From Gautieria morchelliformis (lineage: Eukaryota; Basidiomycota; Agaricomycetes; Gomphales; Gomphaceae), in NCBI GenBank assembly GCA_015179125.1, contig WHVA01000094.1, positions 1-64,000 on the forward strand: DNA of 64,000 nt, written 5' to 3'. The translations under genes were made by a program, and so were the position numbers. The notes below the pieces were generated by a model. It worked only from the letters and a program-made list of their open reading frames with translations. It was not told where the DNA came from and ran no database searches. Positions 1-64,000 of the stretch are shown here, one piece after another; positions within the stretch are counted from its first letter, which is position 1, and each line of letters starts with the position of its first letter.

Positions 1-700
1 ACCAACAGTCCAATTGGGCCTCGCTCTTCCCCTTTCTGAGTTCACTTACAAGGGTTACCACCCAAACCTCACTGTTCACCCCAAGCCCAACCTTGTCTCA
101 GCATGAGCTTGAGACTTCATGGTTGGCCTGGACAAGCTTCACCAAGAACTTCGTCAAGCTATCCTCAAGGCTCCAAAAGCTTATCAAACCTCAGCTGATG
201 TTCGATGAAAGCCAGCCCCTGATTTCCAAGTGGCATCCCTTGCCTTTGTCAAGGTACAGTACTTCAATATAACTAGACCACCAAAAAGCTTGCCGAGAAG
301 TTCTTGGGTCCTTTTGAAATCATTGTCCAAGCTGGTACTCACTCCTTCACCCTTGGACTCCCAGATCATATGCGTTCAGTCCACCCAGTTCCACATATCC
401 ATGCTTGAACCAGCCTCACCCAACACCATTCCAAACCAAGTGCAATCTCCTCCACCTTCAGTTGTTATTGATCGCGAGCCAGAGTTTGAAGTCTCAGAAA
501 TACTCGACTCCACAATCAATAATAGATGGAAGAGTTGCAAATTACTCTACCTCGTTAGGTGGACTGGTTACGAGGGTATCAATGAAGAAACTTCATGGAC
601 CCTTGCCTCCAAGCTTGAATATGCCTCAGAACTGGTCAAAGACTTCCACAAGTCTTATCCTGGCAAGCCAGGACCTTTGGCCTCTCTATGAGTTCCATGT
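1..700 (+). mobile_element. Ty3/gypsy (chromovirus) fossil, integrase tail with chromodomain
   Basis: Sequence shows the C-terminal part of a gypsy pol polyprotein entering from the left edge. It ends in a chromodomain-like segment around 470-690 with motifs YLVRWTGYEG and SWTLASKLEYASELV, the usual end of chromovirus integrases, which targets insertion through histone marks. The only open part begins near 230; the stretch before it resembles integrase C-terminal sequence but is not cleanly open. The element is broken, with several breaks, and its 5' part lies outside the window. No paired LTR could be confirmed on the right side. Confidence 0.8.
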
Positions 701-1870
701 TTAACCCTGATGACCCTCAGCAGTTAGATTCCAAGAAAACCTCTCCATCTGAATAAAAAAAGTCATACAAAAAATCAATAATGCCAAGAAAATTCATTAC
801 TCTGAGCCTTCAGTAGTATATTTACTCCCTCATTCTCATATCCTCTACCTTGCTTTCCTCCTCGCTACCTGCCCCAGTCAATTCCTCGTTGCTGCTACTT
901 TCATCCCCCAAAGACACTGTACCACACACCTCCCCAAATTCCACCAATCCAGTGCGTTCTGTCTCTGCTTCAGGAAAATCCTCCTCCTCCTAAGCCTCAT
1001 AAACTCCCTATCTGCCCTGTTCTGTCAGAACTGTCCACACCGGGCGTAAGATCCTGATGTTGAAGACCCTGCACTAATAAGGGGTGCCTGTGATGGTTGG
1101 TTGAAAGAGATAAGAAGAAGGACAAGTCTGAAGTAGACAAGCCTCGAAGCAAGAGATTGAGAGAAGAGATGATAGAGTGAGCAAGGTATGTTAGAATAAA
1201 GATATTGCTCCAAGGTCCCAGCTTAGATACTTGTCAGTAGGACAAGTATCCCCATCATTGTTCCTGCCCCACAGCTGTATGCAGCCTGTGGAGCATTTCC
1301 ACATATCCTGACCCATTCTATCACTATCTTGAACACTGGTACTCACTACTATTTTAGTATAAGTAGCTACCATAAATGTACGAACAAAACATCCAGAATA
1401 TCATCCAGAAATATCCATGATTCACTGTTTCACCTCCTGAAGTAACTGTAGACTTGTTTGATAGCTACAGAGCTTGGTTCTTGATAGATTTCTCTAATTC
1501 TTTGTTGAGAGTCTACTATAACTGGTTATACTATACTGTTCCAAAAGCGAAAGCTTCGGACCCCTTGTTCCTCTGTTCTCACCTGTTTCTTCCTCGACTC
1601 GGTCACGTGACCTACATCAATCAGTGACGACTCGCTCCACAGAGCTTAGTCAGCTCACGCATATACCCTGCAAAGGGGTGCACGAAGAGTCCCCACTCCC
1701 TGAGTCATCAAATATATCTGTCCTGATATATCTAATATATTATTCCTAAAAAGGTATCCTCAAGTGCTTAAGGTCACAGGAAACGGCATAATGTATATGA
1801 TACCAAACTAGCGAAATACGTGGAGCAAGCTCTGGTATTTATCTACTTTGGAAATGGGGGATCAGTCACC
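701..1870. other. No gene seen; possible LTR or 3' flank of the gypsy fossil
   Basis: About 1.2 kb without a convincing ORF. It follows directly on the chromodomain tail, so part is probably the untranslated 3' end of that element. A TGTCAG start near 1026 and a TATA-like stretch near 1360 would suit an LTR at roughly 1026-1530, but no second copy exists in the window to prove it. Confidence 0.3.
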
Positions 1871-1871
1871 A

Positions 1872-2068
1872 TGAGTCAGAATGTGTCAGAGTGAGTCAGA
1901 GTGAGTCAGGTGAGTATGAGAAGGAGTCAGAAGGAGTCAGGTGAGTCATGAAGAGGAGTCAGGACAATAAAGCTGGTATGGTACACAATAGGGGAACTGA
2001 GTCATAATGAGTCAATGAAAACAAGAAGAGTGAGTCATGAGGAATGCTGGTAAATCAAGAGTGACTCA
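1872..2068. promoter_or_regulatory. Dense cluster of TGA(G/C)TCA motifs
   Basis: Eight exact TGAGTCA/TGACTCA heptamers lie within 200 bp (near 1872, 1892, 1902, 1942, 1998, 2008, 2031 and 2062), plus at least four GGAGTCAG near-matches. This is the consensus of Gcn4/AP-1-type bZIP factors in fungi. The motif spacing is partly regular (10 bp), so the cluster may instead be a decayed short tandem repeat. Neither binding nor a target gene can be shown from the sequence; the next ORF to the right runs toward the cluster, not away from it. Confidence 0.4.
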
Positions 2069-2383
2069 TGGAGACAATAATGAGTTGTCCTAACCCCTGA
2101 GCCAACCAACAATCCGGAACCACACATCTCTGCTCCAGGCACACAGCCTCTGAGGCAATGCTTGACTTTCCAAGTCAATCAAAGGGGGTGGTGTAGGGTT
2201 AGGTGGTTGAGAGGGTTGGAGATGAGCTGGTGCTAACCCCACTTTCCAATATCTGAATCTCTACACTTCTCTTGCCCTCATGCACAAAGGGAATATAGTG
2301 CATAGGCATGTCAACTCATCCTGCGGAAGGGTTGAAGAAGAGTTCATGGGGATCAAGGCTTCCCCAATCCATGCTGTTGGCAC
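2069..2383. other. No gene seen
   Basis: Intergenic spacer between the TGAGTCA cluster and the coiled-coil gene remnant. I see no coding frame, RNA gene or clear repeat. Confidence 0.4.
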
Positions 2384-2616
2384 TCATCCTGCCAGATTGT
2401 CACCTGGTGTGGACCAGTGATGGTGCCCAAATGCTTGGTGACATCTGCATAGGGAATGATGGTGTAGGCACATGTGTGGGAGTGGCAGTGAAGCACATGG
2501 CACTGGAGGTGAGGGCTCAACTTGGGGTATAAAGATGTGATGGTAGTTGTCTGATGAGATGATTGGGGGAAAGGATTCCATGTAAGCGCTCAGCACAGTT
2601 GGTGAAATAAATCGGT

Positions 2617-2961
2617 TCATGACATGTTCATCCTATCATTCGCCACCCTAAACTCCCCCAACAACTCGCAGACCCTTTCCCCAACCTCACCAACCTTCTT
2701 CCGAACATCCCTCACCACAGCTATCAGCTCCCTCATCTCCATGCTTCTCTCTGACCTTTTTGTTTTCTTGCCCTTCTGTTTCTTGTTCTCCTCCACCTCA
2801 CTCCCCTTTCCTTCCTCACCCCCAACCTTGCTTGCCCTTGCATCTTCTTCCACACCCCTGACCTCGCTCTCCCTTGCCACTATCTTCTCCACCCTTGCAT
2901 CCAAGTGCTTCTCCACCCAATCCTCGCTGGAGTCCCCATTCTTGACTTTGTGATGAACCTT
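2617..2961 (-). pseudogene. Coiled-coil protein gene remnant, 3' part
   Basis: A minus-strand frame encodes a Lys/Glu/Arg-rich, coiled-coil-like segment (motifs EDWVEKHLDARVEKIVARES and RELIAVVRDVRKKVGEVGER). It is cut at 2961, where a solo LTR with CTTGG target duplication is inserted. The same kind of charged coding sequence resumes on the far side of the LTR at 10217, with KCKWGEDDKEEPRPRKEAK running into VHHKVKNGDSSEDW. So the ORF predates the insertion. Cys-cluster plus coiled-coil proteins are common repeat-associated unknowns in agaricomycetes; I do not recognise a function. A downstream H/P-rich frame (2384-2620) may be its continuation. Confidence 0.45.
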
Positions 2962-3276
2962 GGTGTCACGATTAGATTTGGGCATTAATATCACATATTA
3001 GTGAACACAGTGAATGCCCAAACAGCTTGTGCAACAAAATATGTAGTTTGGTGAATAATGTAAAGCCAGTAAAGGTTATGAAGTAAAGGGGCTACTCAAA
3101 TGGAGTTTGCCCTGATCTACAGTCGAAGCAAAATAGCTAATGACACTTGATGATGTAATGTGCAATGTTTCATGGAAAGGTTGTCTAGCAGTAACAATCC
3201 TTTCACTGGTGAAGGTACTCCTTCAGAGCCCTTTGCCAACAGCACAGACAGGAGTTTGAAGACTAAAGTGGTGAAG

Positions 3277-3968
3277 TGTTATGCCCATGCTGCTTGACCA
3301 TCTCCGCCACCTCCGGAACACCTCTGCACCACCTCCGACCCTATTCTGCATCCTCTGCATCCCACGACCTCGACCCCTTGTTCTTCAGTACCCCTGGTCA
3401 ACTCTATTCATTGGCCTCCATACTTGACCCTTAGCACAGCAAGATACCATTTCCAGATTTCCGTTTGTTCCACTGTCCATTAGACTTATGCACCCTTTGT
3501 TCTTTTGCTATTGTTCTTACTTTACCCTGCACCCCCTTGTAGTCCCTTGTTTCACATTAGTTACTTACCCCATATGTCTATCCGATTTCCACTCCCTCCG
3601 GGATTTGCTTAGTACCACCCTATTACCTGTTGTCTCAGCTCTTTGTATAAAACCCCGCATATATGCCTTCATTTCTGCAATCAGGTACTTCGATACATGA
3701 ACTCCCTCACATTATCTCCTGTTCTTAGCACAGTGAGTCTTGCAAGCTCTGTTTTCTCTCTCTGCCTTTGACACACTGTCTTCTGTCTCCTCCGACCTCT
3801 GTTCTCTGACCTTCGACTCTTGACACCCCTCCTCTTGACCTCCGCCTCCTCTGACCTCCGGAACTCAAATATGAAATACCTAGGACAATAGTTGATCAGG
3901 GGTGCAACACATAAGTTGAAGCCACTGTCCTTTCCAGATCCGATCTCTGGGATTTCTGATATGTAACA
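3277..3968 (+). repeat. 5' LTR of gypsy fossil A
   Basis: 692 bp, TGTTA at the start and TAACA at the end, so the termini are inverted. Its partner is 8617-9310. A TATA-like TATAAAA sequence sits near 3650, as expected for an LTR promoter. Confidence 0.8.
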
Positions 3969-6169
3969 GTATTATTATCTGATTCCCACCTGACAAATAT
4001 CACTATGCCTCCTCAAACCACAGCTACTTCAGCTCGTGCAGGAGCTGTCAAAGCTCTTTCTTATTTTGGAATGCTTAGATCCACAGCACCAAGACGTGCA
4101 GAACCCTCCAGCTCTCAAGCCAATGATCAGTTCTCTGACGATCTTCCACCAGGACACATCAAAGATGTTACCGATGCCAACCTTGGCAATCCCAACTACG
4201 GTGGAAACTCCTCAAATAGCAGCAGTGGACAAACAACAGCCATGTCATCTTAACACCCACCACCACCCCCACCACCACCAGGACCCCCTCCCGGTGGTCC
4301 CTCAGGCAGTCCTCCACCTCCAAATCCTGCCAACCCAGTTCCGCCTGCTCTGGCTCCGGATCTTGCATGGGCTATCGCCATCCTAGCTGGCCACCTCCAG
4401 CACCTGGCTCAAGCACCACGCCCCAAGACAAAAGTTCACAAACCTGATCAATTTGACGGTTCTGACCCCAAGATGCTTCAGCCTTTTTTGGTTCAGCTTC
4501 AACTCAACTTCCATGACCGTCCCAACACCTTTTCCAATGACGAGAAAAAGGTCAACTATGCTCTTTACTACCTCGGAGGCATGGCTCTCGACTACTTCAA
4601 ACCAGCTCTTATGGACCGCTACACCATCGTCAACTGGGCAGATGATTTTCTCAATTTCATTTCCGAACTCCGCAACAACTTTGGACCTTTCGATATGGAA
4701 TCCGATGTGGAAAATGAACTCGATAAGCTTTGTATGAAAGACACTCATAAGATAGCTAAATACATTGTCACTTTCCAGCAGCGCTCCTCAAGTCCAATGG
4801 GGAGAAGCCACACTCCACCAACAATTTTATGAAATCACCCATGTCAGAAAACCTGCCAGCTTAACCGATCTCCGCAACCTCGCCCAATCCATCAATGCAC
4901 GCTACTGGGAACGACATTCCAAGATCGCTTGTGAAACTTCCACCCAGAGCAAGCACGACAAGTCTTCTGACAAGAAGTCTGATAAAGACAAGAAGAAGAG
5001 CAACTCCGGAAACAACAACACTGGAAACAGCAACAACAACAGTTCCGGCTCCAACTTGGGCAACTGGAACTCCACTCCCACACCATGCAACAACAACCAG
5101 GCTTCCGGTTTGAACACCAATGCCTGGAAGACCACTCCCAACCTTTCCAACAAACTTGGGAAGGATGGAAAACTAAGCCCCGCAGAATGCCAGCATCGCA
5201 TGGACAACAACCTTTGCCTCTTCTGTGGCAAAGGAGGTCACCTCGCTTGCGAATGCACCTGAGCAACCACTTCCGCTGCAAAGGCCAAGGGCCGTGCAGC
5301 GACGACGGAAGAGAAATCCAAAGTGACTCCCACTATGGATGCAAAAAAATAGTCAGCAGTCCTCCGGCCTCTGCACAAGCTGAGGGCTGTGTTGACCCCA
5401 TTCGTGTGACTAACAAGGTTCGACTTAACGCGTCCACTCTTTTGTCCTCTGACTCCCTCTCAATTCCACTCACCTCCGTCCATTTACTGCATTGATCGAC
5501 TCTGGTTCGACTCATTGTTTCCTTGACTCCGACTTTGTTCTGAAGCACAAGCTTCCTACCTGCAACATTCCAACAATTCCGCTCCACCTTTTCGATGGGT
5601 CATCCAACATGGCAATATTGCAAGTCGTGGACCTGTCCATCCATTTTGCTACTGGGGACAACCATGAAGTTATGTTTTACATTACTCTGCTAGATGCTAG
5701 CTGTTCCATTGTACTAGGACACAATTGGCTCACCCACTATAATCTGTCGATTAACTGGGCATTGGGTCAGATACAGTTCTGTACCCCGGATCAACTTCCA
5801 TCTATTCCGACGTCGTCTGCAAAGATGGCTCAAGCCTCTTCTGCAACTCCACTTGTGGATTCAGTTCTGCACACCGGTCCCTCATTAGCAACTCCATCCC
5901 CTCCTCTGCTTGAAGCTCCTTGAATTGCCCTCATCTCTGCCACCGTGTTCTGCGTGTTGCAAAGACAAGAAAATTCGACTGTTTTTCAGCTTCACCTCTC
6001 CGATTTGGCTTCAGTCAAGGCTCGTTCCGCCTCAACTTCCGCTCTGATCGATATGAGCTTAGTTCCGGAAGAATATCACGACTTCCCAGATGTGTTCAAC
6101 AAGGCCAAAGCCAATAGACCCTCTGATCATCGACCTTACAATCTGAAGATAGATTCGGAAGAAGGAGCT

Positions 6170-7265
6170 CTTGTAATTATGTCAGATTGAAGGGATAGGG
6201 TGGAGGATAAAGCACTCAGGAATGAGTGTGCTTCAATATACACCACTTGTCCAATGTATGCACAATCTGACTAAGCAGGGTCGTTGGATCCCTGCTGACA
6301 AATCAGGTTGGTGGATTGGACCAGTGAGAGAATGACTAAGCAGGTTTGCTGGATCCCTGCTGAAAAATCAGGGCACTGATGAGAGGATGTCGTCAAAGAA
6401 GAGAATGAGAGCTCCAAAGTTCTTGCTTCTGGAGTAGTAGAGTAGACAGTTATAATAAACCCTCAACCAAGATTCGAAGTAAATTGATGGGGAATGGGCC
6501 GTACAGTGATCAAACACACTAATTACTAGACATTCAAGTGAGGAGAGTTAATTTCTGACTAGAGTAGCATACAAGAGCTACCACTGTATTTATATGCAGT
6601 CAAAGAGATGAATGTCATGCTTTAGTTCTGGGTGAAAGAGCCCGTGAGCGTATCTGGACAGGGTAGAGGGTGTTTATGGTGACATGACACATAAGAAAAA
6701 GATGGGGATTATTCTACAGGGGGATTTGAACAATGGGGATTATAAGGAACATACATAATGCTCCTCTCAACATGTAATAGCTCCATGATTGACTGTCTTT
6801 GCCCTGTAGACAGTCAGCATAATCGGCTTTCTCCTTGAGATCCAATAGATATGCATCTGCATATGCACTTGATCTCCATGTCCCTTCCAAAGGACAATCA
6901 AATAATCTTGACACATTACTCTGCTTGCATCCCGCAAGCTCTGGTGTCTCCATATAGCACTTGTGGTGCTATAGAAAACATTTTCTCTTTTTGCCCCTGC
7001 TCAAACTGTTCCCCCGATCCAGCACTTGATCAACACACAAGCACTTCTACTTGGTTAGGTCTGTCAGCTGATTGGAAGCCACTGGCTGAGGTTTATGACA
7101 TCATGACATCACCAATATCCTTGTGGGCCCCTTAACCAGTAAGAATACTGGTTAAACTATTAGATAACTCTTTTCAAAATCCTGTAACTGTGTTTTTAAT
7201 ATGTTCTGTTAAAGAGTGTGGATGTTGGACTTAAAGAGGGTCCAGGTACAAGGCATTTATCACAA
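6170..7265. mobile_element. Insertion of about 1.1 kb inside gypsy fossil A, probably a solo LTR
   Basis: Protease-to-RT linker sequence is interrupted near 6170 and resumes near 7270 with a PPLGPIYSL-type motif that is contiguous in the related element at 20880. The insert starts close to TGTAATTA and ends close to TATCACA, weakly inverted termini compatible with an LTR. It carries a 40-bp direct repeat (6268-6310 and 6331-6372, core GGATCCCTGCTGA). Boundaries are uncertain by about 10 bp and no clean target duplication was found. Confidence 0.5.
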
Positions 7266-7705
7266 CAGGAACATCTCCACCCCTTGGACCAATCTACTCC
7301 CTCTTGCAAAGCGAACTCCAGACTCTCCACGAGTTTGTCAATGAACATCTCAACATGGGCTTCATCTGCCCTTTGCTGTCTCTGCACGGTGTTCTGGTCC
7401 TTTTCATCAAGACGAAGGATGGATCTCTCCACCTCTGTGTCGATTTCCGCGGACTCACTGTGCTCATTAAGAAGGACAAATATCCACTTCCATGTATTTC
7501 TGACCTCCTGGACACTCCCCGCAGAGCAAAGATCTACACCAAAATCGACCTCTGGCACGCTTATCACCTTGTCCGCATCCAAGAAGGTGATGAGTGGAAA
7601 ACCACCTTCCGCACTCGCTAGGGTGCTTTCGAGTGGGTTGTCATGCCTTTTGGTCTAACCAATGCTCCTGCTGCTTGTCAGCGTTTCATGAACGACATAT
7701 TTGGA

Positions 7706-8600
7706 GCTTGTTGTGGGGGAGGTTGTCCCACGAATAGAGGAGGCGCAGGCCCGCCAGGTAGGGCAGGAATCTGTGCTGGAGGTTGTTGCGGGGGAGGTTG
7801 ACCCTCGAAGGGGTGAGGTTGTCCGGCAAAGAGAGGTGGGGCACCCCTGAATGGTGCAGCATTCGGATCGTAATAGGGCACACCACCGAAAGCATAGCCA
7901 AGGTGTTGTCCAAGCACAGGGTCAGCGTGATGTCCCTGATCCACTAAAGGCACCTGGGGAGGAAGACCTTGTTGGGAATCGACTCAAGTGTGGTTGCTGT
8001 GTACCAAATGGTGAAGACTGCAAAGAGCCTGTGAATAGTGCAAAGAGGCATGTGAGTGATGTGAATGAGACGAAGAATTGCTCAGACAGTTAGCCTACCC
8101 TACCAAATGGACTGTGGGACTTACCTTTGCAGCTGCACATTCCTTTTCCACCACAGTCGCCTTTTCCGAAGCAGCCTTTTCCAATGCAGCTTGCTCTTCT
8201 GCAAGTATTTCCGCCGCTTCCTTGGCCTCCCACTCTTCATGCTTGCGCTCAATGTGCTTGAGTTCGCACTCGCAATCCTTGCGCTCCTACTCCAGGCATT
8301 CACACTCCTTGCAGTCCTTGCGCTCTTGTTCAAGCCGTTGTTTTTCGTGCTCTTTGCACTCCTGTTCTTCAAAAAAAAAAAAAAATCCCACTCTTCGTGC
8401 TCCTGTTCTTCACACTTTTTGCCATCAGCCTCCTTCTGCTGCACCAGGAGTTTTTCCAACTCCTCAGAAGGAAGTTCCGATAAATCTACTAGCATCATGG
8501 TGGTAACAAGAAAAAGATGCGTGCATTCCGCCTATCTTTCGAACTCCGCCAACTTTGTTCCATGCCACATGACCTGGTACCCGGTCTCGCAGGGCTCGAC
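7706..8600 (-). other. Foreign-looking segment with Pro/Gln-rich and coiled-coil frames
   Basis: Between the RT fragment and the 3' LTR of gypsy fossil A lies sequence that fits no gypsy domain. On the minus strand it encodes a charged coiled-coil-like frame (8121-8498; LPSEELEKLLVQQKEADGKK) and then a Pro/Gly/Gln-rich frame (7678-7953; [17 protein letters not shown]). A run of 13 A near 8372 lies in the first. It may be a fragment of another gene brought in with the element. I do not recognise a family. Confidence 0.3.
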
Positions 8601-8616
8601 CTTGAAGGGGAGATAC

Positions 8617-9310
8617 TTTTACACCCATGCTACTCAACCATCCCCATCACCTCTGGAACACCTCCGCACCACCTATGATCCTATTCCGCATCCTCCACAT
8701 CCCACGACCTCGACCCTTGTTCTTCAGTACCCTGGTCGACTCTATTCATCGGCCTCCGTACTCAACCCTTAGCACAGCAAGATACCAGTTCCGGATTTCC
8801 GTTTGTTCTGCTGTCCATTAGACTTATGCACCCTTTGTTCTCTTGCCATTGTTCTTACTTTACCCTGCACCCCCTTGTAGTCCCCTTGTTTCACATTAGT
8901 TACTTACCCTGTATCTCTATCCGATTTCCACTCCCTCCGGGATTTGCTTAGTACCACCCTATTACCTATTGTCTCAGCTCTTTGTATAAAACCCTGCATG
9001 TATGCCTTCATTTCTACAATCAGATAATCGACTTTGATACGTGAACTCCCTCGCACTATCTCCTATTCTTAGCACAGCGAGTCTTGCAAGCCCTGTTTTC
9101 TCTCTCTGCCTTCAACACACTGCCTTCCATCTCTTCTGACCTCTGTTCTCCAACCTCCGACTCTCAACACCCCTCCTCTTTACCTCCGCCTCCTCCGACC
9201 TCCGGAACTCAAATCTGAAATACCTAGGATGATAGTTCATCAGGGGCGCAACACATAAGTTGAAGCCACTGTCCTTCCCAGATCCACTCTGGGATTTCCA
9301 ATACGTAACA
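8617..9310 (+). repeat. 3' LTR of gypsy fossil A
   Basis: Aligns end to end with 3277-3968. Differences are dominated by C/T and G/A exchanges, as expected from deamination of methylated cytosine or a RIP-like process. Confidence 0.8.
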
Positions 9311-9553
9311 TGAAGGTGAGATATAGAAACTCACCAGTGGTGCCTAAGCTCTACTCTGGTTAGAGGTAGTAGTATAGAGGAGAGGGCTTAGGACGATGGT
9401 CACAGTGTAGTCGGGTTTTGCACAAGGTAGACGTATGATAATTGAACTGCAGAATATACATGTGAATGTAAACTACTTATACTGAATGCTTGTATGCTAT
9501 CAGCGAATAGGAAAGACGCCGTTGTGAGTCAGGGTTGGATAGGGGGCGCACAG

Positions 9554-9788
9554 TGTAAGAGAGTGGATCTTAAGTCCTTGTATCACAAGGGCAAACGGAA
9601 CTCGACCAATGTGTGGTTATTCCATGTGCTATGTAGTAACATTGTAAGGTAAGATTATCTAGGGAACCGCCGCATGGTTCCCACGCAAGAACTATACAGT
9701 GGATCCATAAGGATCCACTAACATTAGCTAATCTATTCCAGCAGTGCGTATTGCCTTAAGGGCAATGCGGGTAAATAGGGTATTTACA
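9554..9788 (+). mobile_element. Mini solo LTR (235 bp) nested in solo LTR copy 1
   Basis: Begins TGTAAGAG, ends ATTTACA and is flanked by CACAG on both sides (9549-9553 and 9789-9793). Other LTR copies, for example near 40500, show the uninterrupted target reading GCACAG then T. Sequence related to its middle and 3' half occurs at about 15893-15975 and 22478-22572. The size and structure fit a TRIM/SMART-like mini-LTR family. Confidence 0.7.
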
Positions 9789-10216
9789 CACAGTCAGGAT
9801 ACAAATAGGAAACACATATACAATAGAACTAAGCAGAAGTGCGAACATGAAACAAGGGGGAGGAAAGTGGACAAATGTACCTAGGTAAGAAAATATGCCT
9901 TTAGACCTGTATACATCTTACCCTGCATGGACTCTTGGTCTAACAGGTCAACCCTGCACAATCTATGGGTAGGACATCCCACAAATATAGGAACACCCAA
10001 AGGGGCTGGAATTGGGAAGGTGATGGGGCCAGTGATGAACCATCACACCAGTTAGAGGATGTCGAGCATGGTTGATGGCATGACTGCAGGCAAATGATGC
10101 GAGTAGCGAATGGTCATTCGGCAAATCCAGCAAATGGTGAACGGAGTGAACATAAAGATGGAGGGATGAAAGGGAAAATGGGGGTAACTTGATACAATAA
10201 TAAATAGGTCATGACA

Positions 10217-10345
10217 CTTGGCCTCCTTCCTTGGCCTTGGCTCCTCCTTGTCATCCTCGCCCCACTTGCACTTCTCACACTCACTTCCCTTGCCTTTTTG
10301 CCTGTGCTCGCCCCGTCATCCTGCACCCGACACCTGGCTCTGACA
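10217..10345 (-). pseudogene. Coiled-coil/Cys-motif gene remnant, 5' part
   Basis: This is the portion of the gene remnant at 2617-2961 on the other side of the inserted LTR. The minus strand reads ECEKCKWGEDDKEEPRPRK up to the LTR junction. The CxxC pair suggests a small metal-binding motif before the coiled coil. Upstream the frame is closed, so an intron or decay is likely. Confidence 0.4.
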
Positions 10346-12500
10346 CTCTTCTTGAGCAGGAGCGATCAGAGAATGTCGAGATGATGGGTAGTTCCAATGA
10401 AGGATGAACTCAGTGAAGTAGACAAAGGTGCGTGCACAACATTAAAGCATGTAGTTATGCGGGCCCTGACCGGGAGATGACAGTGCTCCGGCCGCCTTGC
10501 GGGCTGCCTCAGATCCCACATCACCGAAGAAACACCGTCCGTCTACCGCTCCTAAGTAGCGTCCAAGTCTAAGTCTAAGTAAATATCTCAGGCTGTACGA
10601 GATACAACGGCGAGACCTGCGTCATCAGCCCCAGTGAAAAGAGGTTATGCTGGGATCGGACGCTGTCAGACGCAAAATCTGCAAACTGCGCTAATCGGAC
10701 AGTATCTGCTCTCAAATCTGCGTATTTGGTAAACCCACTCGAAAAACTGAAATCCAGCTACTTGAAATGACTGGGACTGTGACTTGGGAACTTAACATTT
10801 GTAAAATTTCGTAAATTCTACTTTGCTTTTGCTAGCTTTTGCTGTGCCCGGACTTTGCTCAGCTTGTAGTCAGCGCAGCAACTAGTATAAGTATCAACGA
10901 AAAAAAAATGTTCAGCACCAGAAAAGCCCCAAGCAATTGATCAGGACAAGTACCGGTACCCCAACAGAAGGGAAATCACATATATGCAACGCAAGGGCTC
11001 TTTCTTTCTCTCCTCTCGCCACATCCCCCGCTTCTTCCATCCCCCATCAACGTTCAACCATGGTCTCACCCACCACCCTCCTCCGTATCCCCCATTAGAG
11101 CCGCCTACAAGATATCCATCCAGCTGAGAACCCGGTCCAGCGCTCCCCACACACGTTCACCTCGACATCGCTGTCCTCCCTCCATGCACCGTCACCCAGC
11201 AGCGCACCTGCACAGCTGCAGCCAAGGATGCAGCCCGCCCATCGCACCCGCTGCGCCGTGCGATCTTCCCGACAGTGGCCTTGTTTCTTCGCATGCCAGG
11301 CTGAGTCCCGATATCCCAATCCCAGTGTGTGCAACGAGCTGGTAGCCAGTCGTGGTGTTGACATGCCCACCTGCACCCACACCCGTGCACAGGTCAGGTT
11401 TGGATATGGACACACGTCTGGGGCCGCAGGGTGATCGGGCACTTCCCGTACGCATACAGCCCACCAATACCACGCCACTGATGGCGACTCATCCCAGACA
11501 TACCGTGGAGACAAAGTCAAGCATCGGCGAACGTCGAGGGGTGAGCATTTTTCCTCGACATAATTAGTTTGACCATATCGTAGTTAACGCTATCGTTCAG
11601 CTTGCGATCAGTGCAGAAAGATCAAAGGTGCGACCATTCAGGTAACAGCTCTGTGCTGTATCGCAGCTGCCTTCCGAATGTCTGGCTATGGTGAGTGGTC
11701 AGCCTTAATCAGAGGCGTGCACCTTTAACAGCCCTTGCGTAGACTGCACGTTTTTCGGTGATTATGGCTGTTTGTCGTATTCGCTGACGAGCGGCGGACA
11801 GACACTGCTAGAATCTGTTTTGTAGCCAGTTGCTAGTAATAGATATATTTTCTAATGTGCTCTAATCTGCTTTCAGTGAAATTTCTAAATATGCTCTGGT
11901 CTGCTTTTTTCAAAAGCCTATTCTAACTGATTTATGCAGACTATGGCAGATTGAGCTACTCGAAACGGTACGTTCCCGGCGCTCGCACTCTGCTCTCAGC
12001 TGCTATTGTCTCACTTATCTGCTCTGGCCGGACTTTTTTTGAGGGAGCATATTTTTCCCGATCCCGACAGATGCCAGCACAACCGCTTTTCACCGGGCAT
12101 CAGCCCGCGTTCATCCTTACGTACTATTCCGAGCAAGGGTTCTGCCGGGCGCAGCCCTCATGTAAACTACTGCATTTGTAAGTCACGGCTCGGTTACTCG
12201 ATATACCGATGACTCGGCACCGCTCGCAAACCCAGAAATATCATGGCAATATTTCCTTCGTCTTGTAAGTACTGTACAGGTATTTGGCTCCAGCCTTCGA
12301 ATAGCTTTTCCTGTTGCGCTTGGCGCCGGCCTCTCGCTCCAACTTGAAGCTGTCTCCTGGCGTGAGGAATGCGATGTCGTCGTTTCCCACAACTATAACG
12401 GCGCCGGGAGAGGGCTCATCCCGAGGCTAGATTCTTAACCTTCCTGCGCACAGCTCATTAGTAGTGACCATCTATTATGACTATGTACTACGGGCCGCAT
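10346..12500. other. Mostly non-coding; one weak ORF near 11060-11434
   Basis: No clear gene. A pyrimidine-rich stretch (10998-11030) is followed by a well-placed ATG at about 11060 and an open frame rich in Pro/Ser/Ala that runs, after one stop, to 11434; no domain is visible. The segment 12163-12240 resembles 22718-22800 inside the MITE at 22626-23276, so it may be a piece of such an element lying upstream of the receptor-like gene. Confidence 0.3.
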
Positions 12501-12515
12501 GCGTATTTAAACGAC
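12501..12515 (+). promoter_or_regulatory. TATA-type promoter motif conserved upstream of all four copies of the receptor-like gene
   Basis: GCGTATTTAAACGAC occurs about 50 bp before the start codon here and, on the minus strand, at 48823-48837, 57545-57559 and 63266-63280 before the three tandem copies. The flanking ATGCT/CATGC bases are also kept. Retention across diverged paralogues suggests a core promoter element. Confidence 0.6.
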
Positions 12516-12562
12516 AATGCTGGAAAGATGAACCACGTTCCGACGTCGACTTCAATACTACT

Positions 12563-14029
12563 ATGCCGTTTCAAGGCATTCAAAACGCCGTTATGTTTGT
12601 GCTGCAACTCCTGGGCTTTGTATCCCTGTCTGCCTTGCTATTCACCGTTGTTCTTTCTGAGAACATGCACCGCCATACTGTTTTCTTTAATTTCTTGTGG
12701 GCGCACCTCCTGTATACGTCAGTCACGATCTTCACGTGCGTGCTTCACGTGATCCACTCAATCTACAACTACTGAGGCGACTGGAGAAAAGAGATGTGGT
12801 GGAGTACCTGGCTTTCACTGAAACAGAAAAAACCTTGGGTGTGGCCACGATGCTCGATACTTTGATCGATTCTGTGAGGTTTATGTGAGTATCGAGTTAA
12901 TCATTAAACTTCCATGCTCAACGTCGTCATCCTCCTGATGGTAATATTGAATTACAGCGCCCTGACAGCCACGCTTAACCTTGTCATCCATGTACGCGTC
13001 ATCTGTAGATGAAAATGTCCCGTTAATGTCTTATCCAGCTGTGGTTTGAAATGAGAGCTGCTTTCAGATGTGTAAATGCACGGATAACAAAGCTACGGAC
13101 ATTCATGGTGAGTTACCATACGTCTATTAAGAATTGAGGTCGATTGAGATATGACAAAAGCTTCTAATCACGCCTTATTTTATGGGAATAGTCCCCCTTG
13201 TGCGTACTGGGATCTTTATTTTGGGCACCCCCACTGAGTATCGTTTATGTCAGTGCCTGCTTTTTGACGTCAACGAAACACGCAGCAATTTTCTGCTCAA
13301 AGCCATGGCTTACTTGCAGCTTTCGCTGGTCATTCTGATGTGCCTTTGGGATAGTGAGTTGTTACCCCTATCAGTTTTCGAGTTAGACTGTTATTAATGT
13401 TTTTTCAGTCCTTTTGGTGGTCACGTTTTGTAGCTATCGTCGTATTTTTCGACGAGTCCATATGGTTAACATCATGACTATCTCTCTTCTGATGCGCCTC
13501 TCTGTTTTCTGTTTATTTCGACTCCTCTATACTGTGTATGTTTCTCTTCAGATATCTCAAAGAATAAGACTGACTACACAGTGATATTTTCTAAGCATCT
13601 TCATGACGTGGATCGCCCTGCTTGATAGGGACCCAAATTCGAATGGGACTTTGATCATGGAAGATACGACTAATATTGGAGAGTCGCTTCGTGAGTGTTA
13701 CGCAAACATTCCACTGTCTTTCGCACACCATTGACTTATACCCTTGGCCAAGACCCTCTTGTCGCCTTCCTGTTACTTGGTCTACAGCGCGTAAGTCCTG
13801 TCCGATTGCTGTCCTGATGCTGAAATGGTTTATTGACTGGGTCTAGGACGTGTTGCAAGTTTGGTTTCCTTGCATTCATTTCGGTGCACCACAGACTTGC
13901 ACCACTGGGTCAAATTGGGCTCTCGATAAGGAAGTCAGGCTTGCCATTCACGAAGATGTGCCTCCACCAGAATCATTGCCTGATATCCAGGATATGTTGA
14001 ATAAGCGGCACTCCGGTACACTTATGTAA
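12563..14029 (+). CDS. Seven-helix GPCR-like membrane protein, intact-looking copy
   Basis: Likely a plasma-membrane protein of the agaricomycete-expanded seven-helix receptor-like class; ligand unknown. The start ATG (MPFQGIQNAVMFVLQLLGF) gives helix 1 at once. Helix 2 follows (HTVFFNFLWAHLLYTSVTIF), then ALTATLNLVIH, a LLITPYFMGIVPLV helix, AMAYLQLSLVILMCLWD, a basic loop (SYRRIFRRVH), MRLSVFCLFRLLYTV running into IFMTWIALL, and a last helix DPLVAFLLLGLQR with C-terminal tail to GTLM. About nine introns are inferred; the first (12736-12776, 41 nt) and the others have GT-AG ends and keep the frame. Three paralogues lie at 47-63 kb on the minus strand. This copy is alone, without the neighbouring kinase. 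Family assignment is by pattern only; G-protein coupling is not shown. Confidence 0.7.
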
Positions 14030-14433
14030 CCCAATGACGCGTACAATGTACCAGCTGTAGACAAAGACATGGGAGAAGGCGCGCGGCAAGGTACAATAGC
14101 CTCCTTGTGCTTTGCAAGATAATGGATTGGACTATAATTAGGGTAGTATCTATGTATTTAAGGCAGTGATGTCACTGCAAACCATTGAATCTACCACATC
14201 TTAACTTGTGACCATCTTTGACCTATATAGGTTATGGGCCCCGGCCATAACTAATCACATGTCTAATCTTGTCTATCGCACTTCCATCCCCAACTCTCTT
14301 CTCCTAATGAGAGGGAGGGTCCGCATGCACACAAATAACTGTGAGTGCGGTTATGTTGAGGAAAAGGTATCAATTGTATTGGATGATTTTTCCTATTGGT
14401 CTTTTGTCCCTGGTGGTGTCTTGTCTTAGGGGG
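14030..14433. other. No gene seen
   Basis: 3' flank of the receptor-like gene up to the solo LTR. The GGGGG at 14429-14433 is the left target duplication of that LTR. Confidence 0.5.
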
Positions 14434-15417
14434 TGTCATGACCCGTCTATTTCCCTTGCCTCGCTGTCTCTACGTTTCCCCTCATCGCTCCTTCAATATT
14501 CACTCTATTCGCTCTTCACACCATTCACCGAACGGCTATTCGCTACTCGCATCATTCGCCAGCAGGTATGCCATCAAACATGATCAACACCCTCTACCCG
14601 GTGTGATGGTTCATCACTGGCCCCATCATCTTCCCGATCCAACCCCTTGAGATGTTCGTATGGCCAGAATGCATTTGCAGGACGTCCTACCCATAGGTCG
14701 TGTGGGATCAACCCAGCAGACAAAGAGTCCGTGCAGGGTAGTGTGTATGCAGGTCCCAAGGCATGTTTTCGTACATAAGTACCTTCATCCCCTTTCCTCC
14801 CTGTCGTTTCATGTTTGCACTCCTCTTTCATTCTATTGTATCTGTGTTTCATCTATTTGTATCATGACTACGCACCCCTATCCAACCCTGACTCCAGATG
14901 GCCTCTTTCCAATTCCCTGATATCATACGAGCATTCAATATAAGTAGTTTCCATCCACATGTATATCCCCAGTTCAATTATCATATGTCTATCTTGTGCA
15001 AAACTTGACTTCACTGTGACCATCGTCTTGAGCCCTCTCCTATAGATTTCTATCTTCGACCAGAGGAGGACTTAAGAACCACTGGTGAGTTTTCATACTT
15101 TACCTTTGTTACCCTAGTCTTTGTATTATTATCTGCACTGTCGGCAAAGGGCTCCGAAGGAGCGCCTTCACCGGCGAAAGGATTGTTGCTACTTAAACAT
15201 CCTTTCCGTGACACCTTGCATGTTACATCATCAAGTATCACAGGCTACTTCGCTACAACTGTAGATAGGGCAAGCTCCGTTCAGGCAGCCCTCTTACCTT
15301 TTGAACATTGATTGGTTCATCTTACTCGCTGAACGGCACACTTCTTCACACAAGCTATTCGGGCATTCACTGTGTTTACTAATACACGATATTAATGCCT
15401 AAAAACCAATCTTGACA
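14434..15417 (-). mobile_element. Solo LTR (TGTCA...TGACA family, copy 2), with target duplication
   Basis: 984 bp, reverse orientation relative to the copies at 2962, 29385 and 39985. Starts TGTCATGACC and ends CTTGACA. It is flanked by GGGGG at 14429-14433 and 15418-15422. No internal retroelement sequence remains. This is the cleanest copy of the family in the window and fixes its true ends. Confidence 0.85.
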
Positions 15418-15422
15418 GGGGG

Positions 15423-16690
15423 TTGCCTTTACTGTGGAGTCCGTGCATGGGATTCCCCTCCTTTTCAGTACAGTACGGTTCACGACATGTGTGCTCATTG
15501 GCACCAGCCATCCTTGTGTGGCAGTGGTGTGCTTTTACAGTTTTTTTTTAGGTGCATGATTCTTTATTCACTGTCCTGTATACACAGTAAGTTATGGACA
15601 ACTTCCTTTTCTGGGCCTTTCTGCACATGGCCTCATTACACGTTCTTTCACCCTCTTCCTACTCCTTTTCCATTCCAGGGGGAGGACTGGCTGTTTCAGC
15701 TGGTGTTGTGTTGCAGCTCCTTTGCTTTCGTTCACTGCATTTTGTGTCTGTTTTCATCAGGTGACATTGATGAAGGTCTCCCCACCCCTTGTACCAAAGA
15801 ACACCCTCAGACTGTCCCTCTTTTGGCCAACCATGGTTCAATGATGTCTTACATCATCATGTATCTGTAAATGAGGGTGATCTAAGACGCTGTGTATCAC
15901 AAGGGCAATCTGAACTCAAACAAAGTGTGGTGGTATTCAGCATGCTATGTAGCGACAGTTACAAGGTAAGGAGGATGTACAGATTGACAATAATTTACAT
16001 TCTTCTAGGATATATTAGATATCTTTTAAAATATCAACCCTAACCGAATTCATAATCCATAATTTTGAGCAATTTGTATGTTGTGGATATCCTAAATTTT
16101 TTTGAATGTTCTGATATTTTAAAAATATTTTTGTATGTGCTGAAACATAATTTGTATTGAGATAACAGAGCAATTTCTGACAGGATCTGGATGACTACAC
16201 CCCAGTTTGAGTTTGGAGTATCTAAAAGGTCAAGCACTTGATGTGTTTGCAGCCTTGACTACTCAGCTAATGTATGGCTTGTAGGAGGGTCTGTCAAACG
16301 TAAAATGTGGAGGGTCAGTACAATCTCAGAAACTGCCTGTTGGGCATCTCCCCCATGCCTTTTTCACACATCTGCAGTTTCGCCTGTTCAAAACCCCAGC
16401 TGCAGCTTCACTCCAGCTTCTCTGCCTGTTCCTCATTCCTTGTTCTTCAGGCTTGTAGCTAGCTTCAACAGAGCTCTGTATAACCTTCAGCATGAACCTC
16501 TAAGAAATAATGCAATACAAGGGGCATCTTGTTTGGGGGTCAATGAGTCACTGTCACTCTCTACTTCCACGCATACACACACGTGACACCACCGTGCTCT
16601 ACCTTCTCACATACATGTGGACTTCAACCTCTGAGCTGCTCTCCCAACATATCATCTTGTACAGCATTGATGAACTTTGCAGTCAGTGGA
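15423..16690. other. No gene seen; fragment of the mini-LTR family near 15893-15975
   Basis: Mostly unassigned. The stretch around 15893-15975 matches the middle of the mini solo LTR at 9554-9788 (TATCACAAGGGCAA core, then GCTATGTAG). An AT-rich segment follows to 16150. Confidence 0.4.
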
Positions 16691-16693
16691 AAG

Positions 16694-17210
16694 ATGTCCT
16701 CTGAGGATCCAAGGCATACCAGAGACAAGGCTCCAGCTGATGCTGCCCTGCAGCAATTTCATCGCTGGCTTTGGACGGCATTCTTTCTCTACTTTGTAAG
16801 TTGTTGACTTTTATGTTTGGGCATGTTTTTTGTTATAATTCTGTCCTGCAGTTATGTGGGTGAGGAGATGGCAGTGAGTCAATATTGTTCAACAAGGACA
16901 ATGCCCATTCCATCGACCTGTATTTTCTTCAGAATGCTGATGATCAAGACACGCCTGAGGTTAATGAGTTGTTTTGATAGTTTTGATATTTCATCTCAGA
17001 AAACATAGTTTTATCCCATACATCTGTGTCAGCTGAAGGTTTCAAGATGTACATTACATATGTTATACAAGCATTTATGAACAGTCTGCCAATGCTAAAA
17101 AGCAGGGTTTTTGAAGCTTACAGCATCCTGTTGAAAGGCAATGGGAAGGGGCATTGACAAGCTATGCTACAGAGGCTGTATCTCCAGCCTCAATGACTCA
17201 ACCAAATCAG
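16694..17210 (+). pseudogene. Possible decayed or intron-split gene interrupted by the LINE
   Basis: Several plus-strand pieces look protein-coding: MSSEDPRHTRDKAPADAALQ then a hydrophobic WLWTAFFLYF ending at a GT-AG type intron (about 16798-16851), then SILFNKDNAHSIDLYFLQNA, and MYITYVIQAFMNSLPMLKSR further on. They are not in one frame. I recognise no family. The segment stops at the LINE target duplication (17211-17221). Confidence 0.25.
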
Positions 17211-17219
17211 GCACACCTT

Positions 17220-17221
<2 letters not shown>

Positions 17222-17252
<31 letters not shown>

Positions 17253-17993
17253 TCCAATTTAATGTCTTTTGGGGCCGAGCCCTATGTAAGATGTGTTCTA
17301 CAAATTGCCTGTCTACATGTGTGTCTGTCCAGCCTATCCTTTTCTATCTCTGCCTGTGCTCCATGGGCGAGGCCCTGGGCAAGTCCATGCCTTCGTGAGC
17401 AGGGTGGTATGTGTGTGCGCGTTGCACCTGCGTGTTTGTCTCCGGTTCTCTCTAATCCTCTGTCTCTATCCTCCCTGTCATCTCCGAGTCGCTGTGCTTC
17501 ATAGTGAACCTTCTCGTGTCGTGCACATACCTGAAGAGGTGCTTCATTGCCTTCGGTCTAGCCAGGAGTGTTTTGGCCGATGTGGCCACTCTTCCGAGGT
17601 CTCGCTCCATGACCCTTCTCTGCCTGCTGTAAGCTGGACACCTGAACAGGAAGTGGAAGACTGTCTCGTCCACGCGTCTGCACGCTGGGCATTTGGGCGT
17701 GTCGACTTTTCCTATCTTGTGTAGGTGCTTGTTCAGTCCCGCGTGCCCCATTCTGAGTTGTATAAGCAGGCTGGTGTGTCTGCATGGCATCCCATGTATG
17801 AGTTTAGTGTACGCGACAGATGGCATGGATGGGTCGATCTTGTGCGCCATTCTAGCTCTCGGCGACCTCTTGAAGTAGCTTTTTGCCTCCTGTCTGACCT
17901 GTTTCTGGAACCTCTGAAGCTCTGCCACCTTACTCCTGGGCAGCACTCCTCTGCACTCTATTGGTATGTGCTGTTCCTCGCTCGTCTCCCCTT
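17222..17993 (-). mobile_element. 5'-truncated LINE (non-LTR retrotransposon) with poly-A and 11-bp target duplication
   Basis: A minus-strand frame ending at 17452 encodes the C-terminus of a LINE ORF2, with the zinc-binding end typical of RNase H-bearing elements such as the Tad clade (PKCPACRRVDETVFHFLFRC). About 200 nt of 3' UTR follow, then a 28-nt poly-A, seen as poly-T at 17222-17249. GCACACCTTGG is present at 17211-17221 and at 17994-18004 as a perfect 11-bp target duplication, so the insertion ends are exact and the copy is severely 5'-truncated, as is usual for target-primed reverse transcription. The coding part is open throughout, so it is fairly young. Confidence 0.85.
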
Positions 17994-18004
17994 GCACACC
18001 TTGG

Positions 18005-18283
18005 TGAGCAGGAGTACATGACTCTACCAAGCTGTGCTAAGGCACATGACTCTATTCAGTGAGTCATTCCTGATACTCTTTCTTAGAGTAACTATTCTTA
18101 GTTAAGTAGTTGCTTTACTGCTTAGCCACTTAGCCTAACCCGCTGAGTGAAACTCTACAGAGTGAGGTTGGCAATCGATTTTCTTGCCAATTAGCACTCT
18201 AATACCCAAGACAAGCTGTTCAGTTGATTTTCCTGTTCAGTGACTTTCACAAGTAAAGTCAAGTTGTGTGTGAAAGCCACTTC
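18005..18283. other. No gene seen
   Basis: Spacer between LINE and the second gypsy element. It contains short TGAGTCA and TTCAGTGA words but no coding frame. Confidence 0.4.
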
Positions 18284-18785
18284 TGTAAGGACCCGGCCTT
18301 TGGCTGGTTACTTACCGGTACAACCCTTTTTTCCGAGCCCAAGCCTTGTGATACTCGTGCCCGAGTACTTGTGATTCTGGGCCTGCGCCCAAGCCCGAGC
18401 TCATATCCGACCTTGATCCCATGCCCGAAGCCCCTTAGTTACTGATCCCGTTCCATCACGCATCATTGTATATTGACCTCGCCCCCCGCATATGCTCGCC
18501 CCTGACCCTTACCCTCGCCTGTATATAAACCCCCTGTCTGCATTCCTATTCTTCAGTCTGAAAATCAACTATCGTACCCTTTGATCCTTAGTCAGTTTCT
18601 AAGCCTTCGCCTCTTGAGCCAAACCTCGCCTCTTATTCGTTTACCTCCAAAGTTGGGACTCGTGCGTAGGATCGGCACAGCACATAAGCTGAAGCCAAGT
18701 CCCTCTCCGACCTCCCTATCAGAACCTCACTCCGTAACCTCGGACCTTACTTCGGGTTTCGCTCCCGAGCTCGGTCAACCTTACA
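18284..18785 (+). repeat. 5' LTR of gypsy fossil B
   Basis: Bounded by TGTAAGG and CCTTACA. A TATATAAA box sits near 18522, fitting an LTR promoter. No second copy lies in the window. Confidence 0.7.
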
Positions 18786-21600
18786 AAGGATTGTATTGTA
18801 ACAATATTTTCAGACTGCTTACACCCTACGTATCCCTTTTCTTCGCTATGTCCATGATGACTCATTCCCGCACCCTTTGGGGTATCTCAGAACAACGACA
18901 TTTCTCGGAAGCCCCCGACGATTCACCACTGTCCCCGGGTATACCCCTCACAGACCCCGCCAAGCCTAGTAATAAAGGCAAAGGTAGGGCTAACCCCAGT
19001 CACCCTTCAGGTGATCCAGGTGATGGCTCTGGAGGTTCTGATGATGATCAGGATATCCCCAACCTGCCACCCGAAGACCTTGGTGACCTCGAGGACAACA
19101 AGCTAATGCGTCGAGTGTTCATCAAGCTCGCTAAACCTCGTGAGCCCGAATCCCAAGCCAAGGTCAAGGAACCAGACACTTATGATGGTACTGACCAGGC
19201 CAAGCTTCGCACCTTCTTCCTCCAATGCGTACTCAACCTCAGAGATCGCCCCTCAGCCTTCAAAACTGGGGCATTGAAGGTACAGAATGCTATCTCTTAC
19301 CTGTCGGGTGCAGCTCTCCAGTACTTCGAACCGGCGATCCTCGGCGAGGTCCGACCTGAGCCAGATTGGCTCGAGGACTGGGACAGTTTCAAGGCCGAGC
19401 TTGAGCTCAACTTTGGCCCCTACGACAATGCTGCCCAGGCTGAGATCGAGCTCGAGAAGATCGTTATGAAAGAGCACCACAAGGCCGCACGATTCCTTAT
19501 TGACTTCGCCTGAGCTTCAACTTGGACTCAGTGGAATGATGCGGCCCTCCGACACTTTGCGTATAAGGGCCTGGCCAAACGAATCAAGGACGATCTACTT
19601 CACTTCCATCGATTCTGCAGCCTCGCCGAGCTTAGGAACTTCACACTGGAATGCGACAGCCAGTACTGGGAGCGTAAGGAGTATGATGCTATGGCCAATG
19701 GTCGTGGCTCCCAACCTGCGCGACCGCTAATAAGTCCAGCAGCAATGCCACTAACAACAATCAGTCTTCCAGTGGTTCCAACAACAACAAGCACCGCAAC
19801 AAGACCAACAACAATGGCAAAGGTTCCAATAGCAACTCCTTGAACAACAAAAGCCAGCCCAACATCTCGAGCAAGCTCGGGAAAGACAGTCAGCTGCTTC
19901 CCGAAGAACGCCAATGTCGGGTCGACCAAGGCCTTTGCCTGCTCTGCAGCACCAAAGGCCACATCGTCAAGGACTGCCTGAAGAACAAGTCTACCAATGG
20001 TAGCGGTTCTAAAGGTTGGGCAACGAAGACCTCTAACGAGGGGACTTCGGCCTCCATTACAGAGGTGAAAAAATAGGTAGCAACCTCGGAACCACACGAT
20101 CCAAGGATTGCGGTAACCTTGCCCATGTGCTCAGACTCAGTGCCGCTTCTCATTCATTGTCCAAAGATTCCCTTAATGTAGATTTAACCTCACCTTCGCT
20201 CCCCAACGTCTCTTTTGTTGCATTAGTTGACTGCAGGTCTTCCGATTGTTTTATTGAATCCAGATTTGTCCAGAAGTACTCTATGCCTGCTTATCCTGTC
20301 TCACCTATACCCTTGAAACTATTTGACGGTAGTACTAACACTACCATTACCCAAGCTCTAGACCTCTGTATCTGCTTTCCGACTGGCAAACAACAATGGG
20401 TTACCTTCTACGTAACCTCGCTCGACTCGAGTTGCTTGGTGGTACTTGGCCACAACTGGCTCACCCGCTACAATCTGTCGATTGACTGGGTATTGGGCAG
20501 TATTACTTTCAAGACCATCGATTTGACTGCGACTCCAGCCACCATGGCGACTTCAGCCCGCTCAGCTTTGGCTACGACCTCAACTTCGGCTACAACATCT
20601 TCGCCCCACCTTCCACCTCGCCTCAGAACTCGCCTCCGAAGTTGCAAGCACTGCTTGTGTCCCTAATCAATGCGCCTGCTTTTATACGTGCATCCAGGTT
20701 AGAAGGATCCAAAGTGTTTCAGCTCAACCTGGCTTCGCCTGAGGAGCAACATCGGGAGAAGGCTCCCCCGAGCTTTCTGAGAACATTAAAAAACATGTTC
20801 CCGAAGTATATCACAAATTTGCAGATGTGTTCAGCAAAGCACGTGCTGACACTCTAGCTCCCCACCGACCCCATGATATCAAGATCAACCTTGAAGAAGG
20901 GACCTTGCCACCTATTGGGCCCATCTACTCCCTTTCCGCTTCCGAACACAAGGCACTTTGCAAGTTCATCAACAAGCATTTGAACATCAGTTTCATCTGA
21001 CCTTCACGCTCGCCTCATGGTGCACCGGTATTGTTTGTCCGCAAAAAAGATGGCTCACTTCGGTTGTGTGTCGACTTCTGAGGTTTAAACAAAATCTCGA
21101 AAAAAGATTGGTATCCATTGCCATTGATTGCTGACTTACTTGATGCTCCAAAGAATGTTCACATCTATACGAAGATTGACCTTAGTCACGCTTACCACCT
21201 TGTACGAGTGGCCGAGGGTGAAGAATGGAAAACTGCCTTCAGGACTCACTATGGGTCCTTTGAATGGTTGGTTATGCCATTTGGTCCATTTGGTCTCACT
21301 AACGGCCCTGCTGCTTTCCAGAGATTCATGAACGATATTTTCGCCGACCTTTTGGATGTTTGTGTGGTGGTATACTTGGATGACATTCTAATCTATTCTA
21401 GTGACCCCTCCAAACATGTTGAACATGTCAAGGAAGTCCTGCGACGACTATGACTCAACAACCTCTTTGCAAAGGAGGACAAGTGCGAATTTCATCGTGA
21501 CTTGGTTGAATTTCTCAGCTACATCCTCTCTCCCAAGGGCCTCACTATGGCGGACGACAAGGTAAAGGTCATTCAAGACTGGCCTGAACAGCCTGGTAAG
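18284..21600 (+). mobile_element. Ty3/gypsy retrotransposon fossil B, 5' two thirds
   Basis: 5' LTR 18284-18785 (502 bp; perfect inverted ends TGTAAGG/CCTTACA). Then gag from about 18848 with acidic linker and zinc knuckle CLLCSTKGHIVKDC (about 19930), protease-like region (20127-20560; motifs KLFDGS and [14 protein letters not shown] shared with fossil A), and reverse transcriptase (about 20900-21590) with YLDDILIYS. The element stops near 21600 in the RT thumb; RNase H, integrase and 3' LTR are not present in the window. Broken, with several breaks. Same lineage as fossil A but a different family by LTR sequence. Confidence 0.85.
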
Positions 21601-22625
21601 CTGTGCAAGCTTGGCAAGTCACACAAGGTGCGTTGGATAGAAGATGGTAGATTGGCTGATGAAAAGGCAGGCAAAAGGGCCTCCTTTTATATTGTAATGT
21701 ACATGAGTTTAGTAAGCAGGTAGAACCTTCTATCTGTTAATGGAATGAGAGAAGCAGCCACAATAACCAAGGGCACTGCTTAGCACTGCCTTGTATAGCC
21801 TGATACAGCCTTGTTGCCATGACTGACCAAGATCCCCACTGTTTGGTTCAGCCAAACAGGCTGCACAGTTGCTATGGCTGCATATAGCAATAGTTTGAGA
21901 CTCAGCTAGAATTACTGGGAGAGCATCCAGCCAGACTTGTGGGCGCTTGAGTGACCAGAAGTCCGAAAATAAGGCTACCGCCGAGGTGTCCGGCGGAGTT
22001 TGAAATTGAAGGCTGTGACAGAGTTATGGGTGTAAGTGGACACACAACTCTGCAATAGCAGAAATAAGGCAGTTTGGGCCAAATAAATTGCGGAAAAATA
22101 TGGAAAAATATGAGAATGATGAAGGGATGTTTGAAATACTGCCACAATTTCTTATAGCTTCGTGTATATGCTATAACTCGCAAAAAGGTGGAACTACAGC
22201 GGTATGAGCCTATGGCAGCTGGTTGCACAGCCAATTCCCCAACAATAACCTTCCACGAGTTTCTATAACCTTCCACGAACTTCTATCATCTTCCATGAGT
22301 TTCCACAACCTTCTACAAGTTTCCACAAGTTTCCATCTCCCCTATTATATAAGCCTTGCCAGCGCTATAAGACTTGTAGTTTTTTTTTATATAAAAAACA
22401 CTAAAAATATTTGGAATATCTTTACAGTTTTTTGAACAGTTTTCCAGACCAGAAAACTTTTATATGCCTGCAGTGCAAGGTAAGTTAAGCTGGGGAACTG
22501 CCGGGCAGTTCCCACGCACTACTATACAATGGGGTCTTATGGACCCCCCCTCTGGTGAATCTACTTCTTTACAGTCAGGGTGGCCATCGGGTGCTGTGTT
22601 GGGGTGTTTTTGCCCCTCACCCTGC
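21601..22625. repeat. Unassigned repeat-like sequence with a degenerate 20-bp tandem array
   Basis: No gene. Between about 22236 and 22338 a 20-bp unit of the form ACCTTCCACGAGTTTCT repeats about five times with drift. It is followed by TATATAAG at about 22347 and an AT-rich tract, a layout like an LTR promoter. 22478-22572 matches the 3' half of the mini-LTR family seen at 9554-9788. Confidence 0.45.
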
Positions 22626-23276
22626 TAGGGATGCTGTTGGGATTTTCATGGAGAGAGGACATGGGGGCATGAAGCACAACCGACATGGTAGTGCATGGTT
22701 ACAAACGGATGGAGTAAATACATGTAAACTACATGTACCTGTAAGCCACGGCTTGGTCACATGCGACTCGGCACTGCTCACAATCCAGAAATATCAACAG
22801 ATGCACACTGTGCCATACACCCACTGCTGTACGGTGCCGTATTATGGCCACAGCACCCGTACCATCAAGGGTCTGTGTGCTGTGCTGATGGTACGGTATA
22901 GGGTATGGTTTGACACTGTGTGATACCATACAAATACGGCCGTGTACAGTACGTATACGGCATGCATCGGTAAATGCCGAAAGCCTGTTAGCTGAGCCAA
23001 AAACACATCACCTGACAGGTGCTACTGCTGGCCACATACATCGGGCCTGCCTAATTAGTCTGCATAGGCTGACATAAAGTGCAGCTACCTGTGTAGGCTG
23101 CATAGGCGAACATACTAATGCCATGCAATGTCATAGTCTACGCAGATCAGTCACTAACCGATCCTCCAATAGCGTGACCATATAATATTGCCGTCAACCA
23201 TAATACAGCTGGTACGGTACCCGTACTGTACCATCAGAGGGTGAGGTACTGATCATACAGACGGTGAGCATCCCTA
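22626..23276. mobile_element. hAT-type MITE with 8-bp target duplication
   Basis: 651 bp starting TAGGGATGCT and ending AGCATCCCTA, so the termini are inverted. The flanks are CACCCTGC (22618-22625) and CGCCCTGC (23277-23284), an 8-bp target duplication with one mismatch, as made by hAT transposases. The inside has no coding potential but is rich in copies of TACGGTAC-like palindromic words, which look like subterminal transposase-binding motifs. An 80-bp internal stretch resembles 12163-12240. Non-autonomous; no hAT transposase is present in the window. Confidence 0.7.
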
Positions 23277-23284
23277 CGCCCTGC

Positions 23285-23640
23285 TTGTCGATGCATCATT
23301 CGACATTGGGTCCAGGTCTGGCTGGGGTTTTGGTAGATAGGTGTGTAATTAGGAGAAATAAGGGGTAAGGATGAGATGGGAGTGTGTCTACTTAAGGTAT
23401 TACAAGGAAAGTTTTAGAACTGATTAAGCACCCTGCCGGTGGTGGTGGTCGGAGTGCAAAAGCCGTTCCTCCGACGGAGTCACCTGCTGCTCCTATCTTG
23501 GAGGGTAGACAGCTCGGATGGGCCACCTGGGACTGCATACACCTCGCGCTGGGTTGGTGTGGTGGGGAAATGGGCTCATAAGCTGAGAGATCGAGGGCTG
23601 TGCACCAACAGGAGTGATACTTGTAGCGGTTATGCACAGT
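23285..23640. other. No gene seen
   Basis: Sequence between the MITE and the copia LTR region; part may belong to the copia 3' LTR, whose outer end I could not fix. Confidence 0.35.
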
Positions 23641-24905
23641 AGCTATAGACGGACAAGCTCAGTGAATGGGGAGTTCACTGAGTGTATACTATTACTGTAC
23701 CTATAGACAGACAAGCTACAAGACATGTGAGCAAGGTCTGCCTAGTTCTAGAGAAGGGTATATGCACCTCAGTGAATGGGAAGTTCACTGAGGTGCATGT
23801 AGCTACTTGTCCGTATCATATACTACCTCGGTCATATATGACCAAGGCTATTATGGTCTTTGTTGCTGGTTGTCCGGTGCGTCCGACACACCGGCTGCGT
23901 TCCCGCTTACTCATCCCAACACTCCCCCTTAAGCCGAACACAGGCCAAGCAGTGTACTCAGGTGCTGGACCCTGTGTTGAGGCATCGCCTTCGTGAAAAT
24001 ATCAGCAGCCATGTCATCCATTGGAACATAGTCAACGTGTATGAGTCCCTGTTTGACAGCCTGGCATATGAAGTGAAACCGTATGTCTATGTGCTTTGTA
24101 TGCAGATGGTACTCATCATTCTTGGTGATAGATATAGCGGAAACTTTGTCGAGGTGGATGGTGATGGGTTGCCTGAGCGGTCGCATGATTTCAGCGAGGA
24201 ACATCCAGATCCAGAGGGCTTCCTTTGCAGCATGATTTGCTGTGATATATTCAGCCTCAGTCATTGACAACGCAACGATGGGCTGTTTTTTCAAACTCCA
24301 GGAGACAGCACCTCCGTCAATGGTAAATATATACCCGGATATGGAGTGCTGGTGCTCCTGTGAGGCCCAGTCAGTGTCAGAGAAGGCCTCCAGGCCTCCA
24401 TGCAATGTGCTGATGGTAAGGCACATGTCTTTCATTCCCTTAAGGTAATGAAAGACCCTTTGGCAGCCTCCCAGTGTCGCCTTCCTGGGTTCTGCATGAA
24501 CTGCGCCAGGAAGGACATAGCAAAGGAGATGTCCGGGCGGGTGCCCAGTGCTGCATACATCAGAGAGCCAATGGCCTCTCGATATGGTATGCTGCGCATG
24601 TCCTCAAATTGACGAGGGGTGGACGGGGATTGGGATAATGACAGCCAGTGGTGGGGGTTGAGTGGCATGCTCAGCGGGTTTGCATTCTGTAGGTAAAATC
24701 TCGCGAGGATTTTGTCAATGTACACTCGTTGAGACAGCAAGATCATGCGTAGCTTGCGGTCTCGCACTACCTCGATCCCTAGCAGCCAATGCAGGTCTCC
24801 AAGGTCTTTGATCTTGAGCACAGTGCATAACTCGACAAAACTATTAAAATTTGGGTGATGGGGCAGTGCTTGTGGACGTTTGTGAGGGCATTTCTCTGAT
24901 TGACT
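23641..24905 (-). mobile_element. Ty1/copia retrotransposon fossil, RT end, RNase H and 3' LTR
   Basis: On the minus strand, 24432-24860 encodes the C-terminal part of a copia reverse transcriptase (LGDLHWLLGIEV, YREAIGSLMYAALGTRPDIS) and 23929-24435 its RNase H (SDTDWASQEHQHSISGYIF, ALSMTEAEYITAN, KHIDIRFHF). A polypurine tract AAGGGGGAG at 23923-23931 is followed by TGTTGGG, the start of the 3' LTR, which runs leftwards to at least about 23660. Gag, integrase and the RT N-terminus are absent here. Broken. Confidence 0.85.
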
Positions 24906-24931
24906 CTTTCTTCTTCTTCTCATTGCTAGCA

Positions 24932-25182
24932 GGTTGGCCACGATAATTGGGTGTGGGCCTGATTTTCCACCCGCGTGGAAAATACCTTCTCTCTGCCGCC
25001 GATGACCACACTGTCTGCATATGGGATCTCAAGACAGGACGGTGTGTGAAGAAGATTGAAGCACATGAGCAGTTTGTCACATCGATCGTATGGGGAAGGC
25101 AGGTTGTCACGGGCGCAGATGGGCAGCAGGAGGCAGTGGAACGGCCGATCAACGTTATGCCCACGGCCAGTTCTGATAAAGT
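24932..25182 (+). pseudogene. Captured exon of a LIS1/PAC1-like WD40 gene
   Basis: One exon with intron borders still attached: a TTGCTAGCAG acceptor on the left and a GTGAGT donor on the right. It encodes GHDNWV, then after a 1-nt deletion FHPRGKYLLSAADDHTVCIW and CVKKIEAHEQFVTSIVWG, matching the late WD repeats of LIS1/PAC1, the dynein regulator in nuclear migration. No other exon of the gene is present; the last blade is cut. A genomic (intron-bearing) fragment of one exon sitting between a copia remnant and a CACTA element is best read as transduplication or rearrangement, not a working gene. Confidence 0.7.
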
Positions 25183-25219
25183 GAGTGCTCGCTGCTGATC
25201 TCTTCCTATCGTGAATCAC

Positions 25220-28200
25220 AGGGCCGCGGACCCCAGGAGTCATAGCGACTATCAATGAAGAATTGGACTCATCTATCCTCATCAATATTAGTGTGTCTCT
25301 AGTCTGCATGCAGGAACACAATACCTTGTCAAGTCAGCCCAGGCATCCTGCCGAATAGGGACTGTATCTAGCATTTCGAACCATGCAATCTCGGCAAAAA
25401 TCCTGGGGGCCCTTGTCAACTGGCTATGTTCGAACAGGCTTACGATCTCTCCATACTTCCATTCCTCCATCACATGGGCCTTCACAAGGGACAAGGATCA
25501 GGTAGTAGCGGCTGCATCCCTGGACAAGGCCATGAAACACCGCCCGGTCCTGATAACATACATGTAATAGTTGGCTGCTGGTGACAAATAGCTAGCGTTC
25601 CGTGGGGCGGCATGATCCAGGGCGAGATAAATATGTGGTCCGTTTTTGCCTGCTGCGACATTATTATAGTAAGCTGCAAGTGCCTGGTGTGAAGACTTAG
25701 GAAGAAAGTGCTTGTTCTTTATCAGAGGGCCGCGAATCACTCCCGATGTATGTGTCGCTATGCGTGGGCACTAGTGTGAGATCAAATCCAAATATGAATT
25801 ATGTACTCACAATCATCCAATGCATCCTGGTGTGCCAAGGCAATGGCCTCTACGGTCCCTCGTGGGTCAGTCGATCCTCTGAGCAAGTGTTGAGCAATGA
25901 GTGACTCGTCACTCATTGTGGGGCTTGTGGATATGAGATGCATCTATAAAGATGACAGAGATGGCCAATGACTAGGTTCTTAAGTGCAACTCACGGTTTC
26001 CTGCAGTTGGACGTCCCGACACCATTCACGAACCATGCTGACCTCCAGTTGTCCACCACCCCGATTGTTTGACTTAAAATTCTTCAGGAGTTTATTAAGC
26101 TGTTCTCCCAGAAAACACCAGAACCCATAAACAGGGCCGTAGTCGTATATCTGCGCAGGCAAGTGCACAACATACTGATGGTTCGGCTTCATCTTCTTGA
26201 TACCATAAACCTGCTCACTCCATTGTTTCAGTGTTAGCGTTTTTTGGATTCATGTCGCATGCACGGATTTATACTCCAAAAGATACTCACTCATTAGCAC
26301 TTCAGCCCGTCGAACCTCTGCATCCGTTAGTTCGTATTGTGTATAGATTTTTGTAGCAGTGGCAAGCTTGAGGAAGATTTGGTCTTCCCCCAGTAACATG
26401 CGCGGCGAGGGCTTCTTGGGAGGCTCAACGATTTTGCATGATTTCCTGGTGGCACTCTGACCTGGATGGTCGTCAAACTGGCTTTGATGAGTCATACTTC
26501 CAGTTTCGCCACCATCCCATATTGGTTGAGTCGCCATTTGAGATTTGAACCGAGCCCGATATCTTGCACCGTGCTTCCTTTCCCATTCTTTCATCTGTTG
26601 CGTGAAGGAGGCCATAGCTACATCATATTCCTTCTGGGATTTTGTGAGACACTCATCCCATACTAAGGGGATCTAGCAGATATTTCATGTAATTAGATCA
26701 CCAATACAATTAATATTATTGTGTTTGCAACTTACAATGATTGGTAAAAAAACAGTACTGAGCCCTTTGTATGTGTCGGCAGAAAGGCTTCCACCTGCCA
26801 GTTCGCCAACTTGCGTAGCTGGTCATCCCACAAAAGATGGCATGTCAAACTGTGAGAGAGGCTCAGCAGTGTACAGCTATCAGAGATAAGGTTGAGAGAC
26901 TTACACTGTCAATATAAGAATGAATGATACCAAGCTCCCGCTTGGTCTTGCCTGTATTCCCTCGAAGGGTATTGCTGGCTATCCATAGTGCATACCAATG
27001 GTTTTTGATGATGCCTGAGTACAAGTGACTAGTTTTTAAGCTGTGCAGAACATAATACCGATGAGACGCACCAATAAGTAAATCATGCATTGGATCTATG
27101 ATGGTCATGGTGATAGGATTGAAATACGGCAGTCTTGCAAGTTCATACTACCTCATGCCTTGTGCCTTGGAAAATGCCTTGCGAGCTGTGGGATCGTTAA
27201 GAGTGGCGTATTCATGGGCCAGATCAAGATGCTGTTGTAATTTGCGTTCTGGAAACCCTGTTTGCCAAACAATTGAGCTCAAAATGGCTGAGAACGCTGA
27301 GAACTACATGCCGTTCTTACCATTACACAAAGCCTCATCAGAGAAAATTTCCTCTTGAGTGACAACACACCGTGTACAGGGCAATATTGTATGGCCATGG
27401 TCTCCAAATCCACACATCTTGACAGCCACAGGGTGATCACATACGACTCCGATGCAGATAAATCGGATGAGTCGGCCTATTAGAGATAGCTCATTAACAA
27501 ACACATCAGCTAAATATATGAGACACATACCATTTGGGTATAGTGGTGTCTTGATAATGATCCCTCTCATGTACAACATGATGAGTTCTTCGACAATCCA
27601 CTTGAGATAGAATTGGAGTTCATCGGCTGTGGGCTCTTTTGGGCCAGCTGTCATAACAGGTATGAGCATGTTTTCCACATGTGACCTAGTCAAACATGTA
27701 AACATGGGATACAATGAAAGAAAAACACCATTTACTTGAGTTCTGGTGCCAGGTTCGCTATAGAAAATGAGACAACACCAGACGAGTGACTCGGCGATAG
27801 ATCCCCACGTCTGGCCTGGAACCTGAAAAGGCACAACGGTGATATTAGACAGGTTATATTAGCCCAAATTGAGATGATGAGTAATATGAGGACATACCAA
27901 TCTAAGCTACAAGTCCCTGCTAATCACAGCTCGGAATCATCTCAATCACCAAAATATAGGTTGCCATCGGAATCACGAATCGTCTTCCACACGTTGCCAT
28001 CCCAGATTGCACAGTATTTGGATCCCTCTCTAGGGTGCAGACGCCAAGCATCGACCTGTTCTTCCATTCCAGGGTGAGATAGGAATTCGGCGAGGAGGTC
28101 ATAAAGTGATACAAATGGCGCTATGACCTTGTGTTTGGGAGACCTTTTGAAAGGGCGGCGGCTGGTGGCCTCGGTGTGATAGTAGGTCTCAGAGATACCG

Positions 28201-29240
28201 GCATATAAAATGGAATTGCAGGCCCGGCATTTTCCCTGCTCATCAAGGATGGGATTCAGTAGAGGTGGACCACAAACTGACCGACAACTAGGGCAAATAA
28301 CCAATAGGGTTATTTGATCATGGAACCCCAAACGTGTCATCGTTGTGCCTAAGGTCACCAGCATGGCATCATCGTGCGGTATGAGATTCAATGCAACAAA
28401 TAGAGTTCGCAGACACCAGAGGAGGACTGCACACTCCCTGAACGACAGGTGGTGCCTGGTGTGCAGGAATGAGACCAAAATAAGGATGGAACGAACGAAC
28501 CACTGGGGGTGAGATTCGACATATTTTTCCAAGTTTGTGATGGGCACATCCGGCATTGGCAAGGCCTGTGTAGTGTTGATATTTTGGTGATCTGGTTGAT
28601 GGGAGGACAGCTCAGACATCGCACGAGCACGTGGTGACATACTACCATCACTCGTGTCATCGCTGTCTGTTGGAGGGCTGTGTGAGGGCTCGAATGGATC
28701 CACGTCATAAGCCCAGATGTTCTCAATCTCATCGCCCATCATTTCATTATGTTCTTCATCGGCGTGGTCCAGGCTGTCAGGGTCATTGGCAATCTGGACA
28801 TCCGGAATCATGGTCATCGGGGATGTCCCGATATCTGATTCATGGACCGAGTGCTGTGTAAGTATGACGCACATATATTGTCAACAGGCTGAGACAGAGA
28901 AACATACATACTTAATAACATGGCACTTACATGTACATTGTCACCATGGTCGTCGTCTACTTGCATCATCACGTCAACGTCGTGATCGAGCTGTGATGGT
29001 CCAGCCATTGCATTCTGTGGCCAGAACATTGGTTCACCTCGATTGGATGGCTGGCGGGAGGAACCCGTGTGTATCTGCTGATTAATTGTCGATGCACCAC
29101 CACACGATTGGTTGCGACGCTTGCCCTTAACTGAGTCGGGAGAGAAGTTGGCGGCCCTGGTAAGGGCTGCCTGGGCTTCATGCGTACGTCGTTGCTGCAA
29201 GGTGATCATTCAGCCAGGAGGTGCATGCTGTTCCGGGCTT
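25220..29240 (-). mobile_element. Plavaka-type CACTA transposase gene, interrupted and partly decayed
   Basis: Minus strand, read right to left. N-terminal acidic/Pro-rich region (28870-28600), a PQWFVRSILILVSFLHTRH block, a zinc-like CPSCRSVCGPP...CRACNSILY (about 28200-28290), GNVWKTIRDSDGNLYFGD at 27950, then TAGPKEPTADELQFYLKWIV and CDHPVAVKMCGFGDHGH (27400-27650), IDPMHDLLIG (27090), HYVVHLPAQ-like and DYGPVYGFWCFLGEQLNK (26110), and the C-terminal WKYGEIVSLFEHSQ (25460). These are the ordered signatures of the agaricomycete Plavaka/Tnp2-like CACTA transposases. Exons are separated by short introns; several frames break, so it is probably dead. Terminal CACTA repeats were not found. A solo LTR sits just upstream of the coding start region. 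Confidence 0.8.
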
Positions 29241-29384
29241 TCTTTGCAGCTCAGGCATGTACACAAGACGAGTCGTCGGTCAGCTTGCCTCTAACATGCA
29301 TTTGCGAGTTAGAAGGCGAACCAGACTTAATACACATAAGAATTACTTACCACTCTCTCCGAGGCTGCGGCCTTGCGAGCTTGG

Positions 29385-30657
29385 TGTCAAGATTGGTTTT
29401 CAGGCATTAATATCGTGTATTAGTGAACACAGCGAATGCCCGAATAACTTGTGCGAATAAGTATGCCGTTCGGCGAATAGGTGAACCAATGAATGTTCAC
29501 AAGGTAAGAGGGTTTGCCTAAACAGGGCTCGCCCTATCTACAGTTGTAGCGAAATAGCCCGTGGCTCTTGATGATGTAATGTGCAAGGTCTCATGGAAGG
29601 GCTGTCTAAGTCTCGACAATCCCTTCACTGGCGAAGGTGCTCCTTCGGAGCCCTTCGCCAACAGCACAGAAAATGGTTCGAAGGCTAAGGTAACGAAGAT
29701 GAAGTATGGGAACTCACCAGTGATGCCTAAGTCCTCTGCTAGTCGAAGATGGAAATCTCCAAGAGAAGGCTTAAGATGATGACCATGGCGAGGTCAAAGC
29801 TGCACAAGATGAATGACGTATGATAATTGAACTGGGGAATATACATGCGAATGTAAACTACTTATATTGAATGCTCGTAAGGTGTCAGCGAATAGGAAAG
29901 AGGCCATCACGAGTCAGGGTTGGATAGGGGTGCGCAGTCATGATACAACATAGATGAAATAAACATACAATAGAGTGAGAGAAGAGGGAGAACATGAAAC
30001 GACGGAGGGTGAAGGTGGCGAAGACACCTGTGTATGAAATCATGTCTTGGGGCCCGCATATACACTGCCCTGCACGGGTTCTTCATCTACTGGGTTGATC
30101 CCACACGACCCACGGTAGGACGTCCCGCGAACGCACCCTGCTCATATGAACACCAAAAGGGGGTTGGATCGAGAAGCTGATGGAGTTACTGACGAGCCAT
30201 TATGCCGGATAGGGATGTCAATCGTGATTTGATTGTGTGCCTGCTGGCGAATGATGTGAGCAGCGAATGGTCGTTCGGCGAAATACGAGGAAGGGTGAAC
30301 AGAGGTGCATAGAGGAGGACAGGTTGAGGTGGAGGGTGAAGCCGAGCGAACACTGGGGAGGAGTAGCAAAAGGGGAAATGGGGGTAACAAGTTGCAGGAA
30401 ATACACAGGTCATGACAATCCAATTACCAGAACACCATCGGAAGAGGGTCGCGCAGAGGAGGTGGTAGACCCAGCGATGACTGCCGAGTCAGTCCCAAGA
30501 CGTCGATCGTGCGTTTGACGGCGTGGCTGTGGTAATTGGCACGAACAGCAAGAATTGGTTGCCGAACATGACAATGGCGATTGGAACGAACACGAAGGTG
30601 GAGTGAGAAAATAGGAAAACTGAGCTTCTGAGTATGGGAAATAAACGCATCATGACA
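29385..30657 (+). mobile_element. Solo LTR (TGTCA...TGACA family, copy 3) in the 5' region of the Plavaka gene
   Basis: Starts TGTCAAGATTGG and ends CATCATGACA, flanked by CTTGG at 29380-29384 and 30658-30662. It is about 290 bp longer than copy 2 because it has two LTR-like ends: an inner TCATGACA at 30417 and the outer one at 30657, the outer 240 bp being a diverged, LTR-end-like segment. The sequence right of it (to about 30700) seems to continue the Plavaka 5' end. Confidence 0.7.
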
Positions 30658-30662
30658 CTTGG

Positions 30663-30879
30663 GACATATCACACCGGTGGTCGAGGGTGAGAGAGGAAGG
30701 TGTACACGCGTACATTGTACTCTTAATATTATGTAATGTCGGGATCCGAAAGGACTTAAGAATATTTTACCTCACTCAATCTCTAGTAATATTGGCGTGG
30801 TGTTACTTTTGGATGATTACACATGTTTGAAGCAATGGCCGGGTGCTCGAAGACCGATCGGTAATGAGCGCTGGGTTAC
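30663..30879. other. No gene seen; probably 5' end of the Plavaka element
   Basis: Short spacer between copy 3 of the LTR and the left arm of the large inverted repeat. Confidence 0.35.
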
Positions 30880-32110
30880 ACCCGTTTGCAGTACCTAAGG
30901 CGCGCATCGGATTTGCTTCCGTTTTAGCGCGCAAACTTTGAACAACGATATCTTGCTTGATATCACTCCGATTCGCTTGGAATTTCATATCTGAAGCTAT
31001 GTGGACCATAGCTAGGGCATAGAACTAAAAAATCCAAATAAAACAAGCATTTTTTATTTTGCATTTTGGGTGCTGAGGGGGGAACAATGTCAAGCTTAGC
31101 TTACTGTATGTAGTTCAATGCAGGTTTTAATTTTGTTTGCTACTTTGTACTAATGGTGAGAACCCACTACAGGAGAATCTCCAGAAGAGGGTGTCATAGG
31201 ATTGGAGAGGAAGGGCTTAGCTTCTTCTGACGTTGGATCAGTGAGATCTGACGGTAGGCGTTCATTCTCGATGTCGGATTTCCTCCTGTGTAGCATAAGC
31301 CCCGAAAATCTGAGGGATCATATAACGTGGAACATATGTGTCATCAAAGTTCGTAATAGCATCTTTGATCCCTTCCGCACCGAGTGCCAATGCACCATAA
31401 GGCAACTTCGCCGATCCTGACATGTTCTTGAGCTCGGAAACCGCGGGGCGCACGCATATGCGGTGGGGTGAGGGGCGCGGAGGTGCTGGGGTGGGCGAGC
31501 TGGTGTAGGAGGACGGGGTGGTGGGGGAGTGGGCGGCGGCGGGTGCGGGTGCAGGTGCAGGTGCAGGTGTGGGTGCAGGTACGGGTGCGGGTGCAAGTAC
31601 GGCTGCAGATGCAGGTGCAGGGACGGGTTGGGCGGCAACGCGAAGGACGCGGGGGTGGAGGTGGGCGAGCTGGTGTAGGAGGACAGGGTGGTGGGGAAGC
31701 GGGCGGCGGCGGGTGCGGTGCGGGTGCGGGTGCAGGTGCGGGTGCGGGTGCAGGTACGGGCACAGGTGCAGGTGCGGGCGCAGGTACGGGTGCAGATGCA
31801 GGTGCAGGTGCGGGTGTGGGTGCGGGGGTGCGGGTGCAGGGACTGGTTGGGCGGCGACGCGAAGGACGCGGGGGCGGAGGTGGGCGAGCTGGTGTAGGAG
31901 GACGGGGTGGTGGGCAAGCGGGCGGTGGCGGGTGCGGTGCAGGTACGGGCACAGGTGCGGGGACAGGTTGGGCGATGACGCGAAGGACACGGGGGGCGCA
32001 CGCGTACGCGGTGGGGTGAGGGGTGCGGAGGTGCTGGGGTGGGCGAGCTGGTGCAGGAGGACGGGGTGGTGGGGAACAGGCGGCGGCGGGTGCGGGTGCA
32101 GGTACGCATG
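30880..32110. repeat. Left arm of a large inverted repeat (partner 39210-39984)
   Basis: The first 600 bp (30880-31500) match the reverse complement of 39390-39984 with few changes, including the words CTTGATATCACTCCGATTCG and GGGTGCTGAGGGGGGAACAA. Both arms carry, on the strand facing outward, a frame encoding ELKNMSGSAKLPYGALALGA and a NFDDTYVPRYMIPQI segment preceded by Pro/Ala-rich sequence. About 7.1 kb of unique sequence lies between the arms. The two copies could be the long terminal inverted repeats of one large element or two independent insertions in opposite orientation. Confidence 0.65.
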
Positions 32111-32138
32111 CCCTGGGACACGAATGTGCCTGGGCCAT
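31262..32138 (-). CDS. Pro/Ala-rich low-complexity protein tail, unrecognised
   Basis: The minus strand has long overlapping open frames in all three phases (242, 294 and 264 codons), because the region is a hexamer-type tandem repeat lacking stop words. The one most likely real is the frame ending at 31262: it carries the segment shared with the right arm (SELKNMSGSAKLPYGALALG, DDTYVPRYMIPQIFGAYATQ) after PAPAPAP repeats. The 5' end is unclear. No domain recognised. Whether any frame is translated cannot be told from sequence. Confidence 0.3.
31500..32110. repeat. GC-rich minisatellite: four large units with internal GGTGCR hexamers
   Basis: A conserved block GGTGGGCGAGCTGGTGTAGG recurs at about 31490, 31660, 31880 and 32038, each followed by GGACGGGGTGGTGG-like sequence. 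Between the blocks run degenerate GGTGCG/GGTGCA hexamers, mainly 31544-31615 and 31725-31845. The right arm has only one such block (about 39340-39375), so the array has expanded or contracted since the arms separated. Confidence 0.75.
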
Positions 32139-32467
32139 GGCGCTCTGTGGGAGTCGAGTGGTCAGACACCCTGGTATGAGGAATACGGGCCGGGATACTC
32201 ACGGAAGTTGGCCACTGGGGTCATGGGGGAGTTGACAGGGAGCTGCTGGTACTTGACGGCGAGCCTGTGGAGCTAAGCGAAAAGGCGCGATTGAAGAACA
32301 GGGTCAGCGGATGCTTCGAAGCCCGGGGCAAGTTCATATGGAAGACGAGTGCCAAACCAAGAGAGGCTGAAGTGTCTGTGGTGCGTGGTGTTGTCGATGG
32401 TGCAGCGCAGCAAGCCGCCTATTATGAATCGGCATAACCTGACCACGTTCAACTTGCCTTACCAACA
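32111..32467. other. No gene seen; likely promoter region of the SAM-like protein gene
   Basis: 357 bp between the inverted-repeat arm and the start codon at 32468. No clear TATA box. An AACTTGCCTTACCAAC stretch directly precedes the ATG. Confidence 0.3.
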
Positions 32468-34129
32468 ATGGGAAATAACAAAAATAAAAGACAGCCCACC
32501 AAGTCAACACGAGCAACGAAAAAGGTCAAAGAACCTCCAGAGGAACTGTCACCTGATATAGCGGGAATTCAGGGAAAAGGTCAGTTTATATATAATGATG
32601 CTATTTCAAGCTCACCAGTTATTTAGAATCTGTTCAAACTACTAGCACTTTTCGACCGAAACATCAGGCGGCAAAAAAAGTAACTTTTGAAGACTTAGAA
32701 TCTGAGTCAGGGTCTTCATGTGAGGAAGAGACCCAGCCGGCTCAAAGTGCATCCGAGTCTGAAGCTGAGCCCAACGACCCTAATCGAGACTCAGAGTCTG
32801 AAGAGTTAGTAGAGGTGGCAGTTCCCAAACAGGTAAAGGATATTGATGAACCTGGTATGCCATCATATTTTTCATTTATCATTTGATGCTCATTTCACGG
32901 CCTAGTAATTATCTTGCGTGTTCCGGACGGCACTGAAGCCGAAGGGTTTGTTGAGCGTGTGAAGCTTCCTGCCAATGTCAGTTACAAGAAGGTCGAGGAA
33001 CGTATCTTCAAAGCGATAGGGTGCTATCAAACAGTGAAAAAGATGCCGCACCTAGCTTACCGGCTCAAAGGTGTGCGAGATAAACACCTTTCGAAACTGG
33101 CAAAAGAAGAGGACTGGGACAACCTCAAGGATGATGTGAAGGGCGCTCAGGCAAGGAAGAAAAAGGGCGACATGGTTCTGGATGAAAGTGTACGTGTGCG
33201 TGTGACTTCGCATGGCAGCCGCATCTGATATTATAAGAATTAGAGTACATTGCATCGCTTCACCATACACTTTCCAGGAAAAGGGACAAAACTGTGACAA
33301 ATGCAGCTGGCAGGGGCAAAAAGAAGAAAGCTCGTATTCAGGACTTGAACACCGATTCTGACACTGAAGGATCTGAGATCGAAGAGCATGGCCTACCGAC
33401 AAAACGGGAAAGAGATTTCATGGAGGCGTTGAAGGCAGAGTATTCAAACTGTGGCAAACCAGCATGTGCTTCAAAATTCTGCAAACTGAATAAGAATGTA
33501 GAGCACACGCATTTATCATGGTGCCAACTCCAGTCCTGGGTAACAGCCTTGGTGAGTACAACCTTTGCATTTATATGTATTACTCGCTGCTAATAATGCG
33601 AATTTAGGTTTCTAACATTCACGGGGTCACTCTGAAAGTTCCTCCAAACAACGCTCACTTCGAAGATTTCCATTATCACAAAGACTCCATTCAAAAAGAG
33701 AAGACCAATGAAGGGTCAACGGTGAACCTGCCCGGCGCTGCATTGGGTCTTCAAGGATCATTTCCTATGATGATGTTCCCACCAATTGACTATCGAATGT
33801 TTGCTCAGAACATGGTCTTGAACCGCCCTGTTACTCCAGTCAATCCTGACAAGAGACCAGAACAGTTGACCCCTGCGACTCCCCGTGACATCGCTTACCC
33901 AAGAATCGAACAGTTTCTTGACGATGTCCGTAATTGGCCTGAGGCTAGGGGGCAGAACATTGACGAATTCAAAGGTAAATTTGAAGCAAACAACGTTTAC
34001 TTCCTAAATGAACTGAAGGAGGTGACGGCTGATGTGCTCATGGCCAACATCAGGATGTCATGGGGTGATGCGAATTTCATCAAAGGAGTGGCTAGAAAGG
34101 CTATAAGGAAGCTTGCTAAGAAGGTGTGA
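32468..34129 (+). CDS. 483-aa acidic protein with Cys/His motif and SAM-like C-terminus
   Basis: Five exons give an exact frame: 32468-32579, 32627-32854, 32906-33189, 33246-33551 and 33608-34129 (1452 nt, 483 codons plus stop), all introns GT-AG and 47-56 nt. N-terminus is basic (MGNNKNKRQPTKSTRATKKV), then a Ser/Glu-rich acidic linker, a conserved block (LPANVSYKKVEERIFKAIGC), a second acidic stretch, a Cys/His cluster (CGKPACASKFCKLNKNVEH followed by HLSWC), and a C-terminal helical part with EQFLDDVRNWPEARG and WGDANFIKGVARKAIRKL that resembles a SAM-like bundle. Such Cys/His plus SAM-like proteins recur in agaricomycetes, often near repeats; function unknown, nucleic-acid or protein binding is a guess. 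It appears intact although surrounded by transposons. Confidence 0.75.
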
Positions 34130-34437
34130 GAGGGAGGGAGGCAAGCAGAATTATGCCAGTAGGACACAATAATTATATTTACTATATACATCAAAAAGAA
34201 CAATTTAGAGAATTATGGATATTTGAGATCAGCGGCCTTAGTACCGTCTGAGGCAGCGCACGGCACATTATTGGTATTTAACCTTGAGGCCGCTACCACC
34301 AACACACCGCAAGAATGTAGATGGTTCACTTGTCATGTGACTTGTCTGCATGTTGACAACAGCTCTGCCTCTCAGACTCACACAACATAGTTCTTTACTT
34401 GTTGTCTGCCTCTAATTCTCGATATTTGTTATTCCAG

Positions 34438-36692
34438 ATGCCATCAACACCGCCCCAATCTCTCAAGCTTCCGTTGACGAACACACCATATAGCGTCAGT
34501 TCCAGTAAATCTCATGAATCACACATTCGGACCCAGGATGAGTTGAAAAAGCTGATGAAGGGCGAGTTCTCCGGTGCGATATTCGAGAGTAATTCTCTGC
34601 TTGAAGAGCGCTGTCGGGCGATCAAAAAATTGTCGACACTGTCCTATCCAAACTGAAACCTGGCGTGTTCTGGGACAGCCCAACCGACACTTTCAAGGAA
34701 TGGCCCAGCCGCACTGGTCCAGAAAGCGCTCATTATGCGCCGTTGGAGTGGTTACTCAACCAGATTCTGTCCATCTCCTCCCAAAAGCTGCAGAATGGCA
34801 ATATCCACCAAGGTCTTCAGTTTTAAGTGTACAGTCGGGAAATGGCTGAAGGACTTGACACAGACTCCCCCCTAAAACCAGACCTTGTTGGTTGTCAGTC
34901 TGTTGGTGAGAGCTGAGGCTCGAAGCCGAAGCTCTCATGGAACGAGGCTGAAATTTGCGTAGAGGTGAAGAATAACTGGCCTGGTTTGATCCTGCAGTCA
35001 AGCACGTACACGCGCTGTATGTTCACACACCGATTGGATAGACTCTTTGTCACTGTTATCCGTTTCAACAACGCAACGATGGGGGTGCGCTTCAGATTTT
35101 ATTCTCGCATGGGGCTGGTTGTTACGCCGGAACTTGACCTCTCGAAGGAGGGAGGCTTTAAAGGATTTGTCCGCAGAGTGGTTGGGATTAATTCTTGGAC
35201 CGACACAAACCACGCTGGAATCGATACTACTCGTACCATCACAGACATTGCGATTCCCGAGAGGGGTATATTCAAGATTTCGAAAACACTTTGTGACCGA
35301 CGTTGGTTCGTGGACGAGCAAGCGTGTGTATCTTTTGGTCAAGAAGGGTGCATTTTGACGTTTAGAGATCTGGGCCAGTAGTTAACAATTGGGTTTGAAG
35401 GTGCAACCGCCACCGATGGTTCTCCCACTCAACCTCTGTCCACTCACCGGTATAACTTACGAAGTCACCAACCCCGCGTTCTCAGCCTGGAAAAGAGACT
35501 GACGGTCGAGAACCCTTGAGGTTGAAGGGAGGCATATCTTTTCTCTTGCCGGACACTGTCATTCTGAAAGATTCATGGGCCATTGAAAACCCATAACAAA
35601 GAAGGCACAATGTTTCAAGCGTTATCGGGCGGATTTGGACTGCCAGACATCCTTGCCTCATACCCTGTCAGGACAGAATGGATAAGCTCATACCTGATGA
35701 CGCAACATATTGGCCCGTGTGTGCGCCAGAGCCATATGCCAGGGTTAGGCCTGATGAACGAATACATATGCGATCTGTTTTTGAGACCTGAGGGACGTCA
35801 CTGCGAGCTGCACAAAGTCCTCAATTGCTCGTGCGTTGCATAGTGCACACCATGTTGGGTATGTGAACGAAGAGGGCATCGGACATGATTTACCTATAAT
35901 GGTTATTGACAGGGCATTTTGGGCTGTTTAAGAACGGCTGGTTGCACCGCGACATAAGCGTCGGGAACGTCATGCTGATGGATGAAGCTGAGCGGCCGCC
36001 TGTGACAGAGTACATACCGTCTTTCACATCAGTCCTTTCGTTTTTTTATGTTTGCTTCAGTTTTGCCGTGACTCGAGAAGTTACTAGATGTGTGGGATTC
36101 ATATGCGATGGGGACCAGGCGATTCATTGGATGTATCAGAAGCGGGAATTAGCAAAGCATCGCTCGGTGGGTCTTTAGTTGTTGTGTGCGCTTGTGATTT
36201 ACATGGTTCTAGGGTACGCTGCCTTTCATGTCTCAGGCGCTGATTGTTGCTTGGGACTCTGGAACGCAGGTTGTGCACCAAGTAATTGATGACCTGGAGT
36301 CGTTTATATGGGTTTTATTTTGGGAGATTCTGGAGATTCTGGAGACCAAGGGGGCACTCGCGCTACTAGAATTACTGTCAAACGATGCTCTCCACGAGTT
36401 ACCTGTGTTACAAGCTAGGGGAAGTTTCCTTGGTAGGTTAAAGCAACAGGATGCCGCAAAAAACTTCTCCACGGGCTTGAAGCCATTCTCCAAACTCTTG
36501 ATTCAATGGTTAATGCTTTCTCAGGAGACTGCTCTGGAATGGCTGAAACCAGACTTCGTTAAGGTCGTATTTTTGGACACCGATGGGTACACTTTACAGG
36601 CCACCGAGCCATACAGGCAGTATGTAACGATTGGGCTTGAATCTCTTTCAGACCTGCCAGAGAGTTGGGATATGTTAATGAGGGGGAAATGA
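34438..36692 (+). pseudogene. FunK1-family protein kinase gene, decayed
   Basis: FunK1 kinases are a fungal-specific expanded kinase family. The start MPSTPPQSLKLPL and following RTQDELKKLMKGEFSGAIF are typical of the N-terminus. Next come EICVEVKNNWPGLILQSSTY and FRFYSRMGLVVTPELDLSKE of the N-lobe, the catalytic loop LHRDISVGNVMLMDEA at about 35945 with HRD-type Asp and Asn, and the C-lobe QVVHQVIDDLESFIWVLFWE (36275-36330). The coding segments fall in different frames with internal stops between 34650 and 35900 that short introns do not easily explain, so I call it a pseudogene with at least three or four breaks. The C-terminal part (36228-36692) is still open. Confidence 0.75.
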
Positions 36693-36933
36693 CAGGTGAA
36701 GAGAGAGTATGAGCTGGGAAAGACCGCATGTAACGCATGACATATAATATTATGAGATCCTGTAGCCACTGTAGGAAGAGCGGGCACTTACAATGAGTAC
36801 TTTTTGCACTACTAAGTGTTGTTTACCAATATCATCCATCACATTGCAGATAATTTTCAACATTCTGACAACAAAAAAATTACATTACAGTAGTACAACT
36901 GCACTACAGATAGCCACAGTCCTTCATCCACCC
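36693..36933. other. No gene seen
   Basis: Short spacer between convergent FunK1 and Tc1-type genes. Confidence 0.4.
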
Positions 36934-38601
36934 TCACACATGTCTGCATGTAATCCGATCCAGTGCCTTGTAGAGAAACATGAATAGCTCAGCCCTCTCC
37001 TTACTTGCAACACATGCACGGAACTCGGCACCATGACGTCTGAGGTGAGCTTTGATGAAGGAGAATGATTCTTCAATCGGGTTGAGATCGGGCGAGTACG
37101 GCGGAAGATACATCAGTTTGATTCCTCTGCAAATGCAAGATTAGACACTGTTGGGTGCATTTATGCTCCTGCACCAAAATCAAGCATAATATATTCGATT
37201 TATTGTATGGTGTTTCAAACCTTTCTCACATTGTTCTTGTACCATGCATCTATTTCTCTGATTATTTTCGAAATTTTCCAGTCACTCCTTATCTCTCCAT
37301 TCCACTTTGTTATTTCTATTTTCACAGGCGGCTGCACCCAGCGGAGTTTGAAATGACTTCGACGCGCGAGCCCATGGGCGCTAAAGGGCCGGGTGCACGT
37401 ATATGCCTTCTGAGACAGGATAGTGCTCCTCTCTCAGTGACAATAAATTCACTGAGAGAGGCGAGTAGTATTCTTTATATTTACATAGCATGTTGACTGA
37501 AAATCATGTAGTATATTTGATTCTAGGTATTGTATTAATATATCAGTGACAATAAATTCACTGAGAGAGTGTATTTGATTCTAGTTTCTAAGAACTCTAC
37601 CGAACCTTCCCTGCCATAGCCCCTAGTTGCTAACAGACACTAGTGAAAACAGTTTATAATGGTAAAAACCTTTGGGCACATAAGAGTGAGACCTCAGGTA
37701 TGTGGTGAATGGCGCAGTTATCCATAACAAGAACACTCTGTGGTGCCGGGTAAGGGTTCATTACCTCTAAAAGGCCCTTCAGAAACCCAAGGAACTCTGG
37801 ACCATCGTATGCCCCTAATTTGATATGGCTATAGATGATTCCATCTTGTGAGAGCGCCGGAAGGATTGAAAACCTGAGTGGATATTAGCAATACAATAAT
37901 GGAGGCCCGTGCACAAAGCGTTACCTTTCGCCCCTTTGGAAATGTGCTCACACTCGAGGCCTACATCCCTTGTAAGCCCATCCCATTAGTCTATACATTG
38001 TGCGAAGGTCAATTGCGCTTTCATCTGTGAAAACCAAACGGTCCGGTGGTTCACTACCAATATGAAACTGGAAAGCAGTCCGCGAGGCTTCGCAGCGCTC
38101 TGCGGCTGCCCGTGAAAGCTGGATTGGAGACAAATATAAAGGTTGTCATTCTTCGAGGATTTAATGACTCACTTTCTTTCTTTGCAAGCCAAGATGTCGA
38201 AGCATCCTCCAGACAGTTGATATACTTACTGAAATACCATGCTGCACCTCTAGCTCTTCGACAAGCTCATCGAGGTAAAGATCAGGCGAGCGTTCAAGAA
38301 GCGCAAGAAGAAACTGTTATAAAATAAAATAAGCTACAGCTAAACACAGACATGAAGTACTTACTTCACTCTGAGCTGAGGTCATTTTTGACCCATGAGA
38401 TAGCTGCTTTGGCTCTGCCACGATGTCTCCAACATCCCGCCAGAGTTTGATTGTGTGTTGAACTACACGTAGTGACATATCGAGGTCAATTGCAATATCA
38501 GTTGATTTCTTGTTGAGCTTGAATTTTTGGTATATAACGCGATCCCGCAGATCCTTGCTGTACATGTGACAAACAGGTTTAGGGTTGCCAGGGCGATGCA
38601 T
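36934..38601 (-). mobile_element. Tc1-type (DD34E) transposase gene, one stop from complete
   Basis: A cut-and-paste transposase of the Tc1/mariner superfamily. Five exons on the minus strand (38601-38365, 38313-38173, 38118-37925, 37873-37670, 37126-36934) total 969 nt in one frame, 322 codons plus stop. Order: helix-turn-helix YSKDLRDRVIYQKFKLN, the ISVSISTVWRMLRHLGL linker, first catalytic Asp in LVFTDESAIDLRTMYR, second in VLVMDNCAIHH, and Glu in [12 protein letters not shown], with 34 residues between the last two. A single in-frame TGA follows GCRPRV in exon 3, best explained as CGA to TGA. Intron 4 is 543 nt, ten times the others. Terminal inverted repeats were not identified. Confidence 0.8.
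37127..37669 (-). repeat. Enlarged intron of the Tc1-type gene with two palindromes
   Basis: Intron between the VMDN and LPPYSPD exons. It holds CTCTCTCAGTGA/TCACTGAGAGAG palindromes at about 37432-37463 and a shorter one at 37545-37569, plus a repeated TATTTGATTCTAG word. It looks as though one or more small palindromic elements entered a normal-size intron. Confidence 0.5.
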
Positions 38602-38829
38602 ATGAGCGATGGTGTGGGTAGTACATACAAGGAGAATGGAAGTTCCCGAAACACACACCCTGACCAAGAATTCTATGACATGAATCGTGCGACAGCATTT
38701 GCACCCTTACTCCCAATGCTGAACCCCAACTCAAGTGTAATTTTCAGGTGTCGAATGGCCACTATCCCATTTTTATTGGTGAGTTTGCTACTTATGCTTA
38801 CTTTACATCCTCGCTGAAAGGGCTGTCAC

Positions 38830-39984
38830 ACGTCCCAACTACAAGTCCACCATTGTGACTTGAAGCGCCCCTTCTACTCATACAAGCACGAGCAGTTCCT
38901 TCCTGTCATCCACCCGCACCCCAACCAACCGCGGCTCCATCACTCCTACCGTCAACACCCTTGCGATGACCACCGCCACATCCTGCGCCTCCACATGCTA
39001 CCGCAACACCAACCGCGGCGACGCCCTCGCACGCCTCGAGGTCCACCAGCCCAGTCGTGTCACGTCCGTGCTCCCGTCCCTCTACCGGCTGCCATTTGGG
39101 CCGGTATCCCCCATGTCCCCTGCGTGGAGTCCCCTGGGTGTCAAGGTGTGTCGACGCCCCCGCACCCTGCTAACCGTATGCCCAGTCTCCTCACGATGAG
39201 CTCCGTGTCGTCCGTGCTGCAATCGCACCGGCACCTGCACCTGTACCTGCACTCGTACCTGCACCTGTACCTGCACCCGCACCTGCACCAGCATCTGCAC
39301 CTGCACCCGCACCCGCACCCGCACCCGCCGCCCGCTCCCCCACCACCCCTCCTCCTACACCAGTTCGCCCACCCCAGCACCTCCGCGCCCCTCACCCCAC
39401 CGCATACGTGTGCGCCCCTGCGGTTTCCGAGCTCAAGAACATGTCAGGATCGGCAAGTTGCCTTATGGTGCATTGGCACTCGGTGCGGAAGGGATCAAAG
39501 ATGCTATTATGAACTTTGATGACGCGTATGTTCCACGTTATATGATCCCTCAGATTTTGGGGCTTATGCTACACAGGAGGAAATCCGACATCGAGAATGA
39601 ACGCCTACCGTCAGATCTCACTGATCCAACGTCAGAAGAAGCTAAGCCCTTCCTCTCCAATCCTATGACACCCTCTTCTGGAGATTCTCCTGTAGTGGGT
39701 TCTCACCATTAGTACAAAGTAGCAAACAAAATTAAAACCTGCATTGAACTACATACAGTAAGCTAAGCTTGACATTGTTCCCCCCTCAGCACCCAAAATG
39801 CAAAATAAAAAATGCTTGTTTTATTTGATTTTTTAGTTCTATGCCCTAGCTATGGTCCACATAGCTTCAGATATGAAATTCAAGCGAATCGGAGCGATAT
39901 CAAGCAAGATATCATTGTTCGAAGTTTGCGCGCTAAAATGGAAGCAAATCCGACGCGCACCTTAGGTACTGCAAACGGGTGTAA
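38830..39984 (+). repeat. Right arm of the large inverted repeat, with unrecognised ORF
   Basis: From about 39210 to 39984 this is the reverse complement of the left arm. The plus strand ends with a frame (39410-39712) reading LPYGALALGAEGIKDAIMNF and PRYMIPQILGLM, equal to the tail encoded in the left arm. Upstream (38860-39200) is GC-rich sequence with frames such as LEVHQPSRVTSVLPSLYRLP that the left arm lacks, so this copy is longer at that end. The outer end is cut by the solo LTR at about 39985. No known domain. Confidence 0.5.
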
Positions 39985-40973
39985 TATCATGTATTAGTGA
40001 ACACAGCAAATGCCTGAATAGCTTGTGCAAAGAAGTATGCCGTTCGGCGAATAGGATGAACCAATAAATGTTCAGAAGGTAAGAGAGATGCCTGAACAGA
40101 GCTCACCCTATCTACAGTCATAGCGAAGTAGCCTGTGACACTTGACAATGTAACGTGCAAGGTGTCATGGAAAGGTTGTTCAGCAGCAACAATCCTTCGC
40201 CGGCGAAGGTGCTCCTTCGGAGCCCTTTGCTGACAGCACTGATAATATTATGAAGACTAAGGTAATGAAGGTGAAGTACGAAAACTCACCAGTGGTGCTT
40301 AAGTCCTCCTCTGGTTGACGATATAAATCTATAGGAGAGGGCTCAAGACGATAGTCACAGTGAGGTCAAGTTTTTCACAAGATAGATGTATGATAATTGA
40401 ACTGGGGAATATACATGTGAATGTAAACTACTTATATCAAATGCTCATATGATATCAGCGAATAGGGAAGAGGCCGTCATGAGTCAGGGTTGGATAGGGG
40501 TGCACAGTTGGGATACAAATAGATGAAACACATACACAATAGAATGAAAGAGGAGTGCGAACATGAAATGACGGGGAGGAAAGAGGGTGAAGGTACCTAT
40601 GTACGAAAACACGCCTTGTGACCTGCATATATGTTACTCTGCACGGGCTCTTTGTCTGCTGGGTTGATCCCACACGATCTACGGGTAGGGCATTCCACGA
40701 ATGCATTCCAGCCATACGAACACCTACAGGGGTGGAGTCGGGAAGATGATAACCATCATGCTGGGTAAAGGAGGTCGATCCTGTTTGATGGCGTGCCTGC
40801 TGGTGAATGATGCAAGTAGTGAATGGTCGCTTGGCGAATGCAGTGAAGAGGGAATGGAGCGAACATAGAGGAGGAGTGGTGGAAGGGAAGGGCGAACTCA
40901 GGCGAACATGCAGGAGGAGCGGTGAAGGGGAAAGTAGGGATATCTGGGCAAGGGAAATAGACGGGTCATGACA
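39985..40973 (+). mobile_element. Solo LTR (TGTCA...TGACA family, copy 4), 5' end missing
   Basis: Matches copies 1-3 from the motif ATCATGTATTAGTGAACAC to the terminal TCATGACA at 40973. About 30 bp of the LTR start are missing, and the sequence joins directly to the inverted-repeat arm, so no target duplication can be read. Confidence 0.75.
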
Positions 40974-42033
40974 AAATTATAGCCAGGGGCACAAGGATCA
41001 ACAACCTATATGCGTACATGGCCCAACCGTCCATGAAACCCAAACCCAAGAAGGCCCTCTATTCTGAAAAACCCAATCAATTGACATTATGGCACCACAG
41101 ACTAGCACACACTGCCACGTCAACAATTCAGAAGATGTGGAAGCAACAGACAGGCTTCAGTTTACCAAAGATCAGTGGTTAAGAGGAGCTAAGTATATGC
41201 ATCAACTGTCCCTTCAGAAAACATATGTGCTCACCATTCAAAAACATTGAAGACATACCAGAGAAAATCGGGGATATAGTATCATCAGATCTATGTCGCC
41301 CATTTGAAACATCAATTGGCAGATACATATATTTCATCACATGGATCAACCACACCACTCGGTATGCAACCATTGACTTCCAGAAGGATAAAGAATGTAC
41401 AACCATCACAAAATCATTCAAGGAGTATATTGCATGGCTAAGGACACAAAGAAAGGCAGAAGTAAGGAGAATAAGGAAGGATAACAGGGGAGAATACACT
41501 GGGAAGGGATTTGAGGGTATATGCAGTGAGCTCGGGATCATTCACAAAACTATGACTCTTCACACACCAGACCATAATGGAATTGCTGAGAGATACAACA
41601 GAACTCTGCAAGAAGGAGCACTCACCCTACAGAACTATGCAGGACTCAGCAAACGATTCTGGGTATCAGGTGTACACCAGTCAACTTCATCAAAAACTGA
41701 ATATTACACACAAAAATCAACAAGTCACCTTATGAGGCCTTTTGGAAGACTAAGCCTAGGCTTGACTGGCTACGCATATATGGATCAAAATGTTGGGCAC
41801 TGATCCCAAGAGCCACAAGGAAGAAAGGAGAATACAAATTGATTGAAGGAATTTTTGTGGGCTATTTTGACAACTCCAAAGCTTACAAGGTGTGGATACC
41901 TCACACTCAAACACTGATGAAGTCCAGAGACGTTGTATTTGACAAATTAAAACACGCTGGACACACTACACTATACGTAGCTGAGGAGGATGACGACCCT
42001 TACCTATGGAGGATAATCATAATGGTCATGTGA
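40974..42033 (+). mobile_element. Ty1/copia fossil, integrase region
   Basis: Starts in the pre-integrase domain (LWHHRLAHT, near 41090) and continues into the integrase core (DIVSSDLCRPFETSIGRYIY, VRRIRKDNRGEYTGKGFEGI, TPDHNGIAERYNRT) and the downstream EGIFVGYFDNSKAYKVW block that ends at 42033. Gag, RT and LTRs are not attached. It is a broken piece, with a few breaks. It could be from the same copia family as the RT/RNase H piece at 23.6-24.9 kb, but the parts do not overlap so this cannot be tested here. Confidence 0.85.
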
Positions 42034-42420
42034 TACAGCATATATGAGTATATAATATACATTATAAGAGTATTAATAACAACATATAGGAATATATAGT
42101 AGTATTTATAAGGAGAATAATAGATGTTATTAGATGATTCTGTATATATTTAAACATCTCGAAGATATATATACATATGAGAGAGTATTAGACTATAAGA
42201 TAGAGTAACAGATACTTGGACAGATACTTGTACAGATATGAGTAGGAGTATTAGTATGAATAGTTATAATCAGAGAGTATTAGACTACAATATGGAGTAA
42301 TAGTAGTTGTCTAGATATTTGTAATATATAGATGAGGGTATTAATATAGTTATAATGATATAGTGTATATTAAAAGTGGGTAGAAAAAATAAGAAGAGGC
42401 GTTCTCGTTGGCAGAGCCAC
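42034..42420. repeat. AT-rich degenerate repeat tract
   Basis: Strongly AT-rich sequence built from drifting words GAGAGTATTAGACTA and AGATACTTG. No coding frame. Confidence 0.5.
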
Positions 42421-43330
42421 CGCTCGGGGAGGGACAAAAGTAAATTTATTTATATCCCAACAATAAGATTGGCATGTACTTTCATCCTCTTCTTTTCTAT
42501 AATCTGAGAATAAAATGGGTGAAGCTACAGGTAATAAAAAGTTGTGAGCATCCACCTATGGGTACTCGATGGGAAATTGCCATCATTTTCCCAACCATCA
42601 CAATCCAGACCTAGATGCATGGTAGCTCACCTATTGTTGTAGCTCCTTATACGCTAGGTATGATAATGACACAGGCTCAGTGAACTACCCATTCACTGAG
42701 CTCCTTATACGCTAGCTACTGCACTACTTACAACAGTTAGCAAGCTGCAGTGCATGCCAGGCTTATCACTCACTGGTCTCCTGTAAGATGGGTGGGCCCT
42801 GATGATTGTAGACCAGACACACCAGAGCAGCCACCCCTCAGTAACTTGGTACCGATGCCACAAATCCAGTCACTACATCCAAGAGTCCCCCCAGGCCTTC
42901 CAATGTTTGAACCATGACCCTCAAAGTGAAGCTGAAAATAGTCCTAGAACTCCTCACCTTGGCTGATGCAAGCTATGTGAATCCCAAAGTGGGAGAGGAG
43001 CCCGCAACTGGAGAGGTGACAGAGGATGTGGAAGAGCCAATATCAGGTTTTGTGGAACACAGTAGGTGAAAAGTGTGCCCCCATTGGCTGTACACGCAGA
43101 CAAACCATCAACATCAGAGGTTAGTACTTTCTAGCTTAGAAAAGATCATACAAGAGTGATACCTACATCCACTGCAAAACTCCCCATGCTATTGTGTCAT
43201 CTATGGCAGGTTGTCTGGTATGGATGTTGACTCCATCATCAAGTTCTAGGCGATGTTCTTCATGCGTGCGTTGCCACGGCGGGATACATCATTTGCAAGG
43301 AGGCACTAAATGACAAACTAACCGTCACCC
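42421..43330. other. No gene seen; palindrome at 42675-42703 flanked by a direct repeat
   Basis: The palindrome CTCAGTGAACTACCCATTCA with CTGAG is embedded between two copies of AGCTCCTTATACGCTAG (about 42639 and 42701). The rest is unassigned and may be eroded LTR sequence of the copia fossil. Confidence 0.4.
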
Positions 43331-43824
43331 TCATATGATGAGCGAAGACACACGCACGCCAAGCTCATTGGGATTCCTCGTATTAATATCCGGATTGACT
43401 TGTGACACATGAGAAAACAAAAAGGCGGCCGATGACGTAGGTGGAACGGAAAAACACCCAGACCGTGGCTTCAAACCATCAAGATCTAAAAACATTGTTT
43501 TAACCTCGCTTAATGGTTCAGCAAGCTTTCTGTTACAGCCTTGATCACGTATGTAGGTGAGGCACACAATAAGAACACATGACAGTGTAGTGACCGAACC
43601 TCAGAGCCCGCAAATCCTATCGCGACCGGCTCCTCAGCCTCGTTAAATGCGTCGAATGCACGGGTAAGCTCCTGCAGCGTCATACAGCGCTTTCCCCATT
43701 CTGCGGTGACGTGGTAGGCCTTTGACGAATTAGAGTCCGGGGCGGCTTCCTCGTTGCGGGACAAAGGTATTCTGTGAGGCCTGGTATAAATTATGGCTCG
43801 ACATGAGAACTTGAGAAGTGACAT
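43331..43824 (-). CDS. Unrecognised small minus-strand ORF
   Basis: An open frame from the ATG at 43824 (MSLLKFSCRAIIYTRPHRIP) continues with KRCMTLQELTRAFDAFNEAE and EEPVAIGFAGSEV to 43510, then a possible intron leads to a second frame to 43331. No domain recognised. It lies at the left border of the tandem array and has no copy in the other units, so it may be the first single-copy gene beside the array or chance coding. Confidence 0.3.
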
Positions 43825-44388
43825 GCGCGGCGGCGCCTCACGAGGGGGATAAAAAGAAAGCTAGCCAGTGCCGGTTGCCTCTGGGAAACGCAGCCGCCCA
43901 TCAAGCGAGACCCCCAAGCTTACACTTCGTTGGGTGCGACCGACGTGCGATGGGGCGTGTTGAATGACGGTGCCACGCGTTGTGTGACAACGCGTTGCGG
44001 TGCAGATCAGTGGGGGCGCGAGCGCTTCAAATGGTAGTTGCCTTGATGCCGGGCGGCACCAGGCCGGTGCACCGTGTATTACTGGTCGATGGATGTCCCC
44101 GACTTGATGAGGTCTCTTTGGCAGGCTTCAACTTCAGACCCGTTCACACGTCCTGTCCGAACATGAGGCTTCCTTTTGATTGATTTACCCCCTGAACGCC
44201 AAGTGGAACTCCTGTACTGAAATGATCCTGATCCACGCCATGCTAGATACGGTTTTGCGATCCGGCGAATGAGGTGTATCTATCGCTTCATGAAGCCTGA
44301 GAAGAGGAGAGTAATACCTTTATGGCTGCTCGCTGTCTTATATTAGCATCGCTGGCTATAAGAAGTGCTCGAATACTTCAAATTGCCC
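43825..44388. other. Left flank of the tandem array
   Basis: From about 44100 the sequence aligns with 53950-54370 and 59680-60095, the corresponding part of the other two units (for example ATGAAGCCTGAGAAGAG and GGCTATAAGAAGTGCTCGAA). It therefore marks the left limit of recognisable unit homology. No gene; likely the promoter of the DUF6533-type gene. Confidence 0.55.
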
Positions 44389-46108
44389 ATGATGTCAAGT
44401 CTCGGAGGGCTTGAAGCCCTGGGTCTGGCCATTTTTAAAAATCGAATTGCTGCGGTAGGTATTAATTCGCCGAGTGCTGAAGCCGTTTGCGCTGACCAGA
44501 GTCCTCTAGAGCTTGGACCGTACGTCGAACTTAGTACCATCCCAGCGACCTCTTAACAAATCCTTATTTCAAGTTGCTAGCATTGTCATTCTGGTGAGCA
44601 TAACGCCGCCAATGCGCATGTCGTCCAAATAAGACAACGTTGTGAACCAGATTTATGATTACCTCCTGACTGTCAAATTGGAGATAGAACTTGTCTGGGG
44701 AACACCATGGAGTATCGGGAGGATCCTCTACATGTTAACACGCTATAGTGTATTTGTCGACTCGTTGATGTTGGCGTATTGTGCGCGTATTTAATTGGCC
44801 TAATCGCTTTAGACTGACATATTGTCCAAGTCCACTTCGCGAGCGGGCAATCTGTGTCGGCAAGGACGGTGAATAGATTCGAATGACCTTTTTTTTTCGC
44901 AGCGAGTGCTGAACTCTCGATCTTACAGTGCTCCCTCGTATATCAAATTTCAGGCTGTAAGTCTCTGAGATCGAGTGCGAAATTAACTTTAAAACAGTCA
45001 TTGCAGGGTTTATATTCTGGGGTGGATGTCTGGCAGAAAGTAGGAATTGGCAGGCTTTTATTAGCCGGGTACTAATATCATTCTTTTAGTTGTTCTGATA
45101 TTCAGGACATGGGCTATCTGGCGCCAGGCACGCAAAGTTGCCTTCGGACTTCCTATCCTATTGGTTATTGTTGTGGTTCCACTCGTATACCTGACCAGAA
45201 TTGGACTTACTTCCGTCTCATGTCTGTGCTGGTTTGTTTCTCTCAAAGATTGTGTCCCAGCTCATAGTGTCATACGTAGTCGCAGATGTTACGACACTCC
45301 CAATACCACACCTCCCAAGCTGCTTTATTACCAGGAACGATGATATCACCTTTTTGTGGGATTATATTATTATAGTGAGCTTCGAGACTGGTGAGCGATA
45401 AGCCTGGCATGCGCTGCAGCTTGCTAACATCATAACTTCCGGTCGCATTATAGTTATCCTAGTTCTCACTCTCATTCAAGGTGTCCAACATTGTAGGTAG
45501 TTCATGGCGGTTCCCAGCAGTTGAACCCTGAGCCACGTTTCAGATCGGCATACTACGTCAAGTTTAGTCTCAACACTGTATGCGGATGGTATTCTATATC
45601 CTCTACTCCAGCGTTCAGGGAGTTGACAGTGGCCAGGTATACTGTATTATGTTTATCTTCTCATGCTGTCGGTTGCGAATGTTGTGTTTCTTGCGTCCGT
45701 CGAGGTTAGAGGCATATCATCTACTCTCAATGGGTCTCACTAAGCCCTCTTGCGTTTAAGAAAACAACCGGGGCGACATTGGTTCTGTCAGTTGGTCTCT
45801 GCGGACGTGCCTAAGTTAATTGATCACTTACCACCTCCATCTGATGCAGAATGCAACGGGTTTTTCACGCCATATTACCGGGGCGTATACTACTTCATCT
45901 TAGGATGGCCGCAGTACGGGACCGAAGATCCGTATCTTTACCGCAACTGACCACCATGTTCCGGATCTCACTACCTACCGAATTTTCCACAGACATGATA
46001 GGACGTGGAACATGGCTTATAGATCCAGAGGCTGGTCCTAGACCCGAAGCGACGATCAACGACGGCAGCCAGACTGTCAGAGGACACGCTAACAATGGCG
46101 CGGCATGA
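44389..46108 (+). CDS. DUF6533-type seven-helix membrane protein
   Basis: Basidiomycete membrane protein of the DUF6533 type; function unknown, receptor-like topology. Segments in order, joined by short GT-AG introns: MMSSLGGLEALGLAIFKNRI, a KSLFQVASIVIL helix, YDYLLTVKLEIELVWGTPW (the DUF6533 signature with LT...E-LVW), GRILYMLTRYSVFVDSLMLA, CSLVYQISGWFIFWGGCLAE, VLIFRTWAIWRQARKVAFGL with its RTWAIW motif, LLVIVVVPL, HLPSCFITRNDDITFLWDYI, VLTLIQGVQHC, LYADG then ILYYVYLLMLSVANVV, and C-terminal RVFHAILPGRILLHLRMAAV to the stop TGA at 46106. About ten introns; I found no obligatory frame break, but the last junctions (45690-45850) are uncertain. Units to the right keep only its first and last exons. 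Confidence 0.7.
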
Positions 46109-47291
46109 TCACGATCGCCTCCGGGGTTATTAATCTGGGTGGAAATTGTGTGGACGTGTATATATCCCTCGGCAGGAATAGACACTGCAAGTATTGGACA
46201 TGATGGGTTCCCCGCAAGAACATGTCGCCATGGTTTTTCGTGCACTCACGGCTCTTGTTGCTCTACCGGCCCTGGTGCTCATCTCGCCCTGGGTCGCGAA
46301 GGGCGCGATTGAGCACGAGGGCCAGGATGCCGCGGCGTGGACACGCACACGTCTGTGCTCGCGTTCCTCGCGAAGCTGGGGGACCTCGACTTCTTGACGT
46401 ACCGCGTCGCGTGGTCCGCGGCGTTCGAGCACCTATTTTGGACGCGAAGAAGGACACGCCGCAGACGCTTCCTGGGCCGGTGAACTTCTGAGGCGGGGAG
46501 GTTGTATTCGATTTCTGTGGTTGGATTGGGACGGGACAAGCCGCTTCAAGATGGGCTCCGAGTCGTTTTGTGTACTACGTCTAACGGTCTACGAACTACG
46601 ATCAAAACACATGACGTGAATGTGCTACGAAGAACTCCCTCGGATTGCACATCCCATCTCTTCCGCTCTCCAAGAGCAAGTCAATACGTCTGTTCTGTAT
46701 TTCGATGGACTAGAAACGTCTTCCCCCAGCAGCGCACGCAAAACCGGTCAGATCATTACATAAGCTGCTCGCGTGTGAATCTTTCCTCACGTAACATGCT
46801 GGATACAGTCACGAGCGGACGTGCGCGCTGAGTGCCTGTCACCGCCTCGGCCCCATATCAGCCGCCCATATAAATGCTCGATCGTATTACATATTTTGCA
46901 GCGCCGACTGATTGCTTGATTGCTCTTGCTACGGTATGGACATGCACTGACAGCCATAGCTACAGCGCACAGGCATGTGGCACTGCAGCGTAGTAGCACC
47001 GCGAGCGCTGCGCCCACGAGCTTTACGGTAACTACTAGGGACAAAGCCCTCACTATAGATCAAGCAGCATGACAGACGTTGACAGTTGATGCAAATCACT
47101 CACTTCCTCTAATATACACGATGAGCTTCTAATGATGCTACCAACCAAACGACGAGGTAACGCATGTTAAAGTACCATTTTATGCAAAGATTAGAAACGT
47201 CGCAACGAACCGTTGGGCATAACCACAGCCACAGCATGTCCGAGTCTGGGATAGGTAACTGTCACGAAAAGGAATTTCCATACTACATGTA
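46109..47291. other. Unrecognised conserved segment with a short hydrophobic ORF
   Basis: Around 46200 a plus-strand frame starts MMGSPQEHVAMVFRALTALV and continues ALPALVLISPWVAKGAIEHE, a signal-anchor-like N-terminus. The same start is kept at 55008 and 60733 in the other units. Further coding-like sequence (LAFLAKLGDLDFLTYRVAWS) follows in another frame in this unit only. It may be a gene for a small secreted or membrane protein that has decayed; I do not recognise it. The part from 46850 to 47290 shows no coding signal. Confidence 0.35.
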
Positions 47292-48769
47292 TCAGCGAAT
47301 GTCCTGCACATCGCGCAATGATTCTGGGGGGGCCACATCTGAGTGGATGGCAAGGACTTCCGTATCGAGAGCCCAATTCGACTCAGCCTGACTCGGAGTG
47401 GAGCGGGGCTGTTTTGAACCGAAATGAATGCAAGGAAACCAAACTTGCAGTATGTCCTACACCCAATCAATAATCATTTCCGCCTCATGAGCAGGACAGT
47501 AATTGAAGTGGACTTACGCGCTGCAGACCAAGTAGCAAGAACCCGAGGAGAGGGACTTGGCCAAGGGCATACGTCAGTGGTGTGCGAAAGAGACTGGAAA
47601 GCTTGCGTGACGCTCACAAAGAGATTCCCCAATACTCATTATATCTTCCATGATCATAGTCGCATTCGAATCTGGGTTCGTATCAAGCAGGCCAAGCCAC
47701 GTCGCGAGAATGCTTAGAGAAACATCACCGTGCAGTCAGTTTCATTCTTCGAGGCATCCGAAGAGAAAACATACACGGCAAAGAGCAGTCGAAACGAGCA
47801 GAAAACAGACAGGCGCACAAGCACAGAGAGGCTCATGATGCTGCCCATATTGACTTGTCGAAATACACGACGATAGCTAACAAACGTAACCACCAAAAGG
47901 ACTGGAAAAAGAAACCATTAATCGCAGCTTAGCACGAAAACTGATCGGGGTAACAACTGACTATCCCAAATACACGTGAGGACGACCAGCGAAAGATCCA
48001 CGTAGTCCATGGCTCTGAGCAGATCGTTGCTGTGTGTTGGGCTGATGCCAAAAAGCTGGCACTGACACAAAGGGGATAGTCAGCGAGCGTGCCAAAAAAA
48101 AGCTCGCCGCACCCACAAGAGGGACTATCCCCATAGCATACGGCGTGACTAGAAGCTTTTTGTCGTAATTCAATGGACCTCAATTCTCGGTAGAAGGTGT
48201 GATATCTCACCGCGAAGGTCCGTAGCTTCGTTGTCCATGCCTTTGCATCACTGAAAGCACCTCGCATTTGAAACCAAAGCTGGGTAAGACATTAGCGGGA
48301 CACTTTCATCTACAGATCACACGTACATGGATGACGAGGTTGAGGGTGGCCGTCAGCGCGCTGCCATTCAATATTACCATCAGGAGGAGAACGACGCCAG
48401 TGAGCATGGAAGTGGCATTATTGATCGACTCGATGCTCACACCAGCCTCATGGAATTGACCAGAGTATTGAGTATCATGTCCACCCCAATGGTTTCGTCG
48501 CTGGCTTGAGTGAAAGCCATGTACAGGACCACATCCCTTTTCCGCAGCGCCTCAGCAGTTAACCGTGGATTGAGGAGGTCACTAAGCACGCACGTGAAGA
48601 TCATGACTGCCGTATACATGAGGTACGTCCACACGAAATTAAAGAAAACAGAATGGCGGCGCATGTTCTCCGAGTCAGAAAGCACGATGGTGAACAGCAA
48701 GGCCGACAGCGATACAAAGCCCAGGAGCTGCAGCACAAACAAAACGGCGTGAACGGCTGGAAACCCCAT
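47292..48769 (-). pseudogene. Seven-helix GPCR-like gene, tandem copy A
   Basis: Paralogue of the gene at 12563-14029. It starts MGFPAVHAVLFVLQLLGF at 48769 and runs to the stop at 47292 after SLRDVQDIR. Helix 2 (HSVFFNFVWTYLMYTAVMIF), the SYRR basic loop region and VRLSVFCSFRLLFAVYVF-like helix are kept. In the middle (about 48070-48090) all three tandem copies share a 2-nt length difference from the 12.5-kb copy that shifts the frame before the fifth helix, so they are probably decayed unless splicing differs there. It is head to head with the kinase copy at 49318, 549 bp between starts. Confidence 0.55.
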
Positions 48770-48822
48770 TGCACCAAGTCGACGTCGCGCGGAACGAGGT
48801 TCATCTTCGACTTTCTAGCATT

Positions 48823-48837
48823 GTCGTTTAAATACGC
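48823..48837 (-). promoter_or_regulatory. Conserved TATA-type promoter motif, copy A
   Basis: GTCGTTTAAATACGC as read on the plus strand, about 54 bp upstream of the copy A start. Same motif as at 12501-12515. Confidence 0.55.
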
Positions 48838-49317
48838 ATGGGGTATTATCCAAGCGATGATAGGTGATCACTACGAATCATAAGCGGTGGCTGCTGGGCG
48901 CGCGGAGGGTTCAGAACATACGTACTAGTTCGGAATCAACACTCTCCTGGCGCCGTTACTGCGGAAATCGACTATGTACTACTACATACTGTATCAGCTT
49001 AGAGCGGCGCGAATGAAGCTGGGCCCCGGCGCCAAGCGAGGCTCTTGTGACGGAAAAAACTATTCGAATCGATCTGGACAGTACTGCAGCAACTCCGGGC
49101 ACTTACTGTAAGTACATTATGCACCGGAAAATCGGAGCCCAAATCGCTGATAATAATTACATAACAGGAGAGCTGATTTTGGGGTGTTCCGCTCGATTAA
49201 CTGCACTGGAATCTACTAAGTACTATAGGGATAATCAGTCCAATTCAGCAACCTAGACGCGGAGAACCCCAACGTGCGACTTGCGATACTTAATCTCTAC
49301 AGGTCTCTCAGTATACC

Positions 49318-50485
49318 ATGCAGACATGGCCGTTCGTCGTAAGCTGCTCATTATTCGGAGAAATTTGACTTTGAGCTGCTTCTCTACTAGTATAGCCATT
49401 GAATGCTTTCTCGTCGCTCATCATCGGGGGCTTCATCAAAATCAACCGTGTCCAGCTCCCAATAACGCTATATAAACATCTCAAAGCCTGCAAAATTAGT
49501 TCTAGCCACGGTAGAATGCTCCCGCCTTCACTAGGCAACCTCTGTCTCCATTGTTTCCTTAGAACCGGAACGACTCGGCTGTGGCAGAGTGTTTTCGGTG
49601 TACCCGCTTAGCATTGACGACACCCACCAGTACGCTCTTCCATCCCTTGTAATAAAAGTCGCTGCTCGGCGCCGTTCTGACGACCTGGGGCATGGTTCTA
49701 CGAAGAGATGGAGGATATTCAGGGAGTAGCCATCGCACGCTGCTATGGGTTCTTTACTGTGGAAATCGAGTCGAATAGCGAGGTATTGGATGGGGCAGAG
49801 TCTGATGCGGATTACGACGAGGAAGTAGACGTTCGGGACGAGGACCGCCAAGGTGAGGATAACGACGACTCGGACGAGCCATGGAAACCCCATGCATTGA
49901 CAGATTACTCTCTCCAGATGATCTGGGGATAAGAGAACCCACCTCAGGCTGGGGAATTTTATTCAAGCGCAATGAGGAATGCGAGAAGAGGGAGACGTTA
50001 AGACAAGAACATCGAGATCAACGAGACCGAATCATCAAAGCAACTCATGCCGATCCAGCCTCAGTGTGCAACAGCATGCAATGACAAGACATTTATTTCA
50101 GTCTTGGTTTTAGAAAGGCTCGGGGACGTGATACCCATAGGTGTTCCGTTGGAAGCACTCAAGTTCGTCTGGCCAGCACTACTATGCATGCTTCTGAACA
50201 TCGTTTGTTATGCAGACCGGATGTTCACGAAATATACAGCGACATGAGTCGCTTCGGTATCGAACACATGGACATCCGATGGAGAAATATCCTGGCGGCA
50301 CCCGCAGCACAACAGAGTACTGTCTGCCCTGATCACGGACACATGCATCGATGGCGTGTGGTTGACTTTGATCTCTCGAGAAAGTCAAACCATTCCCATT
50401 CTCATATCGAATCTGCTTCAGGCTCTTGACTTCGGACCATACTGGATGGATTGGAAGGGGATACGTCGTCGAGCCTTGGGACTAG
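49318..50485 (+). pseudogene. DFD-type kinase-like gene, decayed copy 1
   Basis: Aligns with the genes at 52337 and 58032 from the start (ATG then TWPFV, and GTAAGC donor) to the stop context GACTAG at 50483-50485. It lacks the segment around the glycine-rich loop in frame, has a shortened N-lobe and several frameshifts; recognisable pieces include EDIQGVAIARCYGFFTVEIE and the HMDIRWRNIL catalytic loop near 50265. The host gene is dead in at least four places. It is the oldest kinase copy of the array, judged by divergence. Confidence 0.75.
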
Positions 50486-50966
50486 ATGCATTCTTTGTCT
50501 CTCAACGCGAAATGCTTTCGAAGGTTTTCTTCTTTTTCACAAGAACTGAATCATTTTGCGCCCAACTCTTCGCAGACAGAGCCGGACTTTACGATGTCAC
50601 GAGTTATGTGCCGCCTCGTGGTGTTACAGTATTCTGACCTTTATCCTCGAGCTACAGGCCCTCCCGAACTAACTTCTCCAGTAGGCTGGTTACTCATCGT
50701 GGGCTTGTGAGCGGCACCTGTCACGATACCTATAACCCACACTGTGACGCTTCCTATCGACCAATCTATATCCTCTATTCAAAGCAGCAGAAATGCTCCC
50801 AACTTCTCGTATATATAATTCCATATATTTGGCAGCGGCTCATTTATTGCACCATCTTTGTTCCCAAACTACCAGCCCTACCGATCTATAACGAAGTCTT
50901 CGCGTTTCATGATTATCAAACCCTCGCCATATTTCAGGGATCTGTAGCATACAAGATAAAAAGCTA
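50486..50966. other. 3' flank of kinase copy 1
   Basis: Up to about 50812 it still resembles the 3' flanks of the other kinase copies (53560-53880, 59260-59580). Homology ends there, just before the nuclease-like gene, which marks the junction of the array with inserted or ancestral sequence. Confidence 0.5.
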
Positions 50967-52171
50967 CTACCACAATGACTCCCTATCCTGAACGGGACAA
51001 AGGGAATGTGGGACAAAGCGCAATCCCGCTCCCTCATCGATAGCTGCGAAGCACATCCCTATAAGTGCCCTGTGTACAGATGCATCCCCATTGAAGTCGT
51101 GGATTTCACTTAATGTCAGCTCGTTCTGGCCGGTTCTAACGAAGATGACAATCTTCCGCCCGTTTGTGCAAGCCCCCCACTTGGCTTGAAAGAAGTGTAG
51201 TTCACCCCATAGCTGTTCGAAAGAGAAGAAAAACGTGAGTTTAACGTACGCTTCACGGTTTCAGTTGCATACCTGTTTAAGCAACTTTCCAGGCTGCAGA
51301 GGAGCTTTCCAATTAAAGATTCCTGAGACCCTCTGAGCGCCTGCAGTACTGAATATGTCTGTAAAGACATCATCTGGATAGGCCCACCACGTCTTCACTT
51401 CAATGATAGCTGCGTGGTCCCATTGTCGTGGGCTCTGGTAGAGAAGGAAGTCGGGAAATCCCGCATTGGTCTGTTCACCTGGGTTGCGATGAGCTTTTGG
51501 GCAACTTCGGCCCCACTGAGGATAAAATTGGGTCTGTGGAGGTTGACCAGCAGTGTTTGAATAGCGTGTCTGATAATGAGCATCAGTCCATGCTATTCTC
51601 CTTGCAAAACACAGAATGAATACCGCTAAGAGCATGTTGAGCAGCTCAATGATCTGAACATGAACTTCATCCTGAACTGATGGCTCGGACGTCATGGCCA
51701 CAGGCTTCCTCCGGTTATGTGCGACAAACCAGGCAAAAAGACTGTCAAGAACCTCGGCTTGCTGCCTCCCACTCGGGAAAGGTGTTGAATTGCCAAAACC
51801 CTGACCAGTATGAATGGTTAGGGGTAACCCAGGTACATTAGCTGGCTTTGCAACACCAGGGCCATTCGGCAAAGAGTAGACCACCAGGTTTTGCCACAAG
51901 GACCTGCATCGGCGGACATACCGGAGTCGCTCACCAAAAGGCATATTCTCAACTTGGGCAGCAGTTTTGGTAGCCGAAGCCCTGTTCTGATCACTGCTGC
52001 TTCCAAGCGTTTGCAAGCTAAGCTCAATTGATGTCCACCCAATGGTGCTGGAAAGGGAAACTGATGCCACTGCTGTTGAATGAGAGGTGCATCCTGCCAT
52101 TGAAGGGCTTGTGGTAGACCTGCAACTATCTGGTCAGGCATGTATAGCAAATGGTGACCTGGCTGAGCCAT
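50967..52171 (-). CDS. PD-(D/E)XK nuclease-like protein
   Basis: Two exons are clear. The upstream one runs to 51273 and the second is 51212-50967, with a 60-nt GT-AG intron (51213-51272). The catalytic signature is FPDFLLY followed 13 residues later by AIIEVKTWWAY, giving the D...E-x-K triad of the PD-(D/E)XK fold. After the intron come QLWGELHFFQAKWGACTNGR and KIVIFVRTG, the usual next strand and helix. The frame with this domain opens at an ATG at 52100 (357 aa). A second ATG at 52171 starts a Gln/Pro-rich frame (MAQPGHHLLYMPDQ) that may be exon 1 joined by another intron. Agaricomycetes have many such proteins of unknown role; self/non-self or transposon-derived functions are guesses. It is head to head with the kinase at 52337 and single-copy in the array. 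Confidence 0.65.
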
Positions 52172-52336
52172 AGTGGTTTGGATCAAGAGTGGGGCTTCCG
52201 TACTTAAGAACTGGTACTACTATCTGGATGCGAAGGAAACCATTCCACAGTCCTCGCACACCGCTAGGACCCCGGAATGGGCACGTTCGATTGGCACGTT
52301 CGTCTTACATAAACCACTGACCATCTCAGCCTAACC

Positions 52337-53539
52337 ATGCAGGCGGGGCCGTTCGTCGTAAGCTGCTTATTACTTGGAGAAACTTGCCTTTAAGATGCTT
52401 CTCTACAGCCATCGAATGCTTTCTCGTCGCTCATCATCGACGGCCTTCTCAAAATCAACGGTGTCCAAATTCCATTGACGCTATCTAAAACCATCTCAAG
52501 GCCGGGAAAACCACTTCTAGCCAGCGCAGAATGCTTCGCCAATCCCGGCGGTCTACTACCTGTTCGTCCGCCCTCCAAACTCCCGCCTCCTGGTAACCTC
52601 TGTCTCCATGTTTCCTTACAACCAGAACGACTCGGCTATGGCAGAGTGGGTTCGGTGTACCCGCTTAGGATTGACGACACCAATCAGTATGCTCTTCCAT
52701 CCCTTGTAATAAAAGTCGCTGCTCGGCGCCGTTCTGACGACCTGGCTCGTGAGGCCTGGTTTTACGAAGAGATGGAGGATATTCAGGGAGTAGCCATCGC
52801 ACGCTGCTATGGATTCTTTACCGCTGAAATCGAGCAGAATAGCGAGGTATTGGATTGGGCAGAGTCTGATGCGGATTGCGACGAGGAGGAGGTAGACGTT
52901 CGGGGCGAGGACAGCCCAAGTGAGGATGACGGCGACACGGACGATACATGGGACCTCTATGCATGGACAGATTCTGATGATCTGGTGATGGAAGAATTCA
53001 GCTGGGAAGTGGTACTTAACCGCAATGATGAAAGGCGGAAGTTAAGGGAGAAGTTACGACAAGAACGTCGAGATAAACGTGCCCGAATCATCAAACCAAC
53101 TCGTGCCGATCCGGCCTCAGTGCGCGACCGCAGCGACAAGACCTTTCTTTCAGTCTTGGTTTTAGAAAGACTCGGGGACGTGATGCCCATAGGTGTTCCG
53201 TTGGAAGCATTCAAGTTCGTCTGGCCAGCTCTAACTACGCATGCTTCTGAACATCCTTTGTTATGCAGACCGGATGTTCGTGAAATATACAGCGACATGG
53301 GTCGATTCGGTATCGAACACATTGACATCCGATGGAGAAATATCTTGGCGGCACCTGCGACAGACCAGAGTATTGTCTGCCCTTATCACGGACACAAGCA
53401 TCAATGGCGTGTGGTTGACTTCGATCTCTCGAGAAAGTCAAACCATTTACATTCTGGTATCGAAACCGCTGCGAATGGATGGCTTCGGACTATACTGGAT
53501 GGATTGGAAGAAGGATACGTCGTCGAGCCTTGGGACTAG
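52337..53539 (+). CDS. DFD-type protein kinase-like protein, copy 2
   Basis: Two exons: 52337-52357 (MQAGPFV) and 52409-53539, intron 51 nt, 383 aa. The small first exon decides the start; the long exon has no ATG at its 5' end. Domains: glycine loop GYGRVGSVY (about residues 82-90), ATP-binding Lys in LVIKVA (109), helix C AREAWFYEEME, a 60-residue acidic insert (DEEEVDVRGEDSPSEDDGD), a charged linker, then catalytic loop HIDIRWRNIL with Asp and Asn, and VVDFDLS where DFG is DFD. Length and order fit a family of agaricomycete kinase-like proteins. Retained Lys, Asp, Asn and metal Asp suggest possible activity. Substrate unknown. Confidence 0.8.
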
Positions 53540-54373
53540 ATGCATTTTTGTCTCTCAACGCGACATGCATCGGAAAGATTTTATTCACTTTTCACGGGAA
53601 CTCGATCATTTCCGGGCAACTTGGTATATTCATTGTAGATAAACGCCGTCTTTAGGATGTCACAAGAGTCGAAATATGCATGTGCCGCCTGCCAGATTAT
53701 GGTGTTACAGCGTCCCGACCTTTATCCTCGAGCTACTGGCCCTCCGGATGTAGGCTGATTACTCATCATGGACTTGTGAGCGGCACCTATCATGATACCT
53801 ACACATCACAGACTGTGATGCTTCCTGTCCACTCATACTTGTCCTTTATTCACAGTCGCAGAAATGTCCCAACTTCTATGTTTGAGATCGGCGGCCAACT
53901 GTCGTAGTACAGTACAGGTCAGTTAGTACTCATGGTCATTGTTCCGTCCCGGCTGGCTAGGCTGCGTCGATGCCCGACATGGATGAGGACTAAGGTCCCT
54001 GCAGGCTTCAACTTTCTTCGAACATGAGAATATTTTACCTGGGCCTGCTCCCCGGAATGCCAAGTGGAATTTCTATACTGAAATGATGCACGGCATGCTA
54101 GATACGGGTTTGCCCTCTTCTTCCATCACACCACGGTCCGGCCTGGATACTGTGGGGATTCCTGGTAGGGGCGCATATAAATCTTTAGACTCAGTTTTGG
54201 CTTAGCTTGGCTTCTATGGCCTCATCCACATGCTTCTCTTCCGATCGTTGGCGAATGATGAGTATCTATCGCGTCATGAAGCCTGAGAAGAGAACAGCAA
54301 TACCTTTATGACTGCTCGCTGCTTCTAACTAACAGTCACAGGCTATAAGAAGTGCTCGAATGAATTGTCCTCG
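53540..54373. other. Kinase 3' flank and spacer of unit 1
   Basis: No gene. Nearly the same sequence recurs at 59244-60098. From about 53950 it aligns with the upstream flank of the DUF6533-type gene at 44100-44388. Confidence 0.5.
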
Positions 54374-54909
54374 ATGTCGAGTCTCGCAAACCTTGAAGCC
54401 TTTGGGTATGGCCATTTTTGAAAATCGAATTCCTGCGGTAGGTATTCCCTGAGTGCTGAAGCTTTTTGCGCTGACCAGAATCCTCTAGAGCTTTGCGTTC
54501 GTTGAGGTTAGAGGCATATCATCTACTCTCAATGGGACCCTCTAAGCCCTCTTGGGTTGAAGACAACAACCGGGGCTACATTGGTTCTGTCATTTGGTCT
54601 CCGTGGAAGTGCCTAAGTTAATTGATCACTTCCACCTCTATGTGATGGAGAATGCAACGGGTTTTTAACGCCATATTACCGGGGCGTATACTACTTCATC
54701 TTAGGATGGCAGCAGTACGGGACCGGAGACCCGTATCTTCACCGCAACCGACCACCATTTTCCGGATCTCACTACCTACCGAATTTTCTACAGACATGAT
54801 AGGACGTGGAACATGGCTTATAGATCCAGAGGCTGGTCCTAGACCCGAGGCGACGATCAGCGACGGTAGCCAGACTGTCAGAGGACACGCTTACAATGGC
54901 GCGGCATGA
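54374..54909 (+). pseudogene. DUF6533-type gene, internal-deletion remnant B
   Basis: Keeps exon 1 (ATG at 54374, MSSLANLEAF-like), its intron up to CTCTAG and the first bases of exon 2, then jumps to the 3' end (GTTGAGGTTAGAGGCATATC at about 54505) and the last exon (RVFNAILPGRILLHLRMAAV to the stop at 54909). Roughly 1.2 kb present in the intact copy at 44389-46108 are missing. The deletion ends are the same as in unit 2. Confidence 0.75.
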
Positions 54910-56046
54910 TCTACACGATGGCCTCCGGGATTATTATTTCAGGGTGGAAAATGTGTGGACGTGTATATACCCCTCGGCAGGAATAGACACTGCAGGTGCT
55001 GGATATAATGGGTTCCCCGCAAGAACATGTCGCCATGGTTTTTCGTGCGCTCGCGGTTCTCGTCGCTCTGCCGGCCTGGTGCTCATATCGCCGTGGGCAG
55101 CGAAGGGCGCGATTGAGCACGAGGGCCAGAATGCCGCGTCCACGCACACGTCTGTGCGAAGCTGGGGGACTCGACTTCGAGTGCCTCATTTTGGGCGCGA
55201 TGAGGGACACGCCGCAGACGCTTCCTGGGCCGGTGAACTTCTGAGGCGGGGAGGTTGTATTCAATTTCTATGGTTAGATTGGGACGGGGAGAAGCGGCTT
55301 CAAAATGTGCTGGTTTTGTGTGCATGCTGGATACAGTTGCATGCGGTATATGCCCAGGCACACAGGTTGCGCAAGAGCATCTGGCTCGTACGCCGGTGGG
55401 GCCAAGCGGGCGTGCGCGTTGAGTGTCTGTCACCGACTCGGACTCACCGTAGATGACCCGCCGCGCTCAGTACGGCACGTTCGATGCATGCACTTCAGTG
55501 CCCGGCGTTTCATATGGCACCGTTTTGCAGATATCTTGCTACGGTTGGGCAGCAGCTGGTCCAGCGCACAGGCGGGTGGCACGGCAATGTAGTCGCACCG
55601 CGGCGAGCGCTGCGCCCACGAGCTTTACGGTAATCACTAGTGACAAAGCCCTCACTATCGATCAAGTAGCATGCATGACAGACATTGACAGTTGGTGCAA
55701 GTCAGTCACTTCCTCTAATATACACGATGAGCTTCTGATGGCCACCAACCGAACGACGAGGTCACGCATGTTAAAGTATTCTTTGACGCAAAGATTAGAA
55801 ACTTTGTTAATTATTAGTGACAAAGCCCTCGCTATAGATCAGGCAGCATGTATCACAGTTGATGCAAATCACCCACTTCCTGCATGTAATATACACGGTG
55901 ATGCCACCAACCAAACGACGAGGTAACTCATGTCATTTTATGCAACGATGAGAAACGTCGCAAGGAACGTTTGGCATAACCATAGCCACAGCATGTCCGA
56001 GTCTGGGATAAGTAAACTGTCACGAAAAGGGTCCATACTGCATGTA
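54910..56046. other. Unrecognised conserved segment of unit 1, with duplicated 80-bp block
   Basis: Contains the MGSPQEHVAMVFRALAVLVA start (about 55008) and an open plus frame of 186 codons (54896-55456) with no known domain. At 55635-55790 and 55805-55920 a block containing GTGACAAAGCCCTC and ACCAACC.AACGACGAGG is present twice in tandem; the same doubling exists at 61355-61500 and 61530-61645, but unit A has one copy. Confidence 0.4.
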
Positions 56047-57495
56047 TCAGCGAATGTCCTGCACATCGCGCAATGATTCCGGGGTAGCCACACCTTAGTG
56101 AATGGGAAGGTCTTCGTCGAGAGCCGAATTCGGCTCATCTTGACTCCGAGTGGAGCAGGTCTGTTTTGCACCAAAATGAATGCAAGGAAACCAAACTTGC
56201 AATATGTCCTACACCCAATCAATAATCATTTACGCCTCATTAGCAGGATAGGAATCGAACACGACTTACGCGCTGCAGACCAAGTAGCAAGAACCCGAGG
56301 AGAGGAACTTGGCCAAGGGCATACGTCAGTGGTGTGCGAAAGACTGGAAAGCTTGTGTGAGGCTCACAAAGCGACTCTCCAATATCCGTTATATCTGCCA
56401 TGATCATAGTCGCATTCGAATCTGGGTTTGTATCAAACAGGCCAAACCACGTCACGAGAATGCTTAGAGAAATATCACCGCGCAGTCAGTCCTATTCTTC
56501 GAGATATCCGAAGAAAAACATACACGGCGAAAAGCAGTCGAAACGAACAGAACACGGAGAGGCGCACAAGCAGAGAGAGGTTCATGATGCTACCCATATT
56601 GACTTGTCGAAACATACGACGATAGCTAACAAACGTGATCACCAAAAGGACTGAAAAAGAAACCATTAATCACAGCATAGCACGAAAACTGACAACTGAC
56701 TATCCCAAATGCACGTAAGAACGACCAGCGAAAGAACCACGTAGTCCACGGCTTTGAGCCGCAAATTGAGGACTTTTGGGGTGAAGTCAAAAAACAGGCA
56801 CTGGCACATACGGGATAGTCAGCGAGCGTGCCGAAAAGAAAGCTCCCAGCACTCACAAGGGGGACTAGTCCCATGAAATAAGGCGTGATTAGAAGCTTTT
56901 ATCGTGATTCAATCGAGCTCAATTCTCGATCGAAGGTGTGATATCTCACCGCGAAGGTTCGTAGCTGCGTTGTCCGCGCCTTTGCATCACTGAAAGCACC
57001 TCGCATTTGAAACCAAAGCTGGATAAGACATTAACGGGACACTTTCATCTACAGATGACGCGTACATGGATGAAAAGGTTCAGGGTGGCTGTCAGCGCGC
57101 TGTTAATTCAAAATTACCATCAGGAGGACGACGCCAGTGAGTGGTGTTACTTATTAACTCGATGCTCACATGAACCTCATACAATCGACCAGAGTATCGA
57201 ATATGATGGCCACACCCAAGGTTTGATCAGTTTCAGCGAAAGCCATGAACAGCACCACATCCCTTTTCCCCAGTCGCCTCAGCAGTTAATTGTGGATTGA
57301 GAGGACTTGAAGCACGCACGTGAAGATCATGACTGCCGTATACATGAGGTACGTCGAGACGAAATTAAAGAAAACAGAGTGGCGGCGCATGCTCTCCGAG
57401 TCCGAAAGAACGACGGTGAACAGCAACGCAGACAGCGATACAAAGCCCAGGAGCCGCAGCACAAACATAGCGGCGTTAACGGGTGGAAACCCCAT
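56047..57495 (-). pseudogene. Seven-helix GPCR-like gene, tandem copy B
   Basis: Starts MGFPPVNAAMFVLRLLGF and ends after the SLRDVQDIR-like segment at 56047. Exons recover most helices: HSVFFNFVSTYLMYTAVMIF, ALTATLNLFIH, LLITPYFMGLVPLVSAGSFL, RMFRQVNMGSIMNLSLLVRL, ILVTWFGLFDTNPDSNATMI and PLLGFLLLGLQR. The 2-nt difference shared with copies A and C shifts the frame before helix 5 (DYVVLSLVVLTCIWD is out of frame), so function is doubtful. Divergent with the kinase at 58032; 536 bp lie between the two start codons. Confidence 0.55.
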
Positions 57496-57544
57496 TGCAC
57501 CAAGTCGACGTCGGGACGAGGTTCATCTTCGATTTTCTAGCATT

Positions 57545-57559
57545 GTCGTTTAAATACGC
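57545..57559 (-). promoter_or_regulatory. Conserved TATA-type promoter motif, copy B
   Basis: Same motif as at 12501-12515, 50 bp upstream of the copy B start, inside the shared divergent promoter region 57496-58031. Confidence 0.55.
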
Positions 57560-58031
57560 ATGCGGAAATCCAGAACTACAGTAGCGACTCGTCATAGATG
57601 ACCGCTACGAATCAAAAGCTGTGCACGGGAAGGTGAAGAACCTAGGTTCGGATCAGGACTCTCCCGGCGCCGTTCAATTGCTGTGGCCGAACCGACTACT
57701 CCATTGAGTTCCTCACGGTGACAGCTTGGAGCGCGAGCGGATAACGGGACGCCGCGGCAAGCGAGGCTGCGGCCGTGACGGAAAAAACTATTTGAAGGCT
57801 GGACACCGCAGCAACACCGGGCACTTATTGTAAGTACATTATGCACCGGAAAACCGGAGCCCAAGTTGCTGATAATAAGTAACAGGGGAGCCAATCATCA
57901 TTTTGGGGTGTTCCGCTCGATTATTGAACTGCACACTGGAACTAGTGATCAATATCCAATTGAGCAACCTAGAACCGCGGAGAATTCTAACGTGCGACTT
58001 GCGATAATCTCTGCAGGTCTCTCAGCACACC

Positions 58032-59243
58032 ATGCCGGCGGGGCCGTTCGTCGTAAGCTGCTCATTATTTGGAGAAACTTGCCTTTGAGCTGCTCTACAG
58101 CCATCGAATGCTTTCTCGTCGCTCATCATCGGCGGCCTTATCAAGATCAACGGTGTCCAGGTTCCATTGATGCTATCTAAAACCATCTCAAAGCCTGGAA
58201 AACCACTTCTAGCCAGCGCAGAATGCTTCGCCAATCCCGGCGGTCTACTACCTGTTCGTCCACCCTCCAAACTCCCGCCTCCAGGTAACCTCTGTCTCCA
58301 CGTTTCATTGGAACCGGAACGACTCGGCTATGGCAGAGTCGGTTCGGTGTACCCGCTTAGGATTGACGACAACAACCAGTACACTCTTCCATCCCTTGTA
58401 ATAAAAGTCGCTGCTCGGCGCCGTTATGACGACCTGGCTCGTGAGGCCTGGTTTTACGAAGAGATGGAGGATATTCAGGGAGTAGCCATCGCACGCTGCT
58501 ATGGATTCTTTACCGCTGAAATCGAGCAGAATAGCGAGGTTTTGGATTGGGCCGAGGCTGATGCGGATTGCGACGAGGAAGAGGTAGACATTCGGGGCGA
58601 GGACAGCCCAAGTGAGGATGGCTGCGACACGGAGGATACATGGGACCGCTATGCATGGAGAGATTCTGAAGATCTGGTGATGGAAGAATTCAGCTGGGAA
58701 GTGGTGTTTAAGCGCGAAGAGGAAAGGGACAAGTTAAGGGACAAGTTAAGGGACAAGATAAGACAAGAACGTCGAGATAAACGTGCCCGAACAATCAAAC
58801 CAACTCGTGCCGATCCGGTCTCAGTGCGCAACCGCAGCGACAAGACCTTTCTTTCAGTCTTGGTCTTAGAAAGACTCGGGGACGTGATGCCCATAGGTGT
58901 TCCGTTGGAAGCACTCAAGTTCGTCTGGCCAGCTCTAACTATGCATGCTTCTGAACATCCTTTGTTATGCAGACCGGATGTTCGTGAAATATACAGCGAC
59001 ATGGGTCGATTCGGTGTCCATCACATAGACATCCGATGGAGAAATATTTTGGCGGCACCTGCGACAGACCAGAGTATTGTCTGCCCTTATCACGGACACA
59101 AGCATCAATGGCGTGTGGTTGACTTCGATCTGTCGAGAAAGTCAAACCATTTACATTCTGGTATCGAATCCGCTGCGAACGGATGGCTTCAGACCATACT
59201 GGATGGATTGGAAGAAGGATACGTCGTGGAGACTTGGGACTAG
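58032..59243 (+). CDS. DFD-type protein kinase-like protein, copy 3
   Basis: Exons 58032-58052 (MPAGPFV) and 58101-59243 with a 48-nt intron give 387 aa. Glycine loop GYGRVGSVY near residue 83, Lys109, helix C Glu near 122, acidic insert, catalytic loop HIDIRWRNIL at 315-324, DFD at 348-350. Compared with copy 2 it has four more residues, due to a repeated RDKL unit in the basic linker (RDKLRDKLRDKIRQ). The ORF is intact over its whole length, and the two copies differ mostly outside the kinase motifs. It shares a 536-bp divergent promoter with the seven-helix copy B. Confidence 0.8.
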
Positions 59244-60098
59244 ATGCATTCTTTGTCTCTCAACGCGACATGCATCGGAAAGATTCTATTCACTTATGAG
59301 AACTCGATCATTTCCGGGCAACTTGATATATTCATCGTAGATAAACGCCGCCTTTAGGATGTCACAAGAGTCGAATTATGCATGTACCGCCTGCCAGATT
59401 ATGGTGGTACAGCGTCCCGACCTTTCTCCTCGAGATGGCCTCTGGATGTAGGCTGATTACTCATCATGGACATGTGAGCAGGACCTATCATAATACCTAT
59501 ATACCCATATCACAGACTGTGATGATTCCTGTCCACTCATACTTGTCCTTTATTCACAGTCGCAGAAATGTCCCAACTTCTATGTTTGAGACCGGCGGCC
59601 AACTGTCATAGTATAGTACAGGTCAGTTAGTACTCATGGTCATTGTTCCGTTTCGGCTGGCTAGGTTGCGTCGATGCCCGATATGAATGAGGACTAAGAT
59701 CTCTGCAGGCTTCAACTTCAGGCCCGCTCCCATGTCCTCTTCGAACATGAGAATATTTTACCTGGGCCTGTTCCCCGGAATGCCAAGTGGGATTTCTATA
59801 CTGAAATGATCTATGGCATGCTAGATACGGGTTTGCCCTCTTCTTCCATCGCACCATGGTCCGGCCTGGATACTGTGGGGATTCCTGTTAGGGGCGCATA
59901 TAACTTTTTAGACTCTGTTTTGGGCTTAGCTTGGCTTCTATGGCCTCATCCACATGCTTCTCTTCCGATCGTTGGCGAATGAGGAGTATCTATCGCGTCA
60001 TGAAGCCTAAGAAGAGAACAGTAATACCTTTATGACTGCTCGCTGCTTCTAATAGTTACAAGCTATAAGAAGTGCTCGAATACTTCGAATTGTCCTCG
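59244..60098. other. Kinase 3' flank and spacer of unit 2
   Basis: No gene; close copy of 53540-54373. Confidence 0.5.
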
Positions 60099-60634
60099 AT
60101 GTCGAGTCTTGCAGAGCTTGAAGCCTTGGGTCTGGCCATTTGTGAAAATCGAATTCCTGCGGTAGGTATTCCCCGAGTGCTGAAGCTTTTTGCGCTGACC
60201 AGAATCCTCTAGAGCTTTGCGTTTGTTGAGGTTAGAGGCATATCATCTACTCTCAATGGGTCCCATTAAGCCCTCTTGGGTTGAAGAAAACAACCGGGGC
60301 GACATTGGTTCTGTCATTTGGTCTCTGTGGAAGTGCCTAAGTTGTTTGATCACTTACCACCTCTATGTGATGGAGAATGCAACGGGTTTTTAACGCCATA
60401 TTACCGGGGCGTATACTACTTCATCTTAGGATGGCAGCAGTACGGGACCGGAGACCCGTATCTTCAGCGCAACTGACCACCGTTTTCCGGATCTCACTAC
60501 CTAGCGAATTTTCCACAGACATGATAGGACGTGGAACATGGCTTATAGATCCACAGGCGGGTCCTAGACTCGAGGCGACGATCAGCGACGGTAGCCAGAC
60601 TGTCAGAGGACACGCTTACAATGGCGCGGCATGA
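60099..60634 (+). pseudogene. DUF6533-type gene, internal-deletion remnant C
   Basis: Same structure as remnant B: exon 1 from the ATG at 60099 (MSSLAELEALGLAICENRIP), the short intron, then a jump to GTTGAGGTTAGAGGC and the last exon ending at 60634. Shared deletion ends show that the deletion happened before this unit was copied. Confidence 0.75.
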
Positions 60635-61756
60635 TCTACACGATGGCCTCCGGGATTATTATTTCAGGGTGGAAAATGTGTGGACGTGTATATACCCCTC
60701 GGCAGGAATAGACACTGCAGGTGCTGGATATAATGGGTTCCCCGCAAGAACATGTCGTCATGGTTTTTCGTGCACTCGCGGTTCTCGTCGCTCTACCGGC
60801 CCTGGTGCTCATATCGCCGTGGGCAGCGAAGGGCGCGATTGAGCACAAGGGCCAGAATGCCGCGTCCACGCACACGTCTGTGCGAAGCAGGGGGACCTCG
60901 ACTTCGAGTGCCTCATTTTGGGCGCGATGAGGGACACGCCGCAGACGCTTCCTGGGCCGGTGAACTTCTGAGGCGGGGAGGTTGTATTCAATTTCTATGG
61001 TTAGATTGGGACGGGGAGAAGCGGCTTCAAAATGTGCTGGTTTTGTGTGCATGTCGGATACAGTTGCAAGCGGTATATGCCCAGGCACACAGGTTGCGCA
61101 AGAGCATCTGGCTCGTAAGCCGGTGGGGCCAAGCGGGCGTGCGCGTTCAGTGTGGACTCACCGTAGATGACCCGCCGCGCTCAGTACGGCACGTTCGATG
61201 CATGCACTTCAGTGCCCGGCGTTCCATATGGCACGGTTTTGCAGATCTCTTGCTACGGTTGGGCATGCACTGGCAGCTGGTCCAGCGCACAGCGGGGTGG
61301 CACGGCAATGTAGTCGCACCGCGAGCGCTGCGCCCACGAGCTTACGGTAATCACTAGTGACAAAGCCCTCACTATCGATCAAGTAACATGCATGACAGAC
61401 ATTGACAGTTGATGCAAGTCAGTCACTTCCTCTAATATACACGATGAGCTTCTGATGATGCCACCAACCGAACGACGAGGTCACGCATGTTGAAGTATTC
61501 TTTGACGCAAAGATTAGAAACTTCGTTAATTATTAGTGACAAAGCCCTTGCTATAGATCAGGCAGCATGTATCACAGTTGATGCAAATCACCCACTTCCT
61601 GCATATAATATACACGGTGATGCCACCAACCACACGACGAGGTAACTCATGTCATTTTATGCAACGATGAGAAATGTCGCAAGGAATGTTTGGCATAACC
61701 ATAGCCACAGCATGTCCGAGTCTGGGATAAGTAAACTGTCACGAAAAGGGTCCATA
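60635..61756. other. Unrecognised conserved segment of unit 2
   Basis: Corresponds to 54910-56046. The MGSPQEHVVMVFRALAVLVA start (60733) is open for 66 codons here; a different frame is open for 201 codons (60752-61357). Neither shows a domain, and the frames differ between units, so conservation of a protein is doubtful. Confidence 0.4.
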
Positions 61757-63216
61757 CTACATGTAGCAGCGAATGTCCTGTTCATCGCGCAATGATTCCG
61801 GGGTAGCCACACCTTAGTGAATGGGAAGGTCTTCGTCGAGAGCCGAATTCGACTCATCTTGACTCCGAGTGGAGCGGGTCTGTTTTGCACCAAAATGAAT
61901 GCAAGGAAACCAAACTTGCAATATGTCCTACACCCAATCAACAATCATTTACGCCTCATTAGCAGGATGGCAATCGAACACGACTTACGCGCTGCAGACC
62001 AAGTAGCAAGAACCCGAGGAGAGGAACTTGGCCAAGGGCATACGTCAGTGGTGTGCGAAAGAGACTGGAAAGCTTGTGTGAGGCTCACAAAGCGACTCTC
62101 CAATATCCGTTATATCTGCCATGATCATAGTCGCATTCGAATCTGGGTTTGTATCAAACAGGCCAAACCACGTCACGAGAATGCTTAGAGAAATATCACC
62201 GCGCAGTCAGTCCTATTCTTCGAGATATCCGAAGAAAAACATACACGGCGAAAAGCAGTCGAAACGAACAGAACACGGAGAGGCGCACAAGCAGAGAGAG
62301 GTTCATGATGCTACCCATATTGACTTGTCGAAACATACGACGATAGCTAACAAACGTGATCACCAAAAGGACTGAAAAAGGAACCATTAATCTCAGCATA
62401 GCACGAAAACTGACAACTGACTATCCCAAATGCACGTAAGAACGACCAGCGAAAGAACCACGTAATCCACAGCTTTGAGCCGCAAATTGAGGACTTTTGG
62501 GGTGAAGTCAAAAAGCAGGCACTGGCACATACGGGATGGTCAGCGAGCGTGCCGAAAAGAAAGCTCCCAGCACTCACAAGGGGGACTAGTCCCATCAAAT
62601 AAGGCGTGATTAGAAGCTTTTATCGTAATTCAATCGAGCTCAATTCTCGATAGAAGGTGTGATATCTCACCGCGAAGGTTCGTAGCTGCGTTGTCCGCGC
62701 CTTTGCATCACTGAAAGCACCTCGCATTTGAAACCACAGCTGGATAAGACATTAACGGGACACTTTCATCTACAGATGACGCGTACATGGATGAAAAGGT
62801 TCAGGGTGGCCGTCAGCGCGCTGTTAATTCAATATTACCATCAGGAGGACGACGCCAGTGAGTGGTGTTACTGATTAACTCCATGCTCACATGAACCTCA
62901 TACAATCGACCACAGTATCGAATATGATGGCCACACCCAAGGTTTGATCAGTTTCAGCGAAAGCCATGAACTGCACCACATCCCTTTTCCCCAGTCGCCT
63001 CAGCAGTTAATTGTGGATTGAGAGGACTTGAAGCACGCACGTGAAGATCATGACTGCCGTATACATGAGGTACGTCGAGACGAAATTAAAGAAAACAGAG
63101 TGGCGGCGCATGCTCTCCGAGTCCGAAAGAACGACGGTGAACAGCAACGCAGACAGCGATACAAAGCCCAGGAGCCGCAGCACAAACATAGCGGCGTTAA
63201 CGGGTGGAAACGCCAT
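61757..63216 (-). pseudogene. Seven-helix GPCR-like gene, tandem copy C
   Basis: Near-identical to copy B (MAFPPVNAAMFVLRLLGF start). The C-terminus reads past the copy A/B stop because TGA became TGC, ending four codons later at 61757. The same middle frame difference is present. Start codons of this gene and of kinase copy 4 are 536 bp apart. Confidence 0.55.
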
Positions 63217-63265
63217 AGCACCAAGTCGACGTCGGGACGAGGTTCATCTTCGATTTTCTAGCATT

Positions 63266-63280
63266 GTCGTTTAAATACGC
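63266..63280 (-). promoter_or_regulatory. Conserved TATA-type promoter motif, copy C
   Basis: Same motif as at 12501-12515, 50 bp upstream of the copy C start. Confidence 0.55.
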
Positions 63281-63751
63281 ATGCGGAAATCCAGAACTAC
63301 AGTAGCGACTCGTCATAGATGACCGCTACGAATCAAAAGCTGTGCACGGGAAGGTGAAGAACCTAGGTTCGGATCAGGACTCTCCCGGCGCCGTTCAATT
63401 GCTGTGGCCGAACCGACTACTCCATTGAGTTCCTCACGGTGACAGCTTGGAGCGCGAGCGGATAACGGGACGCCGCGGCAAGCGAGGCTGCGGCCGTGAC
63501 GGAAAAAACTATTTGAAGGCTGGACACCGCAGCAACACCGGGCACTTATTGTAAGTACATTATGCACCGGAAAACCGGAGCCCAAGTTGCTGATAATAAG
63601 TAACAGGAGAGACGACCATCATTTTGGGTGTTCCACTCGATTATTGAACTGCACACTGGAACTAGTGATCAATATCCAATTGAGCAACCTAGAACCGCGG
63701 AGAATTCTAACGTGCGACTTGCGATAATCTCTGCAGGTCTCTCAGCACACC

Positions 63752-64000
63752 ATGCCGGCGGGGCGTTCGTCGTAAGCTGCTCATTATTTGGAGAAACTTG
63801 CCTTTGAGCTGCTCTACAGCCATCGAATGCTTTCTCGTCGCTCATCATCGGCGGCCTTATCAAAATCAACGGTGTCCAGGTTCCATTGACGCTATCTAAA
63901 ACCATCTCAAAGCCTGGAAAACCACTTCTAGCCAGCGCAGAATGCTTCGCCAATCCCGGCGGTCTACTACCTGTTCGTCCACCCTCCAAACTCCCGCCTC
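63752..64000 (+). CDS. DFD-type kinase-like gene, copy 4, cut by the window end
   Basis: The first 249 bp of another kinase copy. Exon 1 (63752-63771) has one G/C base fewer than copy 3 in the GGGGCCG run, which shifts the frame unless a different start is used. The intron (GTAAGC...CTACAG) and the exon 2 start (SNAFSSLIIGGLIKINGVQV) match copy 3. It shows that the array goes on beyond the window. Confidence 0.7.

Follow-up and report, generated by a model that had tools for sequence, protein, structure and literature searches.

The DNA analysed here, referred to as the window, comprises the first 64,000 nucleotides of one contig (C1048:1-64000) of the Gautieria morchelliformis genome, which is assembled to 122 Mb in 1,113 contigs. 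Its right-hand third consists of tandemly repeated units made up of three kinds of genes, a kinase-like gene (K), a DUF6533-type membrane gene with seven helices (S) and a second seven-helix type (T). Unit 1 (44.1–50.8 kb) contains S on the forward strand at 44392..46400, for which the exon model is uncertain, T on the reverse strand at 47292..48769, open throughout its ten-exon model, and K1 on the forward strand at 49318..50485, a degenerate kinase-like copy with the stops and frame breaks of a pseudogene. An open kinase-like gene, K2, follows on the forward strand at 52337..53539. This fourth K start has no T opposite, the DNA upstream of it is unrelated to the T-K spacer, and it was absent from the first-pass annotation of this DNA. 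Unit 2 carries an S remnant without the DUF6533 body (54000..55311, forward, with a junction at 54494), T at 56095..57495 on the reverse strand and an open K at 58032..59243 on the forward strand. In unit 3 there is again an S remnant without the DUF6533 body (59738..61038, forward), followed by T at 61814..63216 on the reverse strand and a forward K which starts at 63752, crosses the window end at 64000 and runs on to contig position 64950.

The stretch from 52324 to 58281 is found again at 58020–64000 with 95.2% identity over 6,016 aligned bp, which defines two forward tandem repeat copies, copy A at 52324..58019 and copy B at 58020..64000, the latter reaching the window end. Unit 1 matches units 2 and 3 mostly at 80–86%, with one 140-bp piece at 74%, and is an older relative of both. 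The start codons of the divergent T and K genes, all six of them ATG, are located at 48769/49318, 57495/58032 and 63216/63752, i.e., 549, 537 and 536 bp apart in units 1, 2 and 3, exactly where the first-pass annotation had placed them. The spacers between them measure 548 bp in unit 1 (48770..49317, 75% identical to that of unit 2), 536 bp in unit 2 (57496..58031) and 535 bp in unit 3 (63217..63751, 98.8% identical to that of unit 2). The threefold pairing described earlier is real as a tandem repetition, but all three pairs go back to a single arrangement by copying and are not independent repeats, as the 95.2% identity of units 2 and 3 illustrates. Similarly, the start regions had been called preserved, and the ATG codons are indeed present, but the K starting at 63752 is one base short in its first exon and the K starting at 49318 is degenerate. 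Only the middle pair, that of unit 2, has a K which is open from its start codon.

The S gene of unit 1 contains a DUF6533 motif at 44642–44752 (Pfam PF20151, E=1.7e-11, 44.5 bits against a cut-off of 24.1). Its body of 1,150 bp (44541–45690) had no match at units 2 or 3 and is next matched, partly, at C1048:65957-66776, so that the assignment of a second seven-helix family to the repeated unit holds for unit 1 and fails for the other two. The window copy did not appear in the list of a genome search for DUF6533 in which 150 of 637 candidates were scored.

Multi-copy spliced models of T yielded ten exons and about 312–317 residues depending on one splice site; the exon models were derived with a home-made script, and the copies vary at the 3' boundary of intron 7. 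Both unit 2 and unit 3 have an in-frame stop at residue 300 of 316, so that their T proteins are 15 residues shorter at the C-terminus. A relative of T on contig C192 has seven hydrophobic segments, some of them long, in a simple hydropathy analysis, which makes T a putative seven-helix membrane protein. When T of unit 1 and a C192 copy were compared to Pfam by hmmscan, no family scored above its cut-off, including DUF6533 and DUF6534 (PF20152), the STE3 pheromone receptor family (PF02076) gave no match, and a search of NCBIfam did not yield a match for T either.

The K model consists of an exon of 7 codons, an intron of 48–51 nt and about 380 further codons (a 48 nt intron and 380 codons in unit 2); the K of unit 3 has a first exon one base shorter than that of unit 2, and its long frame is otherwise open. 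The stretches GxGxxG, VIK, HxDxxxxN and DFD, which correspond to the kinase motifs of the ATP loop, the lysine, the catalytic aspartate and metal binding, are invariant in all eight aligned K sequences, seven of which are near copies. K resembles the families Pkinase (PF00069) and Pkinase_fungal/FunK1 (PF17667) in keeping kinase-like motifs and differs from them in that it reaches 12.2–13.9 bits against a Pkinase cut-off of 31.7 and has no match to PF17667. Nothing in NCBIfam was above a cut-off for K. A K profile searched against PDB sequences gave three weak matches with no kinase among them, a single K sequence gave one weak and unrelated match, and the structure predicted from an eight-row alignment had a mean pLDDT of 32. 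Two families of the cassette, T and K, are thus without a curated Pfam family.

Pairwise dN/dS among nine K sequences ranged from 0.10 to 0.74, with 0.32–0.45 against the C217 copy. For T, eleven sequences yielded 0.44–0.78 in most pairs, 0.09–0.34 among three copies of the unit 1 type, and 1.21 and 1.02 for the copies starting at 57495 and 63216 against that at 103193. Because of these two high ratios, and because dN comes close to intron divergence in some pairs, constraint on T is weak. Taken together, the values for K and T fit weak to moderate constraint, and as the frames are open and dN/dS is mostly below 1, both genes probably encode working proteins.

The K genes of the array have a mixed history. 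In blocks of 75 bp the K of unit 2 is 0.91–0.99 like K2 from position 58096 onward (one block 0.83) and 0.72–0.96 like K1, whereas upstream of 58020 the same unit is 0.60–0.92 like the K1 spacer and 0.37–0.55 like the DNA upstream of K2. Units 2 and 3 carry K2-type coding sequence behind a K1-type upstream region, and their K is thus of mixed origin. In a K tree of 19 rows, chosen from fetched contigs out of 64 loci, four K1 copies form one group (100/99) and copies from pairs are interleaved with K2 copies, the K2 label requiring four changes and the pair label three. In a T tree comprising 18 of 54 loci, the T copies of units 2 and 3, C13, C1047 and C615_15148 group together (100/100), and their K genes are scattered in the K tree; the T of C523 nests inside the clade of paired T copies. 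Since the two trees disagree, and since units 2 and 3 are 98.2% identical in T and 98.8% in the spacer but only 94.5% in K, T and K were not inherited as fixed pairs.

A genome search with T exon 1, for which all 59 candidates were scored, gave 55 matches at 54 loci. The K search, with 107 of 131 candidates scored, gave at least 119 matches, many of them fragments, which correspond to at least 64 loci after matches less than 700 bp apart had been merged. Contig C192 holds 12 of the T exon 1 matches in mixed orientation between about 32 and 173 kb, with no K match listed. Truncated K copies with 92% identity to the window K occur on contigs C196, C482 and C437; their matches all begin at query position 215, as if a single truncated copy had given rise to them.

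Divergent neighbours within 1.5 kb were found at 10 of the 54 T loci and at 10 of the 64 K loci found. With this number of pairs chance adjacency is not the issue, but all ten lie on six contigs (C1048, C615, C1047, C13, C283 and C602), which are related by duplication or, for some, probably by allelism. Insertions seem to have separated the partners of three further pairs, at C1048 88579/95008, C615 35238/44793 and C602 40036/44765. K>S><T is also the order at C432, C359 and C725, although in the last case T lies about 12 kb away from S. No divergent K was seen beyond the T start in the 3.0 kb read at C432, the about 2.2 kb up to the contig end at C359 or the 2.0 kb at C725. C523 has a T with up to 428 bp of spacer and no K in the 1.6 kb read beyond the T start, and the genome-wide K list from the 107 of 131 candidates scored added no K in any of these four stretches. 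Conversely, hydropathy revealed no divergent upstream membrane gene in the about 0.5–1.6 kb upstream of four K loci without T.

Part of this copy number could be due to the assembly, in which both haplotypes of a dikaryon and broken repeats may be represented. We regard such an inflation as possible though doubtful; it would be compatible with a cluster evolving by duplication and loss and would simply reduce the number of independent copies. C1048:94437-100068 and C615:44249-49851 are 97.3% identical with the same order, C1048:43417-49488 and C283:9965-3916 are 94.3% identical, and C13 and C1047 are short contigs of 16 and 20 kb consisting largely of array sequence. Units 2 and 3, on the other hand, lie on one contig and their K genes differ (94.5%), and they are therefore not a simple misassembly of one unit. 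As some of the contigs are probably alternative haplotypes, the independent copy numbers are smaller than those counted.

As the first-pass annotation had noted for the TATA-type motif, the box TATTTAAA and a leader are found upstream of T in all three units. In unit 2 the TATTTAAA box lies near T and K1-type DNA lies next to K. The same box and leader also accompany T copies without K, slightly altered in those of C192 and C1037, and together with the unrelated DNA upstream of K2 this suggests that the spacer behaves as two parts, a T-side box with leader and a K-side upstream region.

In another reading T and K would form a co-regulated receptor-kinase module, in which T would sense, K would act downstream, the shared spacer would ensure co-expression, and the array would diversify recognition. 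Ten adjacent pairs with similar spacing are in line with this, as are the reading frames of unit 2, where both genes are open except for the T C-terminus, the dN/dS of about 0.3–0.78 in most K and T comparisons and the invariant kinase-motif residues in the eight aligned K sequences. These points have to be weighed against the 44 of 54 T loci and 54 of 64 K loci found that are unpaired, the exchange of K relative to T in the trees, the dead K1 beside an open T in unit 1, and the TATA-type box retained in T copies without K. A true module of this kind is hence unlikely; co-regulation is not supported in view of the K-less T copies with the same box, the unrelated DNA upstream of K2, the discordant trees and the three K>S><T loci that show no divergent K in the 2–3 kb read beyond T, and co-function of receptor and kinase, though possible, is unsupported by the sequence data. 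The suggestion of amplification and fast evolution in the first-pass annotation is borne out by the tandem duplication, the decayed copies, the exchange of K coding sequence and the many genomic copies.

The findings are best explained, with a good degree of probability, by a recombining birth-and-death tandem cluster of K-S-T cassettes in which the divergent pairs are the junctions of units. Birth-and-death multigene clusters combine tandem copies, pseudogenes, gene exchange and partial deletions. The array has all of these, but it differs from such clusters in that three unrelated families share one cassette. In a head-to-tail series of K>S><T cassettes, each T would come to face the K of the following unit, which would account for a near-constant spacing of about 540 bp inherited by the copies. 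The K2-type coding sequence would have been joined to the upstream DNA of the decayed K1 when adjacent K copies underwent unequal crossing-over or gene conversion, and a separate deletion would have taken the S core from two units. T would then be an orphan seven-helix receptor-like protein and K a kinase-like protein, each presumably with its own proximal promoter. This reading is favoured by the 6 kb repeat, the exchange of K, the disagreement of the K and T trees, the low share of paired loci among the T and K loci found, the K>S><T loci at which no divergent K was seen, the box at T copies without K and the missing DUF6533 region of units 2 and 3. Against it count the conservation of the spacer, 98.8% between units 2 and 3 and 75% to unit 1, the shortness of the 1.6–3.0 kb read beyond T, the low-confidence structure model of K together with its lack of a curated family, and possible losses at some of the loci without K. 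Up to 428 bp of spacer persists at the T copies of C359 and C523 and overlaps a part that lies upstream of some K copies; as C523 in addition nests in the paired clade, the missing K at some of these loci may reflect a loss and not an original absence. A variant in which the K-S-T cassette would be a lineage-specific sensing module, with two seven-helix proteins sharing one kinase-like partner, and in which recombination would repeatedly restore an open K opposite T so that pairs are kept while copies decay, is distinctly improbable. The array illustrates how a repeated gene pair, though probably a duplication junction, can resemble a conserved module, and its orphan seven-helix and kinase-like genes offer a concrete case for tracing gene exchange.

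Among titles and abstracts of the open-licence literature no paper describing this array was found, and a plasmid search with 2 kb of it gave no match. SNB1 of Coprinopsis cinerea is reported to be a DUF6533 protein with seven predicted helices which is required for fruiting-body patterning (PMC10949477). S of unit 1 shares the DUF6533 domain (PF20151) with this protein; the array departs from it in that the S core is gone in units 2 and 3 and in that T is without a DUF6533 match. DUF6534 proteins are treated as candidate GPCRs of Agaricomycotina (PMC12842992). Like them, T shows seven hydrophobic segments and matches none of the classic GPCR families, but it has no match above the cut-off to PF20152 or any other Pfam family. 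Because one DUF6533 member has a developmental role in Coprinopsis (PMC10949477), arrays of this kind could be relevant to mushroom development or sensing.

Spread of the genes, the pair included, as cargo of transposable elements would be another source of copies. Transposon-like frames are present in the left 43 kb of the window, with Pfam matches that are all below the curated cut-offs, and truncated K copies occur on many contigs, position 215 or 156 of the query being the starting point of several. No inverted repeats of 60 nt or more were, however, found within 43000–64000, and the breakpoints seen in the array either vary or fall close to the start of K, which makes transport as cargo very improbable.

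Outside the array, sequence comparison located a lone diverged T copy at about 12457–13992 on the forward strand, 78% identical to the array copies and with a frame break in one exon. It sits amid the transposon-like frames of the window, and no K match was found near it. With regard to the subtelomeric position raised as a possibility in the first-pass annotation, the sequence (TTAGGG)2 does not occur in the 64-kb window, and the assembly has exact (TTAGGG)4 at a single site, which is on contig C60. Frames resembling an integrase core, zf-RVT, Transposase_21 and DUF4939 extend over 17455–41800, each below its Pfam cut-off, the integrase core frame at 41225–41800 just so. Dispersed repeats, about 69–89% identical to each other, are found at 2959–3968, 8624–9310, 9305–10177, 14475–15417, 29380–30418 and 39982–40974. 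Two GC-rich repetitive stretches are located at 30876–32202 and 39226–39984, and within them 30876–31621 matches 39234–39984 in inverted orientation with 94.8% identity.
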